The position numbers and the translations under genes were made by a program. Under the pieces are notes generated by a model. It ran no database searches and had not been told where the DNA came from. It saw nothing but the letters and a program-made list of their open reading frames with translations. Positions 1-64,000 of a stretch of 64,000 bases of DNA are shown here, one piece after another (within the stretch, counting starts at the first letter, position 1; every line of letters starts with the position of its first letter). Origin of the DNA: Gautieria morchelliformis (taxonomy: Eukaryota; Basidiomycota; Agaricomycetes; Gomphales; Gomphaceae); the NCBI GenBank assembly GCA_015179125.1, contig WHVA01000246.1:1-64000 (forward strand). The letters run 5' to 3'.

Positions 1-388
1 TGGCATATCGATATAACCACATTGTCAAAATTCAGGATCCCCAAGATCACTATTGGATCTATTTCACAATGCACAAGCTTTGAAACCTGTGGATTATGAC
101 AATAGGCGCAATCTTATAATCTCTGATGATTCAGTCAAGACTATTACCACTTTCATGTCTAGAGTCGCTGGGAGGCCCATCCCAGAGGTCGAGAGAGAGC
201 TCTGCATGTTCGGCTGTCCCATGGGTGCATACATGATTCATGATACTATATGAGCAGGGATATATTTTGCATGATCCTATTTACCCCAATGCACTTGACC
301 TTACCGATTCACTTGACCTTACTGATGCATTTGACCTTACCAAGGCGTTTGACCTACACCCCCGCGCTTCGCGCGGGTACCCACCTAG
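1..388 (+). mobile_element. 3' end of a Helitron (partial, enters from left edge)
   Basis: The segment ends with the classical Helitron 3' terminus: a GC-rich hairpin (stem CCCGCGC at 361-367, loop TTC, stem GCGCGGG at 371-377) followed 8-11 bases later by CTAG at 385-388 and then T. Upstream (about 290-355) lie imperfect repeats of the type TTGACCTTACTGATGCA. The same arrangement closes the complete Helitron at 6579, so both belong to one family. A 66-codon reading frame at 53-253 is not recognised and may be a captured scrap or chance. The body of this element lies outside the window. Confidence 0.7.
361..388 (+). repeat. Helitron 3' terminal hairpin and CTAG end
   Basis: A 7-bp perfect stem with a 3-nt loop, then CTAG and a T. 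This is the hallmark of the 3' terminus that rolling-circle transposons use to end strand transfer. It matches the second copy at 6552-6579 closely, including the preceding repeats. Confidence 0.8.
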
Positions 389-1026
389 TTCCTATAGGTG
401 AAAGTAGCACGGTGGGAGGTTGTGGGCGCGCTGACCAATGCTGACCAATGCTTGGTCATCAGTTTGTCAGCGGAGCGCGCGAGCGGCGCAGCTGTGAGCC
501 CCACCAGCGGTTTGCGCCACTCTTCCGGCTCCAGCGCTGCGCAGCGTTCTGGAGCGTGCGAGCGGCGCAGCCGCGAGCGGTTTAGGCCGGTCTGCTCAGG
601 CGCTCAAAGCAGCGCTGCGCTGGCAGATCGCTGCGCAGCCAGCCGCTTTGCGCACTCCACCACCACCCTCCTCTCCTCTCCTCTCTGCCCACTACTAGAT
701 AGAATAAAAATTGCGTGAGAGTGAATTAATAGATAGCCTATATAGTGTAGTACACAAAAGATCTCTTCCCAGGGAGATCTCTGCAGTGAACTATTGGGGT
801 TGACCTCTTCAGTGGGGCAGCTTTTTCTCTGCTAAGGAGCCAGGTAGTCATCCCAGGCTGCCTTAGAGGGAGCCACAATTCCATTGCAGTTCTTTCAGTG
901 TTGACTTGCACTACTGGTGGCTGAAGAAGACATCTCCCCAGGACAAGGACCAGGACCAGGACCTTTTACTGGAATTATTCCAGTTGGATAGCCGAAGAAG
1001 ACTTGGATATTTTCATCAAAAAAATT

Positions 1027-1246
1027 CCCCATCCCTTCCTTGGTACATATATTTCTCTGTGGTCTGGTGTGAGCCATCTGACAGTTTTTTTTTTTGTTTT
1101 AAATAGAAATTAATAAATTCCCTTGACTTTGCCTAACAAACAAACTCCCCATCCCTTCCTTGGTATGTATGTATTTCTCTGTGGTCTGGTGTGAGCCGTC
1201 TGACATTTATTTAATTAGAAATTAATAAATTCCCTGACTTTGCCCA
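1027..1246 (+). repeat. 120-bp tandem duplication in the Helitron 5' region
   Basis: A segment beginning CCCCATCCCTTCCTTGGTA occurs at 1027 and again at 1147. The two copies differ by a few changes and a variable T run, and each ends near AATTAATAAATTCCC. It lies in the untranslated leader or intron region upstream of the Rep/helicase exon. Confidence 0.8.
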
Positions 1247-1338
1247 AGAAAAATTAACAACAACAGCATCTGCTTGTAAATGTAAGTTGAAGTGGGGTAG
1301 CTTGATTGTTCCTCTAAGCTTATGCCTGCATTTCTCAG

Positions 1339-4300
1339 GATCCTTCTACTCCAGAGAGAAATCGTCAGCAGGAGCGTGAAAGGGCGAGGGAGGAGCAGGA
1401 GGGTCGTATGACGTCGCCTACTGATCGGAGAGCGCGTGCCCTTGCTGTGGCTGCTGCCAGAGCTCGGAACCAGCCACCCCCTCCACCACCTCCTTTTGCC
1501 ATCCCTCACCCTCCTCCTAGAAGCAATGTGGCTGATCCTTTTCAACAACCTGCTGCAGAGCCATTACGTCCTCCTGATCCCAGTCCTGGACAGCAGGTGG
1601 CAGCCCTTCGTGCTCAGTTAGCAGCAATCCCAGCAGCACAGCCCTTGAGAAGATACAGGCAGGAGCCGATACAGCCACCTCCTAATCTTCCTGTGGTTGG
1701 TTCTGCAGGAATTGCACAGTTGCGTGCTCAGGCTGCTGAGCCAGCACAGCCCTTGAGAAGATACAGGCAGGAGCCAATACAGCCACCTCCCAATCTTCCT
1801 GTGGTTGGTTCTGCAGGAATTGCACAGTTGCGTGCTCAGGCTGCTGAGCAGTCTGCTATATTGCAGCAATTGGGAAGGGGTAGACAGGCAGCTAATCCTC
1901 CTGTAGTAGGTTCTGCAGGAGTGGCAGCATTGCGTGCTCAGGCCAATGCAATAAGACCAATGCCACCGCTACTCCCTGCGCTTTTGCGGCCTCTTCAGCG
2001 ACTCCCTGCACCTCCTCAGCTGCTCCCTGCACCTCCGCAGCCTCCGCAGCCACTCCCTGAACCTCCTCAGCCACTCCCTGCACCTCCTCAGCCGCTCCCT
2101 GCACCTCCTCAGCCGCTCCCTGCACCTCCTCAGCTGCTCCCTGCACCTCCTCAGCCGCTCCCTGCACCTCCTCAGCCGCTCCCTGTACCTCGGCAGCGTC
2201 CTCAGCGACCTCCTCCTCCTCTTCCACTGGGTCGCTCTAGAATAATTGAGGCAGATGTGCAGCGTCATGATTTGGGTCCCATGGTTATTCCCTGCCCTGA
2301 CTGTGGAGCATTACACTGGAGGGCAGAACGTCTGCAGAAATCCTCAAATGTGCGGCCCAGGTTTGGTGATTGCTGTATGGAAGGAAAGGTGCAGCTGGAA
2401 GACCTGCCAGAGCCCCCTCAGCCATTGAAACAGCTCTTAGAAGGCCAGGACCCTGAGGCAAAAGGATTTCACCAGAATATCAGGCAGTATAATGCTGCGT
2501 TTGCATTCACTTCTGTGGGGGCCGACTTTGACCAAGATTTGCTTCGGGAGGGTCGTGGTCCATATGTGCTCAAGCTACAGGGTGAACTGTATCATCTCCA
2601 TGGCTCTCTCCTCCCTGACAATGAAGACGATCCAAAGTATGCCCAGCTTTACATATATGATCCTGCACTGGCTTTGGCAAAGAGAAAAAATCGTAATGAG
2701 TGTCTGTCTCCAACTATCATGGGAGACTTGCAGGAAATGCTCCTGCTATGCAATCCTCATGTGCGCACATATAAACAAGCAGCTGAGAGGCTCAGAGCTC
2801 AAGAACAGAATGGTGACATCCAGGCAAGGCTCACGTACAGGGCACACAGGGGTCCTAGGAGATATAATGTCCCAACTGCAGATGAGATTGCAGTCGTTCT
2901 TCCTGGAGATGGCATCGACCCTGGACCTAGGGATATTATTGTCCAGCTCAGAGGTGGACCTTTCAGAAGGGTATTGGATACCAATGCAAACTATGCCTCG
3001 CTGCACTATGTCTTGCTCTTTCCCAAGGGAGAGTTGGGATGGGAACCAGGTATTCCTTATCATGAGCCAGAGCGTGCTCGGCAGGCCAATCCCAATCCAA
3101 ACAGACGGACACAGGTCACCCAAATACAGTACCATGCATATCGTCTGTTCCAGAGAGCGAGAGAACCTACAACACTCCTGCGTGGTGGCAAATTGTTCCA
3201 GCAGTACATTGTAGACTCCTGGGCTGCTGCAGAGCAAAGCAGACTGAGGTGGATCAGGGCCAATCAACACACTCTGCGTGCTGAGCAGTATAACCAGATG
3301 GTAGATTCATATGGAGGCTTGGACAATGACATTGGAGATGCAAACAGCTTGGGCATAAAAGTCATTCTGCCTGCGACATTTCAAGGAAGTACACGGGACA
3401 TGAATCAAAACTGCCAGAACTCCCTGGCCATTGCAACAAAGAAGGGTCCCCCTGATTTATTTATTACCATGACTGCCAATCCAAAGTGGGATGAGATAGT
3501 GGCCGAGTTGCTCCCTGGACAAACTGCTCAGGACAGACCTGACCTGGTGTCGTGGGTGTTTCACCTCAAAAAGAAATACCTCATTGACTTGATCGTCAAG
3601 GACAAGATCTTTGGAGAAACCGTCGCTCGCGTTCACACTATTGAATTCCAGAAGAGGGGGCTCCCACACATGCACCTGCTTACCTGGTTCGATAGGGAGT
3701 CCAAGGTCAAACATCCACATGAGGTGGATTCTATGATTTCAGCAGAGTTCCCTGATCCAGAGACACATCCTGTCCTCTACCAGTTGGTCTGTGAGCTGAT
3801 GACACATGGTCCCTGTGGACAAATGAATCCAAATGCACCCTGCATGGAAAATGGCAAGTGCAAGAAAGGCTTCCCAAAGCCATTCTGTGAGGAGACCATT
3901 GTGAATGTAGATGGATATCCAAAATATCGTCGTCGCAATGATGGAAGGCTGCACAATGTCAGAGGTGACATGCTGGACAACAGATGGGTTGTGCCATACT
4001 CACCTCTGCTCTTGCTCAAACTCCGGTGTCACATCAACCTTGAATTCACCTTCAGTGTGAGGTGCGTCAAGTATATCCACAAGTATCTATACAAGGGCCA
4101 CGATCGGACCACGATGGAGTTTGGTGTCGACCACGATGAGATAAAGAAGTACCTGGACGCTCGCTATGTCAGTGCTCATGAGGCCTGTTGGAGGTTGCTG
4201 GAGCGGGAAATCCACACCCAGGTGCCTGCAGTCATGGCACTGCCAGTCCATGAAAAAGACCAGCAATCAGTCATTTTCAATCCTGATGCTGATCCGCTCA

Positions 4301-6417
4301 CCATCATGAACAGGGTGGAGGGGTCAAAGACAGCGCTCATGGCTTACTTTGAGGCCAATGCTGCCTATCCTCATGCACGCGATGTGCTCTATGTGGATTT
4401 TCCTGAGCATTTTACCTGGAAAAAAGAGGAAAGGGTATGGACACCACGTCAAAGGGGATATAGCATTGGACGCCTTCACTTTGCAAGCCCAAAATCAGGA
4501 GAGAGATTTTATTTGCGCACTCTCCTCACGGTGGTCAAGGGCGCCAGATCCTTTGAGGAGCTTAGGACAGTGGATGGCATACAATGTCCTACTTACAAGG
4601 AGGCCTGTCTTGCCAGGGGACTTCTGGAGGATGATCAGGAGTGGAGGTTGTGTCTCCAGGAAGCCAGTGGCATGAAAACAGGTGCTCAGCTCAGACATCT
4701 CTTTGCCACCATCCTTGGTCATTGCATTCCCTCACAACCTGACAGACTATGGGACACCTTCAAGGAGCACATATGTGATGATCTCAGACATCGGCTCCAA
4801 GTCAGACACAATATCCAGGAGCCACGGGATGATCAGGTCTATGATTTTGGCCTCTTTCTCTTGGATAAACTCCTTCAGCGTAATGGAATGTCCTTGAGCA
4901 GCTTTAAAGATATGCCTCGGGTGGTAGGCGAGTGGGAGGTCCTGATTGGAAACAGGTTCATAGCTGAGCAGAGGGACTATGACCCTGTTCAAGAGAGGCA
5001 GATGGCTGATGAGGAGGTTCCCAAGCTGAATGAGGGGCAAAGGTCTGCGCATGATCAGATATTACGGTCGGCACTGGACATAGATGCTCAGGGGAAACCT
5101 AACGGACAAATGTTTTTCGTCACTGGCTCAGGGGGCGCTGGGAAATCATTCACATGGAACACCCTAATCCACTCCTGTAGAGTGGAGAGTCTCATTGTGC
5201 TTGCTGTAGCCTCATCTGCAATGGCTGCACTTATCCTCACTAATGGGACAACCTCTCACAGCATGCTTGGAATTCCAATTCCTGTCCATGAGGGCTCTCT
5301 CTCCTCCATCAAAAAGAACTCTGACCAGGCTGATATGCTGAGACTGGCCAGGCTCATCATTTGGGATGAGGCTGCAATGCAGCATCGCCATGCCATAGAG
5401 GCCATTGACAGGACACTGAGGGATTTCCTTGACCAGCCTGACAGACCCTTTGGTGGCATCACAGTCGCCTTTGGAGGTGACTTTCAGCAGACTCTCCCAA
5501 TCGTCCCTAAAGGCTCCAAGGAGGATATCGTGGGAGCTACCCTTCAGAAGTCATATCTGTGGCCAAAGATCAAGGTCCTCCATCTGACAGAGAACATGCG
5601 GGTGAGAAATGACCCTGACAGAGCGAGGTTTGCAGAATGGCTGCAGAATGTGGGCCAGGGAAAGGATCTCCCACTAGATCATACGTTCTCACTCCCTCCT
5701 CACATGGTGTGTGGCCCTGGAATTGCAGAGCTGATCCAGGAAATATACCCTGGCATTGGCAATGCAATCCCTGCCCAGGACAATTATTTCTTGGAGCGGG
5801 CCATCCTCTGTCCCAGAAATATTGAGGTCAATGAGATCAATTCCATGGTGTTGAGGCAGTTTCCAGGTGATGCTCAGGTCTTCCACTGTGCAGATTCTGT
5901 CAAGGAAACCGACTTTGCAGAGCAGTATCCTGTGGAGTATCTGAATTCCATAGAGATGGGCAGTCTTCCTCCTGCTCACTTGGAAGTCAAGCCTGGAGTG
6001 CCTCTGATGATGTTGCGCAATTTGGATAAGAAGCAAGGACTATGCAATGGGACAAGGTTGCGGTTGGTGAGGATGAGGAATAGAGTGTTGGAGGTCAGGA
6101 TCATCTCAGGTCCACGTGCAGGAAATACTGCTTTCATCCCCAGGATCACCATTTCACCATCAGAGGGGGAATTACCATTTGTGCTGCAGAGGAGACAGTT
6201 TCCAGTGCGTGTGGCATTTGCAATGACCATCAACAAGTCTCAGGGACAGTCTTTGGGTACGGTTGGGCTGGACCTGAGATATCCAGTGTTTGGACATGGT
6301 CAGTTGTATGTTGGTGTTTCAAGGGGAACAAGCTGGAACAAAGTGAAGGTCTTGCTTGAGGAGGGTTTGAACACAACCAACGTTGTATATAAAGATGTAT
6401 TACTTAGAGCTCCTTGA
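1339..6417 (+). CDS. Helitron Rep/helicase (RepHel)
   Basis: Encodes the rolling-circle transposase of the Helitron. From the first in-frame ATG at 1408 it is 1669 aa. Order: a Pro/Gln-rich N-terminus with two copies of a roughly 34-residue repeat and a run of LPAPPQP units; a Cys-rich segment (CPDCGALHW, then CC); the Helitron Rep domain with the HUH motif HTIEFQKRGLPHMH at residues 743-756 and the tyrosine motif YIHKYLYKG at 889-897; then a PIF1-like SF1B helicase with Walker A GSGGAGKS at 1240-1247, Walker B IIWDEA near 1317, GGDFQQTLP, and the terminal INKSQGQS and YVGVSRG motifs. Rep nicks and joins strands and the helicase unwinds. The frame stays open upstream to a good acceptor (TTTCTCAG ending at 1338), giving DPSTPERNRQQERERARE before the ATG, so the true start is probably in an upstream exon that I could not place. 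No stop interrupts the gene. Confidence 0.93.
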   Translation, partial: DPSTPERNRQQERERAREEQEGRMTSPTDRRARALAVAAARARNQPPPPPPPFAIPHPPPRSNVADPFQQPAAEPLRPPDPSPGQQVAALRAQLAAIPAAQPLRRYRQEPIQPPPNLPVVGSAGIAQLRAQAAEPAQPLRRYRQEPIQPPPNLPVVGSAGIAQLRAQAAEQSAILQQLGRGRQAANPPVVGSAGVAALRAQANAIRPMPPLLPALLRPLQRLPAPPQLLPAPPQPPQPLPEPPQPLPAPPQPLPAPPQPLPAPPQLLPAPPQPLPAPPQPLPVPRQRPQRPPPPLPLGRSRIIEADVQRHDLGPMVIPCPDCGALHWRAERLQKSSNVRPRFGDCCMEGKVQLEDLPEPPQPLKQLLEGQDPEAKGFHQNIRQYNAAFAFTSVGADFDQDLLREGRGPYVLKLQGELYHLHGSLLPDNEDDPKYAQLYIYDPALALAKRKNRNECLSPTIMGDLQEMLLLCNPHVRTYKQAAERLRAQEQNGDIQARLTYRAHRGPRRYNVPTADEIAVVLPGDGIDPGPRDIIVQLRGGPFRRVLDTNANYASLHYVLLFPKGELGWEPGIPYHEPERARQANPNPNRRTQVTQIQYHAYRLFQRAREPTTLLRGGKLFQQYIVDSWAAAEQSRLRWIRANQHTLRAEQYNQMVDSYGGLDNDIGDANSLGIKVILPATFQGSTRDMNQNCQNSLAIATKKGPPDLFITMTANPKWDEIVAELLPGQTAQDRPDLVSWVFHLKKKYLIDLIVKDKIFGETVARVHTIEFQKRGLPHMHLLTWFDRESKVKHPHEVDSMISAEFPDPETHPVLYQLVCELMTHGPCGQMNPNAPCMENGKCKKGFPKPFCEETIVNVDGYPKYRRRNDGRLHNVRGDMLDNRWVVPYSPLLLLKLRCHINLEFTFSVRCVKYIHKYLYKGHDRTTMEFGVDHDEIKKYLDARYVSAHEACWRLLEREIHTQVPAVMALPVHEKDQQSVIFNPDADPLTIMNRVEGSKTALMAYFEANAAYPHARDVLYVDFPEHFTWKKEERVWTPRQRGYSIGRLHFASPKSGERFYLRTLLTVVKGARSFEELRTVDGIQCPTYKEACLARGLLEDDQEWRLCLQEASGMKTGAQLRHLFATILGHCIPSQPDRLWDTFKEHICDDLRHRLQVRHNIQEPRDDQVYDFGLFLLDKLLQRNGMSLSSFKDMPRVVGEWEVLIGNRFIAEQRDYDPVQERQMADEEVPKLNEGQRSAHDQILRSALDIDAQGKPNGQMFFVTGSGGAGKSFTWNTLIHSCRVESLIVLAVASSAMAALILTNGTTSHSMLGIPIPVHEGSLSSIKKNSDQADMLRLARLIIWDEAAMQHRHAIEAIDRTLRDFLDQPDRPFGGITVAFGGDFQQTLPIVPKGSKEDIVGATLQKSYLWPKIKVLHLTENMRVRNDPDRARFAEWLQNVGQGKDLPLDHTFSLPPHMVCGPGIAELIQEIYPGIGNAIPAQDNYFLERAILCPRNIEVNEINSMVLRQFPGDAQVFHCADSVKETDFAEQYPVEYLNSIEMGSLPPAHLEVKPGVPLMMLRNLDKKQGLCNGTRLRLVRMRNRVLEVRIISGPRAGNTAFIPRITISPSEGELPFVLQRRQFPVRVAFAMTINKSQGQSLGTVGLDLRYPVFGHGQLYVGVSRGTSWNKVKVLLEEGLNTTNVVYKDVLLRAP

Positions 6418-6551
6418 TTTCTGATATCTACTTGATGCAAATTGATTACTTTGATTTTCCCCAATGCACTTGACCTTACTGATATGTTAGACTTACTGAT
6501 GCATTAGACTTACTGATGTGTTTGACCTTACTGACGCGTTTGACTTGCACC

Positions 6552-6579
6552 CCCGCGCGAAGCGCGGGTATCCACCTAG
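6552..6579 (+). repeat. Helitron 3' terminal hairpin and CTAG end (second copy)
   Basis: Stem CCCGCGC at 6552-6558 pairs with GCGCGGG at 6562-6568 around a GAA loop, followed by CTAG at 6576-6579 and T. Imperfect GACCTTACTGA-type repeats precede it from about 6464. This sets the right boundary of the complete Helitron. Confidence 0.85.
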
Positions 6580-7223
6580 TTTTCATATAGGGAGGCCCAC
6601 AACCGCCCCCCTAGAACTTTATACTATAGATCTCTGTCCTCACCTGCCTTCCCTTAAGGTATGTGTTCCGCTACGCGTTCAGTTTGTGTACACCCAGGCT
6701 AATTGTGATTTTTCCATCTTTGGCCCCCGTCTACCTCGCGGCACTTGGTTTTCCAGTGTCAATCTCACTATCGTACGTATGTTTTCAACAACGTGATCTT
6801 TACACGACGGCTGATGTACGATGATGTCCTTTTCCTTTTTCTCCGTTCTTTTATCCAGTGGTGCTGCCTGCATATTTTATCCATCCGTGTCGTGCCGTGC
6901 CGTATTTTACCCGACCTTCTCTCACTTCCTGGATCCTGATGTCTGCGCCATCCACCTTTCCAGCCCTGTTTCCCTCTTCGCACGTTCCCCATTGGTGTTG
7001 TCCTCCCTATGATGCCCTTACCACACGTCTTCTTCTTTCATCTTCGCGACCGTTCTTATTCTCTGTGTGTTCTCGTCTGCGGCATCCTTTATCTTCTAGG
7101 GACATGCATGTTAAAAATGATTGGTTCACTGTATTGTCACTTCTTTTCATGATGATTGTCACTTTCTTTGTGCGGAACCGGTCAACTCCCTTCGTGATCG
7201 TTTCATGCAGTACGACTTTGCAC
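6580..7223. other. Intergenic, no gene recognised
   Basis: Between the Helitron end and the LINE remnant. Only short unconvincing frames; T-rich stretches and no recognisable domain. Confidence 0.5.
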
Positions 7224-7373
7224 TCGAGCGAAGAAAGGCCGATACCTATTGAGTGTAGGGGGGTTCTACCCAGCAGCAAGTCAGCCGAGCTCCAGAGATA
7301 CCACCAGGAGGCAAAACGGACAGTCAGGGCCACGTTCGCAAAATCACCAAGGGCCCCAATAGCGCACAGGACA
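7224..7373 (+). pseudogene. LINE ORF2 remnant, left part (split by copia)
   Basis: Translates as SSEERPIPIECRGVLPSSKSAELQRY and onward. This lines up with SSEERFIPMEFQGILPRSKAVELQRH in the LINE ORF2 at 31.4-31.5 kb, just after its RNase H domain. The remnant stops at the copia insertion and resumes on the other side at 11878. Only this scrap of the LINE is present; its 5' side ends within unrelated sequence. Confidence 0.85.
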
Positions 7374-7598
7374 TGTGGGACGAAGGAGATATAAATGATC
7401 TGTTATTCTATCTTGATCTCAAGTAGATCGTTCCTTTATATACAAAATATGATGTCCGTTTGTATTACCAATCTCTTCGAGCTGCTGTGCCGATGCGATG
7501 CCGGTGCACCAGCAACCCGGGGTCGAGAGCGATCTCGAACCTCCGGCTAAATGCGTGCCGGCTCTGCCTCGGCGGTGTCATCGTCCCGATTACTAACA
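7374..7598 (-). repeat. copia LTR (3' LTR of the minus-strand element)
   Basis: 225 bp, same sequence as 11648-11872 as read. On the minus strand it begins TGTTAGTAATCGGGACGATG and ends in CCCACA. The gag-pol frame runs into this LTR. Confidence 0.93.
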
Positions 7599-10500
7599 CT
7601 CCCCTCAGCGAGAAGTCCCTTCGGCAAAATCCTAATTTCCCTAATAGATACCTGTGTTGATATAAATCCAATCCCTTTGTAAATATGTCCGCTATGTTCT
7701 CCTTCGTCGGTACGTACGTAAGTGATGCCTCGTGAGAGGCCACTTTCTCACGGATAAAATGATATGCGACATTGATGTGTTTGGTACGCGCATGATACGT
7801 TGCGTCATGCGATAGTGTAATGGCGCCTAGATTGTCTGATCGAAGTGACGTGGGCTGGGTTTGATCGATTCCAAGTTCCTCGATAAAACGCCTCAGCCAG
7901 ATTAATTGCTTGGCGCCCTCGGTAAGTGCCATGTATTCGGCCTCCGTGGTAGATAGCGCGATCGTTCGCTGCTTCTTCGAGCTCCATGCGATAGCTCCCC
8001 CTCCTAGTATAGCTACATAGCCACTAATAGATAGTGCGTCGTTTCTATTAGCATAATCCGAGTCGACAAATATTTCGAGGTCGAGACCAGCGTCTCGTCG
8101 GAATGTTATGCCGTCGTCACGTGACCCTTTGAGGTACCTGAGCGCGTGTTTGATCGCCGTCCAGTGCTCGGGTCCATAAGTAGTAGTGAATTGGCTCAAG
8201 TGTTGTACGGTAAAAGCCAAATCAGGTCGCGTGCTGAGTGCTGCATACATGAGTGATCCGATCGCTTTAGCATAAGGTACTTCGGCAGTTGGACCTGTTG
8301 AGTCCATGGGTGTCGTGAGTTTGATCATTTTATGCAGAGGTGTAGATACGGAATGTGCTGTTGTCATGTTGAATCGATCGAGTATGATGTCGATGTAATG
8401 CCCTTGTGACATGATCAGTGTTCCCTCATCCCTATTCCTCTCAACTCTAATTCCCAAGATTTTCTTCATTTCTCCTAAATCTGTTAAAGGGAATTTCCCA
8501 TGAAGCTCCCCCTTGAGCTTAATCATCCCTCCTTTGGAGTCAGCAAATAGTCCAAAGTCGTCCACATATACTGATATGACTTCGATTGAATCCTTATCTT
8601 GTCTGATGTAGACACATTCATCGGCTGTACTTTGATGAAAGCCGAGATCGAGTAGTAATTTGCGTAAGCGCTGATGCCAAGCTCGCCCCGATTGCTTGAG
8701 TCCGTAGAGCGCTCTGTATATTCTTAGAGCGCGTCCAGATCCATCATCAAAACCGTCGGGCTGGCGCATGTAGATCTCCTCATCTATGGTTGAATTGAGG
8801 TAGGCGCCTTTGACATCCATCATTTCGATTTCCCAATCGAGTGTGTTTGCGATCGCTAATAGAACACGTAGTGAATCGAATTTGACCACGGGTGAGGTTA
8901 TCTCGTAGTAATCCATCCCTGGCCTCTGTGTGAATCCTTGAGCCACAACCCTTGCTTTAGCCTTATCGAATTGTCCGTCCGGTTGTGTTTTGACAGCGTA
9001 TACCCATCGGCAACCGATAGCTACTCGTCCGGGTGGTAGTTCTGTTAGTTCCCATGTTCCTAATGTCTTGTGTTGATCCATCTCAATTTCCATTGCTTTC
9101 TCCCAGATCGGCGCATCATCACGTGATACCGCCGCTCTGTAATTCTCAGGTTCAGTGACGATTTCTTTCGTTATGTAAACCTGCTCGGTGCGTCCTGAAT
9201 TATTCAGTTTCCGGTAATCCGGCCTTTGAGTGATACGCGCGCTCCGTCGGATCTCTGGAGCTGGCGCTTGTTCAGGTGGATCAGGAACGGGTGTCGTGTG
9301 GGGTGATGACGTCTGTGGGGTAGATGTGATCGGGTCCGGCACATGCTCGCGCGGTGAGTGCTCCCCCTCGAGCGGTGCCGTGTCATCATCGTCGTTGTCT
9401 GGGATAGGGTAGAGTCGGTTGTCATTTTCGTCGAATGTGATATTTCTCGAAATTTGAACATGTTTTGAGGCTTTATTGTAATACCTCCATGCTTTTGCAT
9501 GTTCTGCTACTCCGACGAAGATGTGTTCTTCTGCCTTTGGATCAAGTTTAGCTCGTCGTTGATCCGGCACCATAACCCAACAATTTGTCCCGAATTCCTC
9601 TAGACGTGCTATGTTCGGCTTCTTGCCGAATAGTGCCTGGAACGGCGTTGCGTCATCTCCAAGCGCTCGCGTGGGTGATCGGTTTTTGATGTAACACGCG
9701 TAAGCCACGGCCTCGGGCCAGAGTATTTTAGGCAGGTTCTTGGCAAATATCATTGCCCGTGCGTGCTCGAGTAAGGTTCGGTTGAGTCGTTCGGCGATTC
9801 CATTCTGGGCTGGGGAGTATGGAGCTGTAGTCTCCATGATAATGCCATATTTTGCACAAAATTCCTTGAAATTTTTATTGACATATTCCCCTCCATTATC
9901 CGAGCGAAACCTCTTTAGTTTCTGACCTGTTTGGGTCTCGAGGAATGCCTTGTACGTCTCGAAGTGTTTGAGCGCTTCATCTTTGGCGCTCCCAAAATAG
10001 ATGACCGTGTACCTCGATTTGATGTCCGTGAAAGAATAAAAGTATTTCTCACGCGATGGTCCCTCGGTCTGGGCAGGTCCCCATACATCGGATACTGTCA
10101 GGTCACCGACCTGTTCTACAGTGTCCTCGGCTCTTTTGGGGAACGGCTCCACATGCCGCTTGCCTTGTATGCATGCCTTGCACTGGCTCGGCTCGTTTGA
10201 CTCGTCGATCTCAAGTCCGGTGACTAGATCGTTAGACTTCAACAATTTTATGGAGTTTATATTGACGTGCCCTAGTATCCTGTGCCATTTGTCCCATGAC
10301 CGTCCTTTTGCCGCTGCGGCAAAGTCCCGTGCCTCGACTGATCGAGTGACTCGTGCCTTCATACAGAATAGCCGCCCACGCTTCTGTCCCTGTGCGAAGG
10401 TAACTCCGGCGCGTGATTTGAATTCGACGCCGGTGCCTGAAAATGTGGCCGTGTTGCCCTTATCAGTTAAACGCCCTACGCTGATAAGGTTGTTCGGCGC

Positions 10501-11568
10501 ATCTGGTGCGTGTTTGACGTCACGTAGCTCGATCGTGTTCGTCTTGGCACCGATCTTGAATTCCATGTATATAGTGCCTCGGCCTTGTGTATGTAGTACC
10601 GCACCGGGTGAAATTCCTTCGATTTCAGATGGTTCCTCGGCATAGCTAGCGAAATCGTTTCGGCTTCTAGCTATGTGTGTTGTTGCCGCTGAATCGGCTA
10701 ACCAGTCGGATGCGGATATAGCACTGTATGCTACCTCCTTAGATACAAATGCGAAGTCCTTTTCTTCAGCTTGTTTGACTGTTTCTTTGTTCCCTGTTTT
10801 GAACCATTTCGGTGCTTGGCCCTCCTTGCCGCCACCTTTCGCCCAACAGTCCTTCACGTAATGACCCTTCTTGCCGCAATTTCGGCACTTTCCCTTTGTT
10901 GCTCCTGAGTCATCTTTCCTGGTCCTGTGACGTTGTTGCGCCTTAAGCGCCGTCTGCCGTGCCGATCCAGCTTTCCGTGCTCGATCCTCATCGAGGACCC
11001 GAGCTATTAATATATCAGCTGTTGTCCCGGCTCCACTGGCGTTTACTGCCGTAATAAATGCCGACCAAGAATCTGGTAATGACGTCAGCAACGTGTTCGA
11101 GAACTCGGTGTCACTGATGTAATGCCCCCGCGCATTCAATTCCTGTTGAATGCCGCGGAGCTTGCGTACGTGCTCCTCCATGTTCGCGCCGTCCTCGGCA
11201 AGCGTCCGGAAGAAATCTCTTCGGAGATTTACAATCCCCACTGCTCCCTTAGATTCGAATATTGCTTGTAGACTAGTCCATACAGCAAACGCAGACATCG
11301 TCTGATTGATGTAAACTAGTTGTTCATCGGCAACTCTGAGGCAAATCTCTTTTCTAGCCTTCTTGTCCTTCCTTCTCCAATCGTCGATCTCCTGCTGTTC
11401 GGTCGCAGTGACGTTGTCGGCATCTGCCGGTCTCGGTTCCGTCTCCCTGCCGATAGCCACGTCCCACAGATCTGAGTCATCGAGTATCCACTCGAGCCGC
11501 CGGCGCCACGCCGCGTAATTATCCCCGTTCAAGGGGTCGATCTTGTACGTGTTGTTGCTACTCGACAT
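7465..11568 (-). CDS. copia gag-pol polyprotein
   Basis: One uninterrupted frame of 1367 codons in the usual Ty1/copia order. It has a gag domain, then a CCHC zinc knuckle (CRNCGKKGHYVKDC), an aspartic protease (DWLADSAATTHIA), a GAG-pre-integrase domain (WDKWHRILGHVN), an integrase core (SDVWGPAQTEG, SDNGGEY), a copia-type reverse transcriptase (GCRWVYAVK, YVDDFG) and a C-terminal RNase H (STTEAEYMAL, ending in YLLGKLGF). Integrase before reverse transcriptase separates it from Ty3/gypsy. The last roughly 45 codons lie in the 3' LTR, so the functional polyprotein probably ends shortly after the RNase H. It is framed by identical LTRs and appears whole. Confidence 0.95.
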   Translation of the reverse strand: MSSSNNTYKIDPLNGDNYAAWRRRLEWILDDSDLWDVAIGRETEPRPADADNVTATEQQEIDDWRRKDKKARKEICLRVADEQLVYINQTMSAFAVWTSLQAIFESKGAVGIVNLRRDFFRTLAEDGANMEEHVRKLRGIQQELNARGHYISDTEFSNTLLTSLPDSWSAFITAVNASGAGTTADILIARVLDEDRARKAGSARQTALKAQQRHRTRKDDSGATKGKCRNCGKKGHYVKDCWAKGGGKEGQAPKWFKTGNKETVKQAEEKDFAFVSKEVAYSAISASDWLADSAATTHIARSRNDFASYAEEPSEIEGISPGAVLHTQGRGTIYMEFKIGAKTNTIELRDVKHAPDAPNNLISVGRLTDKGNTATFSGTGVEFKSRAGVTFAQGQKRGRLFCMKARVTRSVEARDFAAAAKGRSWDKWHRILGHVNINSIKLLKSNDLVTGLEIDESNEPSQCKACIQGKRHVEPFPKRAEDTVEQVGDLTVSDVWGPAQTEGPSREKYFYSFTDIKSRYTVIYFGSAKDEALKHFETYKAFLETQTGQKLKRFRSDNGGEYVNKNFKEFCAKYGIIMETTAPYSPAQNGIAERLNRTLLEHARAMIFAKNLPKILWPEAVAYACYIKNRSPTRALGDDATPFQALFGKKPNIARLEEFGTNCWVMVPDQRRAKLDPKAEEHIFVGVAEHAKAWRYYNKASKHVQISRNITFDENDNRLYPIPDNDDDDTAPLEGEHSPREHVPDPITSTPQTSSPHTTPVPDPPEQAPAPEIRRSARITQRPDYRKLNNSGRTEQVYITKEIVTEPENYRAAVSRDDAPIWEKAMEIEMDQHKTLGTWELTELPPGRVAIGCRWVYAVKTQPDGQFDKAKARVVAQGFTQRPGMDYYEITSPVVKFDSLRVLLAIANTLDWEIEMMDVKGAYLNSTIDEEIYMRQPDGFDDGSGRALRIYRALYGLKQSGRAWHQRLRKLLLDLGFHQSTADECVYIRQDKDSIEVISVYVDDFGLFADSKGGMIKLKGELHGKFPLTDLGEMKKILGIRVERNRDEGTLIMSQGHYIDIILDRFNMTTAHSVSTPLHKMIKLTTPMDSTGPTAEVPYAKAIGSLMYAALSTRPDLAFTVQHLSQFTTTYGPEHWTAIKHALRYLKGSRDDGITFRRDAGLDLEIFVDSDYANRNDALSISGYVAILGGGAIAWSSKKQRTIALSTTEAEYMALTEGAKQLIWLRRFIEELGIDQTQPTSLRSDNLGAITLSHDATYHARTKHINVAYHFIREKVASHEASLTYVPTKENIADIFTKGLDLYQHRYLLGKLGFCRRDFSLRGVLVIGTMTPPRQSRHAFSRRFEIALDPGLLVHRHRIGTAARRDW

Positions 11569-11635
11569 CGTCGATCGGTATTGAGTTATTGGAGTATAGA
11601 GCGTAGTTAGATTTGTAGTAGTTTAGTTATGCGCG

Positions 11636-11647
11636 GGGCCCATAACC
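11636..11647 (-). promoter_or_regulatory. copia primer-binding site (half-tRNA type)
   Basis: Directly inside the 5' LTR the minus strand reads GGTTATGGGCCCCGCGC. GGTTATGGGCCC is the known primer site of Drosophila copia, complementary to the anticodon region of initiator tRNA-Met. The same 13 bases follow the LTR of the second copia element at 55557. Confidence 0.8.
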
Positions 11648-11872
11648 TGTGGGACGAAGGAGATATAAATGATCTGTTATTCTATCTTGATCTCAAGTAG
11701 ATCGTTCCTTTATATACAAAATATGATGTCCGTTTGTATTACCAATCTCTTCGAGCTGCTGTGCCGATGCGATGCCGGTGCACCAGCAACCCGGGGTCGA
11801 GAGCGATCTCGAACCTCCGGCTAAATGCGTGCCGGCTCTGCCTCGGCGGTGTCATCGTCCCGATTACTAACA
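11648..11872 (-). repeat. copia LTR (5' LTR of the minus-strand element)
   Basis: 225 bp, identical by eye to 7374-7598, followed by the target duplication GGACA at 11873-11877. Confidence 0.93.
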
Positions 11873-11877
11873 GGACA

Positions 11878-11945
11878 GACCCTTCCATGCCTTCCAACGC
11901 ATATGACAAGATAAGCAGAGACCTACCCCGCAAACCGCAGATATT
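11878..11945 (+). pseudogene. LINE ORF2 remnant, right part
   Basis: After the copia target duplication the frame continues as DPSMPSNAYDKISRDLPRKP. This corresponds to DRTMPSPAYARLTEGMARRQ in the LINE ORF2 near 31.6 kb. Together with 7224-7373 it is one LINE scrap that was cut in two by the copia insertion. Confidence 0.75.
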
Positions 11946-12197
11946 GTGGATCAACGAAACTTGTACAGTGCACGGAGCTCACTCACACAGCGTTGCCTCT
12001 CAGACAGCATGGACCAGCTGTACTTGCGAAGACGACCGAGTACGTGCGGAGCCACGTCACGATCGACGGGCGCTTCACATGGACGCCGGAAACACGTGGG
12101 AGCTGTAAGCTATGTCTTCGATGACAGTTCCAGTCCTATGATGCGGCGCCTTTCGCCGTCTTTCCCCATCTACCACCCACCTTGAACGCTGCTAACT

Positions 12198-15100
12198 ATG
12201 AACAACGCTAAGGACAACGCTGAGGGCACTGTGACAGGATCGTAAGTCCACGATCGCTTCTCTAGTGAGCCAACTGTTCAACATTCACTCTCCACCCCGA
12301 AGTATTCCTGCAGGAATCAAAGTTGCTGGAAAGACTCTTTCGTTTGCGGTGCCTATTGCATACTAACTCTTGCCGATCGACAACAGCCCTGAAATGCGAT
12401 CACCTTCCCAATGTCGGACTGTTCAGCAAACGTCCTGGTAAATACTACGTAAAACTCTTTGTCGATAAGGATGTCAAGAAGACTCCGGTATCTGCGAGAG
12501 GCAATACTGTTTCGTGGACTGAGTCGTTCTATTTGTGCGTTTAATTCCAATGTTATTATATTGACGCGACTTAAATCCATGCCCAGCAAGGACTTTCATG
12601 GGTCTTCCGTATTAGGAATTGAAATCTACGGGCACCGTATATTCACACGTGATGACTGCATAGGCGGTGTGAAGGAACGGATTGACTTGCTGCTTGCAGA
12701 AGGAGGAACTGGCGGTCAGTCCTTTTCGCTCATCGACGGAATGCACGCGTGATCATCGACCATAGCAGTCGTTGTTCGCAAACTGCAAAAATCAGATAAG
12801 GCTGGGAAGATGCATGAGGTTCTGACTACCCTAGAGTTCGCCCTCACGTCTTTCGCGACGTCCGACAAGGCGCGGGAGGCGCAGTTGAACGAAGCAGTCA
12901 GCGGAACGAAAGCGGTCGATGAAATGTTCTCTCCACCATCCCTAATTGTTGATGAAGGGGCTGGGGTCGATGTCGCCACTTCCACCATCGACAGTTCGAA
13001 GACGATATCGGCGACTTGGGCTACCCTCATGAACAATATCAGGCTGTATACCGATATTGTGGATAAGGCCTCAGAGGTATGGTTATGTTGGTCGTCTCAC
13101 AGGTCATCTCATTGACATGGTGTCCTTAATTCTAGGTCCATCCTTATGTGAAAATGGCATGGTCCATCCTGTCTCTTGCACATACGGTACGTGTATGACA
13201 CACCAACCGGACAGATATAGCTGACATCCGGGGTCGACTCTATTTAGACGATCATTGCTCAGATGGACCGGGACGATAGCATCCATGGTCTAGCGGAAAT
13301 TATTGGCGATGCCTATGCATTCGTCAGTCTGGCAGAGCCGTTGAAGACCATTGAATCGCATAAGTCAATTATCTTAGCCTTGGAGCAACAGACGTTAGAG
13401 TGCAGCTACTTTGTCCGCGCCTATGCGAAAAACAAGGATTTCTGTATGTTGGACCCCCTGCCACATGGCCACAGCTGATGATCGTTGTTCAGGGCAAAGA
13501 ACGGCGAAACATCTAATGTCGGATGTCGACAGCAAGATCGAACAATACCGGAAAACGTTCATCAATCTCAGGGCAGCGTTACAGGAACATGCCGTCATTA
13601 ATACCGACATCACTGTACTACGTGTTCTGGATGCCGTCGGCGACCTCTGTGAGTTTTCTGACTTTGGGCCTTTCCCGAGCCTCCCGAGCTTAATACACCT
13701 TGCCGCCAACTGGGGCAGTTCTGCTAATTGACATGCCCTACGCAGACGGTGCTAAGTTCAATCCTGAAAAAGGATGTCTTCGGGATACCCGGGAGACAGT
13801 TATTGCGGAGATCTGGGATTGGGTTAACCAGGATAGTGAGGACACGCCACGCATATTTTTGTTGAACGATGTTGCGGGTGCCGGCAAGTCTGCCATTGCC
13901 CACGAGGTCGCTAAACGACTTAGTAGCATCAAACGTCTCGGGTCGTCGTACTTTTTTGACCGCGCTCTTCAGGCACAGCGATCCCCCGCCAATCTCTTTA
14001 GCACGATTGCTCATGATCTTGCCGATCTGGATCAAGAACGAAAAGCATCGTTGCTGAAAGTCGTCGGGGAGCAGAAAGCGCTTCGGACCACACGCGTACC
14101 TCGTGAGCAGTTCCAAAAGTTCATTCTGGATCCCTGCAAGGATCTAACGGTCATTGGACCGAGCGTGATTGTTATTGATGCATTGGATGAGAGCGGAGAC
14201 ATGGAATCTCGCCAGGCTCTCTTGTCTGTCCTTGGCAACGAAGCTGGAGAACTGCCGCCTAACTTCCGCGTTCTCATCACCTCCCGTGCCGAACAAGACA
14301 TCCAGGGCGCTCTTCTGGGGAAGAAGCATGTGCTTTCCAGGTCCCTAAAGGATATGGACCCGAACCCTGCCCATGCCGTCGCCCGCTTTGTGAAAGATGA
14401 ACTAGGTAACATTACGGACCTCGAGCGCAAATGGCCCAACGAGGGCTGGTGTCGATTATTAGTCGAGAAATCTGAAGGTCACTTTCAATGGGCGTCCACG
14501 GCTTGTCGATTTGTCAAAGGAGATGGGAAGGGTGGTCGGGATCCTGTTCAGCAACTGCAGAAACTTTTGGTCAAGAACCTCAGTGGGATGGATAATCTGT
14601 ATCTCAGTATCCTCAAGCAGATATTCGGTGATGGCGATGACTTGACGGATGATGTCAAGCTTCGCTTTCGCTTGGTGATGGGCTGCATCCTGACTGCCAG
14701 AGAACCGCTCTCGATGCCTGCCCTGCAGAAATTGTGCAAGGAAGGCAACTTGGGTACCGAGGTGCAGCGTATCGTTGGACCTATGGGTGCTCTGCTGAGC
14801 CTTCCTTCTCAAGAATCTGGCACAATCAGTCTGCTGCACACCTCTTTTCGTGACTTCTTGACCGATCGCGACCAGAGTGAACCATACGACATCAATATAC
14901 CTATACACCATGACGACCTTGCACTCTCATGCTTGCGTGTGATGATGGAGGAACTTTGTTTTAACATTTGTCGGCTTGAAACTTCACATCTCCTCAATGA
15001 CGATGTCATCGACTTGGCCACACACACCAAGAAATATATATCCCCACAACTTTCCTACTCTTGCCGTTTTTGGGCGGACCATGTTTGTGCCACGACCTTT

Positions 15101-17594
15101 ATGCCAGGTATAGGTGCAAAGGTCAAGGAGTTTTTCGAGACTAAGCTACTCTACTGGCTAGAAGTGTTGAGTTTAATCAAGAAGGTATTCGATGCATCAG
15201 CAATGCTCTCGTCAATAATGGACTGGAGTCTGGTGAGTGCCCAAGTTGTTATGCGCTCCAATGGGAGTCTAATGAACACCAGGATAATGACATTACAGCC
15301 TTCGCAATGGATACGCGCAATTTTGTACGTGTGTTTGGGAGTGTAATCTCTCAGAGTGCTCCCCATCTCTATTTGTCGGCACTCCCGTTTGCACCCGAAA
15401 GGTCGAAAATATGTGAGACTTACCTCCCACGATTTCCACGACTACTCCGCATTGAGACCGGGAAAGCGACGACGTGGTTACCTATTCAAACCGTTCTCGT
15501 AGGCCACACCGACAGGGTGAACTCGGTGGCGTTCTCGCAGGACGGCAAGCGCATCACCTCTGGGTCTGATGACAAGATGATCCGTGTATGGAATGCAGAC
15601 ACCGGAGAGGTCATTTCAGCACCATTCAAAGGCCACACCGACAGTGTCATGTCAGTGGCGTTCTCGCATGACGGCAAGCACATCGTCTCCGGGTCTTATG
15701 ATAAGACAATCCGTGTGTGGAATGCAGACACCGGGGAACTCATTTCAGCACCATTCAAAGGTCACACCAAGGTAGTCACGTCGGTGGCATTCTCGCATGA
15801 CGGCAAGCGCATTGTCTCCGGGTCTGGTGACAACACGATCCGTGTATGGAATGCAGACACCGGGGAGGTCATTTCAGCACCATTCGAAGGCCACACCTGC
15901 CAGGTCACGTCGGTGGCATTCTCGCACGATGGCATGCGCATTGTCTCTGGATCTTTCGACAACACGATCCATGTGTGGAATGCAGACACCGGGGCGGTTA
16001 TTTCAGCACCATTCAAAGGCCACACAGACTGGATCACGTCGGTGGCGTTCTCGCATGATAGCAAGCGCATTGTTTCCGGGTCTGGTGACAAGACGATCCG
16101 TGTATGGAATGCAGACACCGGGGAGGCCGTTTCAGCACCATTCGAAGGCCACACCCACTGGGTCACGTCGGTGGCATTCTCACATGATAGCAAACGCATC
16201 GTCTCTGGGTCTGGTGACAACACGATCCGTGTGCGGAATGCAGGCACGGGGGAGGCCATTTCAGCACCATTCGAAGGCCACACCCACTGGGTCAGGTCTG
16301 TGGCATTCTCGCACGACGGCAAGCGCATTGTCTCAGGGTCTTTCGACCACACCATCCGTGTGTGGAATGCAGACACCAGGGAGGACATTTCAGCACCATT
16401 CGAAGGCCACACCGACTGGGTCATGTCAGTGGCATTCTCGCATAATGGCAAGCGCATCCTCTCCGGGTCTAATGACAAGACAATCCGTGTGTGGAATGCA
16501 GACACCGGGGAGCTCATTTCAGCACCATTCAAAGGCCACAACAAGGTGGTCACGTCGATGGCGTTCTCGCATGATGGCAAGCGCATCGTTTACGGGTCCG
16601 GTGACAACATGATCCATGTGTGGAACGCAGACACCAGGGAGGACATTTCAGCACCATTTGGAGGCCACACCGACTTGGTCACGTCGGTGGCATTCTCGCA
16701 TGATGGCAAGCGCATTGTTTCCGGGTCTGGTGACAACACGATCTGTGTATGGAATGCAGACACCGGGGAGGCCATTTCAGCACTATTAGAAGGCCACACC
16801 GAATGGGTCGCGTCGGTGGCATTCTCGCATGATGGCAAGCGCATTGTCTCCGGGTCTGGTGACAACACGATTCGTGTATGGAATGCAGACCCCGGGGAGG
16901 TCATTTCAGCACCATTCGAAGGCCACACCCACACAGTCATGTCTGTGGCGTTCTCGCAGGACACCAGGCGCATCGTCTCTGGCTCCTATGACAAGACGAT
17001 CCAAGTGTGGAATGCAGATACCGGGGAGGCCATTTTAGCACCATTTGAAGGCCACACTGGGTGGGTCAGCTCGGTGGCGTTCTCACAGGACGGCAAGTGC
17101 ATCGTCTCCGGGTCTTATGACGACACAATCCGTGTGTGGAATGCAGACACCGGGGAGGTCATTTCAGCACCATTCGTTGGCCACACCGACTGTGTCACAT
17201 CGGTGGCGTTCTCGCACGACGGCAAGCGCATTGTCTCTGGGTCTCGTGACAAGACGATCCGTGTGTGGAATGCGGACACCAGGGAGGCCAATTCAGGACC
17301 ATTTGCAGGTCAAGTACCTAGTCAGTAGCTGTTACGTTGATTTGTTGGAACATGGGAAAATCTGCTAATATCCTTTGCACAGCTACAGGGGCTGGGTTTC
17401 GACATGACTCACAGCTTGAAAATGGCTGGTTACTCAACTCGCCCTCAGAACATTTATTCTGGGTTCCACCCTGGTCTCAGGTAGGTTTGTGGTGGCCAAT
17501 GAATACCACTGTCATTGCGAAGGGGTTCACAAAGCTTGATCTCAGCCGGTTTGAGTATGGGACTTCATGGACACAATGCAGAGGGGCTGCATAA
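12198..17594 (+). CDS. NACHT-WD40 (NLR-like) protein with 14 WD40 repeats
   Basis: A putative STAND NTPase of the fungal self/non-self recognition type. My model has 11 exons: 12198-12241, 12314-12348, 12387-12534, 12587-12714, 12769-13076, 13136-13186, 13248-13443, 13493-13648, 13719-15232, 15283-17308, 17383-17594. It gives 1605 aa with every junction in frame. Domains in order: a C2-like N-terminus (DHLPNVGLFSKRPGKYYVKL, VLGIEIYGHR), a helical region, NACHT with Walker A AGAGKS at residues 408-413 and Walker B-like IDALDES near 508-514, a winged-helix-like part, 14 WD40 repeats at 934-1535, and a conserved tail (LFWVPP, LWWP, YGTSWTQC). Introns have GT-AG ends and many have CTAAT branch sites. 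Weak points are the first two exons (one intron would be only 38 nt) and intron 8, which has a second acceptor at 13745. The gene is probably intact and cytosolic. The NTPase would oligomerise when the propellers sense a ligand; that role is inferred from the family. Confidence 0.85.
15502..17307 (+). repeat. 14 tandem 129-bp WD40 units in exact register
   Basis: GGCCACACC-type starts recur every 129 bp from 15502 to 17179 with no insertion or deletion, encoding 14 units of 43 residues (two seven-bladed propellers' worth). The units are near-identical at DNA level. Counting the G of GH as 1, the changes concentrate at residues 4, 5, 7, 23 and 25: for example 5 is R,S,V,Q,W,W,W,W,V,L,W,T,W,C and 23 is D,Y,G,F,G,G,F,N,G,G,G,Y,Y,R. 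High identity with focused variation is the pattern of concerted evolution plus selection known from the Podospora HNWD (het-d/het-e) family. Confidence 0.9.
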
Positions 17595-18099
17595 GTTTCC
17601 AGGGCAAAAACTCATTTACAGAGGGATATTGCATCTCCTGCTATCATAGTGATTTCCCTCTGATAGTCTCTTGCACACAATCTGTCCTGCAGCGCATCTA
17701 CCATGTAAGCTGACAATTCACACAAGGTCATCATAAATGGGCGATGGCTTTGATATGTGAAGTACAATGTATGCTCGCCTCTGACCTCCATGAATATGTG
17801 TGTTGGCCTGCAAAGTGAATTCTCATGATGCAGTGTGGCCGGGTCAATGTAAGTAAGGACACCAAGTTGTAAGTCAACACATAATGAAGCCTTTGTAACC
17901 ATTCATGTAATGGATCATTCAGCACCCCCAATGATTTAGTAGCTTCCCCACAAACATGACTGTGAGTGCCTTGTTCTTCTCGAATTGGCCCTCTGCACCA
18001 CACAGGAATTACTTCAACAAGTGTCATGTTGGCATTGGCTTCACCCCATTGGGAGGTGATGCTGTGGGAGGGGTCAGTTATTTAGACACATTGTAGGGG
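17595..18099. other. Intergenic after the NLR gene, nothing recognised
   Basis: AT-richer sequence with short frames on both strands. No domain or repeat was recognised. Confidence 0.5.
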
Positions 18100-18690
18100 A
18101 TATGAAAGAGGGAGAAGATGGGAAAGGGGGTCAGTGTCAGGGGAACCCCTCCAGAGGCTATTTTAAGCTTGGCTTCGGTTCCAACCCAAGGTCCGCATCT
18201 GACCCAAGCACAAAGCTGAGTTTCCAAGCCTTCACCTTCAGCTACAATCCCAGAATGGTGGCAGGGGCATATGCAGGGTCATGTATGTCAGGCGGTGGCC
18301 ATGAGACTCAGACTTACATCAGGAGTGGAGCAGGCATCCCTGACTTCAATCAGGGGCACAAGGTATATGGGTAGCATGCTGGCAGTGTGGATCCATTCAA
18401 AATCCTGACTATGGCATATGACCTCACCAACAACAATCACTTGGAATTTATCAGTCAATGGGTTAAGAGGCCTATTCATGAAATTATTGAAGAACTCCAG
18501 GAGTATGTTTCCAAGGACTGGAATGGAGTCACTACAGTTCTTTGACAACTCTTTGAGCACAATGGAAAAGAGGTTCAGAGAAAAGGATCTTCAGAAGCTT
18601 ACCTCCAAGTTCCAAGAAGGCCACACTTGAGATCTGTATGATTTCCATTGCTACCAGAGGAAGTTCACTCGCATTGGAGTGTGGTTGTGC
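18100..18690 (+). mobile_element. Ty3/gypsy-like gag fossil, left part
   Basis: Short coding-like stretches (for example HLEFISQWVKRPIHEI and FHCYQRKFTRIG) resemble the capsid region of fungal Ty3/gypsy gag proteins. The element is broken and old. A younger gypsy element lies to its right, and more of the same kind of sequence appears from 21650, so this looks like an older element split by a later insertion. Confidence 0.4.
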
Positions 18691-21605
18691 CAGACTAGAG
18701 TGTCAGCGCGTGCTTTGCTGAACACATCTGCAAATTCGTGATATACTTCGGGAACATGTTCCTTAACGTTCTCAGGAAGCTCGGAAGAGCTTCCTCCCGA
18801 TGTTGCCCCTCTGGCGAGGAGCTTAGGCGAAGCCAAATTGAGCTGAAACACTTCGGACCCTTCCAATCTAGATGCGCGCATGAAAGCGGGTGCATTGATC
18901 AGGGAAACGAGGGGTGCTTGCAACTTCGGAAGCGAGGTCGGAGGCGGGGGCGAAGATGCCGTAGGCGAGGTCGAAGTCGTAGCCGAAGCTGAGCGGGCTG
19001 ACGTCGCCGGGGTCGCTGGAGTCGTTGTTAGGTCGATGGTCTTGAAAGTAATACTGCCCAATACCCAGTCAATCGACGGATTGTAGCGGGTGAGCCAGTT
19101 GTGGCCAAGTACCATCGAGCAACTTGAGTCGAGCGAGGTTACGTAGAAGGTAACCCATTGTTGTTCGCCGGTCGGAAAGCAAATGCAGAGGTCTAGAGCT
19201 TGGGTAATGGTAGTGTTAGTACTACCGTCAAATAGTTTCAAGGGTATAGGAGAGACAGGATAAGCAGGCATGGAGTACTTCTGGACAAATCTGGATTCAA
19301 TAAAACAGTCTGAGGACCCGCAGTCAACTAATGCAACAAAAGCGACGTTGGGAAGCGAAGGCGAGGTTAGATCTACATTAAGGGAATCTTTGGACAATGA
19401 ATGAGAAGCGGCGCTGAGTCTGAGCACACGGGTGAGGTTACCGCAATCCTCGGATCGTGTGGTTCCGAGGTTGCTACCTATTTTTTCACCTCCGTAATGG
19501 AGGCCGAAGTCCCCTCGTTAGGGGTCTTCGTTGCCCGACCTTTAGAACCGCTACTATTGGTAGACTTGTTCTTCGGGCAGTCCTTGACGACGTGACCTTT
19601 GGTGCCGCAAAGCAGACAAAGGCCTTGGTCGACCCGACGTTGGCGCTCCTCGGGAAGCAGTTTGCCATCCTTCCCGAGTTTGCTCGAAATGTCGGGCTGG
19701 CTCTTGTTGTTCGAAGAGTTGTTGTTGTTGGAACCCTTGCCGCTGTTGTTAGTCTTGTTGCGGTTCTTATTGTTATTGGAACCACTGGAAGACTGGTGGT
19801 TGTTAGTGGCATTGTTACTGGACTGATTAGTGGTGCGTGCAGGCTGGGAGCTACGACCATTGATCATGGCGTCGTATTCCTTTCGCTCCCAGTAACGGCT
19901 ATCGCATTCCAGCGCGAAGTTCCTAAGCTCGGCGAGGCTGCGGAATCGAGGGAAGTGAAGTAAGTCGTCCTTGATCCGTTTGGCCAGGCCCTTGTAGGCA
20001 AAGTGTCGGAGGGCCGCGTCGTTCCACTGAGTCCGAGTCGAAGCTCGGGCGAAGTCGATAAAGAATCGCGCGGCCTTGTGGTGCTCTTTCATAACGATCT
20101 TCTCGAGGTCAATCTCGGCTTGGGCCGCGTTGTCGTATGGGCCGAAGTTAAGCTCGAGCTCGGCCTTGAAGCTGTCCCAGTCCTCGAGCCAATCTGGCTC
20201 GGGTTGGACTTCGCCGAGGATCGCCGGCTCGAAATATTGCAGAGCCGAGCCGGACAGGTAAGAAATAGCATACTGCACCTTTGAGGCCCCAGTCTTGAAC
20301 GCGGTGGGGCGATCTCTGAAGTTGAGTACACATTGAAGGAAGAAAGTGCGAAGCTTGGCTTGGTCAGTACCGTCATAACTATCCGGTTCCTTGACCTTGG
20401 CTCGTGCTTCGGATTCGCGAGGTTTCGCGAGTTTGATGAACACTCGACGCATAAGCTCGTTGTCCTCGAGGTCACCGAGGTCCTCGGGCGGAAGGTTGGG
20501 GAGGTCCCGATCGTTGTCAGAACTTCTAGAGCCATCACCTGGATCACCTGAAGGGTCACCGAGGTTAGCCCTACCTTTGCCTTTGTTACTAGGCTCGGCG
20601 GGGTCTGCGAGGGGTATCCCCGGGGACGGGGGTGAGTCATCGGGGGCTTCCGAGAAACGTCGCTGTTCTGAGATACCCCGAAGGGTGCGAGAACGAGTTA
20701 TCATGGACATCGTGAAAAAAGGGATACGTAGGGTGTAAGGAGTCTGAAAATACTGTTACGATACGATCCGTCGTAAGGTTGGCCGAGGTCGGGAACGAAA
20801 CCCGAGGCAAGGTCCGAGGTTACGGGGCGAGGTTTGGATGGGGAAGTCGGAGAGGGACTTGGCTTCAGCTTATGTGCTGCGCCGACCCTACGCACGAGTC
20901 CCAATTTCGGAGGTAAACGAATAAGAGGCGAGGTTCTGGCTTAAGAGGCGAGGCGTAGAAACTAGCTAGGGATCGAAGGGACACGATAGTTGATTTTCAG
21001 ACTGAGGAGTAGGAATGCATACAAGGGGGTTATATACGGACGAGGTGCAAGTCAGGGGCGAACGGATTAGTGGAGGTCAGGGCGAGGTCAGGAGACCGAG
21101 GTCAGGGCGAGGTAATATACGAATGATGCGTGATGGAGCGGAATCAGTAACTAAGGGGATACGGGCATGGGATCAAGGTCGGATATGAGTTCAAGCTCGG
21201 GATCGGGCTCGGGCACGGATAAGTATCATATGTACTCGGGCATGAATATCACAAGGCTCGGGCTCGGAAGAAGGTTCTACCGGTAAGTAGCCGGCCAAAG
21301 GCCGGGTCCTTACAACTACTAAGCGTGTTCCGAAGAAAGTGGAAGTTGGATATGACATACGGGGTAAGTAACTAACCAAGAACAAAGAACTACAAGGGGG
21401 GTGCAGGGTAGTAGAGTCAAGAACAATGGGCAAAAGAACAAGGGGGCGGTAAGCATACTTGACATGATGGAACAACGGGACTCCAGAGGGGATGGATATG
21501 TGGTGTTGCTGTGCTGTGAGTCGAATCCGGTGGGTCCGAGTAATAGAGTTGAAAGGGGAAAGGATATAACAAGGGGCAGGGTTGTCTGAATTATTGGAAT
21601 GTTAT
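18690..21605 (-). mobile_element. Ty3/gypsy element with gag and protease, broken
   Basis: Read on the minus strand. First an LTR-like region (about 21605-20754), then gag (start 20710) with a capsid domain and a zinc knuckle CLLCGTKGHVVKDC, then a retropepsin-type aspartic protease (VDCGSSDCFIES, and SMVLGHNWLTRYNPSIDWVLG) and the very start of the polymerase region. Most of pol is not present, so the element is a broken fossil. The long remaining frames suggest moderate age. It appears to lie inside an older gypsy gag fossil. Confidence 0.8.
20754..21605 (-). repeat. LTR-like region of the gypsy element (approximate ends)
   Basis: Starts at TGTTACG (20754). It shares motifs such as TCCGGTGGGTCCGAGTAAT and AGAACAAGGGG with the better-defined LTR copies at 26470-27129 and 54377-54740, but is diverged. 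The outer end is approximate. Confidence 0.5.
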
Positions 21606-21649
21606 AAAGGAGGTGGAACTGAGTGTGGGAAGTCAGAATAGTATGGTTG

Positions 21650-22299
21650 TGACAAGAAGATGAAGATCACTGAAGAAGAATACTTGAAGGACTTTTGGTG
21701 TGGAATTCCCATGGTGACTTGAAAAAAGCTCAAAGAACCAATGTTGCAAGTTGACCCCACTCTGGATCCTTCCATGCCATTTCCCATTGCCATCACAGCA
21801 GTGGATCATATCTTTAACATCTCACAATTCTATGATGAGGATGATGAGAATGAAAGAGAAATAGCTTCAAGCACCAATTAAAGCCTGAAGCGAGTCTAAG
21901 GCCAACTTTCCAAGGTTGGTTCAATGGAGTGTTATACTGCCTGAGATTCTTGTACATACATTGCTAACTATTTAAGTAGTTGGAATGAAAGGGGCTTGTG
22001 GGGAAAACAAATGTCACTGGTGCATGACATAGGCACCTGTACTAGACTACCTACCTTGTCAGTTGACTGTGGAGCTTGATGTATACTACTGTGGAGCAAA
22101 TTAATGCATTCAGCAATGATGAAGCACAGTGTGTGCTTTGTCTCAGATCCTCTTGAATGGCCCTGGGAACCGGCTCAGGGTCAAATGGGCCAGCTAGATG
22201 CATGCACATATGATAACACATGTGTCTGTGATATGTTGTGCCGGTAACAAGTATATGCATGAGTGCATGTCCTTGTTTTGGAACCCTTCAAGACTTTGG
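21650..22299 (+). mobile_element. Ty3/gypsy-like gag fossil, right part
   Basis: A frame containing MKITEEEYLKDFWCGIP and LQVDPTLDPSMPFPIAI resembles the part of fungal gypsy gag that follows the piece seen at 18.4-18.7 kb. Broken and old. It supports the reading that the 18690-21605 element landed in an older gypsy copy. Confidence 0.4.
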
Positions 22300-23617
22300 T
22301 GTTAGAGCTAATGCCTTGGTCTATCAGAACGTGTCGTATACGAAACTGCAAGAATATTAGACACTACTGGCGTAATGAATAACAAACTATTAGTTTGTAG
22401 GTTCGAGGACGACTATCGGGGTCCAAGTATTCCAAAAAGAGAGGAATGGCTTTCACAGGAGAGTTTGTAAGTGGGCTGACCCGATTAACGTCAACGCACT
22501 GCAATAAACGAGTGACTGGTTTTTGGGTAGTGACTTGTGAAAGTCTCTGAACAGGAAAATCAACTGATCAGATCGTCTCAGGTATTGGAGTGCTAATTGG
22601 CAAGAAAATCGATTGACAACCTCACTCTGCAGAATTTCACCTAGAGGGTTAGTCTGGGTGGCTAAGTAGAAAAGTGACTACTTAACTGAGAATTAATACA
22701 CTAAGCAAGTGTAAATAACCCTAGCTGGGGTTAGCAGCCTGGTAAGCTGTGCAAGCTTGGCAAGTCACGCAAGGTGCGTTGGATAGAAGATGGTAGATTG
22801 GCTGATGAAAAGGCAGGCAAAAGGGCCTCCTTTTATATTGTAATGTACATGAGCTTAGTAAGCAGGTAGAACCTTCTATCTATTAATGGAATGGGGGGAG
22901 CAGCTTGTGGAAGCTGGAAGAAAGTATAGGAAGGTTCTGGGTGTTTCCAGATGACTCACAGTGTTTCCTACCAATCACAGCTTGATTTGTCAGGAATGAC
23001 TCACTGATCAGAGTCATGTGACTTGGCACAGCTTGGTTGAGTCACTGAGGCTGTACCTTCAGTTATGACTTTGGCACTCAGAGGCTTGGTAAGCAAACCT
23101 GAGCCAATTAGTGCTCTGTAGCCACAATAACCAAGGGCACTGCTTAGCACTGCCTTGCACAGCCTGATACAGCCTTGTTGTCATGACTGACCAAGATCCC
23201 CACTGTTTGGTTCAGCCAAACAGGCTGCACAGTTGCTATGGCTGCATATAGCAACAGATTGAGGCTCAGCTGGAATTACTGGGAGAGCCATCCTGCCGGA
23301 CTTGTGGGTGCTTGAGTGCTTGAGTGACCGGAAGTCCGAAATTAAGGTAGCGCCGAGGTGGCCGGCGGAGTTTGAAATGGAAAGTCCGTGGCAGAGTTGT
23401 GGGTGCAAATGGACACACAACTCTGCAATAGCAGAAATAAGGCAGTTTGGGCCAAATAAATTGCGGAAAAATATTGAAAAATGGGGGAACAATGGAGGGA
23501 TGTTTGAAATACTCCCACAATTTCTTATAGCTTCGTGTATATGCTATAACCTGTGAAAAAGCGGAAATACACCAGTATGAGCCCTTTGTAGCTGGTTGAA
23601 CAGCTGATTCCCCAACA
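22300..23617. other. Non-coding stretch, possibly an LTR
   Basis: About 1.3 kb without credible coding potential, beginning TGTTAGAGC (22300) and ending CCCAACA (23617), with a TATA-like CTTTTATATTG near 22830. Gag-like sequence lies on both sides. I found no matching target duplication, so the LTR reading is weak. Confidence 0.25.
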
Positions 23618-23716
23618 GTCCTGGAGTGCGCTGGGATTGCGTGTGGATATGATTATGTGGCAGAAACTCATTAGGACTTAGTTAGTGATATATATGAATA
23701 TAATACTTGATTTCCC

Positions 23717-24442
23717 ATGCATAACAAGGAAGAATCCAACGACAAATCTGATTCCAGTTCAGACAGAAGTTCAGATATCCCTTCAGATGGAGACAGTGAT
23801 TCGGAGTATGGCAAGAGGTTGAAGAAGATTCTTTCAAAGACAAAAAAGTCCAAGGTGAAGACTAAGAAAGCAAAGTCATTGGTCAACAAATCTGCCTCTG
23901 AGTCGAAAACCAAATGCTCAAGTACACCTGTTACACCAAGCCATCAGTCCTGGATGACACTGACCAAGGCAGGCACAATTGCTCAAAGTTCCAAAGGATG
24001 ACTTGTTTTTCCAAATGGCACCGCAATTCTTTGCAATGGTTTGGAAAACATCCTCACAGTAGTAAATCAGGAACTAGCATTTCAGAACTGAGTCTTGACA
24101 GATGGACCTCCAACAACCAACATGATTTGAGAACTTGAACTCTGCTACCCTGATGATTCTACCAATTCATTTGAACACGTCAAAGTCCAAGATCGCAGCA
24201 AGATAAATGCAAGCATGATGAATGCTACAGAAGTGTACTTGGTACTCAGGCCTCACAATGAAAGGAAATCAGAGAGGGTAAAGAGAGCCAGGTTTGATGG
24301 TGTTTACCCTCCCCCACTTGCCAGATCGCACAAGGATGCATCGCCACACCAGAGGTTTACCTCACTGCCACCTGTCCCTTCTACACTGCAGTGCTCTGGA
24401 CCAAAGCAGAAGCTGAAACAGAACAGGGTTTCTTGGCATCAG
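23717..24442 (+). mobile_element. Probable gypsy gag C-terminal fossil
   Basis: A Ser/Asp-rich then Lys-rich reading frame (SDSEYGKRLKKILSKTKKSK) and further short frames (for example RARFDGVYPPPLAR near 24.3 kb) look like the low-complexity C-terminal part of a fungal retroelement gag. Broken; the assignment is by resemblance and context only. The LINE target site (24443-24452) lies at its right end. Confidence 0.3.
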
Positions 24443-24808
24443 CTTCCCCATCGGGAGCTTTCTCACGCCTACCACCACCACACAAACCCAAAAAATTCAT
24501 TCCACCCACGCACAACAACTCGAGTCACAGATAGCTTATCGAAAACACACTATAATCACACTAGAATAGACCCCGCAGAGAGAAACAGTAAAAAAGGGGC
24601 CATGCCGCAAAACGCAAACCCCTCAATGGCCTCCGCGGTGCCGGCCCCACAAACGAGAGCCAGCAGCCAGCAAGTAGGCGCAAAGAACAGGACAGAGCTG
24701 CTGGCAGACCCATACGCCACGGTACGCGACAGAGATCAGGCTCGAACCTTCCTGGATAGGCACGGGTTCCTCACCAAGGACAACCCGTGTAGTAGACAGG
24801 AATTATAG

Positions 24809-25270
24809 GCAGTAGGTATGGACTTGTTGCTCAAAAGAATAGACTAGAAATTAATTCACTCTCTCAGTGAATTTAGTTGTCACTATAAATATATTATACA
24901 CTACCTAGAAATTAATTCACTACAGAGGATTTCTAGGTCAATAAATCGAAGGAACACTAGACTAATTTACTTGCCTCTCTCAGTGAATTTAGTTGTCACT
25001 GAGAGAGGGGGACATCTGTCTCACTGTGCATGTACTACTACCTGGCCCTTTAGCGCCCAAGAGCTCGCGCGTCGAAGTCATTTCAGACTCCGCTTGGTGC
25101 AGCCGCCTGTGAAAGTAGAAATAACAAAATGAAATGGAGAGGCAGGGAGTGACTAGAAAACTTCGAAAATTATCAAAGAAATGGATGCATGGTACAAGAA
25201 CAATGTGACAAGAGATTGAAAAATCATACAACAAATTGAATACATTATGCTTGATTTTGGTGCAGGAGCA
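24809..25270. mobile_element. Insertion in LINE ORF1, MITE-like
   Basis: Non-LINE sequence between two ORF1 pieces. It has a 17-bp repeat CTAGAAATTAATTCACT at 24844 and 24905, and two identical 26-bp copies at 24859-24884 and 24975-25000. The second forms a perfect hairpin of CTCTCTCAGTGA and TCACTGAGAGAG (24975-25007). CACTG/CAGTG ends resemble CACTA-superfamily termini, so a short non-autonomous DNA transposon is a possible reading. Exact borders are uncertain. Confidence 0.4.
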
Positions 25271-26186
25271 TAAATGCACCCAACAACCCGACCACGCCAG
25301 ACCAGCTCAGCTACGTTCTCTTATCGCTGGCCCACAGCGCCACGGGCAAGACGATGGAGGAAGGGGTCAGATCTGTGGCGATCCTAATGATAGATGAAGA
25401 GGCGAGGGCCGTGAGCAAAGCGCTCCTGCAGTACATCGAGGACAGCTTAGCGCTGGTGCTCACCAAACTCGACTCGACTGTGGAGGCGGTGCGCGGCGCA
25501 ACAGACACTGCAAAGAGCAGTGCAGAGGAGGTGAACCTGGCGGTAGAAGAAATCTGCAGTGTAGAGAGGATAAGAAGCGAAATAAGAGAGGAAGCAGAGA
25601 AGGGTACCACATACGCAGCCGCTCTCAAAGGTAATGTCCCCCTATCCCACCTGAACAATCTGGCAAGAGCCAGAGCCAGAGCCAGAGAGTGCCAGATACT
25701 AATAGACAGAGACCCCAGAGTGGAGCACAACGCGCTAACTGAGCTCACCGAGCAAGAGCTGGTAGCGAAAGCTAATGAGGCCTTAGAGCAGCTCGAAGGA
25801 GACACACAAGGCACAGAAGTCACCTTCATAGGAGCCAAGATCCTAGCCAACGGAGGCATAGTGTACGAGCTCGGCAATCCTACGGCCGCTAGCTGGGTCC
25901 AGCAAAACAAGGCACGCTTCGCAGAGAAGCTCGGAGGGACCTCCGTTGTAAAAGAGCGGGCGGCGTCAGTACTAGTGGAATATGTGCCAGTAACACATGC
26001 ACTGGAGGCCATGGGGGAACTCAAAAAGATAGAGAGAGACTCGAAACTACCCAGCAACACGTTGATATCAACCAGATGGATAAAACTGCCGAGTAGGAGA
26101 ACGCAGGGACAGAGGTCTGCACACCTTATAGCTAAGTTCTCAACCATTGAATCAGCAAATCAAAGTATCAGGGATGGGCTGATTTG

Positions 26187-27430
26187 GTCATGAAGGATAA
26201 CCACAAGGCAACTTGGTTTTTCGTTGAATTCTACAGGTTTGCAACCATCCTCCAGTATAATTATTCAGCTTTCCATCACTGAGCCTAGTTGGCTTTTGAC
26301 GGAATGAATCAAGGACAAAATGGTGCATTTCAACAAACCCCGAACCCTTGATGACCTCCGAGACCTTGTTTAGAAAATCAACCAGAGGTATTGGGAACAT
26401 CGCGGCGAACTCTCTCACAAGACTCATTCCACTCCCAAACCCAAGGCCAAGAATGATAGGTCGGCCAACTGTTACGTATCGAGATTTCCGCTAAGTCGGA
26501 ACTGGAAAGGACAGTGGCTTCAACTTGTAGGTTGCGCCCCCAATGAACTATCGTCCTAGGTATTTCGGAAATGGGTCGGAAGTCGGAATGTACTGAACTG
26601 AAGGTTGGTCGGAACTTGAGGCGGAATTGAGGCGGAAGACGGAAGGCGGAAGGTGGAGAGACTGAGGTCTTGCTAGACTCGCTGTGCTAAGAACAGGAGA
26701 TGGAGTGAAGGAAATCAAGTATAAAGGCGATTATCTGATTGCAGAATAACAGACATACATGACAGGCTTTTATACAAAGAGCTGAGACAACAGGTAATGG
26801 GGTGGTACTAAGCAAATTCCGGGGGAAGCGGAAGTCGAGTAGACAATGCGTGGGAACTAACTAATTGGGAACAATGGGACTACAAGGGGGGTTCAGGGTA
26901 AGGTAAAACAATGGCAAAGAACAAGGGGTCGGGAAAACATATCTGACAACGAAGCACAAGGCGGGCCGGACATATGGTTTTGATGAACGATGAAGCAGGT
27001 CCGGTGGGTCCGAGTAATCGAGTCGAAAGAACAAGGGAATAGAACAATGGGCAGAATGTCAGAAATATCGGAGGGGCAGAAAGTGTTGCGGAACTGAAGG
27101 TCGGAAGTCGGAAATGAACGGTCGTAACATAGTACAAATTCAGTAATTACTGGAGCTGTAGATCTACCTATCTGTTTCCCCGATGGTCACACTCATTCTG
27201 TAGACTTTTATGTCACCCCCCTTGATTTGTCTGTTTCGGTAGTTCTTGGACACAACTGGCTCACCTGCTACAATCCGTTGATTGACTGGGTACTGGGCAG
27301 TATTATGTTCCAAACTACCCTCCCGGGCAGTCCTGTGGAACCCCTACCGGCTCCGGCTGCTCGCGCCTCTATGGCCGAGACTGAGCCAAACCTGAGCTTG
27401 GAATTCAGGGAAATGTGCGTGGGCGAGGAG
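26187..27430 (+). mobile_element. Ty3/gypsy fragment inserted in the LINE
   Basis: Breaks the LINE ORF1 between IRDGLI and KREPRRC. Parts: a gag-like scrap (26190-26460), an LTR (26470-27129) and a protease fragment (about 27131-27330, with VVLGHNWLTCYNPLIDWVLG, near-identical to the protease of the 18.7-21.6 kb element). Broken fossil. The LTR lying between gag-like and protease sequence suggests a further insertion within an older gypsy piece. Confidence 0.7.
26470..27129. repeat. Gypsy LTR, solo, 660 bp
   Basis: Begins TGTTACG and ends CGTAACA, a 7-bp inverted terminal repeat. The right 364 bp match 54377-54740 almost base for base, which proves a dispersed LTR family. No clear target duplication was found (CCAAC against TAGTA). 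Confidence 0.75.
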
Positions 27431-28027
27431 GATGAAAAGGGAACCGAGGAGGTGCCTGAAGTGCCAGAGGCAAAACGCGAGGCACATGGCGGCGGACTGC
27501 AATGGCGAGGAGACTTGTGGGACATGTGGGAAGGGACACAGGACGGCGGACTGTGAGGAAACCGACCCAGCCCGCTACAAATGTGTAAACTGTGACAAGG
27601 CCGGTCACACATTGTGGGACCACACTTGCCCAAAATTCACAGCAGCATGTCAAACGATAGAGAAGGCGGATCCAGAGGGGACCTACAAATATTTCCCCAA
27701 TCAGCAGCCATGGACGTGGGAACAACAAAACGAAACAGGACCGACCGCAGACGCAGGCGAACTTCTCTAACAAACCATCGACAGGGGAGACAGAGAGAGA
27801 CACATGCAATGGTCAATGGGCAGTAATGGCGGTGGCAGGAGGGAAGGCAGCAGGACGAGGGGAGCAGGGCACAGAAGCAGGAGCAGGAACAGCACCAACC
27901 CCGAGGCGGGGCACAGGGACCAAGGGTGGACGGCAGGAAGGGCGAGGCAGAGAACGCTCGACGAGTACGAACGGGGTGGCGCCCAGCAGGAGGAAATCGA
28001 CAGTGCAAACCACACCTCACATCAGCA

Positions 28028-31000
28028 ATGAGTCGAGAGGTCAGCGCGATAACACAACTACGGATCAGACAACAAAATGCCAACAAGTCTCTCACCGCCA
28101 CGGCCGACATGCTAGTAACGAGCACCCCTGACAAATACAACATACTCGCAATACAAGAACCATACATCGATTTCCTGGGCAACGCAAGGGCGACATTGCA
28201 CTGGTACACAGTTTACCCGAAGACCCACTACGTAGACAGGGAAAAGACGACAAGAGCAATGATCCTGGTCAGCAAAAAGATAGCTACCAACGCGTGGGCA
28301 GCGATTGACATCGGAACGCCGGACGTCACTGCGATCAGACTAAAGACGGGAGCGGGAGAAATCACAATTATCAACATGTACTGCGACTGCAACAACTCGG
28401 ACAGCATCAGAAGAGTGAAAACCTACCTACGAACGCAGGCGGAAGCCGACAACGAGTGCCACGACGGGGGGATGATATGGCTGGGAGATTTCAATCGCCA
28501 TCACCCTCAGTGGGACGAAGAACGCAATAACCATCTGTTCATAAGGCACAACTTGGATGAAGCACAGATCCTCATCGATGTGACAGTGGACTGGGATATG
28601 CATATGGTGCTCCCCAAAGGTATCCCGACGCTGAGGGCCATGTCCACAGGCAACAACACCTGAACTGATAACATTTTCCTCACATTTGAGCTAGTAGAAA
28701 GACTAACACATTGTAACACAGTGCCAGAGGAACAGCCCATGAAGAGCAACCACTATCCCATAGACACAGCGATAGAAGTCACGATGGAAGCAGCAGACGC
28801 CGACGCGAAACGAAACTACAGACAGGTTGACTGGAAGCTCTTCAACGAAAAACTCGAGGAGAAACTCAAGCAAGCGATCGCAGACCCGAACCCCAAAGAC
28901 AAGCATCAATTTACACATAACTTACAGGAGCTAACCAATGCAATCATAGAAACAGCTACAGACCACATGCTGATGACGAGGCCGTCCCCGTTCATGAAGC
29001 GATGGTGGTCAACGGAGATAGCACAGCTAAGAAGGGAGACCAGGAGAACGGGCAGAAAGGCATATCAGCACAGGGATGACCCAAACCATGAAACACATGG
29101 GGTATACAGGAGAGCCAGGAACAAATACACGAGGGTGATAGAGAGGTCAAAAAAGGAGCACTGGGAGGATTTCCTGGAAAGAATGGATCAGTCGACGGTC
29201 TGGACGGCACATAAATACGCATCGACGGACCCTTCGGACAGAGGGCGAGCCCAAGTACCAACGCTCACAACAAAACACAGCGATGGCACCACCTGGATCT
29301 CCAGCACGAACGAACACAAGGCTGACATGTTGTTCAGAACATTCTTCCCAGAGCCGACAAACGACTCCTCAGCCTCCTTCAATGAACGACAGTACCCGCC
29401 GGCAGCATTCGAGTATTCTGGCATCCCAGACGCACAGATACGGAGGGCGGTAGAAAAGCTGAACTCTTTCAAGGCGCCGGGCGCTAACGGTATCCCCAAT
29501 GCTGTGATCAAGCAAAGCATTAATGTCTTGCTCCCGTATATAGGTCCACTTTACCACACCACGTTCGAACTGGAAGTAGACCCTATGGAGTGGAGGGACT
29601 CCGTTACGAAAGTGCTAAGGAAACCGGGGAAAAAAGACTACGGCGCGCCGGGGTTGTATAGACCAATAGCGCTACTAGACACGATCGGCAAAGTGTTGTC
29701 AGCTTGCATAGCAGAAGACATAGTCAAAATGGCCGAGAGGTATGTGCTACTGCCGAACAATCATTTCGGGTGCCGGCCGGGGCGGACCACCTCAGACGCC
29801 ATCCATTATCTCGTCGGAGCAGCGAAGGACGCATGGCGCAGGGGAAAAGTACTGGGAGTGCTGTTCCTTGACATAAAGGGCGCTTTCCCTAGCATCATTC
29901 TCGGTCAGCTAATACACAACATGCGACTGAGAGGGGTCCCGCGCGAGTACACAGAGTGGATAAAGAGGAAGGTCGAGGGCAGGCAGACCACACTACGATT
30001 GGATGACTATGGCACGCAGATGATGGAAGTTGGGCGCGGCATGGACCAAGGGTGCCCCCTGTCAGCGATATCATACCAGTTCTACAACGCTGGACTCCTG
30101 GAGATCACCAGTGGGAAAAAAGGCGAAGACAGTATCGGCTTCGTAGACGACACAACACTATTCGCAGAAGGGGCGAGCCTGGATGAAGCGTTCGACCAAC
30201 TGACATGCATCATGAACAGGCGCGGAGGAGCGCAAGAATGGGTGAAAGAACACGACTGCACCTTCGCAGTCGACAAGTTCGGACTCATGGGCTTGACAAG
30301 GAGGCGAGAAGCCAACCCCACGGGAACCAAAAAGACCAGACCAGCGGCGCGACCAACCATAAAGATCGGGCAGCAGGTCGTCAAGCCCACGTCCTCCCAC
30401 AGGTTCCTCGGGGTCATAATCGACCAGGAGCTCCAGTTCAAAGAGCAGGTTAACTTCGCATTGCAAAAGGGAAGCAAGTTCGTGGAACAATACCACAGAC
30501 TGGCCAAACCGTCGAGAGGAGTACCAGCTAAGCACATGCGCCAATACTACATAGCAGTAGCCGTCCCGAAGTTATTGTACGCAGCTGACGTATACCTTGT
30601 GCCAGGCACAGCGCGAAACAAAGGGACTAAAGGGCACATCAACAAGCTGGCCAGAGTTCAAAGACAGGCTGCGTTGGCAATAACAGGTGCCATGAACACA
30701 ACGGCGAGTGATTTATTAGATGCACACGCGAACCTACTACCGTTCCACTTGCTAGTGGACAAGGTAATACACAGAGCCGCCGTCCACATAGCCTGTCACC
30801 CCGAAGGTCACCCCTTATCCCCCAAAGCACATCGCGCCGCCTCCAGGTACGTCAAGAGACACCGAACGCCATTACATGAGATAATGCACGCATATGGGCT
30901 CCAACCACACAAAATGGAGAAGATACACATGGTGGTCAGGGGACCTAAGTGGGCCCCCGCTTTCCCGATAGTGATTCCACCGGACGAGGAGACAGCGATA

Positions 31001-31966
31001 GCGGAGATAAGACGCGAAACAGCACAAATACAGGTTTTCTGCGACGGGTCGTGCATAGACGGCGGTGTAGGAGCAGCGGCAGTCTTGTACAGAGACGGGA
31101 GGGAGGAGTCGACAGTGCAGCTCCATCTGGGAGCGGAAACGGAGCATACCGTATTCGAAGCCGAACTAGTGGGAGAAGCGATGGGAGCGAAGTTACTGAA
31201 TGCAGAGCGCAGCGGAAGATACGTGATAGGGTTGGATAGTCAGGCGGCCATACTGACGACCAGAAGAGAAAAGCAGATTCCAGCGCAATACCTGGTCAAT
31301 GCCATACATGGACAGCTCGAGAATGTCACAAGAGCACAACCGAATGCAACAGTAGTAATGAGATGGACGCCGGGACACAAGGGAGTCAAGGGGAATGAAA
31401 GGGCAGACGAAGAGGCCAAGAAGGCGGCGAGGGGGGAGAGCAGCGAAGAGAGGTTCATCCCAATGGAATTTCAGGGCATACTACCGAGAAGTAAGGCAGT
31501 CGAGCTCCAGAGACACAAGAAGGAACTCAGAGCAATAGCCAAAGAAACGTTTGCAAGATCGCCGAGATCCGAATACCTGCACAGAATAGACAGGACAATG
31601 CCATCCCCAGCATATGCCAGGTTGACCGAAGGCATGGCCCGTAGACAAGCAGCGATCCTCATACAAATCAGAATGGGCCACATAGCACTCAACAAGCATC
31701 TGTACAAAATAGGGAAGGCCGACTCACCTACCTGTGCAGCGTGCAAAAGAGCGGACGAAATGGTCCATCACTTCTTATACAGGTGTCCCGCATACAAGAA
31801 ACAGCGCAGGGAACTAGAGCGGACACTACGAAGAGCCACCAGCACAGTCAGCACTCTGCTAGCCAAGCCAAAAGCAATGAAGGCTCTATTCAAGTACATC
31901 AGCGCCACTAGGATGTTCGAGGGAATATACGGGAATCTGGAGATGGGGGAAAAAGGGAGAAAATAG
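28028..31966 (+). pseudogene. LINE ORF2: endonuclease, reverse transcriptase, RNase H
   Basis: The LINE enzyme that nicks the target and copies RNA into it. It starts at ATG 28028, which overlaps the ORF1 stop as ATGA. Domains in order: APE-type endonuclease (QQNANKS, IQEPYIDFLG, WLGDFNRHHPQWD); reverse transcriptase (KAPGANGIP, YRPIALLDTIGKV, LFLDIKGAFPS, GMDQGCPLS, catalytic FVDD); RNase H with its acidic residues (FCDGS, FEAEL, LDSQ, NERADEEAK); and a C-terminal CCHC motif (CAACKRADEMVHHFLYRC). RNase H plus this knuckle fits the Tad/I group. One in-frame TGA at 28661-28663 interrupts the frame just after the endonuclease; the sister LINE has Arg there, so CGA to TGA is likely. Otherwise 1312 codons stay open. 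Confidence 0.92.
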
Positions 31967-32171
31967 GGAGAAGAAGGGAAAAAGAGAGGGAGTGAACCGC
32001 GCGAGAAGCGCAACCACACCTCGCCGCCGGAGGCATGGAGAAGCCCAGGGCATTGCCCATGGAGCAGAAGCGGAGACTGAGACATAAGGGCTAGATAGAA
32101 GGAAATGTCGACCAGGTACTTGTAGAAGCATCTTACATAGGGCCGCGCCCCAAAAGACGATAAATTGGATA

Positions 32172-32204
<33 letters not shown>

Positions 32205-32212
32205 TCCCCATC

Positions 32213-33182
32213 AAAGGAGCTGCAATGTGCCCTGAGTTCAGGAACAAATTCAGCATTGTCCTAGACAACAATGGCATAAGGCTCCATGAGTGCTGGCCTG
32301 AAGTTGACTGCTATGCCATCAGGCATAGTTGACTTTCTTTGCATTGCTGACAAAAGCTTCAGGGTGGACCTGGAAGTTGAGCTATAGCTGAACCAAAAAC
32401 AGTGGGAGTTAGTGCCTTGAGGTTGGAACCATTGCAGTGGTCAGGTTCACATATGTTGGTCTGGCCATGAGGCTAGCTAGACCGGGTGTTGGAGGTTACC
32501 GGCCAGAGGGGCGATGGCTGGCGTGAGATCCTGGGCCTGAGCTGGCGCACCTATGTTGGGGGAGTGGACCACCTGGAGGACCGTTTGCGTCGTTCTCGCG
32601 ACATTCACAGGAAATGTGCACCAGGTGCGCACGCACTCGTTCTCCCGCCATTCGCAAGGAAAGTGTGCATGATGCGCAACAGAGGCACACGGAGGTCAGT
32701 CTCTCGATATTGGCAGGATACGTCCACCATGCGGACCCGATGCGCACGAAATGCGCCACAGCGGGGCACGGCTTGAACCGCCCCTGCATACTAACGAAAA
32801 CGAAAAATGCAGCACCAACACGTATCTTCTCCGCCAACACGACCGCGAATGCCTGCTCCTTGTCGAACGCGCCCTCCACGCCGCACAGGAACCATTTCGA
32901 GAGGCGAGTGCGGCGGGGCGGGGCCGGGGCCTGTGCGCGGGCGCGGGCGGGAGAACCCGCCGGGGTAGCTAGGCGCAGCGATTTTCACGTACTGGCCTGG
33001 GGCGACGCCGCCCGCGAACCCGCCAGGACCGGGGGACAGGCGGCGTTAATCGAGCGCGGGCGGGGCGGGATAGAGCGAGGACGTGCGTAACGGGAAGGAG
33101 GTGGTGGGAGGGAGGGGCGTGGCCGTACGGGGCGAGTATTCTGGGGCGTAGGTGAGGGAGTCGTCGAGTGTGCGCGCCATCT
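32213..33182. other. No clear gene; flank of LINE target, then GC-rich sequence
   Basis: From 32213 the sequence continues the pre-insertion flank (frames such as CPEFRNKFSIVLDNNGIRL are not recognised). From about 32900 it becomes very GC-rich and Pro/Arg-coding on the minus strand. No domain found. Confidence 0.4.
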
Positions 33183-33420
33183 GCGACAGATCAGTGTCTG
33201 AAGCAACGCGATTCTGGGACACGCACGTCAGCGCCGAGGCTGGGCATCGCCCTCTCCGGCATCGGAGCGACGAGGTCGAGTGCGCGGTCGTCCTCGGGGC
33301 GGAAGTTGGGCGGGAGGGGCGGGACAGGCGGTTTCGAGTGGCGGGACGGGTGGTGGGCGTGCGGGTGCTGCTGGTGCGGATAGTCGTTGGGAAGGGGCGG
33401 CAGGGTGGGCGCGTAAGACA
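33183..33420 (-). CDS. Candidate first exon of a proline-rich protein, unrecognised
   Basis: From ATG at 33420 the minus strand reads MSYAPTLPPLPNDYPHQQHP and continues Pro/His-rich to PMPERAMPSLGADV, then stops. Another minus frame just beyond (about 33200-32990) is also open and Ser/Pro-rich (SQMARTLDDSLTYAPEY), as if an exon or frame change separated them. It could be the 5' part of a disordered host protein or a fragment. No family is recognised. Confidence 0.25.
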
Positions 33421-34269
33421 TGGTGTGTCGTGTGTCCTGTTGGTGGGATGTGTCTGCTCCTGGCTGAGTGTCGTCTGGGAGTGTCGTGCGTGTCTTAAGG
33501 TCTGTGCGCGCTGTCACGTCACACGTGCGTGGGAATAGCAGCATAGCTAATCACGGGCGCCTGCGCGCTCCTTCGTTTGTGCCGCTCCTTTGAGCATCCC
33601 CCTGACAAAGGTAGCCTCGTATCTCTGCGTCCATTCCTTGTGAGAGGTCGGCCGATGCCCCGTGCACCCGCCTTCGCCCGAGCGGACGCCGGGTCTGTGA
33701 CGAGACAGTCTCCATACCTCACCCCGGCATCGCAACAGCGGCCGGTCTACCGTAGCCTCGCCTTGCTTTTTTTTTTTTGATTTTATACGACCTCAGGTAG
33801 TCCTATGGTGGTCGCTACACGCAAGTACCTGTAACAGGGTGGGCCTTCCTCCTTGCTCCCTGAGGCTCCCTACCCGCTGCGTCCCCAGGCGGGCGGCTGC
33901 ACCGATGACGGTCCTGCTCCCCCGTCGGCCCGGTCTCCTTGAGGCCGTTTGCCGCCCCACCCACTTGTGAGGTAAGGTATTCTCTCTCCCCGGTTGTTGG
34001 GCACGTGTGATGTGTCTGACTTCGTAAGTGCTCGGCCGCCTGAGCGAGCCTGCACGACATGTGAGAGCGCCGCAGCTGAAAAGAAATAAAAGAAAAGCCC
34101 ATGGTGTGGTGCCGTGCCGCCTTGACCATCGCGAAGGGCCTGGTCCTTCCATCCCCGCTACGCCGAGTCTATCCACGCCGTTGCCCGAGCTATTGGTGTG
34201 GGTGTGACGGTGGGGCATCTCCATTGTGCTCTGACCCGCTAGCGTCTGTCTGATAGGTAGTTATCTCGT

Positions 34270-37200
34270 TTAACTAGGGGTATGATAAGTGACGTCACCG
34301 AATACTCCAGTCAACCGTTTTGTGGCAGCCGCAAAGCATAGCAGCGCAGCCAGTCCCTTTTTGCTCCCCAGGAGTACCTTCGCTGACTTTGCCTTGCTGC
34401 CCAGCTTCCTTCTTACCACGTGTCTGGCGTGCTCATGTGCGCGGCAGTCAAACAGGTAGTGGTGCACTGTTTTGTCCGCCTGTCCGCACACCGGGCAGAG
34501 GGGCGAGGCCGTCCTCTTGATCCGGTGGAGGTGGCTGTTGAGTGGAACATGTCCCGTGCGTAGCTGGGTGACCAAACTCGTCTGAGCGCGGGTGAACTCC
34601 ATCATCATGTTGTTGTACTTTCCCGAGGGAATGGCACCGTCGATCTTGACCAGCCTGGCATATCTGGGCGATGCCGCCCATCGCCTCCTCCATTCTTGTC
34701 TGAGGCCCGCTCTGAAGTGTTGTCGCGTAGCTGCTATGCTGCATGGCAGTGGTCCCCCACCCAAGTATGCTGGCAACTCACCTGTCAGGCTGCAGTTGCC
34801 CCCTGCTGCTTCCTTTGCTTCTGCGTCTGCCACCTCGTTGCCCTCTACCCCATCATGTCCTGATATCCACGCGATCCTGAGCCCAAGCTTGCGCCGCCGC
34901 GTTGGTCTAGCCGCTGTGTTGGCCATATTGTTGACCTGGTGCTGGGCTGGTCTGGGCTTTATGTGGCACACTGACTGAATGACCGCCTGGTTGTCCAGCA
35001 GGACGGTCGCCGACCAGACATCCCTCTCCTTCGACAGGAGCTCCAGCGCCAGGGACACTCCAACTGCCTCCGCCTCGTATGTCGTGTGATCAGACAGCGA
35101 GCATAAGTGGTACCTCAGCGCTGCTACCCTCCTCCCTTTCCTGTATAGCACCACGGCCGCCCCTGCCTCTCCCTCTACCCCAGAGCCGTCTGCGTATATC
35201 TTTACATCCGCGCTGTCATCCCTGTCCCCATCCTTAGAGGCCTCCCTGTTCTCTGCGATGTCCGTGTCGAAGTGTTGAGCTGCATCTGGCTGTTGTAGGG
35301 AGGGGAGGATCGACTCGTATTCGTCTGGTATGAGGCTGAAGCTGTGGAGCAGTAGGTGCAGGGGAGAGGGGTATCTCTTGACCAGGCGCCTGGCACAGGA
35401 GTGCACCGGTCGATGGAGGGGGTGGCTTTTCGGCAACTAGTTGGGTGGCCGCGCGGTAGCAAACATTCTGCAGTAGGAGTTCCACAGGTAGGATGTTGGC
35501 GTGAGCTTCCAGGACATCCGTGGCCGTTGTCCTCATCGCTCCCGTGATGGCGATCATGGCAATCCTCTGCACCGAGGTCAGTTTTTGAACTACCCATACT
35601 GACCCTTTTGCCCTTTTTCCCTTTTCATGTCTTTGCACCGGTGTGAACCAGACGTCCGCAGCATAAGTGAATTTAGGGATTGCTACCGCCTGGTAGAGTT
35701 GCCTCATGAGCTTGACCCGGACACCTGTAGATGGCTTAGCTAGTCTGCGAAATAGTAGAGTCCACTTAGCGGCCTTTGCCACGGCTTTCTCTGACTGCAC
35801 ATTCCAACGCAACTCCTCGTCCAGGAAAACCCCTAGGAACTTGTGGGCCGTTGCTGGCTTGATGGCTACGCCATCGTAGAGGAAGTCTGGCCTCCCCGCC
35901 GGCTTGGTTCTTCCTGGGCGGTCCAGGTCCTGAGTGCGTCTCCTCGAGAACCCTACCACTGCGAACTTGGTCTTCTCGAACTTTGAGTGGTGGGTTTGAG
36001 TCCACTCCTTTGCTCCACCCAGCTTCAGCAGCATATCCCTCAGGCTATCATAGGCATCCTCGTAAGTGTCACCCTCCGCATATAAATTTGCGTCATCGAC
36101 AAAGGCCACCGCAGCTTGCCCTTTCTTGGTGGGGACATCTAGGAGGTCAGCATTATAGAATAGGTAGAGAATCATGGACAGTGGGTCCCCTTGTCCTATA
36201 CCATTATTTATTCCTGTCCACCCTGACGTATAGTCGTCGAACTTTAGCTGCATTCGTCTGTCTGTCAACATCCGTTCCACGAAAAGCACATACTCCTCCG
36301 GCACTCAATGCTTGCGCATGTTGTGCAGCAGCCGGTCAGTGACGGCGTTTGGGAAAGCCCCCTCGATGTCTAGGAACAGCATTACCGCCACTTTTTTCCT
36401 CCTCCACGCCCCCTTGATTTTGTTGACCACCAGATGTAGGGAGTCCGTCGTGGTTCTACCCAGCCTCCCACCGAAGTGGTTCGCCGGCAGGAGCTGGTGC
36501 TTGTCCGCCATGTATGTCAGGTCCTCCGCCACTATCGCCGTTAGCAGCTTGCCAAGTGTGTTCAGGAGTGCTATCGGCCGGTAGGACTTGGGAACATCGT
36601 ATCTGGCTTTGCAGGGCTTTCGAAGTACTATTGTGACCCACGATTTCCACCTGTCGCTATATGTCTGCAGCGCAAACGTGGCTCGGTAGATGTGCAGTAG
36701 GTACTCAACGATTATGTCAACTGTCTCCCTGAGGATTATGTTAGGGATGCCGTTGTCCCCTGGGGCTTTGTGGGGCTTCAATTTCAGTATCTGTCGCCTG
36801 ATTTGGCCCTCCTGGAGTTGGAAGCTGTACGGGACTCTTCTCGGGTATCTGTAGCCAGATGGCACCTGTGACGCCGTGGGCTTAGGTGGGAAGAAGGCAG
36901 CTGCTAAGAGGCCACTCTTTTCCTCGTTTGTTTCCGCAGTCTGTTCTTCCCCATCCGCAGTACTGGTTCTGAGCGAGGGCACCCTGGACCTACCGCCGTC
37001 TGTCGCTGGGTTGGTGAGGTACTTGTTGGCAGTCCACAGCAGGTGATCATCTAGGCCTTCCAGATACTCCTCCCAGTGCTGGGCCTTGGCCTTCTTTATA
37101 GCTATTCCATACTTTTCGCTGACCTCGCGATGTTCCTGGTGAGAGGGATGGTCAGCGATTGCCCGATGTACATAAGATGCATTGTTCAGCCTGTTCTTAG

Positions 37201-38214
37201 CCTTCTTTAGGACTGTGAGCTCTCTGCTCCACCACCGGCGTGAATGCGGTACCGGGTTGGAGAGCGGCACTGCTGTGTCGATTGTGTCTTGAATGGCGGT
37301 GGTCAGGGCTGTAACGGCCTCATCAAATTCTTCTGTCATGGTGAGTTCTTTTGGTTCTGGGGCGGCCTCCAGGCGTCCTGCCAGCTGCTCCCTGAATTGC
37401 CCCCAATCAACCATCCTGTAGTTCCGGAACGGGGCTGGCGGGCTGAGCTTGGTCTCCATGTCTAGCACGGTGAGGATCGGTACATGATCCGTACCCGGCC
37501 CCCTCAGGCTGGGGTTTGTGTCACATGTAACTATCATCTCAGTCGCGTTATCTGTGCAGAAAACATTATCGACCCTCGTCCAGTTTCTCGTGGCCATGGA
37601 CTGCAGCGTTGGCGTGCGTTTTGGTAGCGACATCACCATGTTGTAGTCCGCCAGCATGGATATGAGCTCCTCTGCCGCCCTGTTCGCTGCTGCCGTGAAC
37701 AGGTGGTGATTCCGCTCCTCGTCCCACATGGGGTGGTGTCTGTTGAAGTCCCCGCACCACAGCATTGAGTCGGTCTCGTGGTTGATTATGTTGTGCCGCT
37801 CCGCATTGATGAAGTGGTCGAGCGCATGAAGAGTGTTCAAGTGATTGCAGTCATTATAAATATTAAATATCGTGACTTTACCTCCTGTGTGCTTGATTTG
37901 GATCGCAGTGACATCATTCGTGCCTTCGAAGTAGATCTGTGACCATGAATTTGTATCTAGTTCGGCGTTGACCAAGATAATTGATCGCTTTGCAGAGGTG
38001 TCAGCTAAATGAGATGAGGGGTAGACTACGCGCCAGTTATGATTTGCTTTAGTGTTGCCCAGGGTGTTGATGTAGCGTTCTTGTAGGAGGAAGACGTCCC
38101 AGTCCTTGTGTATGGCAGAATTGATGAGGTCGGACTGAGCTTGGTCAGACTTGTTGAGGTTTTGTTGATAGATTCTCAATCTCTGTGGCGTTGGTTCCAT
38201 CGTGTAAGGCATCA
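34270..38214 (-). pseudogene. LINE ORF2: endonuclease, reverse transcriptase, RNase H
   Basis: Starts MPYTMEPTPQRLRIYQQNLN at 38214-38212, its ATG overlapping the ORF1 stop as TGATG. Domains: APE endonuclease (QQNLNKS, WCGDFNRHHPMWDEERN, RVDNVF), reverse transcriptase (HKAPGDNGIP, YRPIALLNTLGKL, LFLDIEGAFPN, GIGQGDPLS, AFVDDANLY), RNase H (IYADGSG, YEAEAVG, LLDNQA, NEVADAEAK) and a C-terminal knuckle (CPVCGQADKTVHHYLFDC). Two breaks: an in-frame TGA at 36305-36307 in the middle of the reverse transcriptase (LLHNMRKH, stop, then PEEYVLF), and a frame change near 35430 between the reverse transcriptase and RNase H. The reading frames are otherwise open, suggesting fairly recent loss. Confidence 0.9.
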
Positions 38215-39951
38215 GTTTCGGCCCGTGGAGGGCAGCCCAGTTTCACTAGTGATGTCGCCCCAACGGGCGGTGGGGCCTACGTCGAGGCTATTGGGCATAG
38301 TGGCGGGGCTGTCCCTACGGGGCGGGGGCATCGGGCGTGCTTGGCTGGGCCCGGGTGTCTCCTGCTGGGTGCGCTGGAATGGGATAGTAGTCTGTCTGTA
38401 CTTACCTTTGTGGTGTGAGACGGTGTGCCAGTCATTGCTGGCACTGGCGTGCGGGTCCGTCGCTATCCAGTGAGCCGGGGGGGTGGGCTTGGGTGGTTGC
38501 GACATGTGCCTCCACGGCTCCTCGGTGGGGAAATACGGCATCTGATTTTCAAGGAGCCTAGCATCGAGCTCCCCGCACTTATGGGCGAATGTGGGGCACA
38601 CCCTGTCCCAGCTAGCGTGGCCTTCCGTTTGGCAGGAGACGCACCGCAGCCTCCCAGGTTGGGCGCAGTCTGTCGTTCTGTGCCGGTCCCCACATGTGCC
38701 ACAGGTGTCGTACTGTTGCGGGCAGGTGTAGGACAGGTGGTTCCACCCCTGGCACTTAAGGCATCTGGTGGGTTCCTTTTTGCATTTCTCCGCGTACACC
38801 CTCTTCTGACAGATTATCAGGCCGTCCGTGAGGATCTTGTTGGCCACCTCCGGGCTCGTAAAAGTGAGTAGCGCGTGGCCGCAGGTCTGGTTGGCGGCTC
38901 TGCGGTATGCCGGCTTGAGCCACCTCGCTTTATCTATGGCACCGCACGGGAGCTTGTTATAACCTTCCACCGCTCGCAGCTCCTCCTCCCTTCCCGGGCC
39001 GAAGTGGAGCGGTACGAATTGTATGACTATCGGGAACAGGCGTGTCTTCATTCTGGCGTCTGGCGCTAGCTTGGTCGTGAACTGGATCCGCCGCTGTGCC
39101 TCGTTAATCCACTTGGCCGAGCCCTCGCTCCCGAGCTCGAAGAGGACCCCTCCATTACTCAGCCGCCTCGCGCTCACGACCGCGTGATCAGCAGCCGCTC
39201 CCATTTCCTGCAGTATCTCGTTGGCTCTCCTCGCCAGCCCCACACTGTCCATCTCTTCCAGGATTTGCGTGCCCGGCTCCCCTGCGTCGATCAGGACCTG
39301 TCTAAGCTTCACCCCCTCCCTTGCCCTTACTCTTGCGTCGCATCCCCACCCAGCAACCGAGGCGTATGTCTGGTGTTGCATCGCGCCGCTGGTGTCCCCT
39401 CCGCTGTCGCTTTCCGATGCGCGGTGCGTCGGCAGCTGAGCTGTCACCGCGTCCACTATTCTATCCGCTGTGCCGTCACTCTCCTGCCTCAGCTCCTCCG
39501 CTGTGCTCGCTAGACTGTCTGCCGACGCCCTGATCGCTGCCGTGGCGTCTTCGATCTTCTGTAGGACTGGGGTCATGATCCCCTGAAGGCGCTCGTTGAC
39601 GCCCGTTGCTACCGCAGAGATCGTGGTGCAGTCCGCCAGGTCGGTTAGCAGAGTCGAGACCGCCCTCATGCCTTCATCCAGCGTCTTCGACATACTCTGT
39701 GACTCCGCTAAGTGCAGCAGCGCCGTGGCCAGGCTATAGTACGTGACTACTTGGCGTTCCGGCAGGAGTTTCTTGGACAGCAGGTAATCCTGCGCGGCTA
39801 TCGGGTCGTGATCGTCCTTCGCCCGTTCCGTCTCATCTCTTCTAGCGTTCTGGGGGTCGGAGCGTAGCCGGCGCTGACTGTCGGATCGCGTCGCCGCAGT
39901 TGCGGGCGGCGCGCGCCCCTTGTTGCTGGCGGCCGTCGATGGAGCCGCCAT
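38212..39951 (-). CDS. LINE ORF1 (gag-like nucleic-acid-binding protein), intact
   Basis: A 579-aa uninterrupted frame. The N-terminal half is Ala-rich and probably coiled-coil (residues about 60-180). Then comes a conserved middle shared with the other LINE ORF1s (RRLSNGGVLFELGS, IVIQFVPLHFGPGREEELR), and three CCHC knuckles near the C-terminus: CLKCQGWNHLSYTC, CGTCGDRHRTTDC and CVSCQTEGHASWDRVC. These bind the LINE RNA. The stop codon overlaps the ORF2 start (TGATG), consistent with ORF2 being made by termination-reinitiation. This is the only one of the three LINE ORF1s here with no break. Confidence 0.9.
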   Translation of the reverse strand: MAAPSTAASNKGRAPPATAATRSDSQRRLRSDPQNARRDETERAKDDHDPIAAQDYLLSKKLLPERQVVTYYSLATALLHLAESQSMSKTLDEGMRAVSTLLTDLADCTTISAVATGVNERLQGIMTPVLQKIEDATAAIRASADSLASTAEELRQESDGTADRIVDAVTAQLPTHRASESDSGGDTSGAMQHQTYASVAGWGCDARVRAREGVKLRQVLIDAGEPGTQILEEMDSVGLARRANEILQEMGAAADHAVVSARRLSNGGVLFELGSEGSAKWINEAQRRIQFTTKLAPDARMKTRLFPIVIQFVPLHFGPGREEELRAVEGYNKLPCGAIDKARWLKPAYRRAANQTCGHALLTFTSPEVANKILTDGLIICQKRVYAEKCKKEPTRCLKCQGWNHLSYTCPQQYDTCGTCGDRHRTTDCAQPGRLRCVSCQTEGHASWDRVCPTFAHKCGELDARLLENQMPYFPTEEPWRHMSQPPKPTPPAHWIATDPHASASNDWHTVSHHKGKYRQTTIPFQRTQQETPGPSQARPMPPPRRDSPATMPNSLDVGPTARWGDITSETGLPSTGRN

Positions 39952-40125
39952 TTCTGCTGTGTTCTGTAGGCTCGCCCCCGGTGGTGTTGTCTATTAGGTT
40001 CTAGGTGTGTATATAGGTGGTTTTTCGTGGAATACTGGGTTTTTCTTTTTCTCTGCTGGGCCGGGACCGTGGGAAAGTTTGTTGTGGGTGTGGTAGCGGT
40101 CAGAGCGGTGTCCCCCTCGCCTTGC

Positions 40126-42809
40126 TATTGGCCGTACGTACGCTTTATTTACTCTTGCGAGGGGGCAGGTTGTTTGCGCGACTGTGCACTGCTGTGTCTC
40201 GTTCTCCGCTATGCCCTGCTTCTGCTTGACCGCCGCACCCCCGACCCTCCCTGTGCCCTCCCACTTGCAGCCACAACAAGTTGGTGAGCAGTCGCAGCAT
40301 CTACTGCACGGCTGTGTGCGGCTTGTTATCCCTGCGTCTGCCCTGTGCTTCAATGTCACGAGACCACCCGCTGAGCGACGAACGGCGCGACGCCAGCCTC
40401 TCCACCTGCCGTGGAAATATGCTCGGCGTAGTCGCACTTGACCGACATGTCGGGCGGAGGCGGCGCATGCCCAGCGTCCTCCCGCTGCACATGCTCGGTA
40501 ATGCTTGACTCCGCATCGCTTGTCGTCGACGAGCGCCGCATGATCCACAGACGGCCCGCGTTCGCGCTTGGCGTCCTGCTATGCCGCACATGTATGCACA
40601 TATTCTTCCCCACTACGTGCCTCTCGAACGTCCGCTGCTTCGTCGAAATGCTGTACAGTGCACCGTGCGGTCGCTGCTCTGCGTCGCAATGAACTCGTTC
40701 ATCGCGTCCCACGGGACTCTGTGCTCTGCGATACCACGTGCCGCGATACCTCCCATGACACAACGCCTTCTCGTTGGCACTATTATTATGGTGGTTGAAC
40801 GGCGGTGTTGTATGCTTGACTGTTTGCGGCTGCTGGTCCTTCTCCGATATCCGCTGCCTCTCACCCTGCACTGCGCTGGCTTATCAAGGTTGGTCTGGAA
40901 TCGCGTTCATGGAACCGTGTGACGCTGTCACGCCACACAATTCCGGCGAAAGCGATACCGATGCAACGCCCTGTCACCCCACAATCTCCCATCCCCGCGG
41001 GCAGCATCCCTCGTCTGGAATCCCTAGTCCACCGACTACAAAGCCTTGTGCGCGTCTCTGCCGCTGCTGCTCGTTCTCCGCTACCGGTCCCCTGCCTCTG
41101 CAAGCCGTTCTAGTGCTGCGTCAATCACGTTACGCTGGTGGCTCTCTGTCACGGCGCAAATGTCCCTCTAACGGCGCACGCCTGCGACAGAAGCGCTGCC
41201 AATGCAATGCCCTGTCGCCATCCCCCACAACCTCCAATCCCCGCGCGCAGCACCCATGCTCCACACAGCCTCCTTCCTTTGTCTTCTTCTGTGCCCCGTG
41301 CCGCCTCTCCTGTATTCTCAAACCCAGCCGGAACACAACACTGGCCTCGCACGTCGATGGCCCTTGCCCGCCGACATCACTGCGCCCGCTCCCGCAGAAT
41401 TCCCCCGTCGCAGCCCTCCGTCCAGCCCCGTCGAGCCGATATCGATATCGATATGCCCTCCACACCGTGTGCAGCCCCAGCATCGACGCATGCTGCGACA
41501 TCGGCGCCGTCGTCGTCCGTCGCGCCGCGTGCCCTCCGAACGCCTCGGGAGCGGACTTGCGTACGCGCTCCCGTCACCCCCCTGCCCCTGCACCACACGA
41601 CCCTCCCCATCCCCTTCTTCGCCCGAGCGGCCGGGGGGTCTCTGGAACGCGTGTGTGGTGTGACGTTGCCCCCCACCCCCCCATGTTACACCCAGCCCTT
41701 GCACATCTTCTTTCGTAATGGTGGAACACAGGTAGGTGGTGGCACGACTGTCTGCGGCTGTGGATATGGCGTGGCGCCGATCCTACCTGGGATCGGGGAT
41801 CAGGAGCGGGGAATCCGCCCGTGCTAGACGATAGGGAACATAGTCTGCGTGGAACATTCCCAGAATGTCCTCCCCCCCACTATGATTCCTGTCAAGGAGG
41901 ATGGGCGGATTCCTCCCTCCTCTGGCAGTCCAGCACCGTCGTGCGTGGCATATCACCACCGTACGCTAGCGCTAGACGAGATGTGTGATATTTTTGATTT
42001 GCCGTGTGTCAGTCCGCAGTCCAGTGCTGGGGGTGTCCTTCCATCTCCTCATCTCATCTGCTCTCATCCTTGTGAAACTCGTTGTCCACCCCGCATAAAT
42101 ACACCTGCGCCCCAATCTCTCACCCACACTCCCTCACGCTTAGCACTTGACTCTTCCACTGCCGTCATCCGACGCCCGCTTGGCGCCTGGTCAACGTCGG
42201 TCGGTAGAGGCGAGTGGCCGTGGGCTCGCTGGGCTTGAAGAGGCAGGTGCGGGTGGCCTATTCAGCACCCCGGGCGTGCGCACCGCGCAACGTGTCGGTG
42301 TCTTGTCTGCAAGCTCTACAGGAGGCGCGGCCCTCTACCGCTGCGCCTCTCGCAGCTGCAGACATCATCAACCCCCACGATGCGATGCGACGGACGGCTG
42401 CGACGCTGCCACGTGGGGTGGGTGGTGTCGGGGGCTCATAGAAGCTGCAGAGATGCGGGAGGTGACCATCCACCTTTCATGTGGCGCCTCCACCGCTCTG
42501 CGCTTCACCCCGACCTCCCTTGCCGCGGACTGCCTGTCCAGATTGCGAGTCGGCGTTCTCGTGCGTCACACGGTTGCGGGGGTGTCCTGGCTTCGCTCAT
42601 GCTGGCAGGGAACAAGCTGTTCTGTCCCGCAGCAACGAAGGGGAGCTAGCAGGCCCATCAGTATCGTCGTTTATCACGTTACGTTATCTGAATCCTGCCT
42701 TCCGTCCCTGTACTATAATCTCCCCTGCATCCCCCTTTTCACCACACACCACATCTATACAGTCGCAGGTCCGTCAGAGCTGTGCCTGTTTCCTCCTCCG
42801 CCCGTGACT
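40126..42809. other. 2.7 kb without a recognisable gene
   Basis: GC-rich, cytosine-rich sequence with many overlapping Pro/Ser/Arg/Cys-coding frames on both strands, which is typical of composition artefacts. A TATA-like CATAAATACAC is at about 42094. No domains, repeats or structural RNAs were recognised. It is the right flank of the LINE target site. Confidence 0.45.
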
Positions 42810-43211
42810 ATGACGTCCGTTCGGGCCTGCGCTGGGTCGGATAGGGGATCCCCCGAGCGGCGCGAATGTGCGCCGCCCACTCCGCCCGCGTCTCTGATCC
42901 ATTTTCTCCCATCCAAGCCGTCCGCTCGCCCCTGGGATGAGGCGGGATGCGAGCGCTCGAGGCGCGCCAGGTGCGAGTCCCATTCCATTCCCGTCTCAGG
43001 ACGTCCCTTCGTGATTACAATGAGGCCCTCGCCCATCCGCGCGAGTGCCCGAGTGCCCGAGTCCCCACTCTCCATCGTGTCCCCGCCCAGTCCGTCCGCT
43101 GGCGTCCCAGCACTGGAGCACCTCCGATTGGAGGCCGCTGCAAATTCAGCTCTAAAGGCTGAGTTGACCCACTCGGAGGTGCAGTGTCCATCTCGGAATT
43201 TGTTCGAGTAG
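42810..43211 (+). CDS. Small hypothetical protein, unrecognised
   Basis: An ATG-initiated frame of 133 codons starting MTSVRACAGSDRGSPERREC. It is Ser/Pro/Arg-rich, with a short helix-prone C-terminus (ALEHLRLEAAANSALKAEL). No family is recognised. A leader with CT-rich runs and a TATAAT-like element about 100 bases upstream makes expression possible but unproven. It could equally be a fortuitous GC-rich frame. Confidence 0.25.
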   Translation: MTSVRACAGSDRGSPERRECAPPTPPASLIHFLPSKPSARPWDEAGCERSRRARCESHSIPVSGRPFVITMRPSPIRASARVPESPLSIVSPPSPSAGVPALEHLRLEAAANSALKAELTHSEVQCPSRNLFE

Positions 43212-43270
43212 AGAAGTTGACGAAGTCCCACGCTGAGCCACACTACTAGACCCCAATGCACACGCCAAAC

Positions 43271-43807
43271 TCACAAAATCTCAAACCCTTCTGGAGGAGA
43301 GCGTTTGTAACGTCTTCTATGCTCGTCCACAGCCTGCTTGAGGGTTTTACTCTGGCGCTCTAATTTGCGCTTCCACTGGTTTTCGGAGCGGTCTATGAGC
43401 TCGAGAATAGGGTGCTTTCCCTTTGGATTGACATCAAGAAGTCCATCTATGCGGTACACGTGCTCTGCAGGCTACGCAGGGGTTCGCTGCTGCTTGCGTT
43501 TCTTTGGCGTGACGAGCACATCAGCATACGCGCGGGCATGGTGAAGGACAGAGGCGTCTGGGCGTTTCTGCCTTGTGGTTGATGGTCGAGAGCTTCTTTT
43601 CTTTGGCCAGAAGACGATGGCGAGTAGGACGATAATGCAAAGATACCATGAGAGAAGGTGGGGCCCGCGAGGCCCGCGAGGTGCTGCTTTGGAAATGATG
43701 AGCGATGTGACGAGGTTGGGGAGAACCAAGCCATGAACGGAGACGAGACACGCGAGCTCGTCGCCGCGCACGGACGTCGGTCGTGAGTGCGTGGACTGAA
43801 TGTGCAA
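43271..43807 (-). pseudogene. GT90/CAP10-like glycosyltransferase, N-terminal fragment
   Basis: The minus strand reads an N-terminus with one membrane segment (LLSWYLCIIVLLAIVFWP, typical of a type II Golgi protein), a stem, and HPILELIDRSENQWKRKLER followed by QSKTLKQAVDEHRRRYKRSP and PEGF. This is the signature lead-in of fungal CAP10/GT90 proteins, which normally continue as GFDxWW into a 300-residue catalytic domain. An in-frame TAG at 43472-43474 interrupts the stem. After PEGFEI the frame ends at a GTGAGT that looks like a splice donor, but I find no catalytic exons downstream. It is therefore a 5' gene fragment, probably dead. Identification rests on memory of the family motif. Confidence 0.55.
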
Positions 43808-44204
43808 CTATTATCAGAATGTATATATAACCGTATCAGAAACGGGTTGGACAGCTGCAACAAGGAGGAGTAGAATACGTAGGCCAGAGCAGCGGAAAGT
43901 GAGGCGTCCGTGAGTGAATCTTCATTATATGTGAAAGAACGTGAAACGGCTGAATTACGAACACATATGTCACAGAGCATGGGGTCCGGGGGCCTTTAGT
44001 ATCAGGAACAGGCTGCATACAAAGTGGGGTTCACCAAAAGTGACAGGATGGAAGAAGGAACACGACAGATCCCATCATACGAAAGGACTTAGAGTCCAGC
44101 CCACCGGATGCACTAGACAAGGATCATACATGAAATAAAAGGCAGAAGAGGATGCCAAAAATATGGCAAGGCACCCCAAATGCCATCATTTAGAGCATGC
44201 TCAA

Positions 44205-45425
44205 AGCAAAGAGAAGCACGCGAAGAGAAGCACGCTCAAAGCCGAGAGAAGCACGGAGAGAGAAGCACAGAAAGAGAAGCACGCAGAAAGAAGCACGCAG
44301 AGAGAAGCACGCAGAGAGAAGCACGCAGAGAGAAGCACGGAGAGAGAAGCACTGAAAGAGAAGCACTGAAAGAGAAGCACGGAGAGAGAAGCACTGAAAG
44401 AGAAGCACGGAAAGAGAAGCACGGAGAGAGAAGCACGGAGAGAGAAGCACGGAGAGAGAAGCACGGAGAGAGAAGCACTGAAAGAGAAGCACTGAAAGAG
44501 AAGCACGGAGAGAGAAGCACTGAAAGAGAAGCACTGAAAGAGAAGCACGGAAAGAGAAGCACGGAGAGAGAAGCACTGAAAGAGAAGCACTGAAAGAGAA
44601 GCACACAGAGAGAAGCACGCAGAGAGAAGCACGCAGAGAGAAGCACAGAAAGAGAAGCATGCAGAGAGAAGCACACAGAGAGAAGCACGGAAAGAGAAGC
44701 ACGGAGAGAGAAGCACTGAAAGAGAAGCACACAGAGAGAAGCACGGAAAGAGAAGCACGGAGAGAGAAGCACTGAAAGAGAAGCACACAGAAAGAAGCAC
44801 GGAAAGAGAAGCACGGAGAGAGAAGCACTGAAAGAGAAGCACTGAAAGAGAAGCACTGAAAGAGAAGCACTGAAAGAGAAGCACTGAAAGAGAAGCACGG
44901 AAAGAGAAGCACGGAGAGAGAAGCACTGAAAGAGAAGCACTGAAAGAGAAGCACGCAGAGAGAAGCACGCAGAGAGAAGCACGCAGAGAGAAGCACGCAG
45001 AGAGAAGCACGCAGAGAGAAGCACAGAAAGAGAAGCATGCAGAGAGAAGCACACAGAGAGAAACACGCAGAGAGAAGCACCCAGAGAGAAACACGCAGAG
45101 AGAAGCACCCAGAGAGAAGCACACAGAGAGAAGCACCCAGAGAGAAGCACGCAGAAAGAAGCACGCAGAGAGAAGCACGCAGAGAGAAGCACAGAAAGAG
45201 AAGCATGCAGAGAGAAGCACACAGAGAGAAACACGCAGAGAGAAGCACCCAGAGAGAAACACGCAGAGAGAAGCACCCAGAGAGAAGCACCCAGAGAGAA
45301 GCACCCAGAGAGAAGCACGCAGAAAGAAGCACGCAGAGAGAAGCACGCAGAGAGAAGCACAGAAAGAGAAGCATGCAGAGAGAAGCACTCAGAGAGAAGC
45401 ATGCTCAAAGCAGAGAGAAGCACAA
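44205..45425. repeat. 14-bp minisatellite array, about 1.2 kb
   Basis: About 85 head-to-tail units of the type AGAGAGAAGCACNN, where NN is mainly GG, GC, TG, CC or AC. Because 14 is not a multiple of 3, all frames on both strands stay open for hundreds of codons (REKHGERSTEREA-like on plus, SACFSLRASLCVLL-like on minus). These frames should not be annotated as genes. Edge units are degenerate (GCTCAAAGC) at both ends, and there are higher-order blocks, for example a block near 45.03-45.15 kb repeated at 45.20-45.31 kb. Confidence 0.97.
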
Positions 45426-45769
45426 ACGGATGGCAGACATATAAATCTACGGTAAAGGACACCACAGGAGGTAAGCGTAGCCAGAAAGCGCACAAAAACA
45501 CGTAAAGCCTCTCCGGGGTTGTTCGACGACATTCTATTCTGGGCCTGTCATTATGGCGATGCCATATTAGAGTGCAGTTAGTCTCCGTGCGTCCGCTACC
45601 ATGTAGCTACACATGAATATTATACACGCACCCACTAGCATGCGACCCCTACGTTTGATACTTCTCTGAACTGTTGGTAAATGGTACTGGACTGGGCTAT
45701 GGGGAATGAATGGCGGCAGCGAGTGGGATGGAATAGCGGTGGAAGGAAAAGCAGAGGTGGCGGGCGGGC

Positions 45770-46075
45770 GTTGTCGGGAGAGGCTTAGACGGTTGCAGTA
45801 GAGGGAGCGATGCGTTCGAGGTGGCGATAAGGAATGTCATCGCCGGCGTTGTCGGGAGAGGCTTAGACAGTTGCAGTAGAGGAAGCGATGTGTTCGCGGT
45901 AGCGATAAGGAATGTCATCGCCGGCGTTGTCGGGAGAGGCTTAGACGGTTGCAGTATAGGGAGCGATGCGTTCGCAGTGGCGATGAGGAATGTCATCGTC
46001 GGCGTTGTCGGGAGAGCTTAGACGGCTGCAGTAGAGGGAGCGATGCGTTCGCGCTGGCGATGACAGGAATGTTAT
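45770..46075. repeat. 78-bp tandem repeat, four copies
   Basis: Units starting GTTGTCGGGAGAGGCTTAGAC lie at 45770, 45848, 45926 and 46004. The last is partial or slightly shorter. 78 is a multiple of three, so open frames run through on both strands, but the translation has no recognised feature. Confidence 0.9.
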
Positions 46076-46129
46076 CAGGCCAAGCGAGATGCGCGTGCTT
46101 GGTCAGTCGCGCCATAGTGGCGTCTCGAC

Positions 46130-46640
46130 TTGGCGAAGTTACGTGTCGCAGAGGATAGGAGATGGAACCCGCTGCATACTATTGTGAACATGAGCTGTAG
46201 ACGCGGCCAATTGCGCAATGGCAGGCGTGTCGGAGTAGATACAGGAGGATGAGGCCGCGGCAAAGAGGGTGAATATCATCAAAACGAGTCAATTTGAAAG
46301 GAGAACCGCGGCGCCTTGCATGAGTCTTCGCAAGCGTACATCCTGAACATGGTCTGAGAGTGTAATCGACCGAATCTGCATCGTCGACCCAGTTGCGCGA
46401 TGCAGGTTGGTATAATGCCACCTGCAGGGTGCTGAGATTAGTTCGGTTCCCGTGAGGGTTTCTATGTGTTTCCAGAATTCAATCTGGCATCGGTAGACAG
46501 ATATGGATGCGTACCACGTTAGATTAATTATCCAGATGTCATAGCACTTAGGCCTTCCCCAGATCTGTTCCCTCGGGTGGAAATCGGAGAAATCGATGGA
46601 GGTGCCAAGTGCCAAGGTGCTGAATGCCGACCGCCCAACG
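46130..46640 (-). pseudogene. Host-derived segment duplicated at 57.1-57.7 kb
   Basis: Stretches such as TCGCAGAGGATA, CAATTGCGC and GCCACCTGCAGGGTG are shared in the same order with 57096-57720. Minus-strand frames are short and hydrophobic (for example CRGLILLYLLRHACHC), like a decayed multi-exon membrane-protein gene. I do not recognise the family. Confidence 0.4.
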
Positions 46641-48057
46641 GAGTCGGCGAATCGGCAGTATTTACTTAACTACTTGTTAAGGGCACAGCAACACAAGATA
46701 GGGTATGTCTGTGATCTTCGTGTGGTTGCTGAATCAAGATGTACCAGGAGTAAGATCATTCGCGCGAGGGTGGGGCTTGCGTGAAGAAGTGGATTAGACG
46801 CTCGGTTACGGCCGAGACGAGAAGGAAGGAGCTGGGCGCTGAACGAGCGGCCTGCTTGCATGGTCCTGGCATGCAAGTGGCTTGGCTGGCGTGCTTGCGT
46901 GTTCGAGCCTGGACCGCCTTCACGACACTGATGCCGCGCATGAACAGAACCATTTTCCTTGTAGGCGGCGCCGTCGGAGGGCCAGATCGTCCGCCACCAG
47001 ATCATACTGAGACAATAAATCCCAAGCCCAGGCCTTGATGCGGTGCAGCGGGTACGCGTCGACGCTGCAGTTTCTCCTGGCGCCGAGACTTTGGTAACAT
47101 GGCATGACGTAAACGTGGCTTTGCGGCACGGCGTGGGAAACTGTGTACGGAGGGAGACTGGCTGGGCGCCGATGGCGACGACTGCCTGCCAGTCCGCACT
47201 GCGCGGTGTGCCCCGTCGACTATATCTGCCCGCTGATACGCTGATATTTTGTCTGGATAGACGAATTGAGCCCGATGTGCAGCACCTGGATATTATCGCA
47301 AGGTCTGCCACTGTCGACCGGCAACTTTGGCGTTGCGTCTCCTACATCAGAGAAAAAGGGGTACCAAGTCTATCGGCGTAACAACGCTCTATAGAACATC
47401 ATAGTGTCAGAGAAAGGGATGGACTACTCCTTTTCCCCCGATGTACATGTACATAAAACAAGTAGCGGCCCGGGATTCGTGGCTGACTATTTGGAAACGG
47501 ATTGTTATACTTGGCATCTCAAACTCCCGTGGCACCTCATCCGAAGGATTCCAGCCAGCCATAGAAGGATTACGTCACCCCTGGAAAGGCTACTTATAAC
47601 CCCAATGCGCTCTACAGCCTATACTCATCGCTGTGCACCCAACCTGTCTATTCCTGCTCACCCCATTCTACACCCATATGTACAGCGACTGGACGAGCTC
47701 TGTCGCCAACGAGCACGCACCCGTTCTAATAGTCGGCTCGTCTTGTGATGTTCCCCGTGTCACTCCTTGTATTCACATAACTCTCATACCCCCCTGTATT
47801 GGCTCTGCTTGTACACTCAGGGTCTTCCTTCACACTGTTTCCTTCAAACGTCTCCACGTCTTGTTCATATACCAGCGAGGAGGCCCTCAGTATGTATTTT
47901 CCAGCGCTGGAGAACACGGGACGAGTTTCTTAATGGCAACGTTTCCTCACCACAGGCCCCAGTCTGTACAACAGAGACAACAGAGACATCGCAGGTGAGT
48001 CGTGCATCTTCTATCTGTATTTATATCACTACTCACATTATATGCTCAGGTACACTC
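46641..48057. other. No gene recognised; upstream of the C2H2 gene
   Basis: Short frames on both strands without a domain. A TATA-like CTTATAACCCC is near 47592, and a GTGAGT...CTCAG pair at 47998-48052 would make a 55-nt intron just before the zinc-finger start codon. This part is possibly its 5' leader. Confidence 0.4.
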
Positions 48058-48645
48058 ATGAGACTAGATGATGCCGGCAATTCTTCTTCCATTTCTCATA
48101 GTGAATCTCTTTCACGCATGATCTCCCTTGACACCCCCTCCGCCCTTGCGGGAGAATTTCCCGGAGACTCCCAACATAGCATCGTGCAGGCAGGCCCCTT
48201 GACGAGCCAAGCTGACCTCAAACGATACATTATCCTTACAAAAGCCAATGGCAACACGTACTTCTCGTGTGGCTACCCAGCTTGTTCACACGAGGGTGTC
48301 TTCGACAGCAGGCGACAGACGGCCTCTCATGTCCGCCGCGTACATCTCAGGGAGAAACCCTTCGAATGCACCACTTGGTACGCCTGTGCTATCATTAGCC
48401 TTGTCGACCCTCAATCTTATGGAACACTTACAGCGGAAAGGACTTTGCGTACCGGCAGGACGCCAATCGTCATGTGAATACGATGAATTGCGGAAAGATC
48501 CACGAATGCACCGTCTGGTGAGCACATTCTCCCGTCCGTTTCGTGCATGCTCAAGCATCTATCCACCAGTCACAAACGGTATGCTCGCAAAGACTACCGC
48601 GATAAGCACGTGAAGCGCTGCCTCTGGATATCGAAAGAGAAATGA
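48058..48645 (+). CDS. Small C2H2-type zinc-finger protein
   Basis: Three exons (48058-48377, 48434-48517, 48570-48645) give 159 aa. Each intron is GT-AG, 56 and 52 nt long. Splicing restores three consecutive fingers. The first is CGYPAC...HVRRVH (C-x4-C-x-H-x4-H); the second is CTTCGKDFAYRQDANRHVNTMNC and the third CTVCHKRYARKDYRDKHVKRC, both ending in Cys rather than His, with TCG and TVC formed exactly across the splice junctions. The N-terminal 60 residues are Ser-rich. A nuclear DNA-binding role is inferred from the fingers. An upstream exon is possible, because the frame also stays open before the chosen ATG. Confidence 0.65.
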
Positions 48646-49372
48646 GAATCGGATCTGATGCCAACGAACAGTCGTGTAGTAAACTGTAAACGATGCGAAA
48701 ACTGTATGTTTAAGCTGAATTTTCTGTCCCAAGCTTTGTGGGAGGGATATGAGTCAAGTAGTATTACTTTACGACCTTTCCAGTCGTCCTTTTGATATGA
48801 TAGGCTCTGTATAGATCACATATTTAAGAGTAAGCTTCAAAGGCAAAGAACAAGTAGTACTACTACGTACTACGCAGTAATGGAATTGGCCACATCCCGC
48901 ACAAATGCGCATATTCGAATCTTCGATGGCATTCGATGGCGAGTGGTTGACTGACAATCATGAAGAAAAGGTTGCTACCTCGTGTAGGTGACATGGTTCT
49001 GGGATAAGGAACATGCTTCGAAACTTCCATTCAAAGTACTGTTATCTGGGTGACGCCAGGTTCCCGGTGCTCGAACGCGCGTTGAAGTCTCGCAGCGTGT
49101 GAAGTCTGAACTTGTAGACGTGTATGGGCCCAGCCCCTCGACACTGCACGTGCTTCGCAAGAAGCTAGAGAGACCTTGATGTAGAAAGAGAATCTCTGGA
49201 AGCCCAAAATGCAGCTTGAATCTAGACAATGGAGTCTTCATTCTGACTGCTGCAGGATGGTCGGACCTGTGAGCTAGCATCGCTTCTCCCCGCTCTCTGA
49301 CAGACACCAAATTGGAAGGCACACATCTACCAATACGTGTCCTTAGTCTTACGGTTGAGATAAGGTTCGTCC
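48646..49372. other. No gene; right part resembles the 57.6-kb segment
   Basis: No credible coding region. The last 80 bases (CATCTACCAATACGTG and GAGATAAGGTTCGTCCGG) resemble 57604-57720, so a third decayed copy of that host segment lies here and was the target of the LINE that begins at about 49373. Confidence 0.4.
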
Positions 49373-49514
49373 GGAAACTTTCTCACGCTTACCACCACCA
49401 CAAAAACCTTAAAAATTCACAATACTACACACTCTTGTCACCTGCCAGTAGATAGCGCAGCCAGTAGCCACGCTAGACACAGGCAGAACGCTGCTGGAAA
49501 CAGAAGCGAACAAA

Positions 49515-51168
49515 ATGACCACGCCGACAAGCTCGGAGAGTCACCAGCCAGGGACCGCACACCTGAGCAGGACAAGGACGGGGATGGCGCAGCAAGGGGA
49601 GCAGGCGAAAACACGAGGTGAGCTTCTTGACAGCGTGAACTCATCAGTACGAAACAGAGAGCAAGCGCGCAACTTCCTTGACAAGAATTAGTACGTGGCG
49701 AAAGACGACCCGATCTCCCAGGAAAGCCTAAGCAACGCCGAGCATGGGAGAGCAAATCATGAGATACGTGGAAAAGAAGGTGGACCCCATCATGCGGAGG
49801 GCGAAAGAAACCACGGATGCGCTCAGGGAAGCGTCCTACGACACAAAAAGGGCGGTAGACGCAGCGACAGACATGCTCGAAGCTGGAGTGCGGGGCAGAG
49901 GGGAGATAGGACCAGCAGTCGGGATGACGTACGCCGCCGCACTGAAGGGCACAGTACCACTCGCGCACACGAACACCCTCGCCACGGCCAGGGCGAGAAA
50001 CTGCCAGATATTGGTCGACAAGGACCCCAGTGCCGAGACAAACCCACTCGAAGAGTTGACAGAACAAGAGTTAGTCACCAAGGCCAACGAGGCCATGGAG
50101 CACATGGAGACGATGGAGGAAGGGGAAGAACCTAAATTCGTGGGGGCTAAGAAATTAGCCAACGGCGGAGTGGTCTTTGACCTACAGACCCCCGAAGCAG
50201 CCAACAGCATCCAGACACACAAACAGGAGTTCCTGCAGAGGTTCAGCGCATCAGCGGTAGTCAAAGAAAGATCCGTGTCAGTGATCGTCGAATACGTCCC
50301 GATTAGCCACGCGCCCGAGGCCCTTGGAGAATACGCACGAATCGAGCGTGACTCCAGACTCCCCGAAGGCACGCTCATCGCCACAAGATGGATAAAGCCG
50401 GCGCAACGGCGCAGCCCAGGGCAGCGATCCGCACACATCATAGCACGGTTCAACTCCACCGCGGCGGCGAACAAAGCAATCCGAGACGGGCTCATAATTG
50501 CGGGCAAGAGGACATGGGCCAGACGGTTAAGGCGAGAGCCGAGAAGATGTCTGAAGTGTCAGAGATATAACACGCGACACCTAGCCGCGGCCTGCGAGGG
50601 CAGGGAAACGTGTGGAACCTGCGCGAAGGAACATCGGACAGCAGCATGCGAGGAAACGAACCCAGACAACTTCAGATGTGTGAATTGCGACGCGGCAGGT
50701 CATGCGTCATGGGACCGCACCTGCCCAAAGTTCGCGGCAGCTAGCGAGCGAATTGACAAAAACGACCCGGAAAGCACATATAAGTTCTTCCCTGACGAAA
50801 ACCCATGGACATGGGAACAACAATACGCGCGGGAGGAGGAGAGCACAGTGAGCCCAGCGGGAGCGATGTACACAGACGGCAGCCCGCAGCTCAGCGCCCC
50901 AGCGGGCACGCATCAACCGACACATCAAACCAGGGGACCGGAACAACAGCAGGCTCCAGAGCCGCTGGCATCGCAGAGAAGAGGCAGAATCAACCCACCC
51001 GTAGGCCACGAAGATAACGGTTGGCAGGGCCCGTCGACGAGGAGCCGGTCGAGGCCAGGTACCAGACCAGGGTCAAGACAAACAACGATCAATGAGCACT
51101 TCGGGTCACAGGGAGGAGGGGGAAGCGACGAACCGCGAGCAGACCAACAATTATCTGGAACGAGATGA
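49515..51168 (+). pseudogene. LINE ORF1 (gag-like), 5' part damaged
   Basis: Starts MTTPTSSESHQPGTAH at 49515. A TAG at 49689-49691 interrupts it, and about 40 codons are missing with a frame change near 49740. From 49744 a 474-codon frame is open: coiled-coil-like start, conserved middle (KKLANGGVVFDL, VIVEYVPISHAPEALGE, TRWIKPAQRRSPGQRSAH), three knuckles (CLKCQRYNTRHLAAAC, CGTCAKEHRTAAC, CVNCDAAGHASWDRTC) and a Gln/Gly/Arg-rich tail. The stop overlaps ORF2 as ATGA at 51165-51168. It is the best template for reading the interrupted ORF1 of the 24-kb LINE. Confidence 0.88.
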
Positions 51169-54160
51169 GTGACGACGCACACCAGAGAACAACACTATGG
51201 ATCAGACAACAGAACGTCAATAAATCTCTTCATGCCACCAACAACCTAATAGGGAGATGCTCACCTGAGAAATATGATATCATAGCGATCCAGGAACCGT
51301 ATATCGACTTCTTAGGCAACGCCCGATCAAGCCCACATTGGTATGCCATATATCCCAGCACCCACTACAAGGACAAGGACAAACGCACCCGGTCCATGAC
51401 ACTAATCAACAAAAGGATAACGACAGATACCTGGGAGGCACTCGACATCGGCCATCCAGATGTAACGGGGGTAAGAGTCAGGACACAGAACGGTAACATC
51501 CTCATATTAAATTTCTACTGCAACTGCGCACACTCTGAGGGCATACGCTACGCTGACAAGTTCCTACAGATGCAAGAGAGAGAAAGGGCGCGAGCGAACC
51601 AGAACGAAGACATGATATGGTTGGGGGATTTCAACCGCCACCATCCCCAGTGGGACGAACCGCGGAACGCGCACCTCTTCTCCCGCAATAACTTGGATGC
51701 AGCCCAAATCCTCCTGGACTCCACGGTAGAAAGGGATCTACACATGGTACTACCAAAGTGGCGCCCACCCTTAGAGCGCACGCGACGGGAAACCTCACGC
51801 GGACTGACAACGTCTTCATGTCAGCAGCCCTGCTCAGCAATCTGATCACATGCCGGACAAATCCTGAGGAACAGCCTGCCCGTAGCGACCACTTTCCTGT
51901 GGACACTGAGCTAGAAACCACAGTTAGCATGCCCATTGAACCCCCCAAACACAACTACCGTCAAGTGGATTGGGATGAGTACAGCGAGGCGCTAAGAGAT
52001 AGACTGGAGAAAAATGCTACCACGGAGCCCCCGTCAACAAGCGAAGAGTTTCACCACGCCCTGGAAGTGCTCACCAAAGCGGTCCTGGACACCACCGACG
52101 AGCGCGTCCCAAAGACAAGACCCTCACCATATAATGAAGAGGTGGTGGTCGAGAGAGCTGACACAGATGAGAACAGCCACAAAAAGGCTGGCACGCAAGG
52201 CCTATGAGCGGCGCAATGACCCCTTGGACCAGGCCCACGACGAATACAAGCGAGCCAGGAACAAGTATGCGGAAGCTATAGCCAACGCGAAGCTCGAACA
52301 CTGGGAAGAGTTCCTGGAAACAGTGAACCAGAAAACCATCTGGACAGCGAACCGGTTCGCCACAAATGCAGCAACAGATGGAGGGAGAACAAGAATCCCG
52401 ACACTCACCAGCAAGCACAGTGACGGCAGGACACGGGAAGCTAAGTCAAACGAAGAGAAGGCTAAGATGCTGTTTGACACTTTCTTCCCGCTGACAACTG
52501 CACGTGACAGGCCGGCCCCTAGAGACTGCGACTACCCCGAGCCAGCATTCGAATACACACCAATCACCGATGACCAAATACTTAGAGCGATCAAATGCAC
52601 CAGGCCCTGCAAAGCACCCGGAGCGAATGGCATACCTAATATCGTACTGAAAAAGTGTGCCCAAGTGCTGATGCCGTATATAGGTCCACTGTTCAGGGCG
52701 ACGTTCATGCTCAAGGTGTATCCGGCACAGTGGAGAGACTCCACCACACGAGTGCTGCGCAAGCCGGGCAAGCCTGACTATACTGTGCCAGGAGCCTACC
52801 GACCGATAGCCCTCCTCGACACGCTAGGCAAGATCCTTTCATCGTGCATTGCAGAGGACCTAGTGAAAATGACTGAGAAGCACAACCTGCTGCCAAAGAA
52901 CCACTATGGATGCCGGCGGGGTCAGACAACAACGGACGCCCTACATTACACGGTCCTAAAGGCAAAGGACGCTTGGCAGAAGGGCAAAGTCTTAGGGGCG
53001 CTGTTCCTTGACATAAAGGGGGCCTTCCCCAGTATCATACTCGACAAGCTCATTGACAACATGCGCCACAGAGGCATTCCGCGTGAGTACACGGATTGGA
53101 TATGAAATAAAGTCGAAGGTAGAGTGACCATAGTCAACTTCGATGACTACTGTGCCCCCGCAGAGCCCATCAGGAGAGGCATGGACCAGGGCTGCCCCCT
53201 GTCCGGCATTGCATACCAGTACTACAATGCTGACATGCTAGATATCACGATAGAAAACAATGGCGAAGACGCAGTTGCCTTCGTCGACGATACCATGCTA
53301 CTAGCTGAAGGCGTGGATCTACAAGAGGCCTTTGACAAGCTGGCTGACATCATGAGTAGAGACCGCGGGGCACTAGCGTGGGCGAAAGATCACGACTGCC
53401 ACTTTGCACTCGATAAGTTTGGATTGATGGGGTTCACCAGGAGGCAGGAAAAAGACCCGACAAGAACAAAAGGGTCCAGACCAGCCACCCGGCCCTCGAT
53501 ATCAGTAGGGAACCAAATCATCAATCCGACTGAGGTACACAAATATCTAGGCGTCTTGCTTGACCAAGAACTGCGGTTCAAGCACCACACTGACTATGCG
53601 CTGAAGAAAGGAGCCAAGCTCACAGACCAATACAAGAGGTTGGCAAAGACGTCCAAGGGGATAGCAGCTAAGCAAATGCGACAATTATTCATAGCAGTAG
53701 TGGTACCCAAAGTACTGTACGCGGCTGACGTATTCTTGGTTCCAGAATCCAAAAGCACAAAAGGCACGAAAGGCCTCATCAACAAGCTGAGCAGAGTACA
53801 GCGACAGGCCACGCTAACAATAACTGGCGCGATGAAAACGACCGCTAACGATGTACTAGACGCCCACGCCAACTTGTTACCATTCAAACTACTAGTATCC
53901 AAAATTGTGCACCGCGCAGCAGTCCGACTGACCACTCTACCCAGACATCACCCCCTATCAAAACACATCAAGAAATCAGCGGCTAGGTACATCAAGAAAC
54001 ACTGAACATCCCTCCATGAAATGCTACATACATCGCACCTACAACCCCAGCGAATGGAGACCATAGATGTAGCTGTCATGGAGCCCAAATGGGCACCCAC
54101 CTTTGTCACACGCATCCCCAAGACCAAACAGGAGGCGGTGGAGGAAGAAGGTGTTGGAGT
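51165..54160 (+). pseudogene. LINE ORF2: endonuclease and reverse transcriptase, broken
   Basis: Endonuclease (QQNVNKS, IQEPYIDFLG, WLGDFNRHHPQWDEPRN) and reverse transcriptase (KAPGANGIPN, YRPIALLDTLGKI, LFLDIKGAFPS, GMDQGCPLS, AFVDDTMLL) are clear. Breaks: a frame change near 51770 (before NLTRTDNVF), another near 52130, an in-frame TGA at 53103-53105 (after YTDWI) and one at 54003-54005 (Lys-Lys-His, stop, Thr), where the 24-kb LINE has Arg. Homology stops at about 54150, so RNase H and the C-terminal knuckle are absent. Confidence 0.88.
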
Positions 54161-54239
54161 CAGGGTCAGTAAGCGGAGAATGCCGGGCCAAGTAGGTTAG
54201 GGGGAAGGATTTATCATCGTATAGTAAAATAGTATTACT

Positions 54240-54265
54240 GGCCTCGGTCAAGTATGACCGAGGCC
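54240..54265. repeat. Perfect 11-bp hairpin
   Basis: GGCCTCGGTCA (54240-54250), loop AGTA, TGACCGAGGCC (54255-54265). It is followed by T/A-rich sequence and a CAGTGAAC...GTTCACT palindrome at 54299-54318. The function is unknown; a transposon subterminal structure or a terminator-like fold are possible readings. Confidence 0.8.
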
Positions 54266-54376
54266 CTATATCTACTCGCTCCACAATCGTTAACCCCTCA
54301 GTGAACTGACCGTTCACTATATGCTCTTATGACCTCACGAACCCTCACTGCGTATGCAACCCGCCGACACGGCTTT

Positions 54377-54740
54377 TAACAGCTTTTATACAAAGAGCTG
54401 AGACAACAGGTAATGGGGTGGTACTAAGCAAATTCCGGGGGAAGCGGAAGTTGAGTAGACAATGCGTGGGAACTAACTAATTGGGAACAATGGGACTACA
54501 AGGGGGGTTCAGGGTAAAACAATGGCAAAGAACAAGGGGTCGGGAAAACATATCTGACAACGAAACACAAGGAGGGCCAGACATATGGTCTTAATGAACG
54601 ATGAAGCGGGTCCGGTGGGTCCGAGTAATCGAGTCGAAAGAACAAGGGAATAGAACAATGGGCGGAATGTCGGAAATATCGGAAGGGCGGAAAGTGTTGT
54701 GGAAGGGAAGGTCAGAAGTCGGAAATGAACGGTCGTAACA
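54377..54740. repeat. Partial gypsy LTR (same family as 26470-27129)
   Basis: From CAGCTTTTATACAAAGAGCTG to GGTCGTAACA it matches 26766-27129 with only scattered differences. Only the right part of the LTR is present. Confidence 0.85.
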
Positions 54741-55200
54741 TCCAGGGAGAATGTCTTCATCCCTGTAGCTCGCGTGAATTCGGGGGATAGCAGTACCCCT
54801 TCGCTGCCGCTATCTAGCAGGCAGTGGGCTTTTACGCCATTTATTTCCCAGTACCCCGATAGGGTACGGTTCTCACTGCGTGGGCACGTTGGCCGCGTCC
54901 TGTGTTTGCTTCAGTGGTGATACATCGGCTCGGCCGCCTTGTCTGGCGTGACCGACATGCGTGCCACCATGACTTTCGTGGCGGTTTCGTCCTCCGGCGC
55001 AAATCTGATCGCGCTGGACCTGTAGGTGGTGTCTTCCACCTCCTCGTCCCATTCATAGTATTGGGACAGCTCGGGGTCCCACTCTTCAGCGGGCGCGTCT
55101 CCGTTGTCCGGAGTGTCGTTGGGTTGGGGATCACCCTCCCCCTCTTCATCAATTTGATGGAGAGAATTTTGACCAAGATCCATCTCTGGATCTTCGGTCT
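54741..55200 (-). mobile_element. Ty3/gypsy gag-protease fragment, broken
   Basis: The minus strand encodes an acidic stretch (EEWDPELSQYYEWDEEVED) followed by the start of an aspartic protease (NGVKAHCLLDSGSEGVLLSP read across the region), the usual gag-protease junction of fungal gypsy elements. Fossil; it abuts the LTR on its left and a copia LTR on its right. Confidence 0.55.
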
Positions 55201-57085
55201 TGTGAGGGCAACACTAATGACGAAGCCACAACCAAAAGATACTTAAGGAGATAAGAGCCGATACTAGGACAATGACCAACTGTGTAGTGGGTATCCTCAG
55301 TTTATAACTCTACCAACGATAGATACATGGGGATTTGCCTGTGTAATGGGTATCCTCAGAGATCAAGCTGAGGAAACGCCACCACACGGGCTACAGTCTT
55401 ATAGCGGAGGTACGTGCCCCCATCCCATTATGTATCCTAATGGTATACTTACTGTCATGTAGGCTTCATACTATTAGGTAGAGTACTTATATACACTCAG
55501 TGAACTGACCGTTCACTGAGGCTTCATACTATTAGATACTGCGCATAACCGCTACAGGTTATGGGCCCCGCAGAGCCCACAACGTCTACCCCCACCTCCA
55601 AGTCGTTCGTCGTCCCGAAGCTGGCCAGGGACGGCACGAACTGGGTCACCTGGAAAAGCCAGACGTTAGCTACGCTGGCGGCGACCCGTGGTGCGAAGCG
55701 CCACCTAGAAGGGACCGCTCGGATCCCTCGCACGATCCCGACGTACCCTAACGGCTACACGCTCACAGACAAGGAGGAAGAGGACCTAGAGGATCTCGAG
55801 AAACGCTGGGATGACTACAATCAGCACGAGGCAGCGATAATGGCACAAATATTCACCACTGTCCCCGATAGCGTCCTCATCGAAGTCCGCAACCTAGCAA
55901 CAGCAAAGGAGGTCTGGGAGGCCGTATGTGCAAAGCACGAGACAAGGGCACTCACGGTCAAGGTTGACATGCGACGACGCATGTACGAGCTGAAATGCGA
56001 GGATGAATCGAACGTCCGCACGCACCTGGAATCCCTCATGAGAATGCAGGAGCAACTCGCAGGGATGAACGCGGGACTCACCGATGACGACCTTGTCACC
56101 GTCATCCTCGGCTCGCTCCCGAAGTCGTATCGGCCGCTCATCAATGCGATAACGATGTCGGTGACTCACGCAAAGGCAAGACTTGAACCGGACCAGGTAG
56201 TCAGCACTCTAATCAACGAGTTTGAGCGATTAGCAATCGAAGAACGACAATTGAAGGCAAGTAAGAACGCACTCGCGGTGGTCAAGAGTCGTGGAAAGCA
56301 CCAGCCACGCAGCAGTGGTTCCAATACCACGTGGACAGATGTGGAATGTTGGAAGTGCGGCAAAAAGGGGCACCTCAAAGCAGACTGTCGTTCTAAAGGC
56401 AAGAAAAAAGAAAAAAAGGACGAGGACAAGAAAGGAGGCGACTCGGCGAACGCAGCAGTAGAAGGCGAGGATTTCGCCTTTACCACGACGCTCGCTGGGA
56501 CCGCGCTTGCGCTGGGAACGAGTCGGTCAACGGGGCGAGAAGTCGACGTGTACGACTCGGGCGCGTCAGGCCACATGTCGCCGAGTAGGCATCGCTTCAC
56601 CACTTTCAGTGAGATCGCGCCGCGGACAGTCACTGCCGCGGACAAGACAGTCTTCAAGGCTACCGGGATAGGTAGCATGAAGATCGGGATACCTAACGGT
56701 AGAACGACAACATACGTTACCTTGAAGGACGTACTGTACTGTCCCGATCTCGTGTTTACACTCGTCTCCCTAACGCGATGCGACGCGGCTGGCTACACGG
56801 TTCTACTCAAGAATCAGAAATGTTTAATTCGAGACAAGAAAGGAACGTTACTTGGTCAAATCCCGCTCTCGAATGGCCTGTATAAAGTAGAACATCAGTC
56901 TACTGCAGCAGCAGCGAGTACTACACGAAAAGTACTCACATTGGACGAGTTACACCGCCGGATGAGACACATATCGCCCCAGGCCGCTCGCAAGCTCATC
57001 CGAGACCGAATCGTCACTGGACTAGATCTCGACATGGCGAGTCAGCCAGGTCAAAGTGAGCCTGACAGCGTGCACGTCCAGTGTC
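55201..57085 (+). mobile_element. Second Ty1/copia element, 5' half, broken
   Basis: A probable 5' LTR (about 55201-55556, TGTGAGG...GCTACA), the primer-binding site GGTTATGGGCCC at 55557-55568, then a frame with gag (UBN2-like), a CCHC knuckle CWKCGKKGHLKADC, an aspartic protease (VDVYDSGASGHMSPSRHRF) and a GAG-pre-integrase start (LDELHRRMRHISPQAARKL). The remainder of pol and the second LTR are not present; at about 57085 it joins host-like sequence. A different subfamily from the 7.4-kb element, and older. Confidence 0.85.
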
Positions 57086-57920
57086 AGTTCCTGCGTCGCA
57101 GAGGATAAGAGATGCGATTCGCCGCGTACCTAGGAGAATGACCTGTAGACGTGGGTCAATTGCGCGGGGGAAGGACTGAGGAGAGGAATTAAAACTGAGA
57201 CTACGGCACAGAGGGCGAACCACATCCACAAGGATGAACGAACTTCAAAGGCGTCTTACTGTAAGCAGTCTGCACATGCATCTGGCGCACAGCTGACCGA
57301 TGTTCTTTTAATCTTCAACTGTCCATGGGGGGACAACATTCCTTCTGGAGTATGTTTGATCAAATGCTCAGGCGAAGAGGATCTTCTCGAGGGGCACTAT
57401 ATCTATATTTTTCCCCAAGACGCTATGGGATGTGTGAGGAGTCTGGAACTTGGTCTCATACTGTGCGACCCGACCACGAATCCCGCGTCGTCGGCGCTGT
57501 TGCACAATAGAGCTTGGTATAGTGCCACCTGCAGGGTGTTGAGATCTTATAGGGAGGGGTTCAGTTCCCACGATGGATTCGAGGGGTTTCCAGATGTAAT
57601 AAACACACGTCTACCAATATGGAGGGATCAACATGGAATCAAGAGATTTGAGATTGGGCTACGTGCGCACCTATCCTCAGTTTTGCCACGCTTTGAGTTG
57701 AGGTAAGTTTCGTCCGGATCAGGTTGCGAGTGGGCTTCGTAGTTTGGCTCTTCGAGTTGACGCCCAGCTTCTTAACTCTTCACTAACTGGTTGCCCAGAT
57801 CTGCGTGCCAACGGCATGTGGAAATCATGGGTGAGTTGAGCGTGCGTGGGTCCCGACTATTGACATTACGCAATCGCTCAACTCCAAACACAGATCCACT
57901 CGTCGCTCCAACTTAGTTAC
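57086..57920. other. Duplicate of the 46.1-kb host segment, no intact gene
   Basis: 57096-57720 parallels 46147-46640 (CGCAGAGGATAAGAGATG, CAATTGCGCG, GTGCCACCTGCAGGGTG). Decayed minus-strand frames with hydrophobic pieces; family not recognised. The rest shows nothing. Confidence 0.4.
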
Positions 57921-57995
57921 TGTTAGTAATCGGGACGATGAGTCAGCCGAGGACAAGCCGGCACGCATATAGCCGCGTTCGCTCCAAGTACATAT
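57921..57995 (+). repeat. LTR scrap of the 7.4-kb copia family
   Basis: TGTTAGTAATCGGGACGATG at 57921 is exactly the start of the copia LTR (minus strand of 7598). Similarity continues with differences through GCCGGCACGCATATAGCCG and then stops. A truncated, older relative. Confidence 0.75.
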
Positions 57996-58107
57996 CCGGG
58001 TAGGTTGAGAAGTTATAGCAAGGGTGATAATGGTGTGGTGCTGGCAGTCTTATCTCAGTTGTCACCATACTGTTTGTACATCAGAGCTACAGTCTCGATT
58101 AACGATT

Positions 58108-60286
58108 CTAGGCTTGGCGTTTCCTGAACAATACCTCTACGTTTGGGTCAGGCGTGACGCTGGCCCCAGCGTGCGTGTATCGCGGCGTATCAGTCATTTT
58201 AAGGTCATATGCCAAAACAACATACGCCATCATGGCCTTGAGCTCATTGACGGCGAAAAACCGGCCGGGGCTTCAGAACCTATTCAGCACGATGACATAA
58301 TACTGGTACAGAATCGCTTGACGCACCATGCATGCTTGCCATGTCCAAAAGTGAGAAAATCTAAGCTAGTTGCGACCATTTGGTTCTTGGCCCCTTCGCC
58401 CTCCTCCTCTCGCATGTCACTGAAACGAAAACCTTTAAAAGTCTTCGCATCGGGGTACACTTCTTCATCAAGATGGCGTGGTGTCGACACCGCGGAAACC
58501 AACGCTCCCTTTGGAACACGCGTCCCATCTGAGAACGTGAATTCCTGGAGAGCAAGGCGTCCCATTGAAACTTTGGCTCAAAGTCAGCGATAAACTCGGT
58601 AGAAACACCAAAGTCAAGTGCGAGGCTCACGGGCACCGAGACCCTTGGTTCGCTGTGATTCTTTCAAAAAGCTGTCTAGCTTTCGCATGCGAGACATGGC
58701 CACTTTCGTCCAACCCTCTTCAGCTACCACCGCTTCAACCTCCTCGCGGATAGGTTGGATGTATTCAGGTCGAGAAGCAAGGTTGAATAATGCGCCCGTG
58801 AAACTCTATAATAAGAAGGGTTTACGATGGTTATAACATATGGTGTAAGGGACATACAATGGAGCTCGTGTGAATAGCCGCAAAGTTAAGCGACAGAAGA
58901 CGGCGGGTAAGATTCTCTGGTGTACGTTCCTTGCCTTGCGCTTCATCTAAGAGCCAGGAAATCATATCAACCTGCATCCAACGTTACCCGTGGTGATATA
59001 GAGTGGAAGAAAAGTCAAACCGGTTTGTCTGGGTAATCAGAACCATATTCCTCGATTTTTCGCATCCGTTCTTCAATGATGGGTTTAATATGTTTGAGAG
59101 CAATCCGGATAGCCTTAGGTGTGGTCGTGAGCAGGCGAGTTACGATTCTGAACAATGGAAAGAATGCTTCTAGTGAATTGAAAAGAAGGATATTCAAAAC
59201 ATACGGTTTGAGTAGGTTAGGGAGCGAAGCGATAATTCGGCCACTATTTACCACATTGAAGGTGAATGCGATATTCAGTGCAAGGAGCTCTGGGTCGCGA
59301 CCTTACAGCGATGTCAATATTTGTCCACGAGAGTGGCAAACGAACATACACAGAGGGGCACCGACAAAAATGCGATTCGAAGCACGGCCGACGACGTTCA
59401 TTACAGCCCCGTAGGCTTTGACTTTAGTCCAGTCTGCGGGACAACAAGGAGAGTCAATGGCCCCAAATTGGAAATGATTCGAAAACAATAAAATTAAGGA
59501 AAGTTTTAATAGTAAGGAACGTACTCTCTGTGGGTGGAATAATGTCTCGGAAAGCAAGCTGTATTTCTTCCTGTAAATCTGGAAACAAATTTCCGAGATT
59601 GCGAGTAAGCTGACTCTTGACAATTGAAAGATGGTAAGGGTCTGCGCGGAGGTTGGCTCCAAAGGTCCAGCTAATAGCGAGCGTCTTCGAAGATGGTGAG
59701 AAGCTGTGAGTTATACTTCTCTTGAAGCCAAGGGCGTACCTCTTCGGTAGCCCCGGGGAAAGACAGAATATCATCGGGTGCGCGACGAAGTTCATCTATA
59801 AACTGTGGTCCAGACACTACGATCTGCCAACGTCTCTTATCCGGGACGCGAAATATTCCATGCTGGTACTAGAATTGCATCAGTCGTGCGCTCACGAGAC
59901 AAAAATACCGCTGCCGACCTTCGCATAGCCCTCCATGAGAAGGTCTTGTCCATGTTTGGCGAACTGCATCGCATCGAGGTACGAAAACAGACCAGTCCTT
60001 CCAATAGCCGGGATTGAATCCTAAGCAGCACCAAGGGTGTATAAGTAGTGGATCTGAAAATGGAGGAATCAACGGCTACATATAGGTTTTTGGGTCGTGT
60101 CGCAGAGTATACGATGCAAAAAAGGAGGAACGCGAGTCCGGCCCAGGCGTAGTTGAACGCAGGGTCAAGACCGTCTAACAGTCCGGAAGTACTGAGAGGG
60201 GCGAAGCGTGATGCGATCAGGCTGGGAGCGCCGCTTGGAGCGTTCATGAATGAAAAAGAAGGGTGGGAGGTTAGAACGTTAGACAT
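58108..60286 (-). CDS. Cytochrome P450 monooxygenase, ten exons, intact
   Basis: A heme-thiolate monooxygenase, probably ER-anchored and NADPH-P450 reductase dependent; substrate unknown. Minus-strand exons: 60286-60080, 60020-59919, 59868-59740, 59684-59525, 59433-59350, 59301-59021, 58971-58858, 58805-58631, 58570-58327, 58270-58108. They give 552 aa with all nine GT-AG junctions in frame. Landmarks: N-terminal membrane segment (residues about 46-63, YAWAGLAFLLFCIVY), I-helix NFAAIHTSS near 350-358, ExxR as ESQR at 408-411, a PERF-like FKGFRFSDMRE, and the heme loop FGHGKHACPGRFFA with Cys499. The Cys codon is split by the last intron (58271-58326), so an unspliced reading hides the heme motif. 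Introns are 48-91 nt, and one donor is a weaker GTCGGC. A decayed paralogue lies just upstream in the same orientation, so this is a tandem duplicate pair. Confidence 0.9.
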
Positions 60287-60912
60287 TTGAGTCTGGCCAA
60301 GTGGAGATTATAAGGCTGCGTGAATCATGAGACATTGCAGGCGGCCCTCCGACGGATGCGAGATCGAGAGTACCTCCCATTGGATTACCAGCCGGTCTGA
60401 ACCCACCGTTACGGCGGTGCAGATTATTGGCCCAGAAAAAATTGTTGCTTCGTTTGCCACCCCTCTAATTAGTAGTAACCACGTTATGTAATTGCCTTTT
60501 CCGGCCCGGATGAATGCCGGTAGGTGTCTAGGATTCTCAATTTTTTGCATCGGTAGACCGACTTGGAGCTTATCGATTGAATATCCTAGAATTCAAATAT
60601 ATTCATAATTGGGCACATTCAAGGGGGCAAATGTGGGAACTCAGGAGAAGATCGAAACTGTAGACTCGGAACAATGGTGGAAGCGGTGGGTAATGTAGGT
60701 CGTACGAGTGGCCTGCAAGAATACTACTTCGCCTGCTGGCACCGCTTGGCAGCTGCGCACATGTCAGTGGGAAGCGTGTAACGCCGCCGAACGGGTTCCC
60801 GCCACCTTACGGAGTTATATTGCGTGTCTTCCACTATTTACATTACGATGCAATGTAAGAATACAGGGAGAAACAGTGAAGGTTAAATGTTCTAGACACG
60901 ACACTTCCTGAA
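60287..60912. other. Intergenic between P450 copies
   Basis: About 0.6 kb forming the 5' flank of the intact P450 and the 3' flank of the decayed one. No gene was recognised. Confidence 0.5.
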
Positions 60913-62810
60913 TCATACTTCTGCCTTGGTGTCAGGTATGGTGCTTGATCCAAAATGCGTGTCTCGCGCTGTATCAGTCATTTTCAGGTCGTATGTCAGC
61001 ACGACATGTGCCAGCATTGCCTCCAGCTCATTGGCAGCGAAAAACTGGTCGGGGCTGTTAGATACATTTACCCAGAACGACGACATAACACTGATACAGA
61101 ATCGCTTGGCGCAGCATGCATGCCTGCCATGTCCAAAGGCGAGAAAGTCTAAGCTAGTTGCAACCAGTTGGTTCTTGGCCCCTTCCGCCCTCCTCTCGCA
61201 TGTCACTGAAACGAAAACCTTTAAAAGTCTTCGCATCTGGGTACACTTCTTCATCAGATGGCGTGGTGTCGACACCGCGGAAATTAACGCTCCCTTTGGA
61301 ACAGAGAATGGGACTTCCTGATACTTGGGCTCAAAGTCATCGATAAACTCGGTAGAACCAGCATAGTCAATTGCGAGGCTCACGGGCACCGAGACCGTTG
61401 ATTCGCTGTGATTCTTTCAAAAAGCTGTCTAGCTTTCGCATGCGAGACATCGCCACTTTCTTCCAACCCTTTTCAGCGATCACCGCTTCAACTTCCTCGT
61501 GAATAGGTTGGATGTATTCAGCTCGTGTGGATAGCCGCAAAGTTGACCGTCAAAATCTGACGAGTGAGATTTTCCGCTGTACGCTCATCGCCTCTTGCCT
61601 CATCCATGAGCCAGGAAAGAATATCAACCTGTAACAAAACATTACTTGCGGCAATAACAGGTGGAAGCATTAACCGACCGGTTTGTCTGGATAGTCAGAA
61701 CCGTGTTCCTCTAATTTTGCATTCGTTCGTCAATGATGGGTTTAAGATGTCTGAGCGCATTTCGAATAGCATTAGGAACATTTGTGGACAGGCGACCTGC
61801 GATCCTAAAGAACGCAAATGGTTCAGATCGATAACAAAGAGGCGCTTTCATAACATACGGCTTGAAGAGGCCAGGAAGAAGGGAAAGTATCGCACTACCC
61901 ATTACTACATCGATGGTGAAATTAAGCGCTGCGAACTCTGGATCGCGACCTTAAAGAAACGTTGACAGTTGTACCCAAGCGTCTGCAAACAGAACACACA
62001 TAGTGGGGCGCCAACAAAAGTGCGATTTGAAGTACGAGAGATTATTTTCATCTGAGTGTCGTAGGCTCTGACTTTAGTCCAGTCTGCGAGGCGGCAAGCA
62101 TAGTCAATGTCCACGGGATTGGCAAGGCTTGAAAGCATCGAGGAAGCATTTAACGTACCCTCTGTTGGTGGAATAGATTCTTCGAAATCAAGGACGATTT
62201 CTTCCCACAAGTCTGGAAACAAAGTCCCAAGGTTGCGAGTGAGTTGACTCCTGATAATGGGAATATGGTATGGGTCTGTGCCGATTCCTGGTCCAAGGCG
62301 CCAATCGGTAGCCAGCGTCTATAAGAACGGTCACAAGATGTCCACCACAAAACTCAGGCACGCGGTAGCTTCTGCGAAGGACAGATGTCTGGCGCGTTGC
62401 GGAGTTCATCTGTAAGCTTAGGTCCGGACACTATGACGTGCCACCGGGTCAAATCCGGGACGTGAAATATCCCAGGCTGATACTAGAAAAGCCTCAGTCC
62501 TGTCGTCACGAGACAAAGTATCCCTGACCTTGGCATAGCCCTCATAGCCCTCCATGAGGAAATCTTGACCATGCTTAAAGAACTGGATCGCATCAAGTTA
62601 CGATGAAAAGAACCCAGTCCTTCCAACGGCTGGAATCGAACGCTACGCATGGGCGTGTCAATAATAGCTCTGAAGGAATGAATCTGCAGCTACATAGAGG
62701 TTTTTGTGTCGTGTTGAAAAATATGTGATGAACAAGAGGAGACACGCGACTCCAACCCATGCGTAGTTGAGGGCAGGTTCAAGACCATCCCATCGTCTGA
62801 GAGGGAGGGA
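60913..62810 (-). pseudogene. Cytochrome P450 paralogue, decayed
   Basis: Collinear with the intact P450. Recognisable pieces are a membrane-anchor exon (near 62.78-62.69 kb), VIVSGPKLTDELRNAPD, DPYHIPIIRSQLTRNLG, ADWTKVRAYDTQM, FRIAGRLSTNVPNAIRNALRH, ESQRINGLGA and DFLAFGHGRHAC. Damage relative to the neighbour: a lost base after DERM near 61715 with a stop in consequence; about 95 bases missing after the I-helix (AAIHTS joins EYIQPI), removing an intron and exon start; missing bases in the FTFSDGTR segment; one base lost in CATCTGATGAAG near 61255; and the donor GTGCGT after the heme Cys changed to CTGCGC, so that about 20 residues would be read through before PDQFFAANELEAM. Too many lesions to be functional. 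Confidence 0.85.
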
Positions 62811-63426
62811 CCACGGTCATCCTTGGATCAGAGTTATATGAGGGTTGGAGTGTCGTTAACAGACGTACATGTCACCGGTCTCCTCCGAATGTGTTGGCGC
62901 TGCTCCTGCTTACATAAGTAGTAACCCGCCGGAACTGTGACAAGAATGGGGCAAAGTGCGCAGTTACTGAATGCGTGTCTAAATGGTTCTTATCCCGTGT
63001 AAAACGACCCAGGCACATTAATTGCACACAGCGGGTGCTTGCCAATGCCAGAAAGACCCTGCCGCCGGATGTTTGTCGACCGCATCAGGAAAAACCGCAT
63101 TTGCCCGAGAGCCCGGACCTATATTTATCGGCTCGGCCGCGGCGTATATTTCGACCGCACGCTCTCACGTGTGCTCCTATCTATAGGTTCGTCGGGCATG
63201 CCTTCATAGCGCGGGAATGACTCCATACCCCCATCCCTGCTCACTATAGTCTCCATTGCTCGCCCATGAGGCTATGGTGGCCTGGCAGCGACGATAGCTG
63301 GGGCTCCCCAGGGCGCCTCCCCCATGGAAGCTCGCGTTTCTGTCTGACACTGATGCTACAACTCAACCAGCATGTACTACTAGTTGACCAGTAGTACAAT
63401 TGAACTGAACTTCGCCAAACTTAACT
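62811..63426. other. Intergenic, nothing recognised
   Basis: Contains a small inverted repeat GTACTACT...AGTAGTAC near 63373-63396. No coding region recognised. Confidence 0.5.
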
Positions 63427-64000
63427 CTAATCATTAAAAAACTGGTAAGTATACAAATCTGTGAACTCGCTAACATAAAACTGCTTGGAACGCTCCAATG
63501 AATTCTCTGTCGTCATGGTACGATCAATCTTTTCGCCAAATCAAGGGATTAAATGGCAGGTGCGCCGAATCGATTGGACGCTCACAACGGCCGCATGGCC
63601 TTTGCCTTGGGTGGGTGACACGGTGTACATGTCAACACCTGTGCATGGTTGTCGAAACTCGGAATACCACTCAACGTACAGGAGTGGGTGCGGGTATTCG
63701 ATGTGAGAGGGCAGCCGGAAGATCGTCCGTACTCGCCCGACGCGATAACCTAAGTGGGTAAGCGCATCAGTACTATCGAAGTGTTCCGGGACTTCAGGGG
63801 TCCTGCCGCGGCGTGGCACTTGGGGCGTAGCTCGGACGACATCTTTGATCACGGTATCATCAATTTGTTGGATTGAACGGAGCATGAAGCCAATGCGTTT
63901 ATACACGGGCAGCCGTGTATAAACACTGAGATCCAAGGTACACCTGGGAAGGTAAAACCTGAGGAAAGCAGTCAGCGCAGGGATAAACTCGGTGGCACCG
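63427..64000 (-). pseudogene. Plavaka/CACTA-like transposase, C-terminal part (runs off edge)
   Basis: The minus strand from the window edge reads EFIPALTAFLRFYLP, then a region ending RGRTPEVPEHFDS, GYRVGRVRTIFRLPSH, HPLLYVEWYSEF, VSIRRTCHLIP-type motifs and FGEKIDRTMTTENSLERSKQ with YVSEFTDLY, stopping at 63427. This order is what I remember of the C-terminus of Plavaka-type transposases common in Agaricomycetes. An in-frame TGA at 63541-63543 splits CHLIP from FGEKID, so the copy is probably dead unless the stop is a late change. The N-terminal catalytic part would lie beyond the right edge. Confidence 0.55.

Follow-up and report, generated by a model that had tools for sequence, protein, structure and literature searches.

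Background

Basidiomycete C2-type NLRs, as surveyed by Dyrka et al. (2014, PMC4986451), have NACHT and WD repeats among their common parts. In Podospora anserina, het-d, het-e and het-r of the HNWD/NWD family likewise combine a NACHT with similar WD40 units, and the reports on them describe hypervariable codons, exchange of repeats, changes in array length and a proposed double propeller (PMC1805685, PMC2873952, PMC12222747). WRAP Npun_R6612 of Nostoc punctiforme (2YMU) is a STAND ATPase that likewise carries 14 similar WD40 blades, described as almost identical and without synonymous change (PMC6805158, PMC9218822), and a WD40 protein of Gymnopus androsaceus has 15 similar blades with a median identity of 83% and a prediction of two propellers, 7 + 8 (PMC9218822). 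Pooled WD40 proteins are reported to peak at 7 and 14 blades, fungal NLRs to drop in number above 14 repeats, and top-face residues to be diversified (PMC9218822, PMC4986451, PMC1805685). One of these sources describes amplification without a counting system, under which new propellers are expected to converge on a preferred number (PMC9218822).

In this paper we describe a gene of Gautieria morchelliformis that lies in a 64,000-nucleotide stretch of contig WHVA01000246.1 (the window), and compare it with its paralogues in the same genome. The receptor type is already known, and the window gene belongs to an extensive fungal family of immune-type receptors; the genome adds a large within-genome test of how blade number can be kept as blade content turns over, and no comparable within-genome analysis of number against content was found among the papers listed by a limited search of the literature. 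We propose that the window gene probably encodes an NLR with a double propeller, and that exchange of repeats, under a constraint on length, diversifies its recognition face.

Compared with the described systems, the window gene differs from HNWD genes in lacking a HET domain, in its unit of 43 rather than 42 aa, and in its 14 similar repeats where HNWD usually has 11 + 3 cryptic ones. It has one blade fewer than the Gymnopus protein, and its units, older than those of WRAP, vary most on the binding face. HiC WD repeats are described in PMC4986451 by more than 85% identity over at least 100 aa, whereas the mean over all 14 units of the window gene is 76.5%; the two measures are not the same, and a subset of the units might pass.

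Gene model

The window gene (12198-17594, plus strand) encodes, in order, a C2 domain, a region without known domain, an NPHP3_N/NACHT NTPase, 14 WD40 repeats and a tail (Table 1). It was initially annotated as intact, and its limits do coincide with an ATG at 12198 and a stop codon ending at 17594; from 12387 onward the frame is open with GT-AG introns, all nine exons being open, the introns canonical and the NTPase motifs unbroken. Several open splice choices exist in 12198-12386, confined to the first exon(s).

Table 1. Parts of the window gene and the evidence for each.
Feature	Position	Strand	Evidence
First exon(s)	12198-12386	+	ATG 12198, conserved donor GTAAGT at 12242; alignment with 9 paralogues (8 of 9 listed)
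C2 domain	exons 12387-12534 and 12587-12714	+	Pfam C2, E 2.9e-8, spliced protein
Region without known domain, N-terminal of NACHT	exons 12766-13076, 13136-13186, 13248-13443 and 13493-13648	+	GT-AG introns, open frame
NPHP3_N/NACHT-type NTPase exon	13719-15232	+	Pfam NPHP3_N, E 6.2e-24
Intron	15233-15282	+	GTGAGT...CAG, 50 bp
Linker preceding the array	15283-15501	+	genome-wide marker; best 150 of 216 candidates, window included
14 WD40 repeats, exactly 129 bp each	15502-17307	+	TRF, in-register translation, Pfam WD40 (14 stretches)
Intron	17309-17382	+	GTCAAG...CAG, 74 bp
C-terminal tail exon with stop	17383-17594	+	best 150 of 207 candidates, window included

The Pfam C2 model reached 34.3 bits on the spliced protein (cut-off 22) and was weak when searched exon by exon (E 0.046 and 0.18). 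The Pfam NACHT model scored 22.6 bits (E 1.1e-4), below its cut-off of 26.7; the same exon contains VAGAGKSA and VIVIDALDES, which we take to be the P-loop and a Walker B-like motif. No HET domain occurred among Pfam matches of the protein up to E 1, and a C2 domain stands in its place; the gene does not belong to HNWD, the family with which the initial annotation compared it. The NTPase followed by superstructure-forming repeats that marks fungal NLRs (STAND) is present, as is the N-terminal C2 of the basidiomycete C2-type NLRs, and the NPHP3_N match together with the 14 WD40 stretches bears out the designation as an NLR. Judged from its sequence, the gene is apparently an intact C2-NACHT-WD40 NOD-like receptor of fungal type.

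The region 12200-13700 shares 78-88% DNA identity with the other loci listed (best 40 of 332 candidates, window included). The closest other NACHT among the matches listed has 88% protein identity, the closest other N-terminal region has 87% DNA identity (among the best 40 of 332 candidates), and no second allele in the same assembly was found among the matches listed. The gene is flanked by a presumably copia-like ORF on one side and a gag-like ORF on the other, a setting that would suit a gene without present function, silent or in decay, from a birth-and-death family amid transposon-rich DNA; several paralogues do carry stops, frameshifts or short arrays. Such a state is quite improbable for the window gene, whose frame stays open through the nine exons that start at 12387 and whose introns are canonical and NTPase motifs unbroken.

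WD40 array and predicted fold

TRF reported a single array at 15497-17303 with period 129, 14.0 copies and 0% indels. Repeat k begins at 15502+129(k-1), and the in-register translation runs through 14 units to 17307 with no stop or frameshift, so that the register first noted holds throughout one open exon. To call the repeats near-identical was an overstatement: pairwise identity averages 0.836 in DNA (range 0.767-0.922) and 0.765 in protein, by which the window gene ranks 12th of 20 loci compared. Nor is the array highly homogenised; homogenisation within the gene is weak, because 11 of its 14 repeats have their closest relative in a different locus (21 loci compared). Duplication of one seven-unit propeller within the gene was ruled out by the flat profile of identity by lag (0.825-0.852; lag 7, 0.838).

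An AF2 model of the array, built on an alignment that took in 9 of 16 bacterial loci found, chosen by match length (left out were L061, of similar length and 21% identity, and six others), had a mean pLDDT of 88.4 and a pTM of 0.58, with three strands in each of the 14 repeats and the fourth blade strand seen merely as isolated bridges. Confidence dipped at repeats 8/9 (residues 342-349) and not at 7/8. Linker and array modelled from a single sequence gave a pLDDT of just 49.2. Foldseek returned 2ymu first and, second, Apaf-1 (3sfz), which joins an NTPase to two WD40 propellers, as the window gene would. Apaf-1 carries a CARD effector and its blades are divergent, unlike those of the window gene. 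The top query-normalised TM-score among the best 50 matches listed belonged to 1nr0, which has two 7-bladed propellers, and 2ymu is described as 14 blades in two 7-bladed propellers (PMC6805158). A PDB sequence search with the NACHT exon gave one chance-level match, of no use. On the model and these fold matches, the suggested double propeller is plausible, and the array would fold as two WD40 propellers of about seven blades each.

Repeat number and proposed exchange between loci

At least 169 loci in the genome carry the linker or the NACHT part. Repeat number over the 128 measurable loci ranges from 1 to 29 and peaks at 14, which occurs in 48 loci against 13 in 6 and 15 in 9; distance-based and sequence-based counts agreed in all 34 loci having both. 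Among the anchors for these counts, 19 of 86 NACHT rows were added by eye and C933 and C927, with no linker match, were missed, which leaves the 128 counts unaffected because neither contig has a tail row. Loci L001-L008 were used in an initial pattern scan only, and L073 was left out. In a NACHT tree of 28 loci, without L011, L020, L025 and L067, which failed the test for a complete NACHT match, 14-repeat genes are interspersed among other repeat numbers. A general enrichment for multiples of 7 was rejected (12 of 80 loci without the 14s, p 0.48), and 6-repeat arrays (12 loci) are commoner than 7-repeat arrays (6 loci). There are five 21-unit arrays in all; L015, with a lag-7 identity of 0.936, does bear the mark of a duplicated seven-unit propeller, which is absent from the three others examined (L009, L029 and L030).

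Paralogues with shuffled repeats, which had been proposed as something to search for, are present in the genome. Repeat order is mostly not common to the 14-repeat genes: among eleven of them (55 pairs), homology by index survived correction in one pair only, a 98.5%-identical tandem pair in which repeats 1-4 are 100% shared and every later index differs, both members having 14 units. At p<0.05, index homology occurred in 8 of the 55 pairs against about 3 expected by chance, and therefore, on sequence comparison, some old repeat order may survive between these genes. In two copies whose NACHT is 100% identical and whose flanks are 99.7% and 99.3% identical, the arrays have 14 and 12 repeats, partly different; the 99.7%-identical pair C164/C232 has no rewriting of the array. 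Some units differ at just 2 of 129 bases even though their genes fall on separate branches of the NACHT tree, for example repeat 2 of L028 and repeat 12 of L039. The pair C450/C683, for which a distant probe fell within a multicopy element, may represent two nuclear haplotypes or have arisen by recent duplication.

Fourteen could instead be the ancestral number, with out-of-register gene conversion rewriting the units. Conversion would erase homology of repeat order and could place near-identical units on separate branches, as in L028 and L039, and no selection on length would be needed because it leaves the count unchanged. The count does change often, however, from 1 to 29 over the 128 loci, with 14 against 12 in copies of identical NACHT, 21 units with a strong lag-7 signal in L015, and 14s scattered among other counts in the tree; we consider an ancestral number unlikely. 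Similar repeats are also hard to assemble, and C316/C859, identical upstream and unrelated downstream close to a contig end, was not counted as evidence of turnover because the join could be chimaeric. With zero N in the 260534 bases of loci read, window-gene repeats that differ mutually by 8-23% and arrays resolved up to 29 units, it is very unlikely that assembly error accounts for the repeat counts or for the pairs that differ.

This genome shows plainly how units are reshuffled with the count tending to stay at 14. Where two loci are nearly identical but their arrays have been rewritten, one can measure both how fast rewriting proceeds and how number is selected. In the double-propeller receptor that we favour, unequal exchange and conversion, inside the many loci and from one to another, would keep changing which unit sits where, and arrays unable to close two propellers would be removed by purifying selection. 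A wider proposal, which we advance tentatively and hold to be somewhat short of an even chance, is that the at least 169 NLR-type loci constitute one exchangeable library of WD40 units in which recombination rewrites order and selection holds the commonest length at 14, forming a germ-line combinatorial recognition system. If so, the receptor frame would be fixed and its face variable, the whole system would be readable from a single assembly, and rewriting of unit order would extend even to copies that share an identical NACHT and have nearly the same flanks.

Variable positions and selection

Positions 4, 5, 7, 23 and 25 of the unit, which the initial annotation had singled out as differing from repeat to repeat, are exactly those that vary most when the window gene is pooled with 18 paralogues (19 genes; in order 23, 5, 4, 7, 25). 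Variation is far from evenly spread over the codons: pN at these five positions against elsewhere is 0.462 vs 0.082 in the window gene and 0.479 vs 0.093 in the 19 genes, the pooled values excluding two loci with fewer than 5 units. Their neighbours 6, 22 and 24 are nearly fixed. By our own mapping, the strong sites 7, 9, 25 and 27 reported for Podospora correspond, after a shift of 2, to 5, 7, 23 and 25 here. The variable residues would occupy two kinds of loop on the top face, d-a and b-c, where they would bind a ligand; binding would lead to NACHT oligomerisation and bring the N-terminal C2 domains to the membrane, where a defence or cell-death response could follow.

When 425 unique repeats, drawn from 35 loci, were put through a FEL-type test (14 of 464 units dropped for a stop or low score), beta>alpha was obtained at 23 (p 1.3e-28), 25 (3.2e-4) and 43 (6.0e-4), and nominally at 4 (p 3.2e-3) and 7 (p 5.5e-3), values to be read with the caveat that recombination violates the single-tree assumption and that some of the 35 loci form near-identical pairs. 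Once corrected for 43 tests, 23 and 25 pass and 4 and 7 fail. Position 5, the second most variable, had no significant excess over the 35 loci, so that both members of the pair 23/25 pass correction, while in the pair 5/7 position 7 is nominal and 5 is not significant. In the window gene alone the test, which has no power for a single gene, gave no significant site of positive selection. Of the positions for which diversifying selection was initially suggested, 4, 7, 23 and 25 have an excess of non-synonymous change family-wide, at 4 and 7 only nominally, and position 5 has none; the evidence, drawn from comparison of coding sequences, concerns the family and not the window gene by itself.

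Were the five positions unconstrained loop residues, their variability would reflect relaxed constraint and not diversifying selection, and the result at position 5, the somewhat raised synonymous change at the five codons (0.302 vs 0.206 in the 19 genes) and the inflation of site tests by trees built from recombining repeats all agree with this. We think it improbable: 23 and 25 survive correction while 6, 22 and 24 are nearly fixed, and work on Podospora arrived independently at the corresponding positions.

In the window gene alone, positions 37 (0.435) and 43 (0.355), absent from the list in the initial annotation, are about as variable as positions 7 (0.421) and 25 (0.301).

Gene model and repeat array

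The NLR locus at 12198-17594 is a single gene on the + strand. Its model from 12387 on consists of nine exons that join into one stop-free frame, separated by eight introns (49-74 bp, all GT-AG). Of the 8 paralogues compared, most keep the ATG (12198) and the donor (12242), and splicing from this donor to 12387 has several open solutions. The spliced protein carries, in order, a C2 domain (Pfam, E 2.9e-8), a stretch that matches no known domain, an NTPase of NPHP3_N/NACHT type (NPHP3_N E 6.2e-24; the NACHT model itself is below its cut-off) and the 14 WD40 repeats, which lie between a linker and a tail that are both conserved. Earlier papers (PMC1805685, PMC2873952, PMC4986451, PMC12222747, PMC9218822, PMC6805158) already describe NLRs of a few basidiomycota that carry C2 at the N-terminus, concerted evolution of WD40 units, variable WD40 codons and double WD40 propellers, and the gene is thus of a known type; what is added here is within-genome evidence of turnover at fixed length. 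By analogy with its family, we infer a role in allorecognition or immunity.

Features of the window
Feature	Position	Strand	Remarks
ORF, 1669 aa	1408-6417	+	Helitron-like N-terminal and PIF1 helicase domains
ORF, 1367 aa	7465-11568	-	~630 bp upstream of NLR; presumably copia-like polyprotein, by motifs
NLR exon	12387-12534	+
NLR exon	12587-12714	+
NLR exon	12766-13076	+
NLR exon	13136-13186	+
NLR exon	13248-13443	+
NLR exon	13493-13648	+
NLR exon	13719-15232	+
NLR exon	15283-17308	+	linker 15283-15501
NLR exon	17383-17594	+	tail
Gag-like ORF (Retrotrans_gag, zinc knuckle) and adjoining 258-aa ORF	18651-20710	-	downstream of NLR
Endonuclease, reverse transcriptase, RNase H ORFs and copia-type gag ORF	27926-31966, 36305-38212, 52014-54005, 55561-57108	+, -, +, +
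Minisatellite	44206-45401		~85 copies of 14-bp unit (28-bp higher unit); long ORFs run across
ORF, 474 aa	49744-51168	+	before RT ORFs

As the initial annotation held, the repeats keep a 129-bp register: TRF returns a single array (period 129, 14.0 copies, 0% indels) and all 14 translate in register. They are not near-identical, contrary to that annotation, having a mean identity of 83.6% in DNA and 76.5% in protein, which ranks 12th among the 20 loci compared. In a comparison of 21 loci, the closest relative of a unit lies in its own gene for 119.3 of 248 units (chance expectation 5.4%), and mean unit identity is 0.846 within genes versus 0.830 between genes. Because just 3 of the 14 units of the window gene have their closest relative in their own gene in this set, homogenisation within this gene is weak, contrary to the "highly homogenised" array first described, and its units belong to a family-wide pool. 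In the 21-repeat array of paralogue L015 (contig C517), identity reaches 0.936 at lag 7, apparently through duplication of a block of seven units, and two spacings of 124 bp hint at frameshifts.

Repeat number and turnover

The linker peptide, NACHT exon and tail were searched for in the 122-Mb genome, the best 150 of 216, 86 of 409 and 150 of 207 candidates, respectively, being scored. At least 169 loci, the window's included and some with stops or fragmentary, derive from the 150 linker matches and 19 further NACHT matches. Repeat number was taken from the linker/NACHT-to-tail distance, a tail on the same strand being found for 128 loci and not for 41, and it agreed with the sequence-derived number in 34/34 loci having both. 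The distribution (repeat number:loci, n=128) is 1:1, 2:2, 3:1, 4:1, 5:5, 6:12, 7:6, 8:5, 9:2, 10:3, 11:3, 12:5, 13:6, 14:48, 15:9, 16:7, 17:4, 18:1, 21:5, 28:1, 29:1. Fourteen repeats are present in 47 of the 121 in-register loci, and neighbouring repeat numbers predict ~7 loci at 14; since the loci are related, the Poisson significance of this peak is overstated. Other multiples of 7 are not enriched (12/80 loci), and a second, smaller mode lies at 6 repeats (12/128), not at 7. Published work describes a sharp fall above 14 repeats in fungal NLRs (PMC4986451) and, for WD40 proteins, blade numbers that peak at 7 and 14 (PMC9218822).

If 14 were merely inherited, repeats at equal positions in different genes should be alike. 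Of the 55 pairings among eleven 14-repeat genes, 8 had such same-index resemblance at p<0.05, where chance would give ~3, and after correction the sole remaining pair was the tandem pair on C263 (NACHT 98.5% identical). Its two arrays have 14 units each; repeats 1-4 are 100% identical, and every later index differs in the variable residues. The window gene and its nearest relative on the tree, L033 (NACHT 91.2% in DNA, likewise 14 units), have no common repeat order (p 0.29). The copies on C450 and C683 are identical in NACHT (100%) and nearly so in 4 kb upstream (99.7%) and 3 kb downstream (99.3%), but their arrays, of 14 and 12 repeats, have two unit sequences exactly in common and differ in the remainder. 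Paralogues with shuffled repeats, a search for which had been proposed, do exist in this genome. Counting against turnover, the C164/C232 pair (6 and 6 repeats) is nearly unchanged at 99.7%. In the C1037/C350 pair (NACHT 99.2%), one array has 7 repeats, at least 2 of them degraded, and the other has 14, of which repeat 2 contains a stop. Twelve unit pairs with at most 2 differences, some across tree branches, join loci not listed as near-identical pairs; the window gene is in none of these twelve. In the NACHT tree, which covers 28 loci, the 14-repeat genes are mixed among the others.

Separately, two loci on C316 and C859 (L034/L035 with L040-L043) have the same upstream DNA and the same NACHT, but their arrays number 6 and 16 repeats and the DNA downstream is unrelated; the difference would reflect either an ectopic exchange within the repeats or chimaerism of a contig.

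Variable positions

With units numbered from GH, positions 4, 5, 7, 23 and 25, named as variable at the outset, do account for most of the amino-acid variation, both in the window gene (pN 0.462 vs 0.082 elsewhere) and over 19 genes (0.479 vs 0.093; rank order 23, 5, 4, 7, 25); in the window gene alone, positions 37 and 43 likewise rank high. Diversifying selection at these positions was assessed by a fixed-effects codon test, run with our own script on a FastTree tree under an MG94-type model; repeat exchange breaks the tree assumption of this test. From 464 units found, 450 were retained (no stop, score >60); 425 of these were unique, and they represent 35 loci, near-identical pairs among them. 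The non-synonymous rate is above the synonymous one at 23 (p 1.3e-28), 25 (3.2e-4), 43 (6.0e-4), 4 (3.2e-3) and 7 (5.5e-3), of which 23, 25 and 43 alone pass correction for 43 tests. Over these loci the excess is thus nominal at 4 and 7 and not significant at 5 (p 0.47, same units); the window gene's own 14 units have no site with a significant non-synonymous excess. In Podospora, variable codons 7, 9, 25 and 27 lie around conserved 8 and 26 (PMC1805685, PMC2873952, PMC12222747). The pattern here matches this, V6 and D24 corresponding, by our own mapping, to conserved 8 and 26. In the AF2 model, positions 4 and 5 come before the first blade strand (6-11), which has 7 as its second residue; the turn that links the second (17-22) to the third (27-31) strand holds 23 and 25. 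We take the loops holding these positions to be the top face of established WD40 anatomy.

Predicted structure

The AF2 model, built with nine bacterial relatives (pLDDT 88.4, pTM 0.58) and excluding the linker, which may supply a closing strand, forms three strands per repeat throughout the 14, with only isolated bridges for the fourth, and is interrupted once internally, at residues 342-349, where repeat 8 meets repeat 9. Foldseek placed 2ymu first (query TM 0.56) and Apaf-1 second, and the top query TM-score in the best 50 matches (0.69) belonged to 1nr0, which has two seven-bladed propellers. Model and matches together favour two propellers, as initially proposed; the break does not fall between repeats 7 and 8, and the layout may be 7+7, 8+6, or one in which repeat 1 closes the second ring.

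Two actinobacterial WD40 arrays, from Rhodococcus tibetensis (L048) and a Mycobacterium sp. MAG (L051), are 46% and 49% identical to that of the window gene over the aligned array; their protein starts are, we presume, TIR-like.

Surroundings

Judged by its ORFs, the window is rich in retroelements, and its endonuclease, reverse transcriptase and RNase H ORFs are presumably of LINE type. The 474-aa ORF has no Pfam match and is perhaps a LINE ORF1; among the best 40 of 245 candidates scored, several dozen genome loci are related to it at 68-98% DNA identity.
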